Translations under genes and position numbers: made by a program
Source of the DNA: Closterium sp. NIES-65
Lineage: Eukaryota > Streptophyta > Zygnematophyceae > Desmidiales > Closteriaceae
Length of the DNA stretch: 64,000 nucleotides
Assembly: GCA_948144175.1 (NCBI GenBank)
Contig: CANXME010002072.1
Coordinates: forward strand, 434,001-498,000
Direction: 5' to 3'
The notes under the pieces: generated by a model
Seen by the model: only the letters and a program-made list of their open reading frames with translations
Databases searched by the model: none
Told to the model about the DNA's origin: nothing
In this document: positions 1 to 64,000 of the stretch, piece by piece
Numbering within the stretch: position 1 is the first letter of the stretch
Layout: every line of letters starts with the position of its first letter

Positions 1-2199
1 CCCGAGCCGCCCGAGCCGCCCGAGCCACCCGAGCCGCCTGAGCCGCCCGAGCCGCCTGAGGAGCCGAGCCGCTGGTGCCACGGAGCCGCAGTTGCTGCAG
101 TGCCGTTCGAGCAGCCGTGTTGCCGTGCTGCTGTACCGCTGAGCTGCCCGACCCGCCCAGCCTGGTGAGAGCAGCGCTTCTGTCACTGCACTGCCCCTGT
201 CCTACAGTTGGTACTGCTAGTCCACTGTTGTCATGGCTACCCCCAGTGTTCTCGCTTTTGACGCTGAGGGTCGAGCCATTGACTTTGAGGTTTGGGTGGA
301 TGACCTGCAGCTTTTCCTACAGTGCGATAGGGCAGACGGTCTTTCCCTCTTTGACCTCACCTCTGGTGCTTCCCCTGCCCCTGCTGCCGATGCCGACACC
401 AGCGTTCGCTCCCAGTGGGCCACTCGGGATGCTGCTGCACGTCTTGCTGTGCGTCGCCACCTGCCTACCACTGAGCGCGCGCACTTTAGTCAGTACAAGA
501 GTGCTCAGACCTTGTACGACGCTGTCGTTGCACGCTACTCCTCCCCTGCCACTGCTGCACTGAGCCGCCTCATGCTACCGTACCTCTTTCCTGACCTTGC
601 TGCCTTTCCCACAGTCGCTGACCTCATTACGCACCTCCGCACTAGTGACACTCGCTACCGCGTCGCGCTTCCTGCTGAGTTCTGCGCCAAGAACCCCCCC
701 ACCCTATGTACATCACTCTCTATTATATAGTCACCCGCCTCCCTGACTCCCTTCGTGTAGTCAGGGACCACTTCCTCTCAGTCTGTCCCACCACTCTCAC
801 TGTTGACCTCCTAGAGAAGGCCCTCATAGCAGCGGAGAAGAGCATAGTCGCTGTAGGAGCCTCTTGTGGTGACCCTCGCACCCCCATCTTTGAGGGGTGT
901 TCCCCTTCCCCCCTGTTGCCCTCTGTCGCCTCTGCTGCTGCGGGCGACCTCGTTGGTCTTGAGTCGGTCGGAGTGGCGTCTGCCCCTAGCGGGAGACGCC
1001 GCTCTGGCAAGGGCAAGGGGGGCAAGGGCGCGGGTGGGGCTAGCGGGGATGGTGGAGGTGGCGGTGGAGGCGGCGGGGGGAGTGGGGGTGGCGGTGGGAG
1101 TGGTGGCGGGGGTGGAAGTGGCGGTGGCAGCGGCGGAGGCGGAGGCGGCGGTGGCGGTAGCGGTGGGAGCGGAGGCGGCGGTGGCGGCGGAGGTGGAGGC
1201 GGTGGTGGTGGAGGAGGTGGAGCTGGTCGGGGTGGTGCTTCTCAGCGGAGCGGCTCCGGGAGTGGTCAGCGCCACCAACAGCAGCAGCAGCAGCGTTCTC
1301 GGGACATCCCCCCTCCTCAGCAGCTCCGTGAGTGGTACACGCAGCGTCAGCGTGGTGGGGGTTTTGGCCCGTGCACCTACGTCCTTCGCTCCGGCGACCG
1401 CGCGGGTGAGCAGTGTGGGGGTGCTCACCCCACCCAGCGCTGCTTTGGCCGCCTGACGGACGCTTGGCGTCACCAGTTCCCGGAGGCTAGTGAGATCCCC
1501 CGCTGGGGAGAGCTGTCTAGGGCAGGCGTAGCTATCTTTGATCTTGACTTTGATAATATCCTTGCTGCCATGTATGCTGTGACTATTAGTGATGAGGGTG
1601 ACTGTTACCGGTGTTTCCCGCCCGACCCGGGCATTGGTACTGCTGCTCTAGGTACTGGTGAGGCTGCTGCTCTAGGTGCCAGTGCGTCCGCGCCCTCAGG
1701 TGCTGGTGAGTCTGCGCTCTCAGGTACCACGTCGGCTTCGGCCTCCCTCACCTTCACACTTGACTCAGGGGCTTCTCGCTCCTTCTTTCGAGACCGCACC
1801 ACACTCACGCCGCTTGGTCGGCCAGTTGCAGTCTCCCTGGCAGACCCCTCTGGGGGTCCTGTCCTCTCTCACTTCTCCACTGTCCTCCCGTGTCCGGCTG
1901 CCCCCTCTGGCACCTTGTCTGGTCTTTACCTCCCCTCGTTCTCTACGAACTTGGTGAGTGGTGCTGACTTGCAGGATACGGGGGCTCACCAGTTCACTCC
2001 TGCGAGTCAGCGGGTGACCCACTGCACGGACGCTCGGACAGGCCGACACCTGGCCACGTTTACACGTCGGCCGGGGTCGAGCCAGTACACACTGACCACT
2101 GCGTCTCCTCCAGTCACTGCGTCTGGTCAGGTAGCTGCGTCGGGTCAGGTGTTTGCTGCAGCGTCCAGGTCTGGTCCTGAGTCTGCCCCCTGCTCGTGT

Positions 2200-2341
2200 T
2201 GTCAGAATCCCAACCACTAGACCATTGGGATAAAAGGGCTTGTTTCAGTAGCGGGTCAGTGCGCCCATAACCCCCCAGGCAAACGCGCCTGTAACCCCCC
2301 CTAGGATCGATCGGGGATCTCACAGTGTAGCTCTACTGACA
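2200..2341 (-). repeat. TRIM 3' LTR (142 bp)
   Basis: This is the left copy on the plus strand and the 3' LTR in the element's own orientation. It carries TG...CA ends with a 6-bp inverted terminal match (TGTCAG/CTGACA) and is adjacent to the polypurine tract at 2342-2352. Confidence 0.92.
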
Positions 2342-2404
2342 CCCCCCCACACTGGGAGGCCCAGGACTGAGCACAGTGGCAACGGCCAACATGTGCATAC
2401 ACCG

Positions 2405-2459
2405 GGATTCGAACCCGAGACCGCTCTGATACCATGTCAGAATCCCAACCACTAGACCA
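2405..2459 (-). promoter_or_regulatory. tRNA-like Pol III A box and B box across TRIM LTR/PBS junction
   Basis: On the minus strand an A-box-like TGGTCTAGTGG (2449-2459, inside the LTR end) and a perfect B box GGTTCGAATCC (2405-2415, inside the element interior) are separated by 33 bases, the distance found in type 2 Pol III promoters of tRNA genes. The D-arm-like sequence around the A box (TGGTCTAGTGGTTGGGATTC) strongly resembles tRNA-Glu. There is no matching acceptor stem, so this is a tRNA-like promoter and not a functional tRNA gene. Function is inferred. Confidence 0.6.
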
Positions 2460-2576
2460 TTGGGATAAAAGGGCTTGTTTCAGTAGCGGGTCAGTGCGCC
2501 CATAACCCCCCAGGCAAACGCGCCTGTAACCCCCCCTAGGATCGATCGGGGATCTCACAGTGTAGCTCTACTGACA
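2435..2576 (-). repeat. TRIM 5' LTR (142 bp)
   Basis: Right copy on the plus strand and the 5' LTR in element orientation, identical by eye to 2200-2341. Its last bases in element orientation run directly into the initiator-Met primer binding site at 2423-2434. Confidence 0.92.
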
Positions 2577-5500
2577 CGTGTCGCCTCCTGTCTCACGAGA
2601 CTCTCCTCTGGCACCACCGTCTTGGTCACCCCTCCCTGCCAGGTCTCCGAGGCATGGCTTCCCGTGTCCTTGTCTCTGGTCTTCCCCGGTCCCTCCCTCC
2701 CCTTCCTCCGGGGCCTGGTCCTTCCTGTGTCCCCTGTGTCGAGGGGCGGCTCCGAGCTGCCCCTCACTCCTCTCAGTTTCCCCCGACAGAGGCCCCGCTG
2801 CAGACGCTTCACATGGACGTGTGGGGCCCAGCCCGCGTCCGTGGACAGGGTCACGAGCGCTACTTTCTGCTGGTGGTTGACGACTACTCGCGTTACACCT
2901 CAGACTTCCCCTTGCGCAGCAAGGGTGATGTCACTGAGGTGTTGATCGACTGGATCCGCGCAGCTCGTCTTCAGCTCAGGAGGAGCTTCGGCTCGGACTT
3001 TCCTGTTCTGCGTCTGCACTCTGACCGAGGCGGAGAGTTCTCCTCTGGCCTTCTGCGAGCCTACTGTCGTGCGCGAGGCATCCGCCAGACCTTCACACTA
3101 CCGGACTCTCCACAGCAAAATGGGATTGCTGAGCGCCGCATTGGCATGGTCATGGACGTCGCTCATACGTCCATGATGCATGCGGCTGCCCCCCATTTTC
3201 TGTGGCCGTTTGCGGTTCGGTACGCGGCGCATCAGATCAACCTTCACCCCAGGGTCTTCAGGCCGGAGACCTCCCCAGCCTTGCTATGGACGGGGAAGGT
3301 CGGCGATGCGTCTGCGTTCCGTGTCTGGGGATCTCGGGCGTTTGTCCGCGACTTGTCTGCGGACAAGCTGTCCTCTCGTGCTGCTCCCTGTGTCTTCCTT
3401 GGCTTCCCCCCTGACGCCCCTGGGTGGCCGTTCTACCACCCCACCTCTCGTCGTGTTCTGTCCTCCCAGGACGTCACGTTCGACGAGTCAGTCCCCTACT
3501 ACCGCCTCTTCCCCTACCGCACTCCTTCCCTCCCCCCACCACCGCACTTCCTTGTGCCAGGTCCCCCCCCGGTAGACCCCCTCCCCCCTCAGGGTCCTGC
3601 CCCTTCAGGTTTGTCCCAGGTAGACGCAGTCGAGCCGGTCGAGGTTGCTGGTGACTCTGGTACTGCTGCGGGTGCTGAGCTTGGGGGTGCTGACTCTGGG
3701 AGTGCTGCGCGCGTGGGTGCTGAGCCTGGGGGTGCTGAGTCTGGGGGTGCTGCAACTGGGGGTGCTGAGCCTGGGGGTGCTACGACTGGGGGTGCTGAGC
3801 CTGGGGGTACTGCGTCTGGGGGTACTGAGCCCGGGGGTGCTACGACTGGGGGTGCTGAGCCTGGGGGTGCTGCGTCTGGAGCTACTGAGCCTGGTGGTGC
3901 GGAGCCAGCGGCTGCTGGACCTACCCGTGTGGCGTCTGGCGGTACTGGGCCTGGGGGTTCTCCGGGTGCTTCGTCTCGGCGGGAGCCGCTCTCTCCACAG
4001 GAGCTGCGCGAGTGGTTTGCCCGGCGCTGGAGGCGTACTGTTGGAGCTGGTGCTTCTTCGGCTGCTGAGGGTTCTAGTGCCGCCGGTCTTGGAGGTGCTC
4101 GCCCTGGGAGTGCTGGAGCTGCTGGGCCTGCGAGTGCGACTGGAGTCGGAGCTGCTACGGGTGCTGTTGGTGCTGCTGGAGGTACTGGAGCTGGAGGTGC
4201 TGTTGGCGCTGGTGCTGCCACTGGGGGTGCTGGTGCTGTCCCTGCTGTGTCTGGAGTCGCCGCGCGGCCTCGGCCGTACTTTGTTCCGCTCCTTCAGCAG
4301 GTTCTTGGTCTTCCTCCTCCCTTAGAGTGTCCACCGCCTGTCCAGTCACAGTCACAGTTCCCGCCGGCCTCCCCACTGCCTGCTCCTTCTCCCTACACTG
4401 GTCCCACTGGAGGTCTTGCTGAGCGTCGTGAGCCTGCGTCTCGTCTCGCGTCGCCTGTTCGTGCTACTTGCGCTGGTGGTCGCGGTTCGCGTCAGCGTCC
4501 TCCTCCTGTCCCTGGCACGCACCGGATGTCTCTGCGTCCGTCCACTTCTCCTTTGCGTGTCCCTTTGCCTTCTCCTCCTGAGTCCTCTCTTCCTGCTCAT
4601 CCCGACCTGGAGTCGGACTCTCTTCGTGCTGCCAGTCCTACCGTCACGCGTCTCCTTGCTACTGTCGTCACTGACCCCTCTTTTGAGTCCACTGCTGCGT
4701 CTGCTCTTGCTGCTGAGCTCGTCGACTTTGCTGCTCGCTGTCGTCTAGACTACGCTGCTGGTCTTGTTGCTGAGTCTGCGTCTGCCTGTCCTCCGTCCGT
4801 CGGGGGTGAGTGTGCTCTTGGCACGGACGTCCTTGAGGACAGGCTGGAGGAGTTCCAGTGTCTGGCTGCTGCTTCACCTCATCTCGTGTCCGTACTGCTT
4901 ACCCCTGAGGGAGACACGGATGCACTAGACATCCCGACTCCGCGCTCTTACGCGGAGGCGATAGAGGGTCCCTACTCCTCTCAGTGGCAGGCAGCTATGG
5001 ATGCAGAGATGGCTTCCTGGAAGTCCACAGGCACCTACGTTGACGCGGTTCCTCCTCCTGGGGCGAACATCGTCAGTGGCATGTGGATCTTCAGGGTGAA
5101 GCGGCCGCCGGGCTCTCCACCTGTCTTCAAGGCGCGCTATGTGGCTCGTGTCTTCAGTCAGCGGCAGGGAGTTGACTACTTTCAGACCTTCTCTCCCACC
5201 CCGAAGATGACCACTCTTCGGGTGCTGCTACACATAGCCGCTCAGCGTGACTACGAGCTTCACTCTCTTGACTTCAGCACTGCTTTCCTGCAGGGTAGCC
5301 TGCACGAGGAGATCTAGCTGCGCCGTCCACCTGGCTTCACTGGGACTTTCCCTCCCGGCACCCAGTGGAGCCTCCGACGGCCAGTCTACGGTCTCCGCCA
5401 GGCACCGCGCGAGTGGCACGACACACTGAGGACTACGCTTGCGGCTCTTGGGTTTGCTCCCTCTACTGCTGACCCGTCGTTGTTTCTGCGCACCGACACC

Positions 5501-6511
5501 TCTCTGCCGCCGTTCTACATCCTCGTGTACGTCGACGACTTGGTCTTTGCCACACCTGACACTGCTGGACTCGCCCACGTGAAGTCCGAGCTGCAGAAGA
5601 GACACACGTGCATAGACCTGGGTGAACTGCGCAGCTACCTTGGCTTGCAGATCACCCGGGACAGAGCACGTCGCACCATTACCCTGACTCAGTCACACAT
5701 GGTGCAGCAGGTCCTTCAGCGCTTCGGCTTCACGTACTCCTCGCCTCAGGCCACTCCTCTGTCTACTCGCCACTCGCTCTCAGCTCTGCCTTCGGATGAG
5801 TCCGTAGAGTCGAGTGGCCCGTACCCAGAGCTTGTTGGCTGCCTCATGTACCTGATGACCTGCACACGACCTGACCTCGCATACGCTCTTAGCATTCTTG
5901 CACGCTATGTTGCTCCTGGGAGACACAGACCAGAGCACATGGCTGCAGCGAAGAGGGTGTTGCGCTACTTGTGCAGTACGTTGGGCATGGGGCTAGTGCT
6001 TGGAGGGCGGAGTCCAGTGGTCCTTACTGGGCACGCGGACGCTTCTTGGGCTGACGACCAGGCTACGCAACGGTCGTCACAGGGTTACACCTTCAGTCTT
6101 GGTTCCGGCTCTGTTTCGTGGCGGGCTACTCGCTCGTCTTCTGTTCTCGGCTCCAGTTGTGAGGCTGAGATCTACGCCGGGGCCATGGCTGCACAGGAGC
6201 TTCGTTGGCTCACCTACCTGCTGACTGACCTAGGAGAGCCGCCTCGTTCTCCTCCAGTGGTGTATGTAGACAACAAGGCCATGCTGGCCTTGTGTCGGGA
6301 TCAGCGCTTGGAGCACAGAACGAAGCACATTGCTCTCCGCTACTTTCTTGCTCATGAGTTGCAGCAGCGTGGTCAGTTGCGACTTGCGTACGTGGCCTCT
6401 GAGGCTAACACTGCTGATGTTTTCACCAAGGCACTTGCGCCTTGTGATCATCAGCGCTTCTGCACTCAGCTGGGTCTTGTACCTGTCTTGCCTCACTTGC
6501 TCACCACTTGA

Positions 6512-6718
6512 CCTTGCTTGTACCCTTCCATATATATATTTACCTGCTCTTGCTTGTTTAGCCTTATATATATGTGTACTCCTGCATGTGAACTGGCCTT
6601 GTGGCCTTGACCTTGTGCTCGAATTGTGTGGTGACGTTGTGATCCACCCTGAGCTTTGTCTGCTTTGCTTGACTGGTCTTGTGACCCCTTGTTCTCCCCC
6701 ACTTTGCCTATGGGGGTG
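6512..6718 (+). other. copia A 3' untranslated region and polypurine tract
   Basis: Non-coding stretch between the pol stop and the 3' LTR. It contains TATATATA-rich words near 6530-6570 and ends in CACTTTGCCTATGGGGGTG at 6700-6718, the plus-strand priming tract for LTR synthesis. The same tract is found at the same place in B, C and D. Confidence 0.8.
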
Positions 6719-6840
6719 TGTCAAATTATAATATTGTGTAGGCTATAGTGGGGTAGCCTATATGGGGTACACATTTCTAGGGTTGCATATTTGTATCACT
6801 TCCATTCCTTAGTCAATTCATTCTCGTTCTACTCTCCTCA
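6719..6840 (+). repeat. copia A 3' LTR (122 bp)
   Basis: Begins TGTCAAATT directly after the polypurine tract and ends CTCCTCA. It shares the words TGTAGGCTATAGTGGG and TTCATTCTCGTTC with the LTRs of B and C, so the families are related. The 5' LTR is outside the window, so LTR divergence and target duplication cannot be read. Confidence 0.88.
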
Positions 6841-7030
6841 CGGGCTGTGTCAGTCTGAACTGGCGTTGTACAGTTGGCTGTGCCCTCGGTTCTAACTCGA
6901 TTCTATGATCATGCGCCTGCTGAGGTGGCAGCCCTTCCGATAAGTCGTATGGAAAAATCCCCAGGTACCGTTTCAACAGTTCCTTTAGTTCGGGCGGTAC
7001 TGCTGCCAGCAGTTTCTGAAAATCGCTCGG

Positions 7031-7747
7031 CTACTTCGCTTCTCCTACTAATGCTATATCTACTGCGTACATGTCAGCTCCAGCGGCGACAACCCGTTTC
7101 ATCGTGATGGCGTTGACGTGGACCGTTGAAGACTCGGGCGACTGCCAGCGAGGTAGCTCGACCCAGTTACCACTACTTCGCACGGTGCAGCTACCCGTCG
7201 TCCAGTCGATTCGCGGGTTACACCGTCGCAGCCAATCACGTCCCAGTAAAATATCGTGCCCATCCAGTGTCGTTGCGAGCATTTCCTGTGTAAACCCGAA
7301 AGTTCCCCCGCAACGGACTTTGACTCGCTCTACCTTTTCCCGTATGGCCAGTGGCGTGCCGTCGACTAAGCGTGCGTCTATCTCCGGTAAGCAACGGCTA
7401 AGTGTCAGCTGTAGTTTTCGTGCGGTTGCGGTATTAACTAAACTGTGGCTTGCTCCTCCGTCGATAAAAATCTTCACTGCTGCTCCCTGTATTTTCCCGT
7501 GGATCAGTACTGGGCAATCCGTCGCTGTACCCTCCTTATTCATCCTAGCCCGATCGATGGCGTGAATCGGTACTGTGACTCGGTGAGGGTCGGTGCGGTT
7601 GGGCGAGCAGGCAGTCTCGTCAGTAGTTGGCCCAACTTCTACTGACTGCTGGCGTTTCCCTGCCTCTGAGACTCCCCCCCCTGCTCTGCTCCGCGGCGCC
7701 TTAGCTCCTCTGGGCATTCGCTCTTGCGATGGCCCGGCCTGTTGCAA
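7031..7747 (-). pseudogene. gypsy retropepsin-like protease and start of pol
   Basis: This frame overlaps the gag end by 109 bases in the -1 register. It contains an aspartic protease with FIDGGASHSL (the usual D-S/T-G triad appears as D-G-G) and the second motif DILLGRDWL. A TAG at 7033-7031 ends it, but the same frame continues downstream to 6841 with the segment LPPELKELL-KRYLGIFPYDL-SEGLPP, typical of the region just before gypsy reverse transcriptase, so the TAG is a premature stop. Copia A insertion at 6841 removes the rest. Confidence 0.8.
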
Positions 7748-8816
7748 GCAAAGCAGCGCCCCTTAAACGGTGCGGCAGCTGCATTCGTTGCAACAGCGTT
7801 TACGGTGGCGTGCTCGATCGGTCCCCGAGGACGATGTCCGTAGTAGGACCCCGGTCTCGGTCGGCGTAGAATGTCGATTTTCTCGGCGAGCGCGAGAATC
7901 TCGTTGAAGTTTGAGAGTCCGCGCAGCATGATTTCGTGCGAGATATCCGGCTTCAGCCCTCCGACGTAACGGTCCACCCGCTCCGCTTCGTGCATGTAGC
8001 CGACCTGCTCGCAAAGTGCGAGAAAACCGCTCGTGTAATCTTGAACCGACCCGAGCTGCCGCCAAGTGCGCAATCTCTGACGCGCCGAAATAGAAGCCGC
8101 GATCAACTCGAAGCGCGCCTGAAGCCCTGCGCACCACGCATCCCACGTGCTGTATTGGGCGGTCTCGCAGAAAGAATTCCAGGTGACAGCTGGACTCGTG
8201 GGCCCTTCCTCTTGCTACGGTGGCTCGTAGGCGCGTGGCGACGTCACGATGACTCGCCACCAGTCCATGGCGGGGCCCTTTGACAGCGAAACGGCATACC
8301 GAATCTTCGCTGCGTCCGACTCGACGTAATTCGCGTCGAAGAAGACGTTCATCGTGAAAACCCACGATTGAACCGTCGGACCTCCACGTTGGCTTGGGTC
8401 GAAGCAGGGCGGGCGTTGCGGCTTGAGTGGCATGGGTGCCATAATGGCCTGTTCGCCACTTGTCGCCGCGAACTCCACGTGCCGACGGGCTTCACGAGGC
8501 TCCCGCGGGCTTGGTGCGACCCTGTTTCCTCCCATGCCAGGCATCGGCTGGGCGGCGCCATCACTGGCTGCGCCTGAGCGTTGTCCCACGCTGTCATGTT
8601 GCGTTGGTGTGCCGGACGAAATGACGATCGGCTCGTCCGATTGTGCAGATGCATTTGTCGGTGCGTGTGGTGGCGCTGAAATGTCACCGTGGATTGCTGA
8701 CGTGCGGAGTCACGTTCCGCCGTGAGCGTCGCAATTTCGAGCGCCGAATCTTCAAGTTGGCGCACCAGACGGTCGAGCTGCTCCTGTGTCAATTTGGCGA
8801 GCGTGAATTCGGCCAT
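7639..8816 (-). pseudogene. gypsy gag remnant with CCHC zinc knuckle
   Basis: Start taken at the ATG at 8816-8814 (MAEFTLAKLTQEQLDRL), followed by a short coiled-coil-like segment. A frameshift lies between roughly 8700 and 8590, after which the other frame continues with the retrotransposon gag domain (PPCFDPSQRGG... MDWWRVIV). A TAG at 8217-8215 interrupts the domain, and the same frame goes on through ARQRLRTWRQLGS, VDRYVGGLKPDI and a canonical knuckle CFACNRPGHRKSEC to the stop at 7639. This family of gag proteins packages element RNA in cytoplasmic particles. Confidence 0.82.
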
Positions 8817-9005
8817 GGCGGGGGTGTCGGGCGAGCTCAGCGAGAGCCTCGGTCGTGGCCGTGCGTGCTTACGAGAGAGCACTACGAGCGGCGGTGCTGT
8901 GTCGCTGAGGGACGTCTACCCCCCCCCCCCCCCCAAAATTGAGATAGTGGGGAAGCAAAGGTGTGGGTGCGGTCCGAGAGGAGATCGTAGGCTCTGATTA
9001 CCAAG

Positions 9006-9460
9006 TGTTACGAGTGCAATTGAGTGAACGAACGAGAATTGCTCTATCGAAGCAAGAGTACAATGAGCGAAGGCATGAGCGAAGAATATATAGCGAAACT
9101 ACAGTGGTAACGGTAATGGACTGTGGTTGTCGCGCGACGGGCCTGGGACTGAGGTTGGGAAAAGTGTCGAAGCGGAGGCCCGGGGCGCGGGTTACCCGCC
9201 GAGCCGTGAGGTCGGGGTGCGACGTGCGAAAGTGGCGGGCGGATTGTCGATGCGAGGATTGCGAGTGGTAACGGTGCTGACTGTGGTGCTACAGTGATGT
9301 ACGCGTTGAGCAGGGATGCGAAGTAAGGAAAAGGAATTTTCCTTACAAGCTACCTGCTTGGGCCGAGAAATGGCGTACAACCAGGCCAATCAGCAAAAAC
9401 CAACAAGCCTCCACCTACTCTGCACGCACGTGACTCTTCACTTCACCGTTTCACGTAACA
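9006..9460 (-). repeat. gypsy 5' LTR (about 455 bp)
   Basis: Bounded by TGTTAC at 9006 and GTAACA at 9460, a six-base inverted terminal match with TG/CA ends. On the minus strand it contains a TATATATT box near 9090 and lies two bases from the primer site GGCTCTGATTACCA (plus strand 8990-9003), an initiator-Met-type site with one extra A. The partner LTR is not in the window, so the boundary is inferred from ends and primer site only. Confidence 0.65.
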
Positions 9461-9980
9461 CCCACCTCCTTGTGTTACGGATCGCGCGGCTCCCTGCAGT
9501 GTACCGCATTGCCCGGGACTGGAGCCTACTGTACTCGAAGGCGACGGACGAATGAGTGGGTTGTTGACGTTCATCTCCCCACCAGCAACCTACAGGCAGA
9601 CAATTCCACAGAAACTGCTGACGAACACTTTGCCCAACCATTTGCAATTGAGCTCCTGGCTTTTTTGCAACTGCCTTCATTTTAGGGTTTTCTTGCCAGG
9701 TCCTTACAGCAGTTGTCAAGCGGAAGTTGCTAATGTTGTAATTGATGCAATTCTCTGCAGTAATTTCCAGTGCCTATTCGCCGTACTCCTACTAACGTCT
9801 CATCTGCCTCGTATTAAGTCGGAAGTCTCGATTCGTCATAGCTTGGAAATATTGATTAGCATTGGCAGTGTTGCAACTCCATGGCCGTCTCGCTTTTGGG
9901 AATGATAGTACAAAGGCGTCTATTTATACGTAGTGGGTAGTTTAGAGTTTCTATTTGGAGCATTTATTCTTTGGGAAGCC
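9461..9980 (+). promoter_or_regulatory. EXO70 upstream region with TATA-like box
   Basis: Between the gypsy LTR and the first EXO70 codon there is no convincing coding sequence. TATTTATA at 9921-9928 lies 53 bases before the ATG and could be the core promoter or part of the 5' UTR. The gypsy LTR sits less than 500 bp upstream, so the element may have contributed regulatory DNA. No other motif recognised. Confidence 0.3.
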
Positions 9981-12900
9981 ATGGACCGGTCAGTGTTGGA
10001 TCGTCCCGCGATAGATCGTCGGATGATGCTGCTCAGCCGCAGTCGCCGTGAGCACGACGGAGATTCCGATTCAGAGGAAGCGTATTCAGTCGGAAGAGAT
10101 GACGTGGATCGTTCTGATTCGCTCAGCCGGGCCTTCGCTCAGGTCAGATACCAGCAGGTGGCTAGCGTCCCAGTAGCCGACATATCAGACCTGCTTCGCG
10201 ACCATGCGACAAAGCATCTCAAAAGCGCGCGATCCTGTGAAGTCCTGGCACAATGGAGTGCCTGCGTCGTTGCTTTTCCGAAATGGATTTTTGGCCTAGT
10301 GTGCGTTTCTGGGTATGCTCGTGTGTGCGCTCGAACGTTCGTGTCTGGTTCGTGCGTTCCTTTTCCCCAATGCTGGCAGCAAGCGAACGTGGGGGACTAC
10401 CGGGGAAGAGGAGGGGAGTCGCGGCAAGTGCGGGAAGAGGAGGAGGAGGACGAGGACGAGGAGGAGTACACCGTGGAGGTGTGGGACGCGCTTGACTCCC
10501 TAGAACAGGTAGGGGGGTGGGTGGAGGGAGGAGCATGGGCCTGCGAGGAGCAGGAGGGCGAGATTGTGCGTGGAGATGTGAGAGTGGAACACCGGTGAAC
10601 GCATGGGGCTGCACCCACAGTGTGCCTCAAGCACCCCCGCTCAACCCGCAGATGTGTGTGCTTGCTCACCCCCGCTCGTTGCCTCGCCCTCGTCCTCCCT
10701 TCCGTCTCCGCACTCTTATCACTGTCCGCCATTCCCTTCTCCCCCCTCCCCACCCCCTCCCGCGCTTCTCCACTGTCCTCGACCCCACGGCGTCCCCATG
10801 CGCGCGTGCGGCAGTTAAAGCCCATCATCGCGTCGGGCCCGCGGTGGAAGCTCGAGGAGTTTCTACGAGCCATCGACATCCTCCAGGTGCGCTCGCACGC
10901 CCGCATGCTGCTGTAACCACGCTCGCATGCTGATACAGCTACGCTCGCATGCTGCTGCAGGCACGCTCGCATGCTGCTACAACTACGCTCTCATGCAATG
11001 GTATAATGCGTTATAATTATCTGTGCTCTGCTTTCTCCCCCTTCCCCCCTCCCCCTCTCCGACGGCGCGCAGGAGATGGCGGAGTTCTTTGAGCGCAACG
11101 AGTGCGCGTCGGGCGTGCGCGAGTGCGAGAAGTACATGGCGGTCGCCATGGACCACCTCGTCGACGAGTTCCGCGACGCGCTCGTCAAAATCAGGTGCGC
11201 GCGCTCGCATGCACGCACGCATGCACGTGGGTGACTGAGATCGCAATGGAGCAGGGGATTGCAATAGGGAGGGACGGGGGCGCACATGAATGAATGGGGT
11301 GGGATGGAGTGCAGCAAGCGTGCGAGCGAGTGCAACGTGTTTGAGCTGGTGAGAAACGCCTCCACGCTGTTACCCCACGTTGTTCCCACCACACCCACTT
11401 CCCTCCCTCCCCCCATCCCCGCGCACGGCCCTGTGGCTCGGCGCGCAGCAAGCCGTTGCCAGCAGCCATGCTGCGCGAGGTGGCCATGTCAGCGCACGCG
11501 GGCCGCCTCGTCGACCAGCACCAGGGCGGCGCTGCTGCTGCCGCCGCCGCCGTGCTGGCGGGCGCGGCGGGCCCGGGCGTGCCGCGCACGTCCACCGGAT
11601 CCTCGTCCGCGTCGTCGCACCTGCCCACGTCGCGCTCGCGCACCGCCAACACCACCTCGTCGCCCGACTCGTCGGGGTCGTCGTCGCCCGTGGGGGGTGG
11701 GGGGTCCGCCACGGCGCACGCGGTGTCAGCCGCCACGCACCTGGCGCTGCAGGACTGGCTGTCCGCCAGCGCCGTGCCCTTCCTGCACCGCATGGCCGTC
11801 AAGCTCGCGCAGGGGGGCGAGTCGCAGCGCTGCATGCAGCAATACGTGTGAGCACTGACAAGAATGATTTCCGTCGCCTGTCACTTTTGCTTCCTATCAA
11901 TCCTCCTCTTTTCCTCCTTCCTATTATCCCCCCACTGTTTTCCTTGGCCGCTTTTCCTGTCTGCTTCCCTCTCCAACCCTCCGAACGCGCCCTCTTCCTC
12001 CATTCCCTGCCCTCATTCTCCCCCAACTCTTACCCCTTCCCCCCTTCCTCATTCACACGAACAGCAAGGTGCGGGCGGAGGCCATTCAACGAAGTGTAGA
12101 CGCGCTGGACATCAAGAGAGTGCTGACGACATCACTGGAGGAGATGACGTGGCAGCAGCTGGAGGCGCTAATGAAGGGATGGGTCACGGACATGCGAGCC
12201 ATGGTGGGTCACAGACATGCGAGCCATGGTGGGTCACAGACATGCGAGCCATGGTGGGTCACAGACATGCGAGCCATGGTGGGTCACAGACATGCGAGCC
12301 ATGGTGGGTCACGGACATGCGAGCCATGGTGGGTCACAGACATGCGAGCCATGGTGGGTCACAGACATGCGAGCCATGGTGGGTCACGGACATGCGAGCC
12401 ATGGTGGGTCACAGACATCCGAGCCATGGTGGGTCACAGACATGCGAGCCATGGTGGGTCACGGACATGCGAGCCATGGTGGGTCACAGACATGCGAGCT
12501 ATGGTGGGTCACAGACATGCGAGCCATGGTGGGTCACAGACATGCGAGCCATGGTGGGTCACAGACATGCGAGCCATGGTGGGTCACGGACATGCGAGCC
12601 ATGGTGGGTCACAGACATGCGAGCCATGGTGGGTCACAGACATGCGAGCCATGGTGGGTCACAGACATGCGAGCCATGGTGGGTCACAGACATGCGAGCC
12701 ATGGTGGGTCACAGACATGCGAGCCATGGTGGGTCACAGACATGCGAGCCATGGTGGGTCACAGACATGCGAGCCATGGTGGGTCACAGACATGCGAGCC
12801 ATGGTGGGTCACAGACATGCGAGCCATGGTGGGTCACAGACATGCGAGCCATGGTGGGTCACAGACATGCGAGCCATGGTGGGTCACAGACATGCGAGCC

Positions 12901-15900
12901 ATGGTGGGTCACAGACATGCGAGCCATGGTGGGTCACAGACATGCGAGCCATGGTGGGTCACAGACATGCGAGCCATGGTGGGTCACAGACATGCGAGCC
13001 ATGGTGGGTCACAGACATGCGAGCCATGGTGGGTCACAGACATGCGAGCCATGGTGGGTCACAGACATGCGAGCCATGGTGGGTCACAGACATGCGAGCC
13101 ATGGTGGGTCACAGACATGCGAGCCATGGTGGGTCACAGACATGCGAGCCATGGTGGGTCACAGACATGCGAGCCATGGTGGGTCACAGACATGCGAGCC
13201 ATGGTGGGTCACAGACATGCGAGCCATGGTGGGTCACAGACATGCGAGCCATGGTGGGTCGCAGACATGCGAGCCATGGTGGGTCGCAGACATGCGAGCC
13301 ATGGTGGGTCGCAGACATGCGAGCCATGGTGGGTCGCAGACATGCGAGCCATGGTGGGTCGCAGACATGCGAGCCATGGTGGGTCGCAGACATGCGAGCC
13401 ATGGTGGGTCGCAGACATGCGAGCCATGGTGGGTCGCAGACATGCGAGCCATGGTGGGTCACAGACATGCGAGCCATGGTGGGTCACAGACATGCGAGCC
13501 ATGGTGGGTCACAGACATGCGAGCCATGGTGGGTCACAGACATGCGAGCCATGGTGGGTCACAGACATGCGAGCCATGGTGGGTCACAGACATGCGAGCC
13601 ATGGTGGGTCACAGACATGCGAGCCATGGTGGGTCACAGACATGCGAGCCATGGTGGGTCACAGACATGCGAGCCATGGTGGGTCACAGACATGCGAGCC
13701 ATGGTGGGTCACAGACATGCGAGCCATGGTGGGTCACAGACATGCGAGCCATGGTGGGTCACAGACATGCGAGCCATGGTGGGTCACAGACATGCGAGCC
13801 ATGGTGGGTCACAGACATGCGAGCCATGGTGGGTCACAGACATGCGAGCCATGGTGGGTCACAGACATGCGAGCCATGGTGGGTCACAGACATGCGAGCC
13901 ATGGTGGGTCACAGACATGCGAGCCATGGTGGGTCACAGACATGCGAGCCATGGTGGGTCACAGACATGCGAGCCATGGTGGGTCACAGACATGCGAGCC
14001 ATGGTGGGTCACAGACATGCGAGCCATGGTGGGTCACAGACATGCGAGCCATGGTGGGTCACAGACATGCGAGCCATGGTGGGTCACAGACATGCGAGCC
14101 ATGGTGGGTCGCAGACATGCGAGCCATGGTGGGTCGCAGACATGCGAGCCATGGTGGGTCACAGACATGCGAGCCATGGTGGGTCACAGACATGCGAGCC
14201 ATGGTGGGTCACAGACATGCGAGCCATGGTGGGTCACAGACATGCGAGCCATGGTGGGTCACAGACATGCGAGCCATGGTGGGTCACAGACATGCGAGCC
14301 ATGGTGGGTCACAGACATGCGAGCCATGGTGGGTCACAGACATGCGAGCCATGGTGGGTCACAGACATGCGAGCCATGGTGGGTCACAGACATGCGAGCC
14401 ATGGTGGGTCACAGACATGCGAGCCATGGTGGGTCACAGACATGCGAGCCATGGTGGGTCACAGACATGCGAGCCATGGTGGGTCACAGACATGCGAGCC
14501 ATGGTGGGTCACAGACATGCGAGCCATGGTGGGTCACAGACATGCGAGCCATGGTGGGTCGCAGACATGCGAGCCATGGTGGGTCGCAGACATGCGAGCC
14601 ATGGTGGGTCGCAGACATGCGAGCCATGGTGGGTCGCAGACATGCGAGCCATGGTGGGTCGCAGACATGCGAGCCATGGTGGGTCGCAGACATGCGAGCC
14701 ATGGTGGGTCGCAGACATGCGAGCCATGGTGGGTCGCAGACATGCGAGCCATGGTGGGTCACAGACATGCGAGCCATGGTGGGTCACAGACATGCGAGCC
14801 ATGGTGGGTCACAGACATGCGAGCCATGGTGGGTCACAGACATGCGAGCCATGGTGGGTCACAGACATGCGAGCCATGGTGGGTCACAGACATGCGAGCC
14901 ATGGTGGGTCACAGACATGCGAGCCATGGTGGGTCACAGACATGCGAGCCATGGTGGGTCACAGACATGCGAGCCATGGTGGGTCACAGACATGCGAGCC
15001 ATGGTGGGTCACAGACATGCGAGCCATGGTGGGTCACAGACATGCCATGGTGGGTCACAGACATGCGAGCCATGGTGGGTCACAGACATGCGAGCCATGG
15101 TGGGTCACAGACATGCGAGCCATGGTGGGTCACAGACATGCGAGCCATGGTGGGTCACAGACATGCGAGCCATGGTGGGTCACAGACATGCGAGCCATGG
15201 TGGGTCACAGACATGCGAGCCATGGTGGGTCACAGACATGCGAGCCATGGTGGGTCACAGACATGCGAGCCATGGTGGGTCACAGACATGCGAGCCATGG
15301 TGGGTCGCAGACATGCGAGCCATGGTGGGTCACAGACATGCGAGCCATGGTGGGTCACAGACATGCGAGCCATGGTGGGTCACAGACATGCGAGCCATGG
15401 TGGGTCACAGACATGCGAGCCATGGTGGGTCACAGACATGCGAGCCATGGTGGGTCACAGACATGCGAGCCATGGTGGGTCACAGACATGCGAGCCATGG
15501 TGGGTCACAGACATGCGAGCCATGGTGGGTCACAGACATGCGAGCCATGGTGGGTCACAGACATGCGAGCCATGGTGGGTCACAGACATGCGAGCCATGG
15601 TGGGTCACAGACATGCGAGCCATGGTGGGTCACAGACATGCGAGCCATGGTGGGTCACAGACATGCGAGCCATGGTGGGTCACAGACATGCGAGCCATGG
15701 TGGGTCACAGACATGCGAGCCATGGTGGGTCACAGACATGCGAGCCATGGTGGGTCGCAGACATGCGAGCCATGGTGGGTCGCAGACATGCGAGCCATGG
15801 TGGGTCGCAGACATGCGAGCCATGGTGGGTCGCAGACATGCGAGCCATGGTGGGTCGCAGACATGCGAGCCATGGTGGGTCGCAGACATGCGAGCCATGG

Positions 15901-18900
15901 TGGGTCGCAGACATGCGAGCCATGGTGGGTCGCAGACATGCGAGCCATGGTGGGTCGCAGACATGCGAGCCATGGTGGGTCACAGACATGCGAGCCATGG
16001 TGGGTCACAGACATGCGAGCCATGGTGGGTCACAGACATGCGAGCCATGGTGGGTCACAGACATGCGAGCCATGGTGGGTCACAGACATGCGAGCCATGG
16101 TGGGTCACAGACATGCGAGCCATGGTGGGTCACAGACATGCGAGCCATGGTGGGTCACAGACATGCGAGCCATGGTGGGTCACAGACATGCGAGCCATGG
16201 TGGGTCACAGACATGCGAGCCATGGTGGGTCACAGACATGCGAGCCATGGTGGGTCACAGACATGCGAGCCATGGTGGGTCACAGACATGCGAGCCATGG
16301 TGGGTCACAGACATGCGAGCCATGGTGGGTCACAGACATGCGAGCCATGGTGGGTCACAGACATGCGAGCCATGGTGGGTCACAGACATGCGAGCCATGG
16401 TGGGTCACAGACATGCGAGCCATGGTGGGTCACAGACATGCGAGCCATGGTGGGTCACAGACATGCGAGCCATGGTGGGTCACAGACATGCGAGCCATGG
16501 TGGGTCACAGACATGCGAGCCATGGTGGGTCACAGACATGCGAGCCATGGTGGGTCACAGACATGCGAGCCATGGTGGGTCACAGACATGCGAGCCATGG
16601 TGGGTCACAGACATGCGAGCCATGGTGGGTCACAGACATGCGAGCCATGGTGGGTCACAGACATGCGAGCCATGGTGGGTCACAGACATGCGAGCCATGG
16701 TGGGTCACAGACATGCGAGCCATGGTGGGTCACAGACATGCGAGCCATGGTGGGTCACAGACATGCGAGCCATGGTGGGTCACAGACATGCGAGCCATGG
16801 TGGGTCACAGACATGCGAGCCATGGTGGGTCACAGACATGCGAGCCATGGTGGGTCACAGACATGCGAGCCATGGTGGGTCACAGACATGCGAGCCATGG
16901 TGGGTCACAGACATGCGAGCCATGGTGGGTCACAGACATGCGAGCCATGGTGGGTCACAGACATGCGAGCCATGGTGGGTCACAGACATGCGAGCCATGG
17001 TGGGTCACAGACATGCGAGCCATGGTGGGTCACAGACATGCGAGCCATGGTGGGTCACAGACATGCGAGCCATGGTGGGTCACAGACATGCGAGCCATGG
17101 TGGGTCACAGACATGCGAGCCATGGTGGGTCACAGACATGCGAGCCATGGTGGGTCACAGACATGCGAGCCATGGTGGGTCACAGACATGCGAGCCATGG
17201 TGGGTCACAGACATGCGAGCCATGGTGGGTCACAGACATGCGAGCCATGGTGGGTCACAGACATGCGAGCCATGGTGGGTCACAGACATGCGAGCCATGG
17301 TGGGTCACAGACATGCGAGCCATGGTGGGTCACAGACATGCGAGCCATGGTGGGTCACAGACATGCGAGCCATGGTGGGTCACAGATATGCGAGCCACAG
17401 TGGGCAGGGCCTGGGGCGTGGAGCTGGGCTTGGGGCTGGGGACTGGCTCGGACTTGGGGCTGGGGACTGGCTCGGGCTTGGGGCTGGGGACTGGCTCGGA
17501 CTTGGGGCTGGGGACTGGCTCGGACTTGGGGCTGGGGACTGGCTCGGACTTGGGGCTGGGGCAGGGGTTGAGGATGGAGGTGGTGTGATCCATGATTTGG
17601 GAAAGACGTGCCTCTTGAGTGATTGCTGCGGGCGTGACTGCCTGCATGGTGCTGTTGCCGTTTCCTCCCTCTCACACGCCCCTACCTCTCCTCGCTGCCG
17701 TGCCTGCCACTGACCACGGCAGGTGTTGGTGCTGCTGGGCAGCGAGCGCGTGCTGTGTGACGAGATATTCGACTCCCTCGAACCCGACAGAGAGCTCTGC
17801 TACCTCTCCCTCATTCAGGTGACCCCTGCTTCCTCCCACCCCAATCTCTTCGCAAGTCTGTTCCAGATGTCTCTCCACCATCGTGTTCGCCTAAAATCTC
17901 CCCTATTCACCCTTAACAAGCCCTGTCCCTCCTCCCCCGTTCCTCCTCTCCCCACTCCTGCGCGCAGGCGAGTGGGCTGGCAGCAACGGTGGAGGCGGTG
18001 GTGAGCAACGGGCGGGTGGTGGCGTCGGGGCGCAACACACCGGAGCGCCTCTTTGCGCTGCTCGACATGTTCACCACCGGCCGCGAGCTGCGCGCCCAGG
18101 TGGGGGGGGGGGGGGGGGAGGAGCGGGGGGGGGAAGAGTAGGTGGGGAGGAGAGGGGGGTGTGAGCGAGGAAGGCCACAGGTGGAGGGCGGAGGGTCGCA
18201 GGTGGGGTAAGGAGGCTGGAGATGCGCGCCCGAGTTTTGTCTCCCTGTGCTTCCCGTCAACTTCCTGAAAGCCTTTCAAACACTTCCCCCGCCTGCCCTT
18301 CCCACCCTGGCCGTTTGCTTGGGGATCAGATCGAGGCGGTGGTGTCGGTGCCGGGGTTTGGCAGTGTGCTGCGCGAGATGGAGCGGCTGCCGCGCGACCT
18401 GGCGGGTGCGGTGATGGACACCATCGGCGAGTTCAAACGCGTGCTCGAGGAGCCGCCCGCGCACCACCAGGCGCACAGCCAGGACAAGAAGAAAGGGTGA
18501 GCGGGGAGAGGGGCTGGGGATGGAAGGCGGGCGGGATGGGACAGGCATGGGGTGTGGCAGCTACAATAGCATGTGACACCACCTCCTGCACCCATCCTGT
18601 GTCCGCCCTCTGTGTTTGACTTCGCCTGGCCAGTGTTTCTCCCCTCACTCTGCCTCTTCTATCTCCCCTGACCACCCGCTCGAGCACAATCTCACTTCTT
18701 CATCCCATCCCACCCCGCCCGTGTGCCCTTGTGACCGCAGCATGCTGAAGCCGTTCCTGCGCAGTGCGAGTGCGAGCAGTGGGGCGGACACGGGGCCCGT
18801 GGAGGAGATGGAGGTCGCGACGGCCGCCACACACCCCCTCACCTCCTACGTCGTCAACTACATGAACAATCTCCTCGATAAGTGCGTGCGCGGTCTCCTC

Positions 18901-21050
18901 CTGTCACCCTGCTCTCATTTCCGATGTCCATGTGTTAGGCTTACAGCACCAGGTTGTGGAATTGACCGTGGCGCAGTTGAAGCTAGCAGCTTGATGTACG
19001 GAAATGGATGGATGGATGCAACGCATGGGTGCACTGACCCCACTGGAGTTGTTATGGAATTCCTGTGGTGGTGAGCAGGCAGAGCAAGCGCAACTACCCG
19101 GTGACGTTGGAGTATCTGCTGCTGGAGTACGGCCGCAGCATCACGTCCACCGGCGCCGACGCCACGGCAGCGGCGCTCATAACGCGCAGCGGCCCGCAGT
19201 ACAAGACGCCCTTCAGCGGCGCCGCTGTGGAGCGGCGGTCGGGCGCGGTGGGGCCAGCAGCGCTGGGGCAGCGCGCAGCCACCCTGGCGGGCGTGGTGTC
19301 GTCGGTGCTGGAGTCGCTGCTGCGCTGCCTGGAGAGCCGCGCCAAGGCCGCCTCCGACCCCACCCAGGGCGCGCTCTTCCTCCTCAACAATGCCCTCTAC
19401 ATCTCCAAAAACCTGTGAGCCGCTCAACCCCCTGCAGTGCTGTCAGTACGTGACACTCGTGCCACTCTGTGCGGTGTCCCTTGCAGAGAATCGCACCAGC
19501 AGCAGCACCGTATGCTGCCCTGATATGCCTGCGTGCTACTACCATATGTGGCTGGCTGCGAGGATGTGTCTCCCGGTCCACTTGTGGACCTCCACTCCCA
19601 TGTGCCCATGTGTCCATGCCCTCATGTGTCCACACAACCATGCACCCATGTACCCATCTGTGTGGCGGTGCAGGTCGGATGGCAAGCTGTCAGCTGTGGC
19701 GGATCTACCGGACTGGAAGGACGGGCAGATGCTGGACAAGTACATGATCCACTTCAGAGACGCTGTGCTCGCCCGGGTGACTCTTGCTTGCCCTGCCCTG
19801 CCATGCCATGCCATGCCATGCCCTGCCTGCGTGGCACATTTTATCAAATGGCAGGATTGTTGTGACATGTGTGCATGAAGCGTGTGTGTGCGGCTGTATG
19901 GTGTGTGGCCATGCTTGCTTTAGCAGTTCCGTTTCTGCTTGCATGATTGTGCCCTCCTGGGTCTCATACCTCTATTGCTCCTGTTTGGATGCCATGCCAT
20001 CTCATTCTCCCACCCCCCTCACCTCCCCCACCTCTCTCAGTTCACCTCCCTCGTTTGCATGCCTGCGCTCCCCCGTGCGCGCATGCGCGCGGCCACAACA
20101 GATATCGCACGCACTGGAGGAGACAGCAGTCACGGGGGGGCTGCTCAAGTCGGTCAATGAGCACACGGAGGTCAAGGCCAAGTGAGTCGCGCGGGGGAAG
20201 TGGGGTGGGGTGTCTATTTGGACAGGTGGGTGAGCGCCAGTTAGGAGGCTTGACTGTGCGGCCTTGTTGACTCGCTGCTATGCATTGGCCCTCCCTTCTC
20301 GCCATGCTACCACAGGCCGTCTCGGCAGTTTTGTCTCCCTCATCCGTGTCACTCCTTCCCCTCGCTGCCATGCATCACCCTGACATGCGCACATGTATGT
20401 ATGTGTGTGTGTGTGTGTGTGCGTGCGCGCGTGTGCGTGTGTGTGTGCATGTGGGGTGGCAGGCTGAAGAAGTTCAACGCGGCGTTTGAGGAGCTGGCGA
20501 TAAAGCAGGCGGGGTGGAACATCCCCGATGAGGACCGCCGCAAGAAGACTCGCAGCAGCGTTGCTCGGCGCCTGCGAGAAATCTACTCTGCATTCCTGCT
20601 GCCCTACAGGTGCCCTGCCATGCCATGCCCATGCCTTCCTGCTGCCCTACAGGTGCCCTGCCATGCCCATGCCTTCCTGCTGCCCTACAGGCGCCCTGCC
20701 ATGCCCATGCCTTCCTGCTGCCCTACAGGTGCCCTGCCATGGCCATTCCTTGCTGCCCCCCTCATGGCATGCACAGAGCGCATCCCATCTGTGTGTGTGT
20801 GGCTCCACTCGCATGCCACTCGTGCCCTCTTCTCTCTGCTCCCACTCATCTCCATGCGCATGCGCCTCTGCTTGTATTTGTGTCACTCTTACTGTCTGTG
20901 CATGTGTGTGTGTGCACATGGGGGTGTCACAGGGAGGAGCTGTGTGAGTTCAAGACGTACCGCTATTCACCGGACGCCATAGAGCGCGTCGTGCTCGACT
21001 ACTTCTTCCTCGCCACTCCCTCCAGAGGCCTCCCCATCTCCTTTGGCTAG
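9981..21050 (+). CDS. EXO70: exocyst complex subunit EXO70 (plant-type), multi-exon
   Basis: EXO70 is the exocyst subunit that tethers secretory vesicles to the plasma membrane by binding phosphoinositides. Exons read from splice sites and frame: 9981-10508 (may contain one small in-phase intron ending at 10379), 10815-10886, 11073-11194, 11449-11847, 12065-12203, 17723-17818, 17968-18099, 18330-18496, 18741-18881, 19079-19414, 19674-19776, 20102-20181, 20463-20609, 20933-21050. All junction phases fit and the total is 2580 nt (859 aa), longer than the usual 600-700 because of a Ser/Ala/Gly-rich insert in exon 11449-11847 and an acidic stretch near 10440. The family features are the N-terminal coiled coil, WKLEEFLRAIDILQ, WQQLEALMKGWVTDMRAM continuing without a gap into VLVLLGSERVLCDEIFD, GALFLLNNALYI, and the C-terminal FNAAFEEL...GWNIPDEDRRKKTR and YRYSPDAIERVVLDYFF. 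Start ATG 9981 (MDRSVLDRP) is the first in-frame Met after the TATA-like box. Confidence 0.93.
10890..10990 (+). repeat. 22-bp tandem repeat at the 5' end of an EXO70 intron
   Basis: About four copies of a unit like ACGCTCGCATGCTGCTACAACT begin within a few bases of the donor at 10887. One unit reads GCAGGCACGCTCGC, similar to the exon-donor junction CCAGGTGCGCTCGC, so this may be a decayed example of a junction-derived array. The resemblance is weaker than in the three clear cases. Confidence 0.7.
12181..17401 (+). repeat. 25-bp minisatellite, 209 units, derived from EXO70 exon end plus splice donor
   Basis: Unit GGGTCACAGACATGCGAGCC plus ATGGT, 25 bp, repeated 209 times over 5221 bp (one 21-bp unit near 15040 lacks GAGC). 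The first unit, GGGTCACGGACATGCGAGCC plus ATGGT, is the last 23 coding bases of the exon ending at 12203 plus the donor GT at 12204-12205. The intron runs 12204-17722 and is almost wholly this array. Units differ mainly at one base (GTCACAG or GTCGCAG). Because 25 is 1 mod 3 and the unit has no stop, all three forward frames are open for more than 5.3 kb; I regard these as array artefacts and not a protein gene, because the flanking exons join perfectly across it. Confidence 0.97.
17429..17562 (+). repeat. 24-bp tandem repeat in the same EXO70 intron
   Basis: Five full copies and a partial one of CTTGGGGCTGGGGACTGG plus CTCGGA follow 27 bases after the 25-bp array. G-rich on the coding strand and in the intron. 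No relation to the 25-bp unit is evident. Confidence 0.93.
20397..20452 (+). repeat. (TG)n/(CG)n dinucleotide tract at EXO70 splice acceptor
   Basis: Alternating purine-pyrimidine run, mostly TG with GCGCGC, lying immediately upstream of the acceptor GGTGGCAG at 20462, where a polypyrimidine tract would be expected. Confidence 0.85.
20593..20740 (+). repeat. 38-bp tandem repeat copying an EXO70 exon end and donor
   Basis: The exon end TTCCTGCTGCCCTACAG (ending 20609) with its donor GTGCCC is followed by units ending at 20652 (43 bp), 20690 (38 bp) and 20728 (38 bp), each repeating the same exon end and the intron start (GT at 20653 and 20729, GC at 20691). Four junction-like sites in a row, each also able to serve as an acceptor because the unit is pyrimidine-rich and ends in CAG. 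Confidence 0.93.
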
Positions 21051-21458
21051 CCTCGCCTCCCCATCTCCTTCCATTAATCACGCCTCCCCATTCGCTTTCC
21101 ATCTCCTTTCGAGTGCCTCGAAGCTTCCCATCTCCATCATGTCAGAAAGCCACGCCAGCTCGCCCACTCCCTCTCCCTGCACAGCCACTCATTGCTACCT
21201 CCACTCGCCGGCACCTTGTCTCAGCAGCGCCTGTGCATCACACGCGCCCCGTTGAGTTGGGAGTGTCGTGGCAAGCCATTCCCCCCACTGGCACGGGCAA
21301 TAAGGCTTGCTGACAGCGCCCAGTCTGCCTGGCCATGTGGCCCCACCGACAGTAGCAAGGAACAACACACCCACTCAGCGGCACAGTAGCAGTAGCAAAG
21401 GCAGCAGTACCCAAAGCATTAGCACCAGTAGCAGTAGCAGCAGTAGGCGCAGTAAATG

Positions 21459-21510
<52 letters not shown>

Positions 21511-21976
21511 GTGCATGGCATGCCAGCATATGCACGGCAATGAGGCAGTGGAGGGGCGAGTGCAGCAGCATACGGTAGATGATGTAGTGATAGCGAGCCA
21601 TGGTATGGTAGTGGTGTAGGCTCTCTTGCAGCCTTTGCACATGCAATCTCCATTTGGAAGGTGCAGTCCTTGGCACACAGCCCTGTTGATGTTGCACAAG
21701 ATACTTGCTAGCGAAGATGCTGGTAGTCTGAATTGTACTGTACAATAAGTACAATGTCAGTTGCTAACTAACTTTTGAGAAACAAAATGTGTAACAAACT
21801 AGTATGCCAATTATGTTACTAGTAGTAGCCTCAGACCAACTCCAGCATAAGCACACCATCCTTGCCCATTTCTGAGGTTAATCTGTGCCCGTGAGATTCG
21901 CTACCACCACCATCACGCTGCCAGCACCTGTGCGGCGTGGAGCTGTGGCAACCAGTGGGGCAAGTGGCCACGCTCA
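21051..21976. other. intergenic region between convergent EXO70 and RBBP5 genes
   Basis: Contains the 3' flank of EXO70, a GCA/CAG-type microsatellite (21461-21509), and an AT-richer stretch near 21700-21860. The two genes converge here, so it should hold both 3' UTRs. No further gene or RNA recognised. Confidence 0.6.
21461..21509. repeat. (GCA)n microsatellite
   Basis: About 16 GCA triplets in the EXO70/RBBP5 intergenic region, preceded by imperfect GCAGTA repeats. Not inside a supported reading frame. Confidence 0.95.
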
Positions 21977-24730
21977 CTACCTCTCCCTCTTTGCCCTACC
22001 CTTGCCCCTTCTATGGCTCTTCTCCCCCCCTCCCCCTCTCTTGTCCCCCCGCCCCTCCCGCTTCTCCCCCTTGCCCTCCCTCCTGCCCCCCCCCACCAGC
22101 TCTGCTGCTTTCTCTGACAGCCGCCGCCGCCGCCTGCCCCGCCCTGATGCCCCCCGCCCCTCTGCAGCCGCCAAAAAGGGGGGTGGGGGGAAAGGGAGGG
22201 GTGGGGGGGAGGGTGTGCGAGAGCAAAGGTGGGTGAGGGGGAGAGGGAAGAGCGCAAGGGGAGATGAGTGTGTACAGGTTGCAAAACAACAAGTGGCATT
22301 GCTGAACCCAGTGCGTGAGTGGTGTTGGTGGTAGAAGTGAGCGCTGGTAATCAGCGTGAGTGGTGTTGGTGGTAGAAGTGAGCGCTGGTAATCAGCGTGA
22401 GTGTTGTTGGTGATAGAAGTGAGCGCTGGTAATCAGCGTGAGTGTTGTTGGTGATAGAAGTGAGCGCTGGTAATCAGCGTGAGTGTTGCCGGTGACTGCA
22501 TGCACTCACACCGCTCACAAAAGAACCTTTCCTCACCTGAGTCACTGTCAGCGCCAGCCCCGCCACTGCCCTGCCCCTCCCCGTCCTCCCCCTCCGAACC
22601 ACTCTCCTCCCCATCACTCTCACCCTCCCGGTTCCGCGCCCTGCCCCTCTGCCCCTGCTCCTCCTCTGCATCCTCCGCTGCGCCGTTGGCAGCAGGGGCA
22701 GCGGCAGCAGTGGGCGGAGCGGGGGTGGGGAGGGGGTGGGTGGGGAGGAAGAGCAGGGCGTCAGAGGAGTCGTCAGAGTCGCTGTAAGCCGCCACGCGCT
22801 CCACCCTCTCTATGTCCACCTCCTCTGATCCACCTCCCTCCTCCCCTGCACCATGCCGTGCGGGCGGGCCCAGCCCCGGGTCGGGCCAGGCGTCGAACTC
22901 GTCCTCGCGCTCCACGTACTCCTCGTTCTCCTCCAGCTCACGGAAGTCAGGCGCGAACGCACTCCAGCTCTCGCGGTAGTCCTGCGCCCACAGGTAGATG
23001 CTGCCGCCGCCCGCCAGCGACGCCATCACCTTGCGTGTGGGGTGCCATAGCAGGTCCGCCAGGGCCTCCTTGGGGCCCTCGAGGATGCGCACGAGCTGTC
23101 CGAAGGCGCGGTTCCAGATGTGGATCTTGTGCTCGCCGCGCGCCGCCACGCCGCCCACCACGAACTCGCCGTCGCCGCTGAAGCAGGCGCTGCGCCACTG
23201 CACGCGGTTCACCGCGTCCTGGTACTCCTTCACGAACGTCAGTGCCACCAGCGCGCGCTGCTTGACCCGTGGCACCACCTCGACTGCCCCCGGCCACCCC
23301 CCGCCCTGCTTGCTGCCCCCTGCTCGCCCGCTCCCGCGCTCACTGTGCTCTGACTCCCCAGCTGCGCTCTCGCCTCTCTCCCCGTTCTGCTTCGCAACCT
23401 TAGTCTCCCCGCCAGCGCCGCTGCCCTGGGCGCCGTGCAGGGCGGCGGTGGCGAGGGAGAAGACGCGCAGCACGCGGTCCGTGCAGTTGGTCAGCAGGAA
23501 CCGCCCGTCGCGACTCAGCGCCAGCTGGCGGATGCACGCCGCCGCCCATCCAGTGCTGCCGCTGCTGCCACCCGCGGGGGAGGGCACGCCGGGGATGGTG
23601 GCGAGGAGGGCGGCATCGGGCACGGAGGCGACGAGGATGTGGCCCGAGGGCGCGCCCACGAGCGCCAGGCTGCCGCTCTTGTCAAACACCGCCGGCCACG
23701 GCAGGCTCCCCGCCCCCCCCTCGCCCCCCCCGCCCCTCCCACCTTTCCCTGCCCCGCCCCCCGCGCCATCCGCCTTGGGGGAGGTGGGGAGTGGTCGGAG
23801 TTTTCCGGAGGGGAGGTGGAGGAGGGCGGGGGGGGCGCCCATGGGGCAGACGAGCGCGAGGGAGGGGGAGGGGGAGGGGTGCAGGCGCACGTGGAGGGCG
23901 GGCTTGGGGAGGGGCACGGAGGTCACGGGGGAGCCCGCCGCCACGTCCCACAGCACCACGCGGTAGGGCGACGGCGGAGCATGCGGCTGCGCAGGGGAGT
24001 GCGCGTGCGCGTGGGCGGAGGGGCCCGCGGCGGTGTAGGCGGCGAGCAGCAGGCGGCCGCATTTGGACCATGCGACGCTCGTGACCAGCGACGGGGGAGG
24101 AGGGGGAACGGCGGAGGGCGTGGCGGATGGAGAGTCCGCCGTGGCGGGTGAGGGGGTCTCATGGAGGGGCGGGGGGAGCAGCGGGGGGAGCGGCAGCTCC
24201 TTGGCCACTCCGCGCGTGTCGAAGTCCCAGATGACGCACACGCCATCCGCGCACCCCGCTGACGTGGGGGATGCGGGGGCAATGCGCAAACGTAAGGGGA
24301 AGGGAAAGGGAAGGGGGTGTAAGGGGAAGGGGAGGTGGCCAAGGGTGGGAGATTGATGCGGACTTGAGGCGGGGAAAAATGAGGAGGAGGGAGGGCGCGC
24401 ACGGGACTGGCCACGATGGCTGTGTGCGGCCGCGCATGCAGCGCCGCGTACCTGCGAGCAGCGTGCCGCGGCGGTTGAAGGCGATGCACTTGGCGGCGCG
24501 GTGGTCCAGATACTCCTCGATCACTTCGGGGAAGTCGTTCTGAAACGGATCTGCCTCGGGGCGCGCGCGCCGCCGTTTGTGCGTTGCGACATGCCAAGCA
24601 ACGGGAAAGACGGGAGCAATGGGACTGAGGCTGAGCCCGGGAGGGCGGCGCACGCAGGAGGAGCGGGCGAGAACGAGGAGAGGGAGAAACGGGGAAGCGA
24701 GCGAGGCTGACCTAGCAGGCTGAGATTCAT
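21977..24730 (-). CDS. RBBP5: RBBP5/Swd1-like WD40 subunit of COMPASS H3K4 methyltransferase
   Basis: RBBP5 (yeast Swd1, plant RBL) is a core WD40 scaffold that with WDR5 and ASH2L stimulates SET1-type histone H3 lysine 4 methylation in the nucleus. Exons on the minus strand: 24730-24712 (MNLSLL), 24550-24452 (DPFQNDFPEVIEEYLDHR), 24258-22537 and probably 22161-21977. Phases fit at all three junctions and the total is 2025 nt (674 aa). Family hallmarks: FNRRGTLLA-AGCADGVCVIWDFDTRG, CFSGDGEFVVGG, IHIWNRAFGQLVRILEGPKE, WSAFAPDFRELEENEEYVER, then an acidic tail with SDSDDSSDALLFLP. The last exon is basic (GRGRRRRRLSEKAAEL, Lys/Arg-rich) and is supported only by a good GACTCAG/GTGAGG donor, an acceptor CTGCAG, phase and composition. 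Gly/Ser/Pro-rich loops between blades enlarge the propeller. Start: ATG 24730 matches the MNL start of the family. Confidence 0.9.
22313..22490 (-). repeat. 41-bp minisatellite in last RBBP5 intron
   Basis: A little over four copies with period 41 (GCGTGAGT recurring at 22313, 22354, 22395, 22436 and 22477). In gene orientation each unit contains CTGATTACCAG, which resembles a branch point plus AG, so the intron carries several possible cryptic acceptors. It does not touch the donor at 22537. Confidence 0.92.
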
Positions 24731-25376
24731 GGCGACTCTCGACCAATGGCTGCACGTTCCAGCATTCGACGAACGCGGCACGTGTAATGAGATAGATGGA
24801 CGTCCAAGAAAGACGCTTCGGAATTGAGGAATTATGTAGTAAGTTCTAAGACTTCGAATTTCCATGAGGTGGAATGAGCGGTTTGAGATTTGAAATTTAC
24901 AACACGCTTTCGACGCAACATCGAGGTTGGATATATCGGGGAAAGGTCAACCAATTGCATACGTTCTCTCGTCCCAAAGGTTTGGCCCAAGCGCCCACGT
25001 CCAGTCCCCCTGCGACGATTGCAGTCGCCTACCACGACTGGCTGAGAGCCATCCGGCCATTTCACGTCGCACCCGTTTCGTCCACATTTCGCTTCGCCCT
25101 GCGACGCATACGACGTCGCCTACTGGCCTCGCCCAGCTACCCCTACCCTCACCTCAAACCCTCACAGCACCATTTTAGCCTGCCACTCACCACCATCCTA
25201 CCGTTTCCAGCCTAGTTGTACGCTCGCCGCTTCTCTTGCTACCACTGCTGCTACTACCACTATATCCTTTCCTTTAGTTTGCAAGATACCTGCTTTTAGG
25301 GTTTCATCGAGACGGCATAGCGGCGCGTGGCATGCGTTACGTGTGAGCGCGCGGTGGAGGAGAGGCGCGGGTCGGC
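24731..25376. promoter_or_regulatory. bidirectional intergenic region between RBBP5 and the kinase gene
   Basis: The two genes are divergently transcribed with 646 bp between start codons, so this stretch must hold both promoters and 5' UTRs. It is less GC-rich than the genes and shows no clear TATA box on either side. No gene or RNA recognised. Confidence 0.5.
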
Positions 25377-28196
25377 ATGGGCTGCTTCCTGTCCGTCGAG
25401 GTCGAGGCGCCAACAGCGCCGTCGTCCAAACCCGCAGGTCCGCGCCAATGCTTCCTCGTAGCGCTGCGTATCGCACGCGGTCGTTTCTCACGACGCAAGT
25501 GTCACTCACGATGCAGTGTTTCTTGCCGCTCTTACTGCTCCCAGCACCGTATCACCGTTCCTCACCGCCCCCCTTGCCGTCCCGTGCGCAGAGGGCAGCC
25601 AATCCACATCGTCGGGGGCTCCTAGGTCTATGAAAAGCGGCGGCTCGAGCGCGGCGTTATCCAAATTAAAGAGCTCCACATCAGGGCTAGGGGCGGACCC
25701 AGGTGGGGGAACAGGGCCGCCGCCAGCGCGGCGGCTGAAGCTGAAGGAGTTTCTGACGATCACGAACAGCTTCGACGAGAACGGCGTGCTAGGGGAGGGC
25801 AGCTTCGGCAAGGTGTACCGCGGCGTGTGGGAGGAGGCGCCGGCGGGGCGAGGCGGGGGGGGCGAGGTGGTGCGCACGCAGGTGGCGGTGAAGAAGCTCA
25901 ACCCGGAGAGCTTCCAGGGCTACGAGGAGTGGCTGGTGCGCGCTCCCCTCCCCCACCTCGCGCGCGCCCCGCCCTCCCCGCTTTGTCGCGCACGCTCTAC
26001 CTCGTTGCTATGCCCCTCACTCCCCGCTCTCGTTTTTGCCACGCGTCTGCATGGTCTTGTGTGTCGTGTCGTACCCAGTCTGTGCGCGCTTGACTGACGC
26101 GCGCGCATTGCGTGTGCGGGGTGGGGGTGGGCGGGCGGCAGGCGGAGGTGTTGCTACTGGACAAGTTGCGGCACCCGAACCTGGTGCGGCTGGTGGGGTA
26201 CTGCGCGGAGAAGGGCGAGGCGCTTCTGATGTACGAGCTCTGCCCCAATGGCTCGCTCGACGACGTGCTCTTCGAACGTACGCTCTTCCTCCTCCCCCGC
26301 CTTGTCCTGCCATTGCGCCGTCCTGCTATTTCCCCGTCGTTGCCGTCGGGGCGTGCTGCAAAGCAATTCCTCTTTAACTTCATTATCCCGCACTTTCAAC
26401 GTGCGTGTGGTGGGTGTGCTGTGTGTTTGGTTGCGTGTGGGCGTGGCCGCGTGTGGTTGCGCGTGTGGTTGCACATGGGTGTGGGTGCGCGCGTGTGCGC
26501 GTGAGCAGCGGAGGAGTACGTGTTGTCGTGGGAGCAGCGCGTGCGCATAGCGCTGGACGCGGCGAAGGGGTTGGCGTATCTGCACGAGAGCAACATCATC
26601 CACCGCGACTTCAAGGCCTCCAACATCCTGCTCGCCGAGGTCAGTCCTGCTCGCCGAGGTCAGTGCTGCTCGCCGAGGTCAGTGCTGCTCGCCGAGGTCA
26701 GTGCTGCTCGCCGAGGTCAGTGCTGCTCGCCGAGGTCAGTCCTGCTCGCCGAGGTCAGTCCTGCTCGCCGAGGTACCAGCCAACCAGGGTCACGGGCTGT
26801 GAGGGGCTGTGAGGGCACAGATCCGTGCAGCATCCCCCCCTCCTCGCCGAGGGCAGTGCGTAGCTCGTCGCTCCACTGCGCTGTACGGCTGAGCGCGTTG
26901 CCTCACACACGGCGATTGGGACGCGCCTTTTGATTCTCTTACCCGCGCGCCCTGCTCCACAGCTGCCCTGCTGCTGCTGAGCCCGCCCCCGCTGCCCCCC
27001 ATGCCGCCGCATCGCATTCATCAATGCTTCCCCCCTTGACCCCGCCACGTGGCTGCCACACGCGGCACATGGGTGGCACGCGCGGCCACGGGTGTGCGGT
27101 GGATGGCAGGACTACTCGGCGCGGCTGACGGACTTTGGCATGGCGCGGGCAGGGCCGGACGGGGGAGAGACGCACATCTCGACGCGAGTCATGGGCACGC
27201 TGGGCTACCTCGACCCCACCTACATGGAAACCGGTACCTTACCCTCCCCATTCCTCCCCTTCCCCCTCCACCCGTTTACTCCTTGCCACCCTCTCTGCTT
27301 GCTACGCCCCTTGCACCTTCCTTCTTGCCTCAGTTTCTTCCTCCATCCTCCCCTCCTGCTTCCTTGCCTCTTTCTCTGCTCGTCGCCACCCTCCCTTCCA
27401 TCTTCTCATCCCTTCCTCTTCCTATGCCCTGCTGCTTCCCTGTTCTTACCCACTCGCGCCCGCCCTCCGGCCTCGTGTCTGCGTCTTCATCTTGTGTCTT
27501 GTCCTCCCTGCCCACAGTCCACGCTCCCACTTGCCCCCTCCGCCCGCTCATTCCCCTCTCGCTCTTGGCCTCTGCCATGCACCCTCCACATGCACCACAC
27601 ACCCTCCACGTGCACCACACACCCTCCACGTGCACCACACACCCTCCACATGCACCACACACCCTCCACGTGCACCACACACCCTCCACGTGCACCACAC
27701 ACCCTCCACGTGCACCACACACCCTCCACGTGCAACCCACACCTCCACGAGCACCACACACCTCCACGAGCACCCCACACCCCACTGTGCATGGTCTGGC
27801 TCTGGAGCACGCTCACCTGGCATGCCTCTGTGTGTTCCCCTTCCCCCCTGTGTGCGCACGAGTGCAGGGCGGCTGACAAAGAAGAGTGATGTGTATGCAT
27901 TCGGAGTGCTGCTGCTGGAGCTGCTGACAGGGCGGCGCACAACAGGCGAGAGCGGCAACGACAGCCTGACGACGTGGATCCGGCCGTTCCTGTCGCAGCG
28001 GCGGCCGGACCTGAACCTGCTGGTGGACCCGCAGCTGAAGGGCGAGTTCAGCAAGGCGGGCGCGGTGAAGATGGCGATCCTGGGCAAGCACTGCATCCAC
28101 GACGACCCCGGGCTGCGCCCCGACATGACCACCCTCGCTGAGAACCTCGAGCTCGTTGACATCAAGGACCCCACGCCGCCGCCCCAGGCTGGATGA
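25377..28196 (+). CDS. receptor-like cytoplasmic kinase, RLCK-VII/PBL-like
   Basis: RLCK-VII kinases (BIK1, PBS1, PBL group) relay signals from plasma-membrane receptor kinases. Exons: 25377-25437, 25592-25935, 26142-26277, 26509-26639, 27110-27233, 27868-28196; phases all fit, 1125 nt, 374 aa. The start MGCF gives an N-myristoylation Gly2 with Cys3 for palmitoylation, as usual in this family. After a short Ser/Gly-rich leader come [20 protein letters not shown], the glycine loop [18 protein letters not shown] (ATP lysine), FQGYEEWL joined to [31 protein letters not shown] (family-typical catalytic loop), [22 protein letters not shown] and [22 protein letters not shown]. The APE motif reads DPT, so its glutamate is missing; the rest of the catalytic set is present. 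The intron after 26639 starts with a tandem array of the exon-donor junction. Confidence 0.93.
26628..26774 (+). repeat. 19-bp tandem repeat copying the kinase exon end and splice donor
   Basis: The exon end CTGCTCGCCGAG (to 26639) plus donor GTCAGT is followed by seven exact-length 19-bp units starting at 26640, 26659, 26678, 26697, 26716, 26735 and 26754, each reading GTCAGTnCTGCTCGCCGAG; the last is followed by GTACC at 26773. This gives eight GAG/GT junctions in a row, and each unit also contains AG/GT on both sides. Confidence 0.96.
27581..27780 (+). repeat. 20-bp tandem repeat in kinase intron
   Basis: Eight units of ACCCTCCACGTGCACCACAC (with CATG/CGTG variants) at exact 20-bp spacing from 27581 to 27740, followed by degenerate copies. 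It lies in the interior of intron 27234-27867, not at a splice site. Confidence 0.94.
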
Positions 28197-28671
28197 GGCG
28201 TCGGGCGAGGGGGGAGAGCGCTGGCAGGCTGTGTGGCATCAGTGTGGGAAGCATTATTGTTTTGTTGTGCGCCGCCGATGCTGTAGTGTACCGTAGATGT
28301 ATTTATAGTGGTGCGTGCACGCCTGGGCCTGCACAGTTGTGCAGTTATGTTAGAGAATAAGAGATAGGTTGTGTAGGGTACCTGTCTTTACTGGTGTTTG
28401 GGTGCATTATCACATCGACATTTGTGTCTCAATCCCTAATTTCTCGAGTCGCGCCTGCACATTTACCCAACCCCGTGTCACAAAATATGAATGTACGGCG
28501 ACACTGAGCAACCTGGCAATGTGTACAGTTGTTGGCTTCCATTCCCATTGGGTGCGCCAGCCAATACAGAATGCGACAGGGCGATTTGGCGCTGGGCAGG
28601 GACACAAAACAGAAGTGCATCAATCGCGTCTGCCGAACCGGGTCACTGTATCGCAGCTTGTAGCGGGTTCC
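28197..28671 (+). other. kinase 3' flank, no gene seen
   Basis: Begins with the kinase 3' UTR and becomes AT-richer (28250-28480). I see no reading frame with homology, no RNA gene and no clear repeat until the 181-bp satellite begins near 28672. Confidence 0.5.
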
Positions 28672-29598
28672 AGCAAGGGCGTGGGAGGGTTGCGAACATC
28701 ATCGGTCATCGGCGCTCGCGAATGAAGAGTGCCCGCTACGCTGCACTTCCTGCACATGTGCGCATCCTACGGTACCGTTTATTGGGGGTGGAAGCGCTCG
28801 TTCCGAGCGTTTTATTCTGCCGGGTCATGTGGCTGCGCTTGTCTGGTCCTATTACCAAGCCAGCAAGGGCGTAGGATTGCGAGCATCATCGGTCATCCCA
28901 CGCCCGTAACCCTTCCACGCCCTTGCTGGCTTAGTAATAGGACCAGACAAGTGCAGCCACGTAACCCGGCAGAAGAAAAACGTTCGCAACGAGCGCTTCC
29001 ACCCCCGAAACGCGAAAGGATCTGCACATGTGCAACCGGGTCATGTGGCTGCGCTTGTCTGGTCCTATTACCAAGCCAGCAAGGGCGTAGGATTGCGAGC
29101 ATCATCGGTCATCCCACGCCCGTAACCCTTCCACGCCCTTGCTGGCTTGGTAATAGGACCAGACAAGCGCAGCCACGTAACCCAGCAGTAGAAAAACGTT
29201 CGCAACGAGCGCTTCCACCCCCGAAACGCGAAAGGATCTACACATGTGCAAGAAGTGCAGCGGGCGCTCTTCATTCGCGAGCGCTGATGACCGATGATGC
29301 TCGCAACCCTCCCACGTCATTGCTGGCTTGGTAATAGGCCCAGACAAGCGCAACCACCTGACCTGGCGGGAGAAAAACGTCGAAACAAGCGCTTCCACTC
29401 CCAAACGCGAAAGGATCCGCACATATGCAGGAAGTGCAGCGGACGCTCTTCATTCGCGAGCGCCGATGACCGATGATGCTCGCAACTCTCCCACGCCCTT
29501 GCTGGCTTGATAATAGGCCCAGACAAGCGCAACCACGTGACCCGACGGAAGAAAAACGCTCGGAACGAGCGCTTCCAGCCCCAAAATACGGGAGGATC
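28672..29598. repeat. 181-bp satellite, segment 1, with inverted monomers
   Basis: Monomers carry GGATCCGCACATGTGCAGG, GCGCTCTTCATTCGCGAGCGC, GATGATGCTCGCAACCCTCC and TGGCTTGGTAATAGG. GGATC recurs at 29234, 29413 and 29594 (179 and 181 bp). The first monomer (about 28672-28885) is on the opposite strand, then orientation alternates: 28900-29035 forward, 29036-29112 reverse, forward again after that, so a 216-bp fold-back block is tandemly duplicated (28820 and 29036 start alike). The segment ends where element B is inserted. Confidence 0.9.
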
Positions 29599-29730
29599 TG
29601 TCAGAACATTATAGCTTACTTATTTGTGTAGGCTATTGTGGGGTATCCCATAGGGGGTACAACCCAATTAGGGTTTCATATTTGTACTCACTTCATTCAT
29701 AGTTCATTCATTCTCGTTCATTTCTTCTCA
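29599..29730 (+). repeat. copia B 5' LTR (132 bp)
   Basis: TGTCAGAAC...TTCTTCTCA, preceded by the duplicated GGATC and followed at 29731 by the primer site. Short for a copia LTR but of the same size class as those of A, C and D. Confidence 0.95.
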
Positions 29731-29744
29731 TGGTATCGAGCAGG
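29731..29744 (+). promoter_or_regulatory. copia B primer binding site
   Basis: TGGTATCGAGCAGG lies immediately 3' of the 5' LTR. It starts like the initiator-Met tRNA complement TGGTATCAGAGC but diverges after seven bases, so the primer tRNA identity is likely, not certain. Confidence 0.75.
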
Positions 29745-30641
29745 TTCCCCTGTCGGAACTGTTCTTAGGGCCCACCACCGCTACCTCGTAACTTTTTTTT
29801 CTGCCCGGAGCGCGCCCTGAGCCCTCTTACTTCCTTTTTTTTTTTCAATCTGCCCTAACGGCCCCTAGACACCCGCGCGCCGCCCGCCCTAACGCCCGCG
29901 CGCTGCCCGCCCTAGAGCCTGAGCGCGGCCCACCCTAGAGCCTGACGGCCGCCCGCCCTAGAGCCTGAGCGCCGCCCGCCCTAGCGCCCGTGCGCGGCCC
30001 GCCCTAGAGCCTGACGGCCGCTCACCCTAGGGCCTGAGCGCCGCCCGTCGTCGCCCTAGCGCCCTAGCGCCCGACGCCCGCGAGCCGCCCGTCGCACCGC
30101 CCGTGCGCCGCCCGTGCGTCGCCCTCAGCAGCTCGACGCGCCGCCCGTGCAGCCGCCCAGCGTGAGCCGCCCGCGACCGCCCAGGCCGCCGTCCGTGAGC
30201 CGCCCGTGCAGCCGCCCTCCGCCGCCCGTGAGCCGCCCGTGCAGCCGCCCGCAGCCGCCCGTGAGCCGCCCGTGCAGCCGCCCGCGAGCCGCCAGCGAGC
30301 CGCCCGTCGCGACGCCCGCGCCACCCGTGCCACCCGCGTCACCCGAGCCGCACGAGCCGCCCGTGCAGCAGAGCCGCCCGAGCCGCCCGTGCAGAAGACC
30401 CGCCCGAGCCGCCTGTGCCGCCCGAGCCGCCCGAGCCGCCCGAGCCGCCAGAGCCGCCCGAGCCGCCCGCGCCGCCCTAGCCGCTCGAGCCGCCCGAGCC
30501 GCCCGAGCAACCTGAGGTGCCGAGCTGCTGCTCCTGTGGGGCTGCTGCTGCTCCTGGACCGGCGCAGCCGCTGTGCTGCCGTGCTGCTGTACGACTGAGC
30601 TACCCGACTCTTCCTGCTCGGTGAGACTGTCAGCTGCTATA
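29745..30641 (+). other. copia B leader of degenerate GC-rich repeats
   Basis: Non-coding leader between primer site and gag ATG. From 29860 to 30500 it is made of imperfect CCGCCCGCCCTAGAGCCTGA and GCCCGAGCCGCC words, C-rich on the sense strand. Element A shows the same type of leader (1-120), and C has the equivalent on its sense strand. Likely an RNA packaging or translation-control region, but no function can be read. Confidence 0.75.
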
Positions 30642-31693
30642 ATGGCCACCCCCAGTATCCTGGCTTTTGATGCTGAGGGTCGCGCCATTGACTTTGCAGT
30701 CTGGGTCGAGGACCTGCAGCTGTACTTACTGTGCGATGCGATAGATGAGGTTTCTCTCTTTGACTTTGTCTCTGGCGCTGTCCCTGCCCCTCCTGCTGAT
30801 GCTGACCCCACTGTTCGCTCCAAGTGGGCCACACGCGATGCTGCTGCACGTCTTGCTGTGCGTCGCCACCTCCCTTCCTCCGAGCGTGCGCACTTTAGTC
30901 AGTGCAAGACCGCTCAGGCCTTGTACGACGCTGTAGTTGCGCGCTACTCCTCCCCTTCCTCCGCTACGCTGAGCCGCCTCATGCTACCGTACCTCTTCCC
31001 TGACCTCGCTGCCTTTCCCACAGTCGCTGACCTCTTTACCCACCTCCGCGCTAGTGACACTCGCTACCGCGCTACGCTTCCTGCTGAGTTCCGCGCCGCA
31101 AACCCTCCTCCCATGTACATCACTCTCTACTTTCTACTCACCCGTCTCCCTGAGTCCCTTCGTGCCGTTAGGGACCAGTTTCTCTCTGTCTGTCCCACCA
31201 CCCTCACCGTCGACCTCCTTGAGAAGTCCCTGCTAGCGGCCGAGAAGAGCATAGTCACTGTAGGGGCCTCTCGTGGTGACCCGCGCACCCCCATCTTTGA
31301 GGGGTGTTCTCCTTCCCCCCTGCTACCCTCTGTCGCCTCTGCTGCTGCGGCCGACCTCGTTGGTTTAGAGTCGGTCGGTGCGGCGTCTGCCCCCAGCGGT
31401 AGGCGCCGCTCTGGCAGGAGCAAGGGGGGCAAGGGAGCGGGTGGAGCTAGCGGGGGCGGTGGCGGAGGAGGTGGGGGGGGCGGGGGGAGTGGGGGTGGTG
31501 GTGGGGGTGGAGGCGGGAGTGGAGGTACTGGTGGCGGCGGTGGAGGCGGAGGTGGCGGCGGAGGTGGTGGCGGAGGAGGCAGTGGGAGCGGCGGGGGCGA
31601 GGGTGGCGGTGGCGGCGGTGGCGGCGGAGGCGGGGGGGTGGTGGAGGTGGTCGGAGTGGCTCGTCCCAGAGGAGCGGCACTGGGGGTGGTCAG

Positions 31694-31734
<41 letters not shown>

Positions 31735-34700
31735 CTCTCGCAACGTCCCCGCCCCTCAGCAGCTCCGTGAGTGGTACTCGCAGCGTCAGCGTGGTGGGGC
31801 GTTCGGTCCCTGCACCTACGTCCTTCGCACTGGCGACCACGCGGGTGAGCAGTGTGGGGGCACCCACACCGCTCGCCGCTGCTTTGCCCGCCTGACCGAC
31901 GCTTGGCGCCAGCAGTTTCCGGAGGCCTCTGAGATCCCCCGCTGGGGAGAGCTGTCTAGGGCTGGTGTAGCTGCTTTTGATCTTGACTTTGATGCTATCC
32001 TTGCTGCCATGTATGCTGTGACTGTTAGTGATGATAGTGACTGTTACCGATGCTTTCCGCCCGGCCCGGGCATTGGTACTGCTGTGTCAGGTGCCAGTGA
32101 GGCTGCTGCTCTAGGTGCCAGTGCGTCTTTGCTCTCAGGTGCTAGTGAGTCTGCCCTCTCAGGTACTGTGTCGGCTTCTGCCTCCCACACCTTCACCCTT
32201 GACTCTGGGGCGTCTCGCTCCTTCTTTCGGGACCGCACCACTCTCACGCCGCTTAGTCGGCCGGTTGCGGTGTCCCTGGCTGACCCCTCTGGGGGTCCTG
32301 TCCTGTCTCGTTTCTCCACAGTCCTCCCGTGTCCGGCGGCTCCCTCTGGCACCCTGACTGGTCTTTACCTCCCCTCGTTCTCTACGAACCTGGCGAGTGG
32401 TGCTGACCTACAGGATGTGGGGGTCCACCAGTTCACTCCTGCTCGTCAGCAGGTGACACACTGCACAGAGGCTAGCACAGGTCGCCACCTGGCTACGTTT
32501 ACACGTCAGCCAGGGTCGAGCCTGTACACACTGACCACTGCTTCTCCTCCCGGTGCTGAGTCTGGTAGAGTCCCTTCGTCTGGTCAGGTGTTTGCTGCAG
32601 CGTCCAGGTCTGGTCCTGAGTCTGCCCCCTGTTCGTGTCGCCGTCTGTCTCACGAGACTCTCCTCTGGCACCACCGCATTGGCCACCCCTCTCTGCTTCG
32701 GCTCAGAGGCATGGCCTCCCGTCTTCTTGTGTCTGGTCTCCCCCGGTCCCTCCCTCCCCTTCCTCAGGGCCCTGGCCCTGCCTGTGTCCCCTGTGTCGAG
32801 GGGCGCCAGCGTGCTGCCCCTCACTCCTCCAAGTTTCCTCCGACAGAGGTTCCGTTGGAGACACTTCACATGGACGTGTGGGGCCCTGCCCGCGTCCGTG
32901 GTCTCGGTCACGAGCGCTACTTCCTGTTGGTGGTTGACGACTACTCGCGTTACACCATAGTCTTCCCCTTGCGCAGCAAGGGTGATGTCACTGAGGTGCT
33001 GATCGGCTGGATCCGCGCAGCTCGTCTCCAGCTCAGGCAGAGCTTTGGCTCGGACTTTCCTGTGTTGCGTCTGCACTCGGACAGAGGCGGAGAGTTCTCC
33101 TCTGGCCTTCTGCGTGCCTTCTGTCGTGCGCGAGGCATCCGCCAGACCTTCACGCTTCCGGACTCACCGCAGCAAAATGGGATTGCAGAGCGCAGCATTG
33201 GCATGGTCATGGACGTCGCTCGTACGTCTATGATGCATGCGGCTGCCCCCCATTTTCTGTGGCCGTTTGCGGTCAGGTACGCGGCGCATCAGATCAACCT
33301 CCACCCCAGGGTCTCCAGGCCGGAGACCTCCCCAGCCGTGCTGTGGACGGGGAAGGTTGGCGATGCGTCGGCGTTCCGGGTCTGGGGATCTCGGGCGTTT
33401 GTCCGCGACTTGTCTGCGGACAAGGTGTCCCCTCGCGCTGCTCCCTGCGTCTTCCTGGGGTTCCCCCCCGACGCCCCTGGGTGGCAGTTCTACCACCCCA
33501 CCTCTCGAAGTGTTCTGTCCTCCCAGGACGTCACGTTCGACGAGTCGGTACCCTACTACCGCCTCTTCCCCTACCGCACTCCTTCCCTTCCCCCGCCCCC
33601 GCTCTTCTTGGTACCAGGTCCCCCCCCGGTAGACCCCCTCCCCCCTCAGGGTCCTGCCCCTTCAGGTGTGTCCCAGGTAGACGCGATCGAGCCTGTCGAG
33701 GTCACTGGTGACTCTGGTGCTGCTGCGGGAGCTGAGCCTGGGGGTGCTGAGCCTGGGGGTGCGGAATCTGGAGGTGCTGAGCCTGGGGGTGCTGAGCCTG
33801 GGGGTGCTGAGCCTGGGGGTACTGAGTCTGGGGGTGCTGAGCCTGGGGGTGCTGAGTCTGGGGGTGCTGGGCCTGGGGGTTCTGAGCCTGGGGGTGCTGA
33901 GACTGGGGGTGCTCCGCCTGGAGGTGCTTTGCCTGAGGGTGCTGAGCCTGGAGGTTCTTCGCCTGGAGGTTCTCCGCCTGGAGGTGCTTCGTCTCGCCGA
34001 GAGCCACTCTCCCCACAGGAGCTGCATGAGTGGTTTGCCCGGCGCTGGAGGCGTGCTGCTTGTACTGGAGGTTCTTCGGCTGCTGAGGGTGCTGCTGCAG
34101 CGCGTCCCGGAGGTGCTTGTGCTGTGGGTGCTGGAGCTGCTGGGCCTGAGGGTTCTCCTGGAGCTGGTGCTGCTGAGGGTGTTGGCGCTGAGACTACTGC
34201 TGGCGGTCCGACTGGCAGTGCTCCTGGTGCTGCTGGGGGTTCTGGAGCTGCTGCTGGTGCTGCTGGAGGTGCTGCTGGAGGTGCTGCTGTAGCGGGTACC
34301 CCTGCTGGGGGTTCTGGTGTTGTCCCTGCTGTTTCTGGCGTCGCCACGCGGCCCCGACCGTACTTCGTTCCGCTCCTGCAGCAGGTTCTTGGTCTTACAC
34401 CTTCTCCTGGTCCTCCTCCGCCTACCTTAGAGGGTCCACAGCCTGTCCAGTCCCAGTCACAGCTACAGCCTGCCTCCCCTTTGCCTGCTCCTTCTCCCTA
34501 CGCTGGTCCTACTTGAGGCCTTACTGAGCGTCGTGAGCCTGCGTCTCGTCCTGCGTCGCCTGTTCGTCCTGCACGCACTAGTGGTCGCAGTTCGCGTCAG
34601 CGTCCTCCTCCTGTCCCTGGCACGCACCGGATGTCTCTGCGTCCGTCCACTGCTCCTCTGCGTGCCCCTTTGCCTTCTCCTCCTGAGTCCTCTCTTCCTG

Positions 34701-36615
34701 CTCTTGCCGACCCGGAGTCGGACTCTCTTCGTGCTGCCAGTCCCACTGTCACGCGTCTCCTTGCTACTGCTGTCACTGACCCTTCCTTCGAGTCTTCTGC
34801 TGCGTCTGCCCTTGTCACTGAGCTTGTCGACTTTGCTACGCGCTGTCGTCTAGACTACGCTGCTAGTCTTGTCGCTGAGTCTGAGTCTGCCTGTCCTCCG
34901 TCCGTCGGGGGTGAGTGTGCCCTAGGCACGGACGTCCTTGAGGACAGGCAGGAGGAGTTCCAGTGTCTGGCCGCCGCTTCACCTCATCTCGCGTCTGTAC
35001 TGCTCGCCCCTGAGGGAGACCCGGATGCACTAGACATCCCGACTCCGCGCTCTTACGCGGAGGCGATAGAGGGTCCCTACTCCTCTTAGTGGCAGACAGC
35101 TATGGATGCAGAGATGGCTTCCTGGAAGTCCACAGGCACCTACGTTGACGCTGTTCCCCCTCCTGGGGCGAACATCGTCAGTGGCATGTGGATCTTCAGG
35201 GTGAAGCGGCCGCCGGGTTCTCCGCCTGTTTTCAAGGCGCGTTACGTAGCTCGTGGCTTCAGTCAGCGGCAGGGAGTTGACTACTTTCAGATCTTCTCCC
35301 CCACCCCGAAGATGACCACTCTTCGGGTACTGCTGCACGTTGCTGCTCACCGTGACTACGAGCTGCACTCTCTCGACTTCAGCACTGCTTTCTTGCAGGG
35401 CAGCCTGCACGAGGAGATCTGGCTGCGTCGCCCACCTGGCTTCACTGGGTTTTTTTTTTTGGTACCCAGTGGAGTCTCCGGTGTCCAGTCTACGGTCTCC
35501 GCCAGGCACCACGTGAGTGGCACGACACACTGAGGACTACGCTTGCGGCACTTGGGTTTGCTCCTTCTACTACCGACCCGTCGCTGTTTCTGCGCACCGA
35601 CACCTCTCTGCCGCCCTTCTACATCCTCGTGTACGTCGACGACTTGGTCTTTGCCACAGCTGACACTGCTGGACTCGCCTACGTGAAGTCGGAGCTGCAG
35701 AAGAGACACACGTGCACTGACCTGGGTGAACTGCGCAGCTACCTTGGCTTGCAGATTACCCGGGACAGAGCACGCCGCACCATTACCCTGACTCAGTCAC
35801 ACATGGTGCAGCAGGTCCTTCAGCGCTTCGGCTTCACGTACTCCTCGCCTCAGGCCACTCCTCTGCCTACTCGCCACTCGCTCTCAACTCTGCCTTCGGA
35901 TGAGTCCGTAGAGTCGAGTGGCCCGTATGCAGAGCTTGTTGGCTGCCTCATGTACCTGATGACCTGCACACGACCTGACCTTGCATACCCTCTCAGCATT
36001 CTCGCACGCTATGTTGCTCCTGGGAGACACCGACCAGAGCACATGGCTGCAGCGAAGAGGGTGTTGCGCTACTTGTGCAGTACGTCGGGCATGGGGCTAG
36101 TGCTTGGAGGGCGCAGTTCAGTGGTCCTCACTGGGCACGCGGACGCTTCTTGGGCTGACGACCAGGCTACGCAGCGGTCGTCACAGGGTTACACCTTCGG
36201 CCATGGTTCCGGCTCTGTTTCGTGGCGGGCTACTCGCTCGTCTTCTGTTCTCGGCTCCAGTTGTGAGGCTGAGATCTACGCCGGGGCTATGGCTGCTTAG
36301 GAGCTTCGCTGGCTCACCTACCTGCTGACCGACCTTGGAGAGCCGCCTCGTTCTCCTCCAGTCCTGTACGTAGACAACAAGGCCATGCTGGCCTTGTGTC
36401 GAGAGCAGCGACTGGAGCACAGGACAAAGAACATTGCTCTCCGCTACTTTCTTGCTCGTGAGCTACAGCAGCGTGGACAGTTGCGACTTGCGTACGTGGC
36501 CTCTGAGGCCAACACTGCTGATGTCTTCACCAAGGCACTTGCGCCTTGTGATCATCAGCGTTGCTGCACGCAACTAGGTCTTGTGCCTGTCTTGCCTCAC
36601 TTGCTCACTTCTTGA
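30642..36615 (+). pseudogene. copia B gag-pol polyprotein, disabled
   Basis: Starts ATG 30642 (MATPSILAFDAEGRAIDF), same domain order as A: gag, poly-Gly tract (31455-31640), poly-Gln (CAG run 31690-31735), the C-x(13)-C-x3-H-x4-C knuckle, protease DSGASRS, integrase (HSDRGGEFSSG at about 33070), an AEPGG-repeat linker (33720-34000), RT with YVDDLVFA (about 35632) and RNase H ending at 36615. Breaks, judged against A and C: one-base loss in the Gly tract near 31640, TGA at 34514-34516 (GGA in A), TAG at 35087-35089 (CAG in A), a run of 11 T at 35450-35460 replacing ordinary sequence and shifting frame by one, and TAG at 36298-36300 (CAG in A). No functional polyprotein can be made. Confidence 0.94.
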
Positions 36616-36827
36616 CCTTGCTTGTACCTTGACCTATATATACTCTTGCTCTTGTTTGCTTGACTCTTGTATATCTCTATATATGATCTTGCATGTGAAC
36701 TGGCCTTGTGGCCCTTGAACTTGTGCTCGGAATGTGTGGTGACTTTGTGATCCACCTTGAGCTTTGCTTTGCTTTGCTTGACTGGTCTTGTGACCCCTTG
36801 TTCTCCCCCACTTTGCCTATGGGGGTG

Positions 36828-36959
36828 TGTCAGAACATTATAGCTTACTTATTTGTGTAGGCTATAGTGGGGTATCCCATAGGGGGTACAAACCAATTAG
36901 GGTTTCATATTTGTACTCACTTCATTCATAGTTCATTCATTCTCGTTCACTTCTTCTCA
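36828..36959 (+). repeat. copia B 3' LTR (132 bp)
   Basis: Starts TGTCAGAAC after the polypurine tract (about 36809-36827) and ends TTCTTCTCA before the second GGATC. Three differences from the 5' LTR. Confidence 0.95.
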
Positions 36960-37391
36960 GGATCCGCACATGTGTAGGAAGTGCAGCGGGCGCTCTTCAT
37001 TTGCGAGCGCTGATGACCGATGATGCTCGAAACCCTCCCACAACCTTGATGGCTTGGTAATAGGCCCAGACAAACGCACCCACGTGACCCGGCGCAAGAT
37101 AAGCGCTCGAAACGAGCGCTTCCACCCCCAAAACGCTAAGGGATCCACACATGTGCAGGAAGTGCAGCGGACGCTCTTCATTCATGAGCGCCGATAACCG
37201 ATGATGCTCGCAACCCTCCCATGCCCTTTCTGGCTTGGTAATAGGCCCAGAAAAGCGCAGCCACGTGACCCGGCGGGAGAAAAACGCTCGAAACGAGCGC
37301 TTCCATCCCCAAAACGCGAAAGGATCCGCACATATGCAGGAAGTGCAGCGGGCGCTTTTCATTTGCGAGCGCAGATGACCGATGATGCTCG
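36960..37391. repeat. 181-bp satellite, segment 2
   Basis: Continues the satellite interrupted by B: GGATC at 36960, 37141 and 37322 (181 bp apart). Each monomer includes the fold-back CGCTCGAAACGAGCG and the dyad GCGCTC...GAGCGC. Ends with GCTCG at 37387-37391, the target duplication of element C. Confidence 0.93.
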
Positions 37392-37527
37392 TGTCAGAAT
37401 GAGAAACGAGAATGAATGACTAGAATGAGAGTTGGGTACAAATAGGTCAAACCTAACCCTAGAAATGTGTACCCACTATAGGCTAACCCACTGTAGCCTA
37501 AACAAGCACAACATACAATGTTTGACA
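37392..37527 (-). repeat. copia C 3' LTR (136 bp)
   Basis: Left copy on the plus strand. TGTCAGAATG...GTTTGACA; adjoins the polypurine tract in element orientation. Confidence 0.95.
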
Positions 37528-37753
37528 CACCCCCATAGGCAAAGAGGGGGAGAACAAGGGGTCACAAGACCAGTCAAAGCAAAGCAAAGCTCAGGGTGGA
37601 TCTCAAGGATACCATACAAGTTCCGAGCACAAGCAAGCGGTCACAAGACCAGTTCACATGCAGATTTACAAAAGAACAAGAGATACAGTGATCACAACCT
37701 AGCAAGAGTAAGCATGCAGGTATATATATATAGAGATCACTGTACAAGCAAAT

Positions 37754-40700
37754 TCAAGAAGTGAGCAAATGAGGGACAGTAGGCACGAGGCCTAGAACAG
37801 TGCAGAAGCGCTGATGGTCACAAGGCTGAAGCGCCTTGGTGAACACGTCAGCAGTGTTGGCCCGAGTGGCCACGTAACGCAGACAAAGCTGACCTCGCTG
37901 CTGCAGCTCTCGAGCAAGAAAGTAGCGCAGAGCAATGTGCTTCGTCCTGTGCTCCAGTCTGTGCTCCCCACACAAGGCAATGGTGGCCTTGTTGACGACG
38001 TACAGCACTGGAGGAGAACGAGGCTGCTCTCCAAGGTCAGTCAGCAGGTAGGTGAGCCAGCGAAGCTCCTGGGCAGCCATGGCCGTGGCGTAGATCTCAG
38101 CCTCACAACTGGAGCTGAGAACAGAAGAAGAGCGAGTAGAACGCCAAGAGACAGAGCCAGAGCCAAGGCTGAAGGTGTAGCCTGGTCGTCTGCCCAAGAA
38201 GCGTCTGAGTGCCCAGTGAGAACAGGCCGGTCTCGCCCTCCAAGCACTAGCCCCATGCCCGACGTACTGCACAAGTAGCGCAACACCCTCTTAGCTGCAT
38301 CCATGTGCTCCTTTCGGTGACGGCCGGGAGCGACATAGCGTGCTAAGATGCTGAGAGGGTATGCAAGGTCAGGTCGAGTGCAGGTCATCAGGTACATGAG
38401 GCAGCCCACAAGCTCTGGATACGGACCACTCGACTCTACGGACTCATCCGAAGGCAGAGCTGAGAGCGAGTGTCCCGTAGGCAGAGGAGTGGACTGAGGC
38501 GAGGAGTACGTGAAGCCGAAGCGCTGAAGGACCTGCTGCACCATGTGTGACTGAGTCAAGGTGATGGTGCGCCGTGCTCTGTCCCGGGTGATCCGCAAGC
38601 CAAGATAGCTTGTAAGTTCACCCAGGTCTGTGCACGTGTGTCTCTTCTGCAGCTCGGACTTCACGTGAGCGAGACCAACTGTGTCAGAAGTGGCAAAGAC
38701 CAAGTCGTCGACGTACACGAGGATGTAGAACTGCGGCAGTGAGGGGTCGGTGCGTAGATACAGCGACCGGTCAGCAGTAGAAGGAGCGAACCCAAGAGCC
38801 GCAAGTGTAGTCCTCAGTGTGTCGTGCCACTCACGTGGCGCCTGGCGGAGACTGTAGACTGGCCGCCGGAGGCTCCACTGGGTACCAGGAGGGAACGACC
38901 CAGTGAAGCCAGGTGGGCGGCGCAGCCAGATCTCCTCGTGCAGGCTGCCCTGCAAGAAAGCTGTGCTGAAGTCAAGAGAGTGGAGCTCGTAGTCACGCTG
39001 AGCGGCGACGTGTAGCAGAACCCGAAGAGTGGTCATCTTCGGGGTCGGGGAGAAGGTCAGGAAGAAGTCAACTCCCTCTCGCTGACTGAAGCCTCGCGCA
39101 ACGTAACGCGCCTTGAAGACAGGCGGAGAGCCCGGCGGCCGCTTCACCCTGAAAATCCACATGCCACTGACAATGTTCGCCCCAGGTGGGGGAACCTCGT
39201 CGACGTAGGTGCCAGTGGACTTCTAGGAAGCCATCTCTGTGTCCATGGCTGACTGCCACTGAAAGGAGTAGGGACCGGCCACCGCCTCTGCGTAAGAGCG
39301 TGGGGTCGGGATGTCTGGTGCATCCGGGTCTCCCTCAGGGGCAACAAGCATGGACACGAGATGGGGCAAAGCAGCGGCAAGGCAACCAAACTCCTCCTCC
39401 CTGTCCTCAAGAACGTCCGTGCCAAGAGCACACTCACCCCCGACGGACGGAGGACAGACAGACTGAGACTCAGCAACAAGACTCGCAGCGTAGTCTAGAC
39501 GACACGCAGCTGCAAAGTCGACAAGCTCAGCGACTAAGGCAGACGCGGCAGCGGACTCAAAGGAAGGGTCAGTGACAACCGTAGCCAGGAGACGTGTGAC
39601 AGTAGGACTGGCAGCGCGAAGGGTGTCTGACTCCGGGTCAGCAAGAGCAGGAAGAGAGGACGCAGGAGGCGATGGGAGAGCGACACGCTGCGGAGCAGTG
39701 GACTGACGAAGCGCCATCTGGTGAGTGCCTGGGACAGCAGGAGGACGCTGACTCTGGACACGACTACCAGTGGTAGCAGCACAAACAGGCGACGCTCGAC
39801 GAGACGCAGGTGACACAGGACGTGACGCAGGCTCACGTCTCTCAGCAAGACCTCCAGTCGGACCAGTGTAAGGAGTAGGAAGAGGGAGTGGGGAGGCAGG
39901 CAGTAACTGTGGCTGTGACTGGACAGACGGCGGACGCTCTAAGGCGAGAGGAGGACAAGAGGGAGGACGCTGACCAAGAACCTGCTGAAGGAGCGGAACG
40001 AAGTACGGCCGTGGCCGTGCAGCAACTCTCGAACCAGCAGAGACACCAACGGCAGGGTCCTCAGCACCAGCAGAAGGTCCACCCTCCGGGTCCTCCACTC
40101 TAGCGGCAGCAGCAGCACCTCCAGCAGCACCAGCAGCACCTCCAGCAGCAGCAGCACCTCCAGCAGCAGCAGCACCTCCAGCACCAGGGTCCGCAGCACC
40201 CGCAGCAGCGTCAACTCTGGGGACCCCAGCACCAGCAGCTCCACTACGGAGACTGATGTGCCGAGCGTACCACTCTCGAAGCTGTGGGGAAGAGGGCGGC
40301 TCCCGCCGTGGTGGGGAAGCATGAGTACCAGCTCCAGTAGCACCACGAGCCCAAGACGCAACCCGCCGGAGGCTGCAGTACCGTGAGTACCACTCACGGA
40401 GCTGCTGCGAAGAGGGAGGTCCTCCAGGCGCCTCACAGTCAACTGCAACACCACCAGGCTCAGCACCCCCAGACTCGGCAACGCCAGGCTCAGCACCCTC
40501 AGACTCAGTACCCCCAGACCCAGCACCCCCAGGCTCAGCACCCCCAGTCTCAGCACTCCCAGACTCAGCACCCCCAGGCTCCGCCCGCTCAGGCTCCGCA
40601 CGCTCAGGCTCCGCACGCTCAGGCTCAGCACCTCTAGCAGGACGCGAGTCGACAGCTACCTCGGCAGGCTCAACCGGGTCTACCTGAGAGACACCTGAGG

Positions 40701-43629
40701 GAGCGGCACCCTGAGGGGGGAGGGGGTCTACCACTGCAGCACCTGGCGCGAGGAAGAGAGGCGGGGGAGGGAGCGGGGCAGTGCGGTAGGGGAAGAGGCG
40801 GTAGAAGGGCACGGACTCGTCAAAAGTGACGTCCTGAGAGGGGAAGACGCGGTGCGAGGCGGGGTGGTAAAACTGCCAGCCAGACGCATCCGGGACAAAG
40901 CCAAGAAAGACACAGGGAGCAGTGCGGGAGGAGAGCTTGTCCGCAGACGTGTCGCGAACAAAAGCTCGGGATCCCCAGACACGGAAGCGTGACGCATCGC
41001 CAACCTCCCCCGTCCACAGCAGTGTGGGCGAGGTCTCCGGAGCGGAGACACGGGGCCAGAGGTTGAGCTGATGCGCAGCGTACCGGACCGCAAACGGCCA
41101 CAGAAAGTGGGGGGCAGCCGCGTGGACTAAGGAGGTACGAGCAACCTCCATGACCAAGCCAATGCGGCGCTCAGCAACCCCATTCTGCTGTGGAGAGGCC
41201 GGAAGCGTGAACGACTGGCGAATGCCGTGCTCAGCACAGTAGGCTGCCAAGAGGTCGGAGGAGAACTCGCCACCTCTGTCAGAGTGCAAGCGCAGGACAG
41301 GAAACTCCGAGCGAAAACGCTCTCGCAGCTGAAGACGTGCTCTGCTGATCGAAGGGATCAGGACATCAGGGACTTCACCCTTGGTGCGCAAGGGGAAGAC
41401 CGTGGTGTAGCGCGAGTAGTCGTCAACGACGATCAAGAAGTACCTCTCCTGGCCCTGACCACGGACGCGGGCTGGGCCCCACACGTCCATGTGGAGCGTC
41501 TGCAAAGGAGCAGTCGTCGGGGGGAACGAGGACGAGTGAGGGGCAGCGCGCTGCCGCCCCTCGACACAGGGAAGACAAGGAGGAGCTAGGGAGGGTGGGA
41601 GGGGAGGGAGTACCCGAGGAAGACCAGAGACAAGGTACCGGGCGTGCATGCCCCGAAGGCGTTGCACTGACGGGTGACCAAGTCGGTGGTGCCAGAGGAC
41701 AGTCTTGTGTGCTAGAGAGCGACACGAGCAGGGGGCAGACAGCTGACCTGACGCAGACGCAGACGCAGACGCCGCTACCTGAGGGGACTCAGTGGTCAGT
41801 GTGTACAGGTCCGACCCCGGCTGTCGAGTAAAGGTAGCCAGGTGACGGCCCGTCCGAGCACACGTGCAGTGTGTCACGCGCTCGTAGGCAGGGGTGAACT
41901 GGTGAACACCCCCATCCTGAAGCGCAAAACCCGCCACCAAGTTCGTAGAGAACGAGGGGAGGTGGAGACCTGACAGTGTGCCCGACGGGACAGCAGGACA
42001 AGGAAGGAGGGTGGAGGAGGTCGCAATGACCGGACCCCCAGAGGGGTCAGCGAGCGAGACAGCGACTGGTCGAGCAAGGGGCTCAAGAGCAGTGCGGTCA
42101 CGAAAGAAACAGCGCGAAGCGCCTGAGTCTAGAGTGAAGGTGTGCAGTGCCTCAGTGGACTCAGTAGTACCTGGGGTGGCGGACACACAAGCACCTAGAG
42201 CAGTAGCCTCACCAGTACCTGGGGTAGCAGACACGCAAGCACCTAGGGCGGCAGCCTCACTCGTGCGGATGCCTGGGTCAGGCGGAACACTCAGGTACTG
42301 GTCCTCCTCTCCACTAATAGTCAATGCATACATTGCTTTGAGAATAACATCAAAATCAAGAGCATAGATATCGTTATCCTTCTTGAGGAGATCAGCCCAC
42401 TGAGGGAGCTCAGGAGCGTCAGGAAACTGAGCACGCCAAGCGTCATCTAGGTGAGAGAAGCAGCGCTGCGCAGTGTGCGCCCTCCCGCACGTCTGTCCCT
42501 TGCGGCGACCAGTGCGGATGACGCACGTGCAGCTAAGGCTACCCCCCCCACCCCCGTGCTGTAAGTACCACTCACGAAGCTCCTGGGAGGACTGAGGGTG
42601 CTGCGCACTCTGGCTAGTGCCAGAGCCTCCACGACCACCACCGCCGCCTCCACCACGACCACCACCGCCCTTGCCGCCGCCACGTCCACTGCCGCCACCA
42701 CCACCGCCCCCACCCCGGCCACCGCCGCCGCCGCTGCCTCCACCACCCCCACCGCTGCTACTAGCCCCTCTAGCCCCGCCACCGCCCCCACCGCTGCCAC
42801 CACCCCCACCACCGCCTCCCCCGCCGTCACCCCCACCGCCCTTGCCTCCCCTGCCCTTGCCGCTGCGGCGCCCGCTGGGAGCGGACGCAGAGCCGACCTG
42901 CTCAGCACCAAGAAGGTCGACAGCAGCAGCAGAGGCGATAGAGGGGAGGAGGGGGGAGGGGGAACACCCCTCGAAGAAAGGGGTGCGGGGGTCGCCACGA
43001 GAGGCACCTACAGCTACAATACTCTTCTCAGCTGCAAGTAGTTCCTTCTCTAGGGCGGCAATGGTGAGCTCAGTGGGGCAGCGAGCTAGGAAGTGGTCCC
43101 TGACTGTACGCAGAGTGTCAGGGAGGCGGGTGACTAGGTGGTAGAGAGTGAGCCAGAGCGGGGGAGGGTTGGAGGCAAGAAACTCAGCGGGCATGGCTGC
43201 ACGGAAGCGGGCATCACTAGTACGGAGGTGAGTGATGAGGTCAGCGACTGTCTGGAAGGCGGACAGGTCCGGGAACAGGTAGGGAAGGGAGAGACGGCCT
43301 AGTGCAGCTGAGGCCGGGGAGGAGTAGCGCGCAACTACAGCAGTGTACAGGGCCTGCGCAGTCTGATGCTGGCCAAAGTGCTCGCGCTCATCGACTGGCA
43401 GGGAGTTGCGAATAGCAAAGCGGGCGTGGGCATCGCGAGTCTGCCACTGCGAGCGAGCAGTAGCGGTAGCAGTAGTAGCAGGAGCAGGGACTGTGCCTAG
43501 TGCGTGATCGTACAGCGAGATATCCTCTCTGGCAGTGAGCTGGAGGAACAGGTGCAGATCATCGAGCCAGGTCTCAAACTTAATCGGGCGGCCCTCAGTA
43601 TCGAACGAGAGAACTGTAGGGCTAGCCAT
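37754..43629 (-). pseudogene. copia C gag-pol polyprotein, two lesions
   Basis: ATG at 43629-43627 (MASPTVLSFDTEGRPIKFETW). Gag contains a long Gly-rich tract (about 42890-42620) and a knuckle-like CTCVIRTGRRKGQTC-GRAH-TAQRC. Protease DSGASR is near 42130; integrase with MDVWGPARV, HSDRGGEFSS and QQNGVAERRIG lies around 41500-41130. A Glu/Pro/Gly/Ala repeat linker follows (about 40650-40420); RT has YVDDLVFA near 38720 and RNase H ends at 37754. The frame is open for 1468 codons to a TAG at 39225-39223 (TGG in A and B), continues in the same frame, then shifts at about 38178, where 22 bp between short GGCTAC/GGTTAC repeats are missing compared with A. The rest of RNase H is intact in the new frame. 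Confidence 0.94.
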
Positions 43630-44420
43630 AGCTGAAGCAGTAGCAGTGGCAGCAGTAGTAGTAGCAGGAGTAGCAGTAGCAGCAGTGGTAGAAGCAGTAG
43701 GGCGGCGCGGCTCGGCTAGGGCGGCGCGGCTCGGCTAGGGCGGCGCGGCTCGGCTAGGGCGGCGCGGCTCGGTCGGGTAGCGCGGCTTGGTCGGGTCGCG
43801 CGGTTCGGCTCGGTCCTAGAGGGGCGAGCGCGGGGCCGGGTGGGGCTGCTAAGGGAGAGCGCGGGGCCGTCCAGGGCGAGGGCGAGGCCGGTCGGGGGCC
43901 GTTCGGGGCTAGCGCGGGGCAGTTCGGGGGCCGTGAGAGGCTAGCGCGGGGCCGACGGGGGCCTTAGGGGGCTAGCGCGGGGCCGAGGGGGGCCGTGAGA
44001 GGCTAGCGCGGGGGCCGCACGGGGCCATTCGGGGCTAGCGCGGGGCCGTTCGGGGGCCGTGAGAGGCTAGCGCGGGGCCGACGGGGGCCATAGGGGGCTA
44101 GCGCGGGGCTAGCGCGGGGCCGACGGGGGCCTTAGGGGGCTAGCGCGGGGCCTGAGGGGGCCGTGAGAGGCTAGCGTGGGGCCGATCGGGGGCCGTGAGA
44201 GGCTAGCGCGGGGCCACACGGGGCCTTGAGAGGCTATCGCGGGGCCGTAAGGGGCCTTAAGAGGGCGACGCGAGGGGCCGTGAGGGGCCTTAAGGGGCGA
44301 CGCGAGAGGGCCTTAGGGGGCCTTAAGAACGAGGCGCTCGAGGCGCAGGAAAAGGCGGCGCACGAGGGCGCGGCTAGCGGAAACGGTGGGCCCTATCGTT
44401 TCGGTCCTAGGTGAAACCTA
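43630..44420 (-). other. copia C leader of GC-rich repeats
   Basis: Between primer site and gag start. On the plus strand it reads as imperfect GGCGCGGCTCGGCTAGGG and GGGGCTAGCGCGGGGCCG repeats, thus C-rich on the element sense strand like the leaders of A and B. No convincing reading frame. Confidence 0.75.
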
Positions 44421-44434
44421 GGCTCGTAATACCA
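44421..44434 (-). promoter_or_regulatory. copia C primer binding site
   Basis: Minus-strand TGGTATTACGAGCC directly after the 5' LTR. Related to the initiator-Met primer site, with internal changes. Confidence 0.7.
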
Positions 44435-44570
44435 TGTCAGAATGAGAAACGAGAATGAATGACTAGAATGAGAGTTGGGTACAAATAGGTCAAACCTAAC
44501 CCTAGAAATGTGTACCCACTATAGGCTAACCCACTGTAGCCTAAACAAGCACAACATACAATGTTTGACA
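44435..44570 (-). repeat. copia C 5' LTR (136 bp)
   Basis: Right copy on the plus strand, identical by eye to 37392-37527, followed by the second GCTCG. Confidence 0.95.
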
Positions 44571-45069
44571 GCTCGCAACCCTCCCACACCCTTGCTGGCT
44601 TGGTAATGGCCTAGACAAGCGCAGCCACGTAACTCGGCGGAAGAAAAACGTTCGGAACGAGCGCTTCCAGCCCCAAAATGCGGAAGGATCCGCACATGTG
44701 CAGGAAGTGCAGCTCGCGCTCTTCATTCGCGAGCGCCGATGGCCGATGATGCTTGAAACCCTCCCACACCCTTTCTGGCTTGGTGATAGGCCCATACAAG
44801 CGCAGCCACGTGACCCGGCGGAAGAAAAACGCTCGAAACGAGCACTTCCACCCCCAAAGCGTGGAAGGATCCGCACAAGTGCAAGAAGTGCAGCGGGCCC
44901 TCTTCATTCGCGAGCGCCAAGGACGGATGATGCTCGCAGCCCTCCCACACCCTTGATGGCTTCGTAATAGGACCAGACAAGCGTAGCCACGTGACCTGGC
45001 AAGAGAAAAACGCTCGGAACGAGCGCTTCCATCCCCAAAACGTGAAAGGATCCGCACATGTGCAGGAAG
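44571..45069. repeat. 181-bp satellite, segment 3
   Basis: Resumes exactly where segment 2 was cut (GCTCGCAACCCTCC). Nearly three monomers with GGATCCGCACA at about 44687, 44868 and 45049. Ends after GTGCAGGAAG where element D begins. Confidence 0.92.
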
Positions 45070-45264
45070 TGTTGAGATACTAGGCAAGGATGTTGTTAGG
45101 TTTAGGGCGTAGGCTTAGTAGCCTAGGCCAAGGAGGAAACGAGAAAGTTGTGCCAAGGAGAGAGGGGGGTTGGTACAAGAGGAAAACTCTAAGGGGTTAT
45201 ACCCCACACTATCTACCCCACTACAGCCTACCAATAACACTAACATACATGTATATGTTTGACA
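45070..45264 (-). repeat. copia D 3' LTR (about 195 bp)
   Basis: TG at 45070 next to an interrupted satellite monomer, ending TTTGACA at 45264 against the polypurine tract. The outer boundary is inferred from the satellite break and the TG end, since the partner LTR is lost. Confidence 0.75.
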
Positions 45265-45493
45265 CACCCCCATAGGCAAAGTGGGGGAGAGGAGGAGATC
45301 ACAAGACCAGTCAAGAAAAGCAAAGAAAGCTTAGGGTGGATCACAACGTCACCACAAACACTGAGCACAAGCAAACGGCCACAAGGCCAGTTCACATGCA
45401 GAAGTATGTATGCAACAAGAACAGTACAGTGATCACTACCTAGCAAGAGCAAGCATGCAGGTATATATGTATAGATCACAGTACAAGCAGAGT

Positions 45494-47412
45494 CTACAGC
45501 AAGTGTGGAAACGTAGGCACAAGGCCCAACAAAGTACAAAAGCGCTGATGATCACCAGACGGAAGCGCCTTGGTGAATATATCAGCGGTGTTGGCCCGAG
45601 TGGCCACGTGAGCAAGACGAAGCTGACCACGCTGCTGCAACTCTCGAGCAAGGAAGTAACGCAGAGCAATGTGCTTCGTTCTGTGCTCCAGCCTGTGCTC
45701 CTGACACAAGGCAATGGCAGCCTTGTTGTCGACGTACAGCACTGGAGGAGAACGAGGCCGCTCTCCCAAGTCGGTCAGCAGGTAGGTGAGCCAGCGTAGC
45801 TCTTGTGTAGCCATGGCTGTGGCGTAGATCTCAGCCTCACAACTGGAGACGAGAACTGAAGACGAGCGTGTAGAACGCCAGGAAACTGAACCAGAGCCAA
45901 GGCTGAAGGTGTAACCCTGTGACGACCGCTGAGTAGCTAGGTCGTCAACCCAAGAGGCGTCCGAGTGCCCAGTGAGGACAACTGGGCTCCGCCCTCCAAG
46001 CACGAGCCCCGTGCCCGATGTATTGCACAAGTAGCACAGTACCCTCTTAGCAGCATCCATGTGCTCCTTTCGGTGCCTACCAGGAGCCACGTAGCGGGCC
46101 AGAAGGCCAAGAGGCAAGGTCAGGTCGAGTGCAGGTCATCAAGTACATGAGGCAGCCCACTAGCTCTGTGTACGGGCCACTCGGCTCTACGGACTCGTCC
46201 GAAGGTGGAGCTGAGAGCGAGTGGCCTGTAGGCAGAAGAGTGCGCTATGGCGAGGACTAGGTGAAGCCGAAGCGCTGAAGGACCTGCTGCACCATGTGTG
46301 ACTGAGTCAGTGTGATGGTGCGGCGTGCTCTGTCCCGGGTGATCTGCAAGCCAAGGTAGCTGCGCAACTCACCCATGTCTGTGCACGTGTGTCTCTTCTG
46401 CAGCTCCGACTTCACCAGGGCGAGAGCCTCAGTGTCAGCAGTGGCAAAGACCAAGTCGTCAACGTACACGAGGATGTAGAACGGCGGCAGCGAAGTGTCT
46501 GTGCGCAGAAACAGCGACGGGTCAGCAGTAGAAGGCGCGAACCCAAAAGCCGCAAGTGTCGTCCTCAGTGTGTCGTGCCACTCACGTGGCGCCTGGCGGA
46601 GACCGTAGACCGGCCGCCAGAGGCTCCACTGGGTACCAGGAGGGAGTTACCCAGTGAAGCCAGGCGGGCGGCGCAGCCAGATCTCCTTGTGCAGGCTGGC
46701 CTGTAAGAAAGCTGTGCTGAAGTCAAGAGAGTGAAGCTCGTAGTCATGCTGAGCGGCAACGTGCAGCACCACCCGAAGAGTGGTCATCTTTGGGGTGGGG
46801 GAGAAGGTCTGAAAGAAGTCTACTCCCTCTCGCTGACTGAAACCTCGAGCAACGTAATGAGCCTTGAAGACAGACGGAGAACCTGGCGGCCGCTTCACCC
46901 TGAAAATCCACATGCCACTGACGATGTTCGCCCCAGGAGGGGGAACCTCTTCAACGTAAGTGCCTGTGGACTTCCAGGATGCCATCTTTGCGTCCATGGC
47001 TGTCTGCCACTGAGAGGAGTACTCACCCGCGATCGCCTCAGAGTAAGAGCGCGGGGTCGGGATGTCTGGAGCATCCGGGTCTCCCTCAGGGGCAAGCAAC
47101 ATGGACACGAGATGAGGCGCAGCGGCTGCAAGGCACTCAAGGTCCTCCTGCCTATCCTTAAGGACGTCCGTGCCAAGAGCACACTCACCCCCGACGGACG
47201 GAGGACAGACAGACTCAGACTCTGCAACAAGACTAGCGGCGTAGTCTAAATGACAGGCAAAAGCAAAGTCAACAAGCTCAGCAACAAAGGCAGACGCAGC
47301 AGCCGACTCAAACGACAGGTCAGTGACAACTGTGGCTAGCAGACGCGTGACAGTAGAGTGAGCAGCACGGGTGTGGTCAGACTCGGCCTCAGGAACGGTA
47401 GGCAGAGAAGAC
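45494..47412 (-). pseudogene. copia D pol fragment (RT and RNase H)
   Basis: From the truncated end: the pre-RT segment with VTRLLATVVTDLSFES, then RT (GMWIFRVKRPPGSPSVFKA, STAFLQASLHKEIW), YVDDLVFATADTE near 46460, and RNase H (GHSDASWVDD, VDNKAAIALC, ANTADIFTKAL) to the stop at 45494. Lesions: TAA at 46649-46647 just after PPGFTG, TAG at 46259-46257 (a Tyr in the relatives) and a net 5-bp loss near 46110 that shifts frame. No gag, protease or integrase left. Confidence 0.9.
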
Positions 47413-50400
47413 AGCTTCCCGGGCTCACAAAAGCCCTTAAAGGGGGACGGTTCTTCATGCGGCAGGCCCGTTTGAAGGCAAAAATAGCTGGAATCTTGTC
47501 TTAAGGTATCTAGGATTATGGCAAACAGGATCGTGCTGGGCGGTCCCGGATCCGAGTAACATTGCTTCACATTTTATGCCGGTACGGATTTCGGAGCTTC
47601 CCCGGCTTACAAACGCCCTTATAGCGGGACGGATCTTCATGCGGCGGGCCCGTTTGAAGACAAAAAGAGCTGGAATCTCGTCCAAAGTTATCTAGGACTG
47701 TGGCAAACATGATCGGGCTGGGCGGTCCTTGATCCTTGTAACATTGCTTCACATTTTATACCGGTACGGATTTCGCAGCTTCCCGGGCTCACAAACGCCC
47801 TTATAGGGGGACGGATCTTCATGCGGCGGGCCCGTTTGAAGACAAAAAGAGATGGAATCTCGTCCCAAGGTATCTAGGACTGTGGCAAACATGTTCGGGC
47901 TGGGCGGTCCTGGATCCTTGTAACATTGCTTCACATTTTATACCGTAACGGATTTCGCAGCTTCCCGGGCTCACAAACGCCCCTATAGGGGGACGGTTCT
48001 TTATGCGGCGGGCCCATTTGAAGGCAAAAAGAGCTGGAATCTCGTCCCAAGGTATCTAGGATTGTGGCAAAGACGATCGTGCTGGGCGGTCCCGGATCCG
48101 AGTATCATTGCTTTGCATTGTATACCGGTACGTATTTTGCAGCTTCCCAAGCTCACAAAAGCCCTTATAGGGGGACGGTTCTTCATGCGGCGGGCCCGTT
48201 TGAAGGCAAAAAGAGCTGGAATCTTGTCGTAAGGTATTTAGAATTGTGGCAAACACGATCGTGCTGGGCGGTCCCAGATCCGAGTAAAACTGCTTCACAT
48301 TTTATACCGGTACGGATTTCGCAGCTTCCCGGGCTTACAAACGCCCTTATAGGGGGACAGATCTTCATGTGGCGGGCCCGTTTGAAGACAAGAAGAGCTG
48401 GAATCTCGTCCCAAGGTATCTAGGACTGTGGCAAACATGTTCGGGCTGGGCGGTCCTGGATCCTTGTAACATTGCTTCACATTTTATACCGGTTCGGATT
48501 TCGCAGCTTCCCGGGCTCACAAACGCCCCTATAGGGGGACGGTTCTTTATGCGGCGGGCCCATTTGAAGGCAAAAAGAGCTGGAATCTCGTCCCAAGGTA
48601 TCTAGGATTGTGGCAAAGACGATCGTGCTGGGTGGTCCCGGATCCGAGTAACATTGCTTCGCATTGTATACCGGTACGTATTTCGCAGCTTCCCAGGCTC
48701 ACAAAAGCCCTTTTAGGGGGACAGTTCTTCATGCGGTGGGCCCGTTTGAAGGCAAAAAGAGCTGGAATCTTCTCGTAAGGTATTTAGAATTGTGGCAAAC
48801 ACGATCGTGCTGGGCGGTCCCAGATCCGAGTAACATTGCTTCGCATTGTATACCGGTACGTATTTCGCAGCTTCCCGGGCTCACAAAAGCTCTTATAGGG
48901 GGACGGTTCTGCGGAGATAACAGCAGCAACGGGAGCTAGGCTACGGGCTAGGCACGTGTGCTCGTGTGATCTCTGCGTTTGTTCACTTGTGTTCACGCTC
49001 CTTGCTAGTTCACGGGGAGAATTTGCAAGAGTTTCACTAGGAAAACATGACAACAATGATGATGCAATGAAGTTGGCATAGCAAGACTACATCAGAGCAA
49101 GCATTCAGGTCGGCCAACTGCCAGCGCAGCTTGGTCGACCGCGTTCCAGCACGACTTGGTCGACCGCGCTCTAGCAAGGCAAGGTCGACGGCGTGCCAAC
49201 GTCGCAGGTTGACGGCGTGACAGCGTTGCTCACGCAGGACAGCAGTGCACCCTGCTTTGCAGTTGTGCGCAGATGATTGGCGTGCAGAGTCTCGTGCAGG
49301 GCCCATTTGAAGGCAACAAGAGCTGGAATCTCGTCCCAAGGTATCTAAGATTGTGGCAAAGACGATCGTGCTGGGCGGTCCCAGATCCGAGTAACATTGC
49401 TTCGCATTGTATACCGGTACGTATTTCGCAGCTTCCCGGGCTCACAAAAGCTCTTATAGGGGGACGGTTCTTCATGCGGCGGGCCCGTTTGAAGGCAAAA
49501 AGAGCTGGAATCTTGTCGTAAGGTATTTAGAATTGTGGCAAACACGATCGTGCTGGGCGGTCCCAGATCCGAGCAACATTGCTTCACATTTTATACCGTT
49601 ACGGATTTCGCAGCTTCCCGGGCTCACAAACGCCCTTATAGGGGGACGGTTCTTTATGCGGCGGGCCCGTTTGAAGGCAAAAAGAGCTGGAATCTCGTCC
49701 CAAGGTATCTAGGATTGTGGGAAACACGATCGTGCTGGGCGGTCCTGGATCCGAGTAACATTGCTTCACATTTTATATTGTTACGGATTTCGCAGCTTCC
49801 CGGGCTCACAAACGCCCTTATATGGGGACGGTTCTTCATGCGGCGGGCCCGTTTGAAGGCAAAAAGAGCTGGAATCTTGTCGTAAGGTATTTAGAATTGT
49901 TGCAAACACGATCGTGCTGGGCGGTCCTAGATCCGAGTAACATTGCTTCACATTTTATACCGGTACGGATTTCGCAGCTTCCTGGGCTCACAAACGCCCT
50001 TATAGGGGGACGGTTTTTCATGCAGCGGGCCCGTTTGAGGACAAAAAGAGCTGCAATCTCGTCCCAAGGTATCTAGGACTGTGGCAAACATGTTCGGGCT
50101 GGGCGGTCCTGGATCCTTGTAACATTGCTTCACATTTTATACCGGTTCGGATTTCGCAGCTTCCCGGGCTCACAAACGCCCCTATAGGGGGACGGTTCTT
50201 TATGCGGCGGGCCCATTTGAAGGCAACAAGAGCTGGAATCTCGTCCCAAGGTATCTAAGATTGTGGCAAAGACGATCGTGCTGGGCGGTCCCAGATCCGA
50301 GTAACATTGCTTCGCATTGTATACCGGTACGTATTTCGCAGCTTCCCGGGCTCACAAAAGCTCTTATAGGGGGTCGGTTCTTCATGCGGCGGGCCCGTTT

Positions 50401-52863
50401 GAAGGCAAAAAGAGCTGGAATCTTGTCGTAAGGTATTTAGAATTGTGGCAAACACGATCGTGCTGGGCGGTCCCAGGTCCGAGTAACATTGCTGCACATT
50501 TTATACCGTTACGTATTTCGCAGCTTCCCAGGCTCACAAACGCCCTTATAGGGGGACGGTTCTTCATGCGGCAGGCCCATTTGAAGGCAACAAGAGCTGG
50601 AATCTCGTCCCAAGGTATCTAGGACTGTGGCAAACATGTTCGGGCTGGGCGGTCCTGGATCCTTGTAACATTGCTTCACATTTTATACCGGTACGGATTT
50701 CGCAGCTTCCCGGGCTCACAAACGCAATCATAGGGGGACGGTTCTTCATGCAGCGGGCCAGTTTGAGGACAAAAAGAGCTGCAATCTCGTCCCAAGGTAT
50801 CTAGGACTGTGGCAAACATGTTCGGGCTGGGCGGTCCTGGATCCTTGTAACATTGCTTCACATTTTATACTGGTACGGATTTCGCAGCTTCCCGGGCTCA
50901 CAAACGCCCCTATAGGGGGACGGTTCTTTATGCGGCAGGCCCATTTGAAGGCAACAAGAGCTGGAATCTCGTCCCAAGGTATCTAAGATTGTGGCAAAGA
51001 CGATCGTGCTGGGCGGTCCCAGATCCGAGTAACATTGCTTCGCATTGTATACCGGTACGTATTTCGCAGCTTCCTGGGCTCACAAAAGCTCTTTTAGGGG
51101 GACGGTTCTTCATGCGGCGGGCCCGTTTGAAGGCAAAAAGAGCTGGAATTTTGTCGTAAGGTATTTAGAATTGTGGCAAACACGATCGTGCTGGGCGGTC
51201 CCAGATCCGAGTAACATTGCTTCACATTTTATACCGTTACGTATTTCGCAGCTTCCCAGGCTCACAAACGCCCTTATAGGGGGACGGTTCTTCATGCGGC
51301 GAGCCCGTTTGAAGGCAAAAAGAGCTGGAATCTCGTCCCAAGGTATCTAGGACTGTGGCAAACATGTTCGGGCTGGGCGGTCCTGGATCCTTGTAACATT
51401 GCTTCACATTTTATACCGGTACGGATTTCGCAGCTTCCCGGGCTCACAAACGCAGTTATAGGGGGACGGTTCTTCATGCAGCGGGCCCGTTTGAGGACAA
51501 AAAGAGCTGCAATCTCGTCCCAAGGTATCTAGGACTGTGGCAAACATGTTCGGGCTGGGCGGTCCTGGATCCTTGTAACATTGCTTCACATTTTATACCG
51601 GTACGGATTTCGCAGCTTCCCGGGCTCACAAACGCCCCTATAGGGGGACGGTTCTTTATGCGGCGGGCCCATTTGAAGGCAACAAGAGCTGGAATCTCGT
51701 CCCAAGGTATCTAAGATTGTGGCAAAGACGATCGTGCTGGGCGGTCCCAGATCCGAGTAACATTGCTTCACATTGTATACCGGTACGTATTTCGCAGCTT
51801 CCTGGGCTCACAAAAGCTCTTTTAGGGGGACGGTTCTTCATGCGGCGGGCCCGTTTGAAGGCAAAAAGAGCTGGAATTTTGTCGTAAGGTATTTAGAATT
51901 GTGGCAAACACGATCGTGCTGGGCGGTCCCAGATCCGAGTAACATTGCTTCACATTTTATACCGTTACTTATTTCGCAGCTTCCCAGGCTCACAAACGCC
52001 CCTATAGGGGGACGGTTCTTCATGCGGCGGGCCCGTTTGAAGGCAAAAAGAGCTGGAATCTCGTCCCAAGGTATCTAGGACTGTGGCAAACATGTTCGGG
52101 CTGGGCGGTCCTGGATCCTTGTAACATTGCTTCACATTTTATACCGGTACGGATTTCGCAACTTCCCGGGCTCACAAACGCAATTATAGGGGGACGGTTC
52201 TTCATGCAGCGGGCCCGTTTGAGGACAAAAAGAGCTGCAATCTCGTCCCAAGGTATCTAGGACTGTGGCAAACATGTTCGGGCTGGGCGGTCCTGGATCC
52301 TTGTAACATTGCTTCAAATTTTATACCGGTACGGATTTCGCAGCTTCCCGGGCTCACAAACGCCCCTATAGGGGGACGGTTCTTTATGCGGCGGGCCCAT
52401 TTGAAGGCAACAAGAGCTGGAATCTCGTCCCAAGGTATCTAAGATTGTGGCAAAGACGATCGTGCTGGGCGGTTCCAGATCCGAGTAACATTGCTTCGCA
52501 TTGTATACCGGTACGTATTTCGCAGCTTCCCGGGCTCACAAAAGCCCTTATAGGGGGACGGTTCTTCATGCAGCGGGCCCGTTTGAAGGCAAAAAGAGCT
52601 GGAATCTTGTCGTAAGGTATTTAGAATTGTGGCAAACACGATCGTGCTGGGCGGTCCCAGATCCGAGTAAAATTGCTTCACATTTTATACCGGTACGGAT
52701 TTCGCAGCTTCCTGGGCTCACAAACGCCCTTATAGGGGGACGGTTCTTCATGCGGCGGGCCCGTTTGAAGCCAAAAAGAGCTGGAGTCTTGTCTTAAGGT
52801 ATCTAGGATTGTGGCAAACACGATCGTGCTGGGCGGTCCCGCATCCGATTAACATTGCTTCAC
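47413..52863. repeat. 182-bp satellite array, about 28 monomers, 728-bp higher-order period
   Basis: Monomers of 182 bp with constant words GATTTCGCAGCTTCCCGGGC, TAGGGGGACGGTTCTTCATG, AAAAAGAGCTGGAATC and GTGCTGGGCGGTCC. Two variant classes are visible, one with GTCGTAAGGTATTTAGAATT, the other with GTCCCAAGGTATCTAGGA. From about 50200 onward identical blocks recur every 728 bp (for example 50200, 50928, 51656, 52384), that is four monomers per higher-order unit. Interrupted by unrelated DNA at about 48909-49300. No stop-poor frame here is supported as a gene. Confidence 0.96.
48909..49300. other. about 390-bp foreign segment inside the 182-bp satellite
   Basis: Replaces part of one monomer (about nine bases near TCATGCGGC are missing). 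Unrelated to the satellite. Contains three imperfect repeats of a GGTCGACCGCG/GGTCGACGGCG word (49130-49195). No clear terminal repeats, target duplication or coding region. Origin not recognised. Confidence 0.7.
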
Positions 52864-55800
52864 TAGGCCCTTGTTCTTGCTATTTTGCACACGCCTGGCC
52901 CTTGTTCTTGCAATTTTGCACACGCTAGGCGCTTGTTCTTGCAATTTTGCACACGCTAGGACCTCGTTCTTGCAATTTTGCACACGCTAGGCCCTTGTTC
53001 TTGCAATTTTGCACACGCTAGGCCCTTGTTCTTGCAATTTTGCACATGTTAGGCCCTTGTTCTTGCGATTTTGCACACGCTAGGCCCTTGTTCTTGCAAT
53101 TTTGCACTCGCAAGGCCCTTGTTCTTGCAATTTTGCACTCGCAAGGCCCTTGTTCTTGCAATTTTGCACACGCTAGGCCCTTGTTCTTGCAATTTTGCAC
53201 ACGCTAGGCCCTTGTTCTTGCAATTTTGCACACGCTAGGCCCTTGTTCTTGCAATTTTGCACATGTTAGGCCCTTGTTCTTGCAATTTTGCACATGCTAG
53301 GCCATTGTTCTTGCAATTTCGCACTCGCTAGGCCCTCGTTCTTGAAAGTTTGCGTACGCTAGGCCCTTGTTCTTGCAATTTTGCACACGTTAGGCCCTTG
53401 TTCTTTCAATTTTGCACATGCTAGACCCTTGTTCTTGCAATTTTGCACATGCTAGGCCCTTGTTCTTGCAATTTTGCACTCGCAAGGCCCTTGTTCTTGC
53501 AATTTTGCACACGCTAGGCGCTTGTTCTTGCAATTTTGCACACGCTAGGCCCTTGTTCTTGCAATTTTGCACACGCTAGGCCCTTGTTCTTGCAATTTTG
53601 CACACGCTAGGCCCTTGTTCTTGCAATTTTGCACACGCTAGACCCTTGTTCTTGCAATTTTGCACACGCTAGGCCCTTGTTCTTGCTATTATGCACATGC
53701 TAGGACCTTGTTCTTGCGATTTTGCACACGCTAGGCCCTTGTTCTTGCAATTTTGCACACGCTAGGCCCTTGTTTTTGCAATTTTGCACACGCTAGACCC
53801 TTGTTCTTGCAATTTTGCACATGCTAGGCCCTTGTTCTTGCTATTTTGCACACGCTAGGCCCTTGTTCTAGCAATTTTGCACACGCTAGGCCCTTGTTCT
53901 TGCAATTTTGCACTCGCAAGGCCCTTGTTCTTGCAGTTTTGCACACGCTAGGCCCTTGTTCTTGCAATTTTGCACACGCTAGGCCCTTGTTCTTGCAATT
54001 TTGCACACCCTAGGCCCTTGCTCTTGCAATTTTGCACACGCTAGGCCCTTGTTCTTGCAATTTTGCACACGCTATGCCCTTGTTCTTGCAATTTTGCACA
54101 TGCTAGGCCCTTGTTCTTGCAATTTTGCACTCGCTAGGCCCTTGTTCTTGAAAGTTTGCGTACGCTAGGCCCTTGTTCTTGCAATTTTGCACACGTTAGG
54201 CCCTTGTTCTTTCAATTTTGCACATGCTAGACCCTTGTTCTTGCAATTTTGCACACGCTAGGCCCTTGTTCTTGCTATTTTGCACACGCTAGGCCCCTGT
54301 TCTTGCGATTTTGCACTCGCTAGGTCCTTGTTCTTGCGATTTTGTACACGCTAGGCCCTTGTTCTTGCAATTTTGCACTCGCTAGGCCCTTGTTCTTGCA
54401 ATTTTGCACACGCTAGGCCCTTGTTCTTGCAATTTTGCACACGTTAGGCCCTTGTTCTTTCAATTTTGCACCCGCTAGGCCCTTGTTCTTGCAAATTTGC
54501 ACTCGCTAGGCCCTTGATCTTGCAATTTTGCACATGCTAGGCCCTTGTTCTTGCAATTTTGCACACGCTAGGCCTTTGTTCTTGCAAATTTGCACACGCT
54601 AGGCCCTTGTTCTTGCAATTTGGCACATGCTAGGCCCTTGTTCTTGCAATTTTGCACACGCCTGGCCCTTGTTCTTGCAATTTTGCACACGCTAGGCGCT
54701 TGTTCTTGCAGTTTTGCACATGCTAGGCCCTTGTTCTTGCAATTTTGCACACGCTAGGCCCTTCTTCTTGCAATTTTGCACACGCTAGGCCCTTGTTCTT
54801 GCAATTTTGCACACGCTAGGCCCTTGTTCTTGCAATTTTGCACACGCTAGGCCCTTGTTCTTGCAATTTTGCACACGTTAGGCCCTTGTTCTTTCAATTT
54901 TGCACCCGCTAGGCCCTTGTTCTTGCAAATTTGCACTCGCTAGGTACTTGATCTTGCAATTTTGCACATGCTAGGCCCTTGTTCTTGCAATTTTGCACAC
55001 GCTAGGCCTTTGTTCTTGCAAATTTGCACACGCTAGGCCCTTGTTCTTGCAATTTTGCACATGCTAGGCCCTTGTTCTTGCAATTTTGCACACGCCTGGC
55101 CCTTGTTCTTGCAATTTTGCACACGCTAGGCGCTTGTTCTTGCAGTTTTGCACATGCTAGGCCCTTGTTCTTGCAATTTTGCACACGCTAGGCCCTTGTT
55201 CTTGCAATTTTGCACAAGCTAGGCCCTTGTTCTTGCAATTTTGCACACGCTAGGCCCTTGTTCTTGCAATTTTGCACATGCTAGGCCCTTGTTCTTGCAA
55301 TTTTGCACACGCTAGGCCCTTGTTCTTGCAATTTTGCACATGCTAGACCCTTGTTCTTGCAATTTTGCACACGCTAGGCCCTTGTTCTTGCAATTTTGCA
55401 CACGCTAGGCCCTTGTTCTTGCTATTTTGCAGACGCTAGGCCCTTGTTCTTGCAATTTTGCACATGCTAGGCGCTTGTTCTTGCAATTTTGCACACGCTA
55501 GGCCCTTGTTCTTGCAATTTTGCACTCGCTAGGCACTTGTTCTTGCAATTTTGCACACGCTAGGCGCTTGTTCTTGCAATTTTGCACAGGCTAGGCGCTT
55601 GTTCTTGCAATTTTGCAGACGCTAGGCCCTTGTTCTTGCAATTTTGCACTCGCTAGGCCCTTGTTCTTGCAATTTTGCACACGCTAGGCGCTTGTTCTTG
55701 CAATTTTGCACACGCTAGGACCTCGTTCTTGCAATTTTGCATACGCTAGGCCCTTGTTCTTGCAATTTTGCACATGATAGGCCCTTGTTCTTGCAATTTT

Positions 55801-58800
55801 GCACACGCTAGACCCTTGTTCTTGCAATTTTGCACATGTTAGGCCCTTGTTCTTGCTATTTTGCACACGCTAGGCCCTTGTTCTTGCGATTTTGCACACG
55901 CTAGGCCCTTGTTCTTGCAATTTTGCACTCGCAAGGCCCTTGTTCTTGCAATTTTGCACACGCTAGGCCCTTGTTCTTGCAATTTTGCACATGCTAGGCC
56001 CTTGTTCCTGCAATTTTGCACACGCTAGGCCCTTGTTCTTGAAATTTTGCACACGCTATGCCCTTGTTCTTGCAATTTTGCACATGCTAGGCCCTTGTTC
56101 TTGCAATTTCGCACTCGTTAGGCCCTTGTTCTTGAAAGCTTGCCTACGCTAGGCCCTTGTTCTTGCAATTTTGCACACGTTAGGCCCTTGTTCTTTCAAT
56201 TTTGCACATGCTAGACCCTTGTTCTTGCAATTTTGCACATGCTAGGCCCTTGTTATTGCAATTTTGCACTCGCAAGGCCCTTGTTCTTGCAATTTTACAC
56301 ACGCTAGGTCCTTGTTCTCGCAGTTTTGTACACGCTAGGCCCTTGTTCTTGCAATTTTGCACACGCTAGGCCCTTGTTCTTGCAATTTTGCACACGCTAG
56401 ACCCTTGTTTTTGCAATTTTGCAGACGCTAGGCCCTTGTTCTTGCAATTTTGCACTTGCTAGGCCCTTGTTCTTGCAATTTTGCACACGCTAGGCGCTTG
56501 TTCTTGCAATTTTGCACACGCTAGGCCCTTGTTCTTGCAATTTTGCACACCCTAGGCCCTTGCTCTTGCAATTTTGCACACGCTAGGCCCTTGTTCTTGC
56601 AATTTTGCACACGCTATGCCCTTGTTCTTGCAATTTTTCACACGCTAGGCCCTTGTTCTTGCAATTTTGCACTCGCTAGGCCCTTGTTCTTGAAAGTTTG
56701 CGTACGCTAGGCCCTTGTTCTTGCAATTTTGCACACGTTAGGCCCTTGTTCTTTCAATTTTGCACATGCTAGACCCTTGTTCTTGCAATTTTGCACACGC
56801 TAGGCCCTTGTTCTTGCTATTTTGCACACGCTAGGCCCCTGTTCTTGCGATTTTGCACTCGCTAGGTCCTTGTTCTTGCGATTTTGTACACGCTAGGCCC
56901 TTGTTCTTGCAATTTTGCACTCGCTAGGCCCTTGTTCTTGCAATTTTGCACACGCTAGGCCCTTGTTCTTGCAATTTTGCACACGCTAGGCTCTTGTTCT
57001 TGCAATTTTGCACACGCTAGGCCCTTGTTCTTGCAATTTTGCACACGCTATGCCCTTGTTCTTGCAACTTTGCACTCGCTAGACCCTTGTTATTGAAATT
57101 TCGCATACGCTAGGCCCTTGTTCTTGCAATTTTGCACACGTTAGGCCCTTGTTCTTTCAATTTTGCACCCGCTAGGCCCTTGTTCTTGCAAATTTGCACT
57201 CGCTAGGCCCTTGATCTTGCAATTTTGCACATGCTAGGCCCTTGTTCTTGCAATTTCGCACACGCTAGGCCTTTGTTCTTGCAAATTTGCACACGCTAGG
57301 CCCTTGTTCTTGCAATTTTGCACATGCTAGGCCCTTGTTCTTGCAATTTTGCACACGCCTGGCCCTTGTTCTTGCAATTTTGCACACGCTAGGCGCTTGT
57401 TCTTGCAGTTTTGCACATGCTAGGCCCTTGTTCTTGCAATTTTGCACACGCTAGGCCCTTGTTCTTGCAATTTTGCACACGCTAGGCCCTTGTTCTTGCA
57501 ATTTTGCACACGCTAGGCCCTTGTTCTTGCAATTTTGCACACGCTAGGCCCTTGTTCTTGCAATTTTGCACACGCTAGGCCCATGTTCTTGCAATTTTGC
57601 ACATGCTAGACCCTTGTTCTTGCAATTTTGCACACGCTAGGCCCTTGTTCTTGCAATTTTGCACACGCTAGGCCCTTGTTCTTGCAATTTTGCAGACGCA
57701 AGGCCCTTGTTCTTGCAATTTTGCACATGCTAGGCGCTTGTTCTTGCAATTTTGCACACGCTAGGCCCTTGTTCTTGCAATTTTGCACTCGCTAGGCACT
57801 TATTCTTGCAATTTTGCACACGCTAGGCGCTTGTTCTTGCAATTTTGCACAGGCTAGGCGCTTGTTCTTGCAATTTTGCAGACGCTAGGCCCTTGTTCTT
57901 GCAATTTTGCACTCGCTAGGCCCTTGTTCTTGCAATTTTGCACACGCTAGGCGCTTGTTCTTGCAATTTTGCACACGCTAGGACCTCGTTCTTGCAATTT
58001 TGCATACGCTAGGCCCTTGTTCTTGCAATTTTGCACATGATAGGCCCTTGTTCTTGCAATTTTGCACACGCTAGACCCTTGTTCTTGCAATTTTGCACAT
58101 GTTAGGCCCTTGTTCTTGCTATTTTGCACACGCTAGGCCCTTGTTCTTGCGATTTTGCACACGCTAGGCCCTTGCTCTTGCAATTTTGCACTCGCAAGGC
58201 CCTTGTTCTTGCAATTTTGCACACGCTAGGCCCTTGTTCTTGCAATTTTGCACATGCTAGGCCCTTGTTCTTGCAATTTTGCACACGCTAGGCCCTTGTT
58301 CTTGCAATTTTGCACACGCTATGCCCTTGTTCTTGCAATTTTGCACATGCTAGGCCCTTGTTCTTGCAATTTCGCACTCGTTAGGCCCTTGTTCTTGAAA
58401 GCTTGCCTACGCTAGGCCCTTGTTCTTGCAATTTTGCACACGCTAGGCCCTTGTTCTTGCAATTTTGCACACGCTAGGCCCTTGTTCTTGCAATTTTGCA
58501 CATGCTAGACCCTTGTTCTTGCAATTTTGCACACGCTAGGCCCTTGTTCTTGCAATTTTGCACACGCTAGGCCCTTGTTCTTGCTATTTTGCAGACGCTA
58601 GGCCCTTGTTCTTGCAATTTTGCACATGCTAGGCGCTTGTTCTTGCAATTTTGCACACGCTAGGCCCTTGTTCTTGCAATTTTGCACTCGCTAGGCACTT
58701 GTTCTTGCAATTTTGCACACGCTAGGCGCTTGTTCTTGCAATTTTGCACAGGCTAGGCGCTTGTTCTTGCAATTTTGCAGACGCTAGGCCCTTGTTCTTG

Positions 58801-61800
58801 CAATTTTGCACTCGCTAGGCCCTTGTTCTTGCAATTTTGCACACGCTAGGCGCTTGTTCTTGCATTTTTGCACACGCTAGGACCTCGTTCTTGCAATTTT
58901 GCATACGCTAGGCCCTTGTTCTTGCAATTTTGCACATGATAGGCCCTTGTTCTTGCAATTTTGCACACGCTAGACCCTTGTTCTTGCAATTTTGCACATG
59001 TTAGGCCCTTGTTCTTGCTATTTTGCACACGCTAGGCCCTTGTTCTTGCGATTTTGCACACGCTAGGCCCTTGTTCTTGCAATTTTGCACTCGCAAGGCC
59101 CTTGTTCTTGCAATTTTGCACACGCTAGGCCCTTGTTCTTGCAATTTTGCACATGCTAGGCCCTTGTTCCTGCAATTTTGCACACGCTAGGCCCTTGTTC
59201 TTGAAATTTTGCACACGCTATGCCCTTGTTCTTGCAATTTTGCACATGCTAGGCCCTTGTTCTTGCAATTTCGCACTCGTTAGGCCCTTGTTCTTGAAAG
59301 CTTGCCTACGCTAGGCCCTTGTTCTTGCAATTTTGCACACGTTAGGCCCTTGTTCTTTCAATTTTGCACATGCTAGACCCTTGTTCTTGCAATTTTGCAC
59401 ATGCTAGGCCCTTGTTATTGCAATTTTGCACTCGCAAGGCCCTTGTTCTTGCAATTTTGCACACGCTAGGTCCTTGTTCTCGCGGTTTTGTACACGCTAG
59501 GCCCTTGTTCTTGCAATTTCGCACACGCTAGGCCCTTGTTCTTGCAATTTTGCACACGCTAGACCCTTGTTTTTGCAATTTTGCAGACGCTTGGCCCTTG
59601 TTCTTGCAATTTTGCACTTGCTAGGCCCTTGTTCTTGCAATTTTGCACACGCTAGGCGCTTGTTCTTGCAATTTTGCACACGCTAGGCCCTTGTTCTTGC
59701 AATTTTGCAGACGCTAGGCCCTTGTTCTTGCAATTTTGCACACGCTATGCCCTTGTTCTTGCAATTTTGCACATGATAGGCCCTTGTTCTTGTTATTTTG
59801 CACTCGCTAGGCCCTTGTTCTTGCAATTTTGCACACGCTAGGCCCTTGTTTTTGCTATTTTGCACACGCTAGGCCCTTGTTCTTGTGATTTTGCACTCGC
59901 TAGGCCCTTGTTCTTGCAATTTTGCACTCGCTAAGCCCTTGTTCTTGCAATTTTGCACACGCTAGGCCCTTGTTCTTGCAATTTTGCACACGCTAGGCCC
60001 TTGTTCTTGCAATTTTGCACATGCTAGGCCCTTGTTCTTGCAATTTTGCACTCGCTAGGCCCTTGTTCTTGAAAGTTTGCGTACGCTAGGCCCTTGTTCT
60101 TGCAATTTTGCACACGTTAGGCCCTTGTTCTTTCAATTTTGCACCCGCTAGGCCTTTGTTCTTGCAGTTTTGCACACACTAGGCCCTTGTTCTTGCTATT
60201 TTGCACACGCCTGGCCCTTGTTCTTGCAATTTTGCACACGCTAGGCGCTTGTTCTTGCAATTTTGCACACGCTAGCACCTCGTTCTTGCAATTTTGCACA
60301 CGCTAGGCCCTTGTTCTTGCAATTTTGCACATGATAGGCCCTTGTTCTTGCAATTTTGCACACGCTAGACCCTTGTTCTTGCAATTTTGCACATGTTAGG
60401 CCCTTGTTCTTGCTATTTTGCACACGCTAGGCCCTTGTTCTTGCGATTTTGCACACGCTAGGCCCTTGTTCTTGCAATTTTGCACTCGCAAGGCCCTTGT
60501 TCTTGCAATTTTGCACACGCTAGGCCCTTGTTCTTGCAAATTTGCACACGCTAGGCCCTTGTTCTGGCAATTTTGCACACGCTATGCCCTTGTTCTTGCA
60601 ATTTTGCACATGCTAGGCCCTTGTTCTTGCAATTTCGCACTCGCTAGGCCCTCGTTCTTGAAAGTTTGCGTACGCTAGGCCCTTGTTCTTGCAATTTTGA
60701 ACACGTTAGGCCCTTGTTCTTTCAATTTTGCACATGCTAGACTCTTGTTCTTGCAATTTTGCACATGCTAGGCCCTTGTTCTTGCAATTTTGCACACGCT
60801 AGGTCCTTGTTCTCGCGATTTTGTACACGCTAGGCCCTTGTTCTTGCAAATTTGCACACGCTAGGCCCTTGTTCTTGCAATTTTGCACACGCTATGCCCT
60901 TGTTCTTGCAATTTTGCACACGCTAGGTTCTTGTTCTTGCAATTTTGCACACGCTAGGCCCTTGTTCTTGCAACTTTGCACACGTTAGGCCCTTGTTCTT
61001 GCAATTTTGCACACGTTAGGCCCTTGTTCTTTCAATTTTGCACATGCTAGACCCTTGTTCTTGCAATTTTGCACACGCTAGGCCCTTGTTCTTGCAATTT
61101 TGCACATGCTAGGCCCTTGATCTTGCTATTTTGCACACGATAGGCCCTTGTTCTTGCTATTTTGCACACGCTAGGCCCTTGTTCTTGCATTTTTGCACAC
61201 GCTAGGTCTTTGTTCTTGCAATTTTGCACACGCTAGGCCTTTGTTCTTGCATATTTGCACACGCTAGGCCCTTGTTCTTGCAGTTTTGCACATGCTAGGC
61301 CCTTGTTCTTGCAATTTTGCACACGCTAGGCCCTTGTTCTTGCAATTTTGCACACGCTAGGCGCTTGTTCTTGCGATTTTGCACACGCTAGGCCCTTGTT
61401 CTTGCAATTTTGCACACGCTAGGCCCTTGTTCTTGCTATTTTGCACATGCTAGGCCCTTGTTCTTGCGATTTTGCACACGCTAGGCCCTTGTTCTTGCAA
61501 TTTCGCACTCGCTAGGCCCTTGTTCTTGCAATTTTGCACACGCTAGACGCTTGTTCTTGCAATTTTGCACACGCTAGGCCCTTGTTCTTGCGATTTTGCA
61601 GACGCTAGGCCCTTGTTCTTGCAATTTTGCACACGCTATGCCCTTGTTCTTGCAATTTTGCACATGGTAGGCCCTTGTTCTTGCAATTTTGCACTCGCTA
61701 GGCCCTTGTTCTTGCAATTTTGCACACGCTAGGCCCTTGTTTTTGCTATTTTGCACACGCTAGGCCCTTGTTCTTGCGATTTTGCACTCGCTAGGCCCTT

Positions 61801-64000
61801 GTTCTTGCAATTTTGCACTCGCTAAGCCCTTGTTCTTGCAATTTTGCACACACTAGGCCCTTGTTCTTGCAATTTTGCACACGCTATGCCGTTGTTCTTG
61901 CAATTTTGCACATGCTAGGCCCTTGTTCTTGCAATTTTGCACTCGCAAGGCCCTTGTTCTTGAAAGTTTGCGTACGCTAGGCCCTTGTTCTTGCAATTTT
62001 GCACACGTTAGGCCCTTGTTCTTTCAATTTTGCACCCGCTAGGCCCTTGTTCTTGCAAATTTGCACTCGCTAGGCCCTTATTCTTGCAATTTTGCACACG
62101 CTAGGCCTTTGTTCTTGCAGTTTTGCACACACTAGGCCCTTGTTCTTGCTATTTTGCACACGCCTGGCCCTTGTTCTTGCAATTTTACACACGCTAGGCG
62201 CTTGTTCTTGCAATTTTAAACACGCTAGGCCTTTGTTCTTGCAGTTTTACACACACTAGGACCTCGTTCTTGCAATTTTGCACACGCTAGGCCCTTGTTC
62301 TTGCAATTTTGCACATGATAGGCCCTTGTTCTTGCAATTTTGCACACGCTAGACCCTTGTTATTGCAATTTTGCACAGGTTAGGCCATTGTTCTTGCTAT
62401 TTTGCACACGCTAGGCCCTTGTTCTTGCGATTTTGCACACGCTAGGCCCTTGTTCTTGCAATTTTGCACTCGCAAGGCCCTTGTTCTTGCAATTTTGCAC
62501 ACGCTAGGCCCTTGTTCTTGCAATTTTGCACACGCTAGGCCCTTATTCTTGCAATTTTGCACACGCTAGGCCCTTGTTCTTGCAATTTTGCACATGCTAG
62601 GCCCTTGTTCTTGCAATTTTGCACACGCTAGGCCCATGTTCTTGCGATTTTGCACATGCTAGACCCTTGTTCTTGCAATTTTGCACACGCTAGGCCCTTG
62701 TTCTTGCAATTTTGCACACGCTAGGCCCTTGTTCTTGCAATTTTGCAGACGCAAGGCCCTTGTTCTTGCAATTTTGCACATGCTAGGCGCTTGTTCTTGC
62801 AATTTTGCACACGCTAGGCCCTTGTTCTTGCAATTTTGCACTCGCTAGGCACTTATTCTTGCAATTTTGCACACGCTAGGCGCTTGTTCTTGCAATTTTG
62901 CACAGGCTAGGCGCTTGTTCTTGCAATTTTGCAGACGCTAGGCCCTTGTTCTTGCAATTTTGCACTCGCTAGGCCCTTGTTCTTGCAATTTTGCACACGC
63001 TAGGCGCTTGTTCTTGCAATTTTGCACACGCTAGGACCTCGTTATTGCATTTTGCATACGCTAGGCCCTTGTTCTTGCAATTTTGCACATGATAGGCCCT
63101 TGTTCTTGCAATTTTGCACACGCTAGACCCTTGTTCTTGCAATTTTGCACATGTTAGGCCCTTGTTCTTGCTATTTTGCACACGCTAGGCCCTTGTTCTT
63201 GCGATTTTGCACACGCTAGGCCCTTGCTCTTGCAATTTTGCACTCGCAAGGCCCTTGTTCTTGCAATTTTGCACACGCTAGGCCCTTGTTCTTGCAATTT
63301 TGCACATGCTAGGCCCTTGTTCTTGCAATTTTGCACACGCTAGGCCCTTGTTCTTGCAATTTTGCACACGCTATGCCCTTGTTCTTGCAATTTTGCACAT
63401 GCTAGGCCCTTGTTCTTGCAATTTCGCACTCGTTAGGCCCTTGTTCTTGAAAGCTTGCCTACGCTAGGCCCTTGTTCTTGCAATTTTGCACACGTTAGGC
63501 CCTTGTTCTTTCAATTTTGCACATGCTAGACCCTTGTTCTTGCAATTTTGCACATGCTAGGCCCTTGTTATTGCAATTTTGCACTCGCAAGGCCCTTGTT
63601 CTTGCAATTTTGCACACGCTAGGTCCTTGTTCTCGCGGTTTTGTACACGCTAGGCCCTTGTTCTTGCAATTTCGCACACGCTAGGCCCTTGTTCTTGCAA
63701 TTTTGCACACGCTAGACCCTTGTTTTTGCAATTTTGCAGACGCTTGGCCCTTGTTCTTGCAATTTTGCACTTGCTAGGCCCTTGTTCTTGCAATTTTGCA
63801 CACGCTAGGCGCTTGTTCTTGCAATTTTGCACACGCTAGGCCCTTGTTCTTGCAATTTTGCAGACGCTAGGCCCTTGTTCTTGCAATTTTGCACACGCTA
63901 TGCCCTTGTTCTTGCAATTTTGCACATGATAGGCCCTTGTTCTTGTTATTTTGCACTCACTAGGCCCTTGTTCTTGCAATTTTGCACACGCTAGGCCCTT
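52864..64000. repeat. 31-bp satellite array, about 359 copies, continues beyond window
   Basis: Consensus CGCTAGGCCCTTGTTCTTGC plus AATTTTGCACA, 31 bp, with scattered substitutions and almost no length change (one base lost near 63050). Starts in mid-unit straight after the 182-bp satellite. Larger blocks are duplicated at multiples of 31: offsets of 434 bp (54568/55002), 2263 bp (55002/57265, 55684/57947), 899 bp (57947/58846) and 1891 bp (59683/61574). Minus-strand reading frames of 31 codons per three units arise because the unit rarely contains stops; they are not genes. Confidence 0.97.

Follow-up and report, generated by a model that had tools for sequence, protein, structure and literature searches.

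Introns of Closterium have probably been lengthened by tandem duplications that span exon-intron junctions and are biased to the 5′ splice site. The enrichment of tandem arrays at donors is real and recurrent, at predicted junctions in a sample of genes. Intron growth and variation in intron length have mostly been inferred from old comparisons, and here one Closterium genome shows the event many times: the same kind of event is found in unrelated genes and in the same intron of separate paralogs, with copy number still changing.

Three donor arrays in a pair of genes

The window, the whole 64,000-nucleotide stretch that was analysed, is part of contig 1774 of the 874-Mb Closterium genome. In two of its genes, three introns carry tandem arrays across the donor. 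Arrays in the window were detected with Tandem Repeats Finder (TRF), and the features concerned are as follows.

9981-21051, + strand: EXO70-like gene, 15 exons and 14 introns (in-frame GT-AG model; 99% identity to annotated Closterium proteins; spliced alignment with P0125)
12065-12203, + strand: EXO70 exon 6, the final 24 nt of which are unit 1 of array 1 (sequence reading, splice model, spliced alignment)
12180-17404, + strand: array 1, 25 bp × 209.2, across donor 12204 (TRF, unit reading)
12204-17722, + strand: array-1 intron, 5519 bp, lengthened by array 1 (splice model)
20463-20609, + strand: EXO70 exon 14, the final 21 nt of which lie within unit 1 of array 2 (sequence reading, splice model, spliced alignment)
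20589-20756, + strand: array 2, 38-43 bp × 4.3, across donor 20610 (TRF, 38 bp; spacing measurement)
20610-20932, + strand: array-2 intron, 323 bp (splice model)
25377-28196, + strand: receptor-like cytoplasmic kinase gene, 6 exons and 5 introns (in-frame model; 99% identity to annotated Closterium proteins)
26509-26639, + strand: kinase exon 4, the final 14 nt of which lie within unit 1 of array 3 (sequence reading, splice model, spliced alignment)
26626-26774, + strand: array 3, 19 bp × 7.8, across donor 26640 (TRF)
26640-27109, + strand: array-3 intron, 470 bp (splice model)
10896-10996, + strand: 22-bp array starting 10 nt past a donor, without exon sequence, for comparison (TRF)
17429-17561, + strand: interior 24-bp array of 5.5 copies, off the junctions, for comparison (TRF)

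All 19 introns of the two genes (14 in EXO70 and 5 in the kinase) are GT-AG and in frame in the splice models, and both proteins match annotated ones from the Closterium strains Yama58-4, NIES-53 and NIES-54 at 99% identity, from which the organism is taken to belong to the C. peracerosum-strigosum-littorale complex. The arrays begin within the exon, 24, 21 and 14 nt 5′ of donors 12204, 20610 and 26640, and acceptors 17722, 20932 and 27109 lie 318, 176 and 335 nt past the ends of arrays 1, 2 and 3. The earlier note had described three arrays at these 5′ splice sites, with the end of the exon and the donor position in each unit, and this description is confirmed. Its copy number of 209 stands for array 1, and its values of 3 and 7 for arrays 2 and 3 become 4.3 and 7.8 when the exonic copy is included. 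Successive units of array 2 are spaced by 43, 38 and 38, and unit 114 of array 1 is 4 bases shorter than the others. The claim that each unit carries a donor is correct for the donor position, but the third copy of array 2 (the second intronic one) has GC in place of the donor GT, and so a usable donor is not kept in every unit.

A donor probe of 30 bases, 20 exonic and 10 intronic, was sought within its own intron. The best intronic match was 30, 29 and 24 of 30 at the three array donors and at most 17 at the other 16, and acceptor and exon-interior probes reached at most 18 of 30 in all 19 window introns. Three of the ten arrays in these introns fall on a donor, as compared to 0.64-0.70 expected by chance (P = 0.021-0.026, post hoc). 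For the two window genes taken alone, the argument that three introns exceed chance is no more than suggestive.

The exon ends at 12203, 20609 and 26639 were also recovered by spliced alignment with proteins of relatives (P0125 and P0009; 69 and 71% identity). MRAM or MRVM is joined directly to VLVLL across the array-1 intron in six of seven EXO70 proteins inspected (the exception is P0127), and NILLAE is joined to DYSAR, or close variants of these, across the array-3 intron in eight of nine aligned kinase proteins (the exception is P0008). In the EXO70 proteins P0123 (Naga37s-1) and P0124 (NIES-53), the array-2 intron is translated, which is either an annotation error or real retention. The repeat patterns of these two proteins differ from each other, and judged from them array 2 seems to differ between Closterium strains. 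Apparent translated intron sequence is present at at least one junction in P0005, P0008, P0122, P0123, P0124 and P0127, all from other Closterium strains. Gene models near array-bearing introns may be wrong, and Closterium gene models need care.

A second copy of the locus is located on contig 1772, with 98.6-98.7% identity across three main aligned stretches. Vegetative Closterium cells are haploid, and for this reason, together with reported gene-copy variation, the two loci were treated as duplicated copies and not as alleles. Wide variation of this kind is reported for the C. peracerosum-strigosum-littorale complex (PMC10407611). The same three donor arrays are present on contig 1772, with 69.9, 4.2 and 8.8 copies as compared to 209.2, 4.3 and 7.8 in the window. 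The arrays thus have the variable copy number of minisatellites between two genomic copies in one genome, and their 25, 38-43 and 19 bp units are arranged head to tail with 91-99% matches in TRF. The interior 24-bp array at 17429-17561 changes in the direction opposite to array 1, with 5.5 copies in the window and 36.5 on contig 1772.

The array-1 intron in EXO70 paralogs

In EXO70, the array-1 intron lies directly before VLVLLGSERVLCDEIF. Two diverged paralogs have an intron at the same position, after WIQFIKIC in C573 and after WSEHMHIG in C650, and both carry a donor array there (23 bp × 3.1 and 32 bp × 10.8, respectively). Each array repeats the exon end of its own gene, and the fourth copy of the C573 array has lost the donor. 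Since the intron is present in both diverged paralogs, it is older than the arrays, and the arrays at this position in the window, C573 and C650 either arose separately or were wholly remade.

The earlier note had raised either intron gain or intron lengthening. Under the first, the arrays would be what is left of an intron made by duplicating an exonic AG-GT segment in tandem, and each unit does contain exon sequence and a donor position, as that model needs. The AGGT model also requires that the intron was previously absent, whereas the array-1 intron is shared with C573 and C650, and it requires an intron running from the donor of one copy to the acceptor of the next, whereas all three introns end outside the arrays, at 17722, 20932 and 27109. 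Birth of these introns from the arrays is thus very improbable, and lengthening is the part of the proposal that survives, with array 1 lengthening an old intron. Described cases in potato (PMC4974935) and Drosophila (PMC2891723) involve a change of exon-intron structure when a segment bearing a splice site is duplicated in tandem, and the potato report also cites fission yeast genes that contain several copies of a 24-bp AGGT segment. A segment bearing a splice site is duplicated in tandem both in that model and in Closterium, but in Closterium it is an existing junction that is duplicated, giving a longer intron and spare donors in several gene families of one genome.

Spare donors could themselves be favored by selection if extra 5′ splice sites make splicing more reliable. 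The few unit types among the 209 copies of array 1, with GTGGGT in the units inspected, fit this idea, as does the enrichment of arrays at donors. However, the donor has been lost in the third copy of array 2 and in the fourth copy of the C573 array, and use of a spare would add 19, 25 or 38-43 nt, with a frame shift for 19, 25, 38 and 43. Selection of this kind is an improbable reason for the retention of arrays at donors.

Donor enrichment in sampled introns

Array placement was determined in 29 loci, comprising 12 EXO70-type loci, 5 kinase regions, 9 TCP1/Cpn60 regions and 3 window genes. The EXO70-type loci were drawn from a larger hit list, and C1902, a paralog with the same array as C2345, was excluded from the counts. 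The kinase regions were chosen as multi-exon among PF07714 hits, the top hits being mostly unbroken kinase domains, and contribute few introns. Because spliced alignment with EXO70A-type proteins gave too little signal for distant EXO70 paralogs (∼20-54% identity in tblastn pieces), a gene finder was written for the purpose and trained on the two main window genes plus nine EXO70 exon pieces. Exons outside these two genes are predictions of this program, not RNA-based; for the two main window genes, the curated model was used in the array-placement counts. Two array copies were retained for gene finding on array sequence, since a single copy broke the donor. Only exons scoring 12 or more for coding were kept, and exons resembling copies of a better exon were dropped (22 in the junction-probe count below).

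The base set contained arrays with 12-60 bp units in 124 introns, low-complexity units being left out. Fourteen of 72 arrays lay across a donor, as compared to 1.85 expected under uniform placement (P = 3 × 10−9), none of the 72 straddled an acceptor, and 58 were interior. The earlier note had proposed a genome-wide scan of donors, with the absence of any excess counting against it, and this smaller version, on 124 introns of 29 loci, gives a clear excess. The excess is also present outside the window (11 of 63 arrays on donors, 1.61 expected, P = 4.5 × 10−7). Because some of the 14 donor arrays were weak, the count was repeated on a strict set (units of 15-60 bp, no fewer than 2.5 copies, 8 or more exonic nt, and one doubtful case taken out). 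The weak members included T1794:519, probably a wrong exon, and T1103:5392, with just 5 exonic nt, and low copy numbers were found for C88 (1.9 copies) and for T1727 and T1794 (2.0 copies). In the strict set, 9 of 43 arrays were on donors with 0.64 expected, and 6 of 35 outside the window with 0.48 expected (P = 5 × 10−6). By family, the strict counts were 5 of 25 with 0.36 expected for EXO70 relatives (P = 2 × 10−5) and 3 of 23 with 0.29 expected for TCP1/Cpn60 (P = 0.003), and the kinases showed no significant excess (1 of 9, 0.20 expected, P = 0.18) in 11 introns, which are too few. Amplification of junctions is thus recurrent within one genome, as the earlier note suggested, extending beyond the window to EXO70 relatives and TCP1/Cpn60 genes. 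Without the complexity filter, 9 of 56 arrays of the strict set were on donors (0.72 expected) and still none on acceptors. Interior arrays, too, cluster close to the donor: those starting no more than 25 nt past it numbered 10 of 58 in the base set (2.3 expected) and 4 of 34 in the strict set (1.3 expected). An earlier, laxer pass had flagged several acceptor arrays, either purine-rich or on weak exons, which were removed by the filters, and an earlier, stricter pass over 46 introns had given 4 arrays on donors and a single one on an acceptor, which was purine-rich (15 bp, C2160).

An excess of this kind could be an artefact if the gene finder picks donors inside arrays, or if the gene pair in the window was a lucky draw. 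The finder is home-made and makes a few wrong calls, such as T1794:519 and the CCT-alpha exon, which it made 30 nt too long, the true donor being one unit upstream. Against this, the window donors are fixed by proteins of relatives, and the donors of three further arrays, in CCT-delta (20 bp), Cpn60 (20 bp) and CCT-alpha (30 bp), are fixed by gapless alignment of the junction to the sequences of solved chaperonins. With the excess persisting outside the window and in two families, an artefact would be quite surprising.

Longer duplications and the source of the bias

Copies of junctions were sought with a probe requiring at least 22 of 30 matching bases within 1.2 kb, downstream of donors and upstream of acceptors. 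Over all unit lengths, 58 of 150 donors and 35 of 116 acceptors had a copy, with no significant difference (P = 0.16). For donors and acceptors, respectively, the counts were 3/20 and 0/17 in the window, 26/51 and 13/37 in EXO70 relatives, 1/18 and 1/13 in kinases, and 28/61 and 21/49 in TCP1/Cpn60. Reversed-sequence controls for this probe gave no copies, and exon-interior probes, searched in both directions, gave copies in 22 of 117 cases, 2 of them less than 60 nt away. At donors, the distance to the nearest copy was 17-54 nt in 12 cases and 62-283 nt in 46; at acceptors, it was 112-521 nt in every one of the 35. Short units are therefore found at 12 of 150 donors vs 0 of 116 acceptors (Fisher P = 0.0015), and longer units at 46 of 150 donors and 35 of 116 acceptors. 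Duplicated junctions are not confined to donors; it is the short units that are a donor matter. These counts supersede earlier, laxer ones that included exons that were themselves copies (35/80 donors and 25/80 acceptors for EXO70-type loci plus the window; 38/72 and 32/68 for TCP1/Cpn60).

The 310 longer-unit events of the EXO70-type and window loci have a modal spacing of 120-139 bp (44 events). Intronic partial copies of adjoining exons, including the splice site, occur in L025-L031, L033-L035 and L041-L049 (EXO70 relatives and TCP1/Cpn60), mostly 110-190 bp apart and at roughly one half of the donors and between one third and two fifths of the acceptors. Plain tandem duplication accounts for some of the copies, one TCP1 gene being an example, with ∼132 of 145 nt explained. 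In EXO70 relatives, similarity of the downstream copies stops at donor +6 to +13 in 15 of 36 and at +6/+7 in 10 of 36, all 36 being from EXO70 relatives and five of them being repeats behind one C564 exon. In TCP1/Cpn60, similarity ends at +1 to +12 in 20 of 43 downstream copies and at acceptor −16 to 0 in 18 of 41 upstream copies. That similarity stops near the splice site is not predicted by plain tandem duplication.

Differences between exons and their copies amount to 4.9, 4.1 and 16.5% at codon positions 1, 2 and 3 (69 pairs), and to 9.0, 7.2 and 18.5% in TCP1/Cpn60. This third-position excess is greater than expected for copies dead from the start, and hints at past constraint on both exon and copy. 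It first suggested that the long-unit copies are exons, a possibility against which the comparison of genomic copies speaks. Between genomic copies at four EXO70-type loci, the sites that changed at codon positions 1, 2 and 3 were 3 of 483, 2 of 480 and 5 of 483 in intronic copies and 1 of 2397, 0 of 2394 and 14 of 2396 in true exons. For positions 1 and 2 together, this is 5 of 963 in intronic copies and 1 of 4791 in true exons, with 77 of 17467 in other noncoding sequence. At these four loci, the long-unit copies now drift near-neutrally like noncoding sequence, and the genes are strongly constrained.

A reading that needs no donor-specific process is that tandem duplications occur everywhere at a high rate, exonic ones are purged by selection, and those in intron interiors survive, as do those at donors because it is the first donor that is used. 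The long-unit copies at both donors and acceptors agree with this, the majority of arrays being interior (58 of 72) does too, and the lack of short acceptor units is compatible with a splicing filter. Interior positions are at least as harmless, however, yet donors exceed uniform placement 8- to 14-fold (base to strict set). Survivorship as the whole explanation is conceivable but rather unlikely. On its own it fails to explain why donors exceed interior positions that are at least as harmless, and mutation is likely to be biased toward the 5′ splice site or its vicinity. That donor flanks are generally prone to indels was considered separately and found no support in a weak test, based on 13 indels from 34 introns and the length change of array 1; between genomic copies, the density of indels showed no clear rise near donors (3, 2 and 8 events in 2040, 2040 and 8704 bp).

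In the explanation we favor, biased duplication of junctions, segments across an exon-intron junction are repeatedly duplicated in tandem, with a strong 5′ splice site bias for short units (17-54 bp), and arrays would presumably grow from two copies onward by slippage or unequal exchange. The first (5′-most) donor would stay in use in this strain, as protein homology across the junction requires, leaving the mRNA unchanged and the intron longer, with the extra copies drifting. No acceptor spacing below 112 bp was seen; a shorter unit would presumably bring a new AG close behind the branch point, with extra sequence entering the mRNA, and short acceptor units are presumably selected against. 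Seeds at donors may come from nicks or gaps tied to transcription or splicing, a guess that we hold tentatively and that could well be wrong. Somewhat less probable still is a reading in which the DNA under a 5′ splice site becomes marked for tandem duplication when that site is recognized in the course of transcription. Many Closterium introns, in housekeeping (TCP1/Cpn60) and expanded (EXO70) genes alike, would then consist largely of copies of their own junctions, with short units at the donor and longer ones, mostly 110-190 bp, at either end.

New introns arising through AG-GT duplication, intronic minisatellites and, in plants, break-repair duplications are already known. Like intronic minisatellites (VNTRs), the arrays have head-to-tail units of 10-60 bp and a copy number that differs between genomic copies, but they begin in coding sequence and center on the 5′ splice site, and we know of no 5′-splice-site rule for ordinary VNTRs. 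Patch-mediated break repair reportedly gives tandem duplications in plants (Vaughn and Bennetzen), and short tandem duplications are said to be a common insertion class in the plant lineage. To our knowledge, no splice-site bias has been described for these duplications, whereas such a bias is the main result in Closterium. Mutually exclusive tandem exons resemble the long-unit copies in repeating exon pieces together with a splice site, but the long-unit copies are mostly partial exons and change like noncoding sequence in four loci. A literature search, which left most subscription journals out of reach, returned no report of donor-centered minisatellites genome-wide or of such Closterium introns. 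Should the donor bias be borne out across the genome on RNA-supported introns, it would indicate a mutational process linked to transcription or splicing, and these introns would form a natural series for testing such a process.

Other repeats and retroelement-like stretches were observed around the two genes. An intergenic 41-bp × 4.5 array at 22313-22495, whose consensus unit contains GTGAGTG, lies on no modelled exon and has 2.3 copies on the second genomic copy. Large satellites occupy 47412-52863 (182 bp × 29.9) and 52863-64000 (31 bp × 359.3), and a 31-bp array also follows the gene pair on the second copy, with 172.9 copies (C1772:476647-481997). Stretches that by eye resemble copia-type retroelements flank or follow the genes at about 230-6500, 30640-36620, 37800-43640 and 45500-47400, and ∼377 bp inside the first of these (2200-2576) are absent from the contig 1772 copy, where the alignment breaks.
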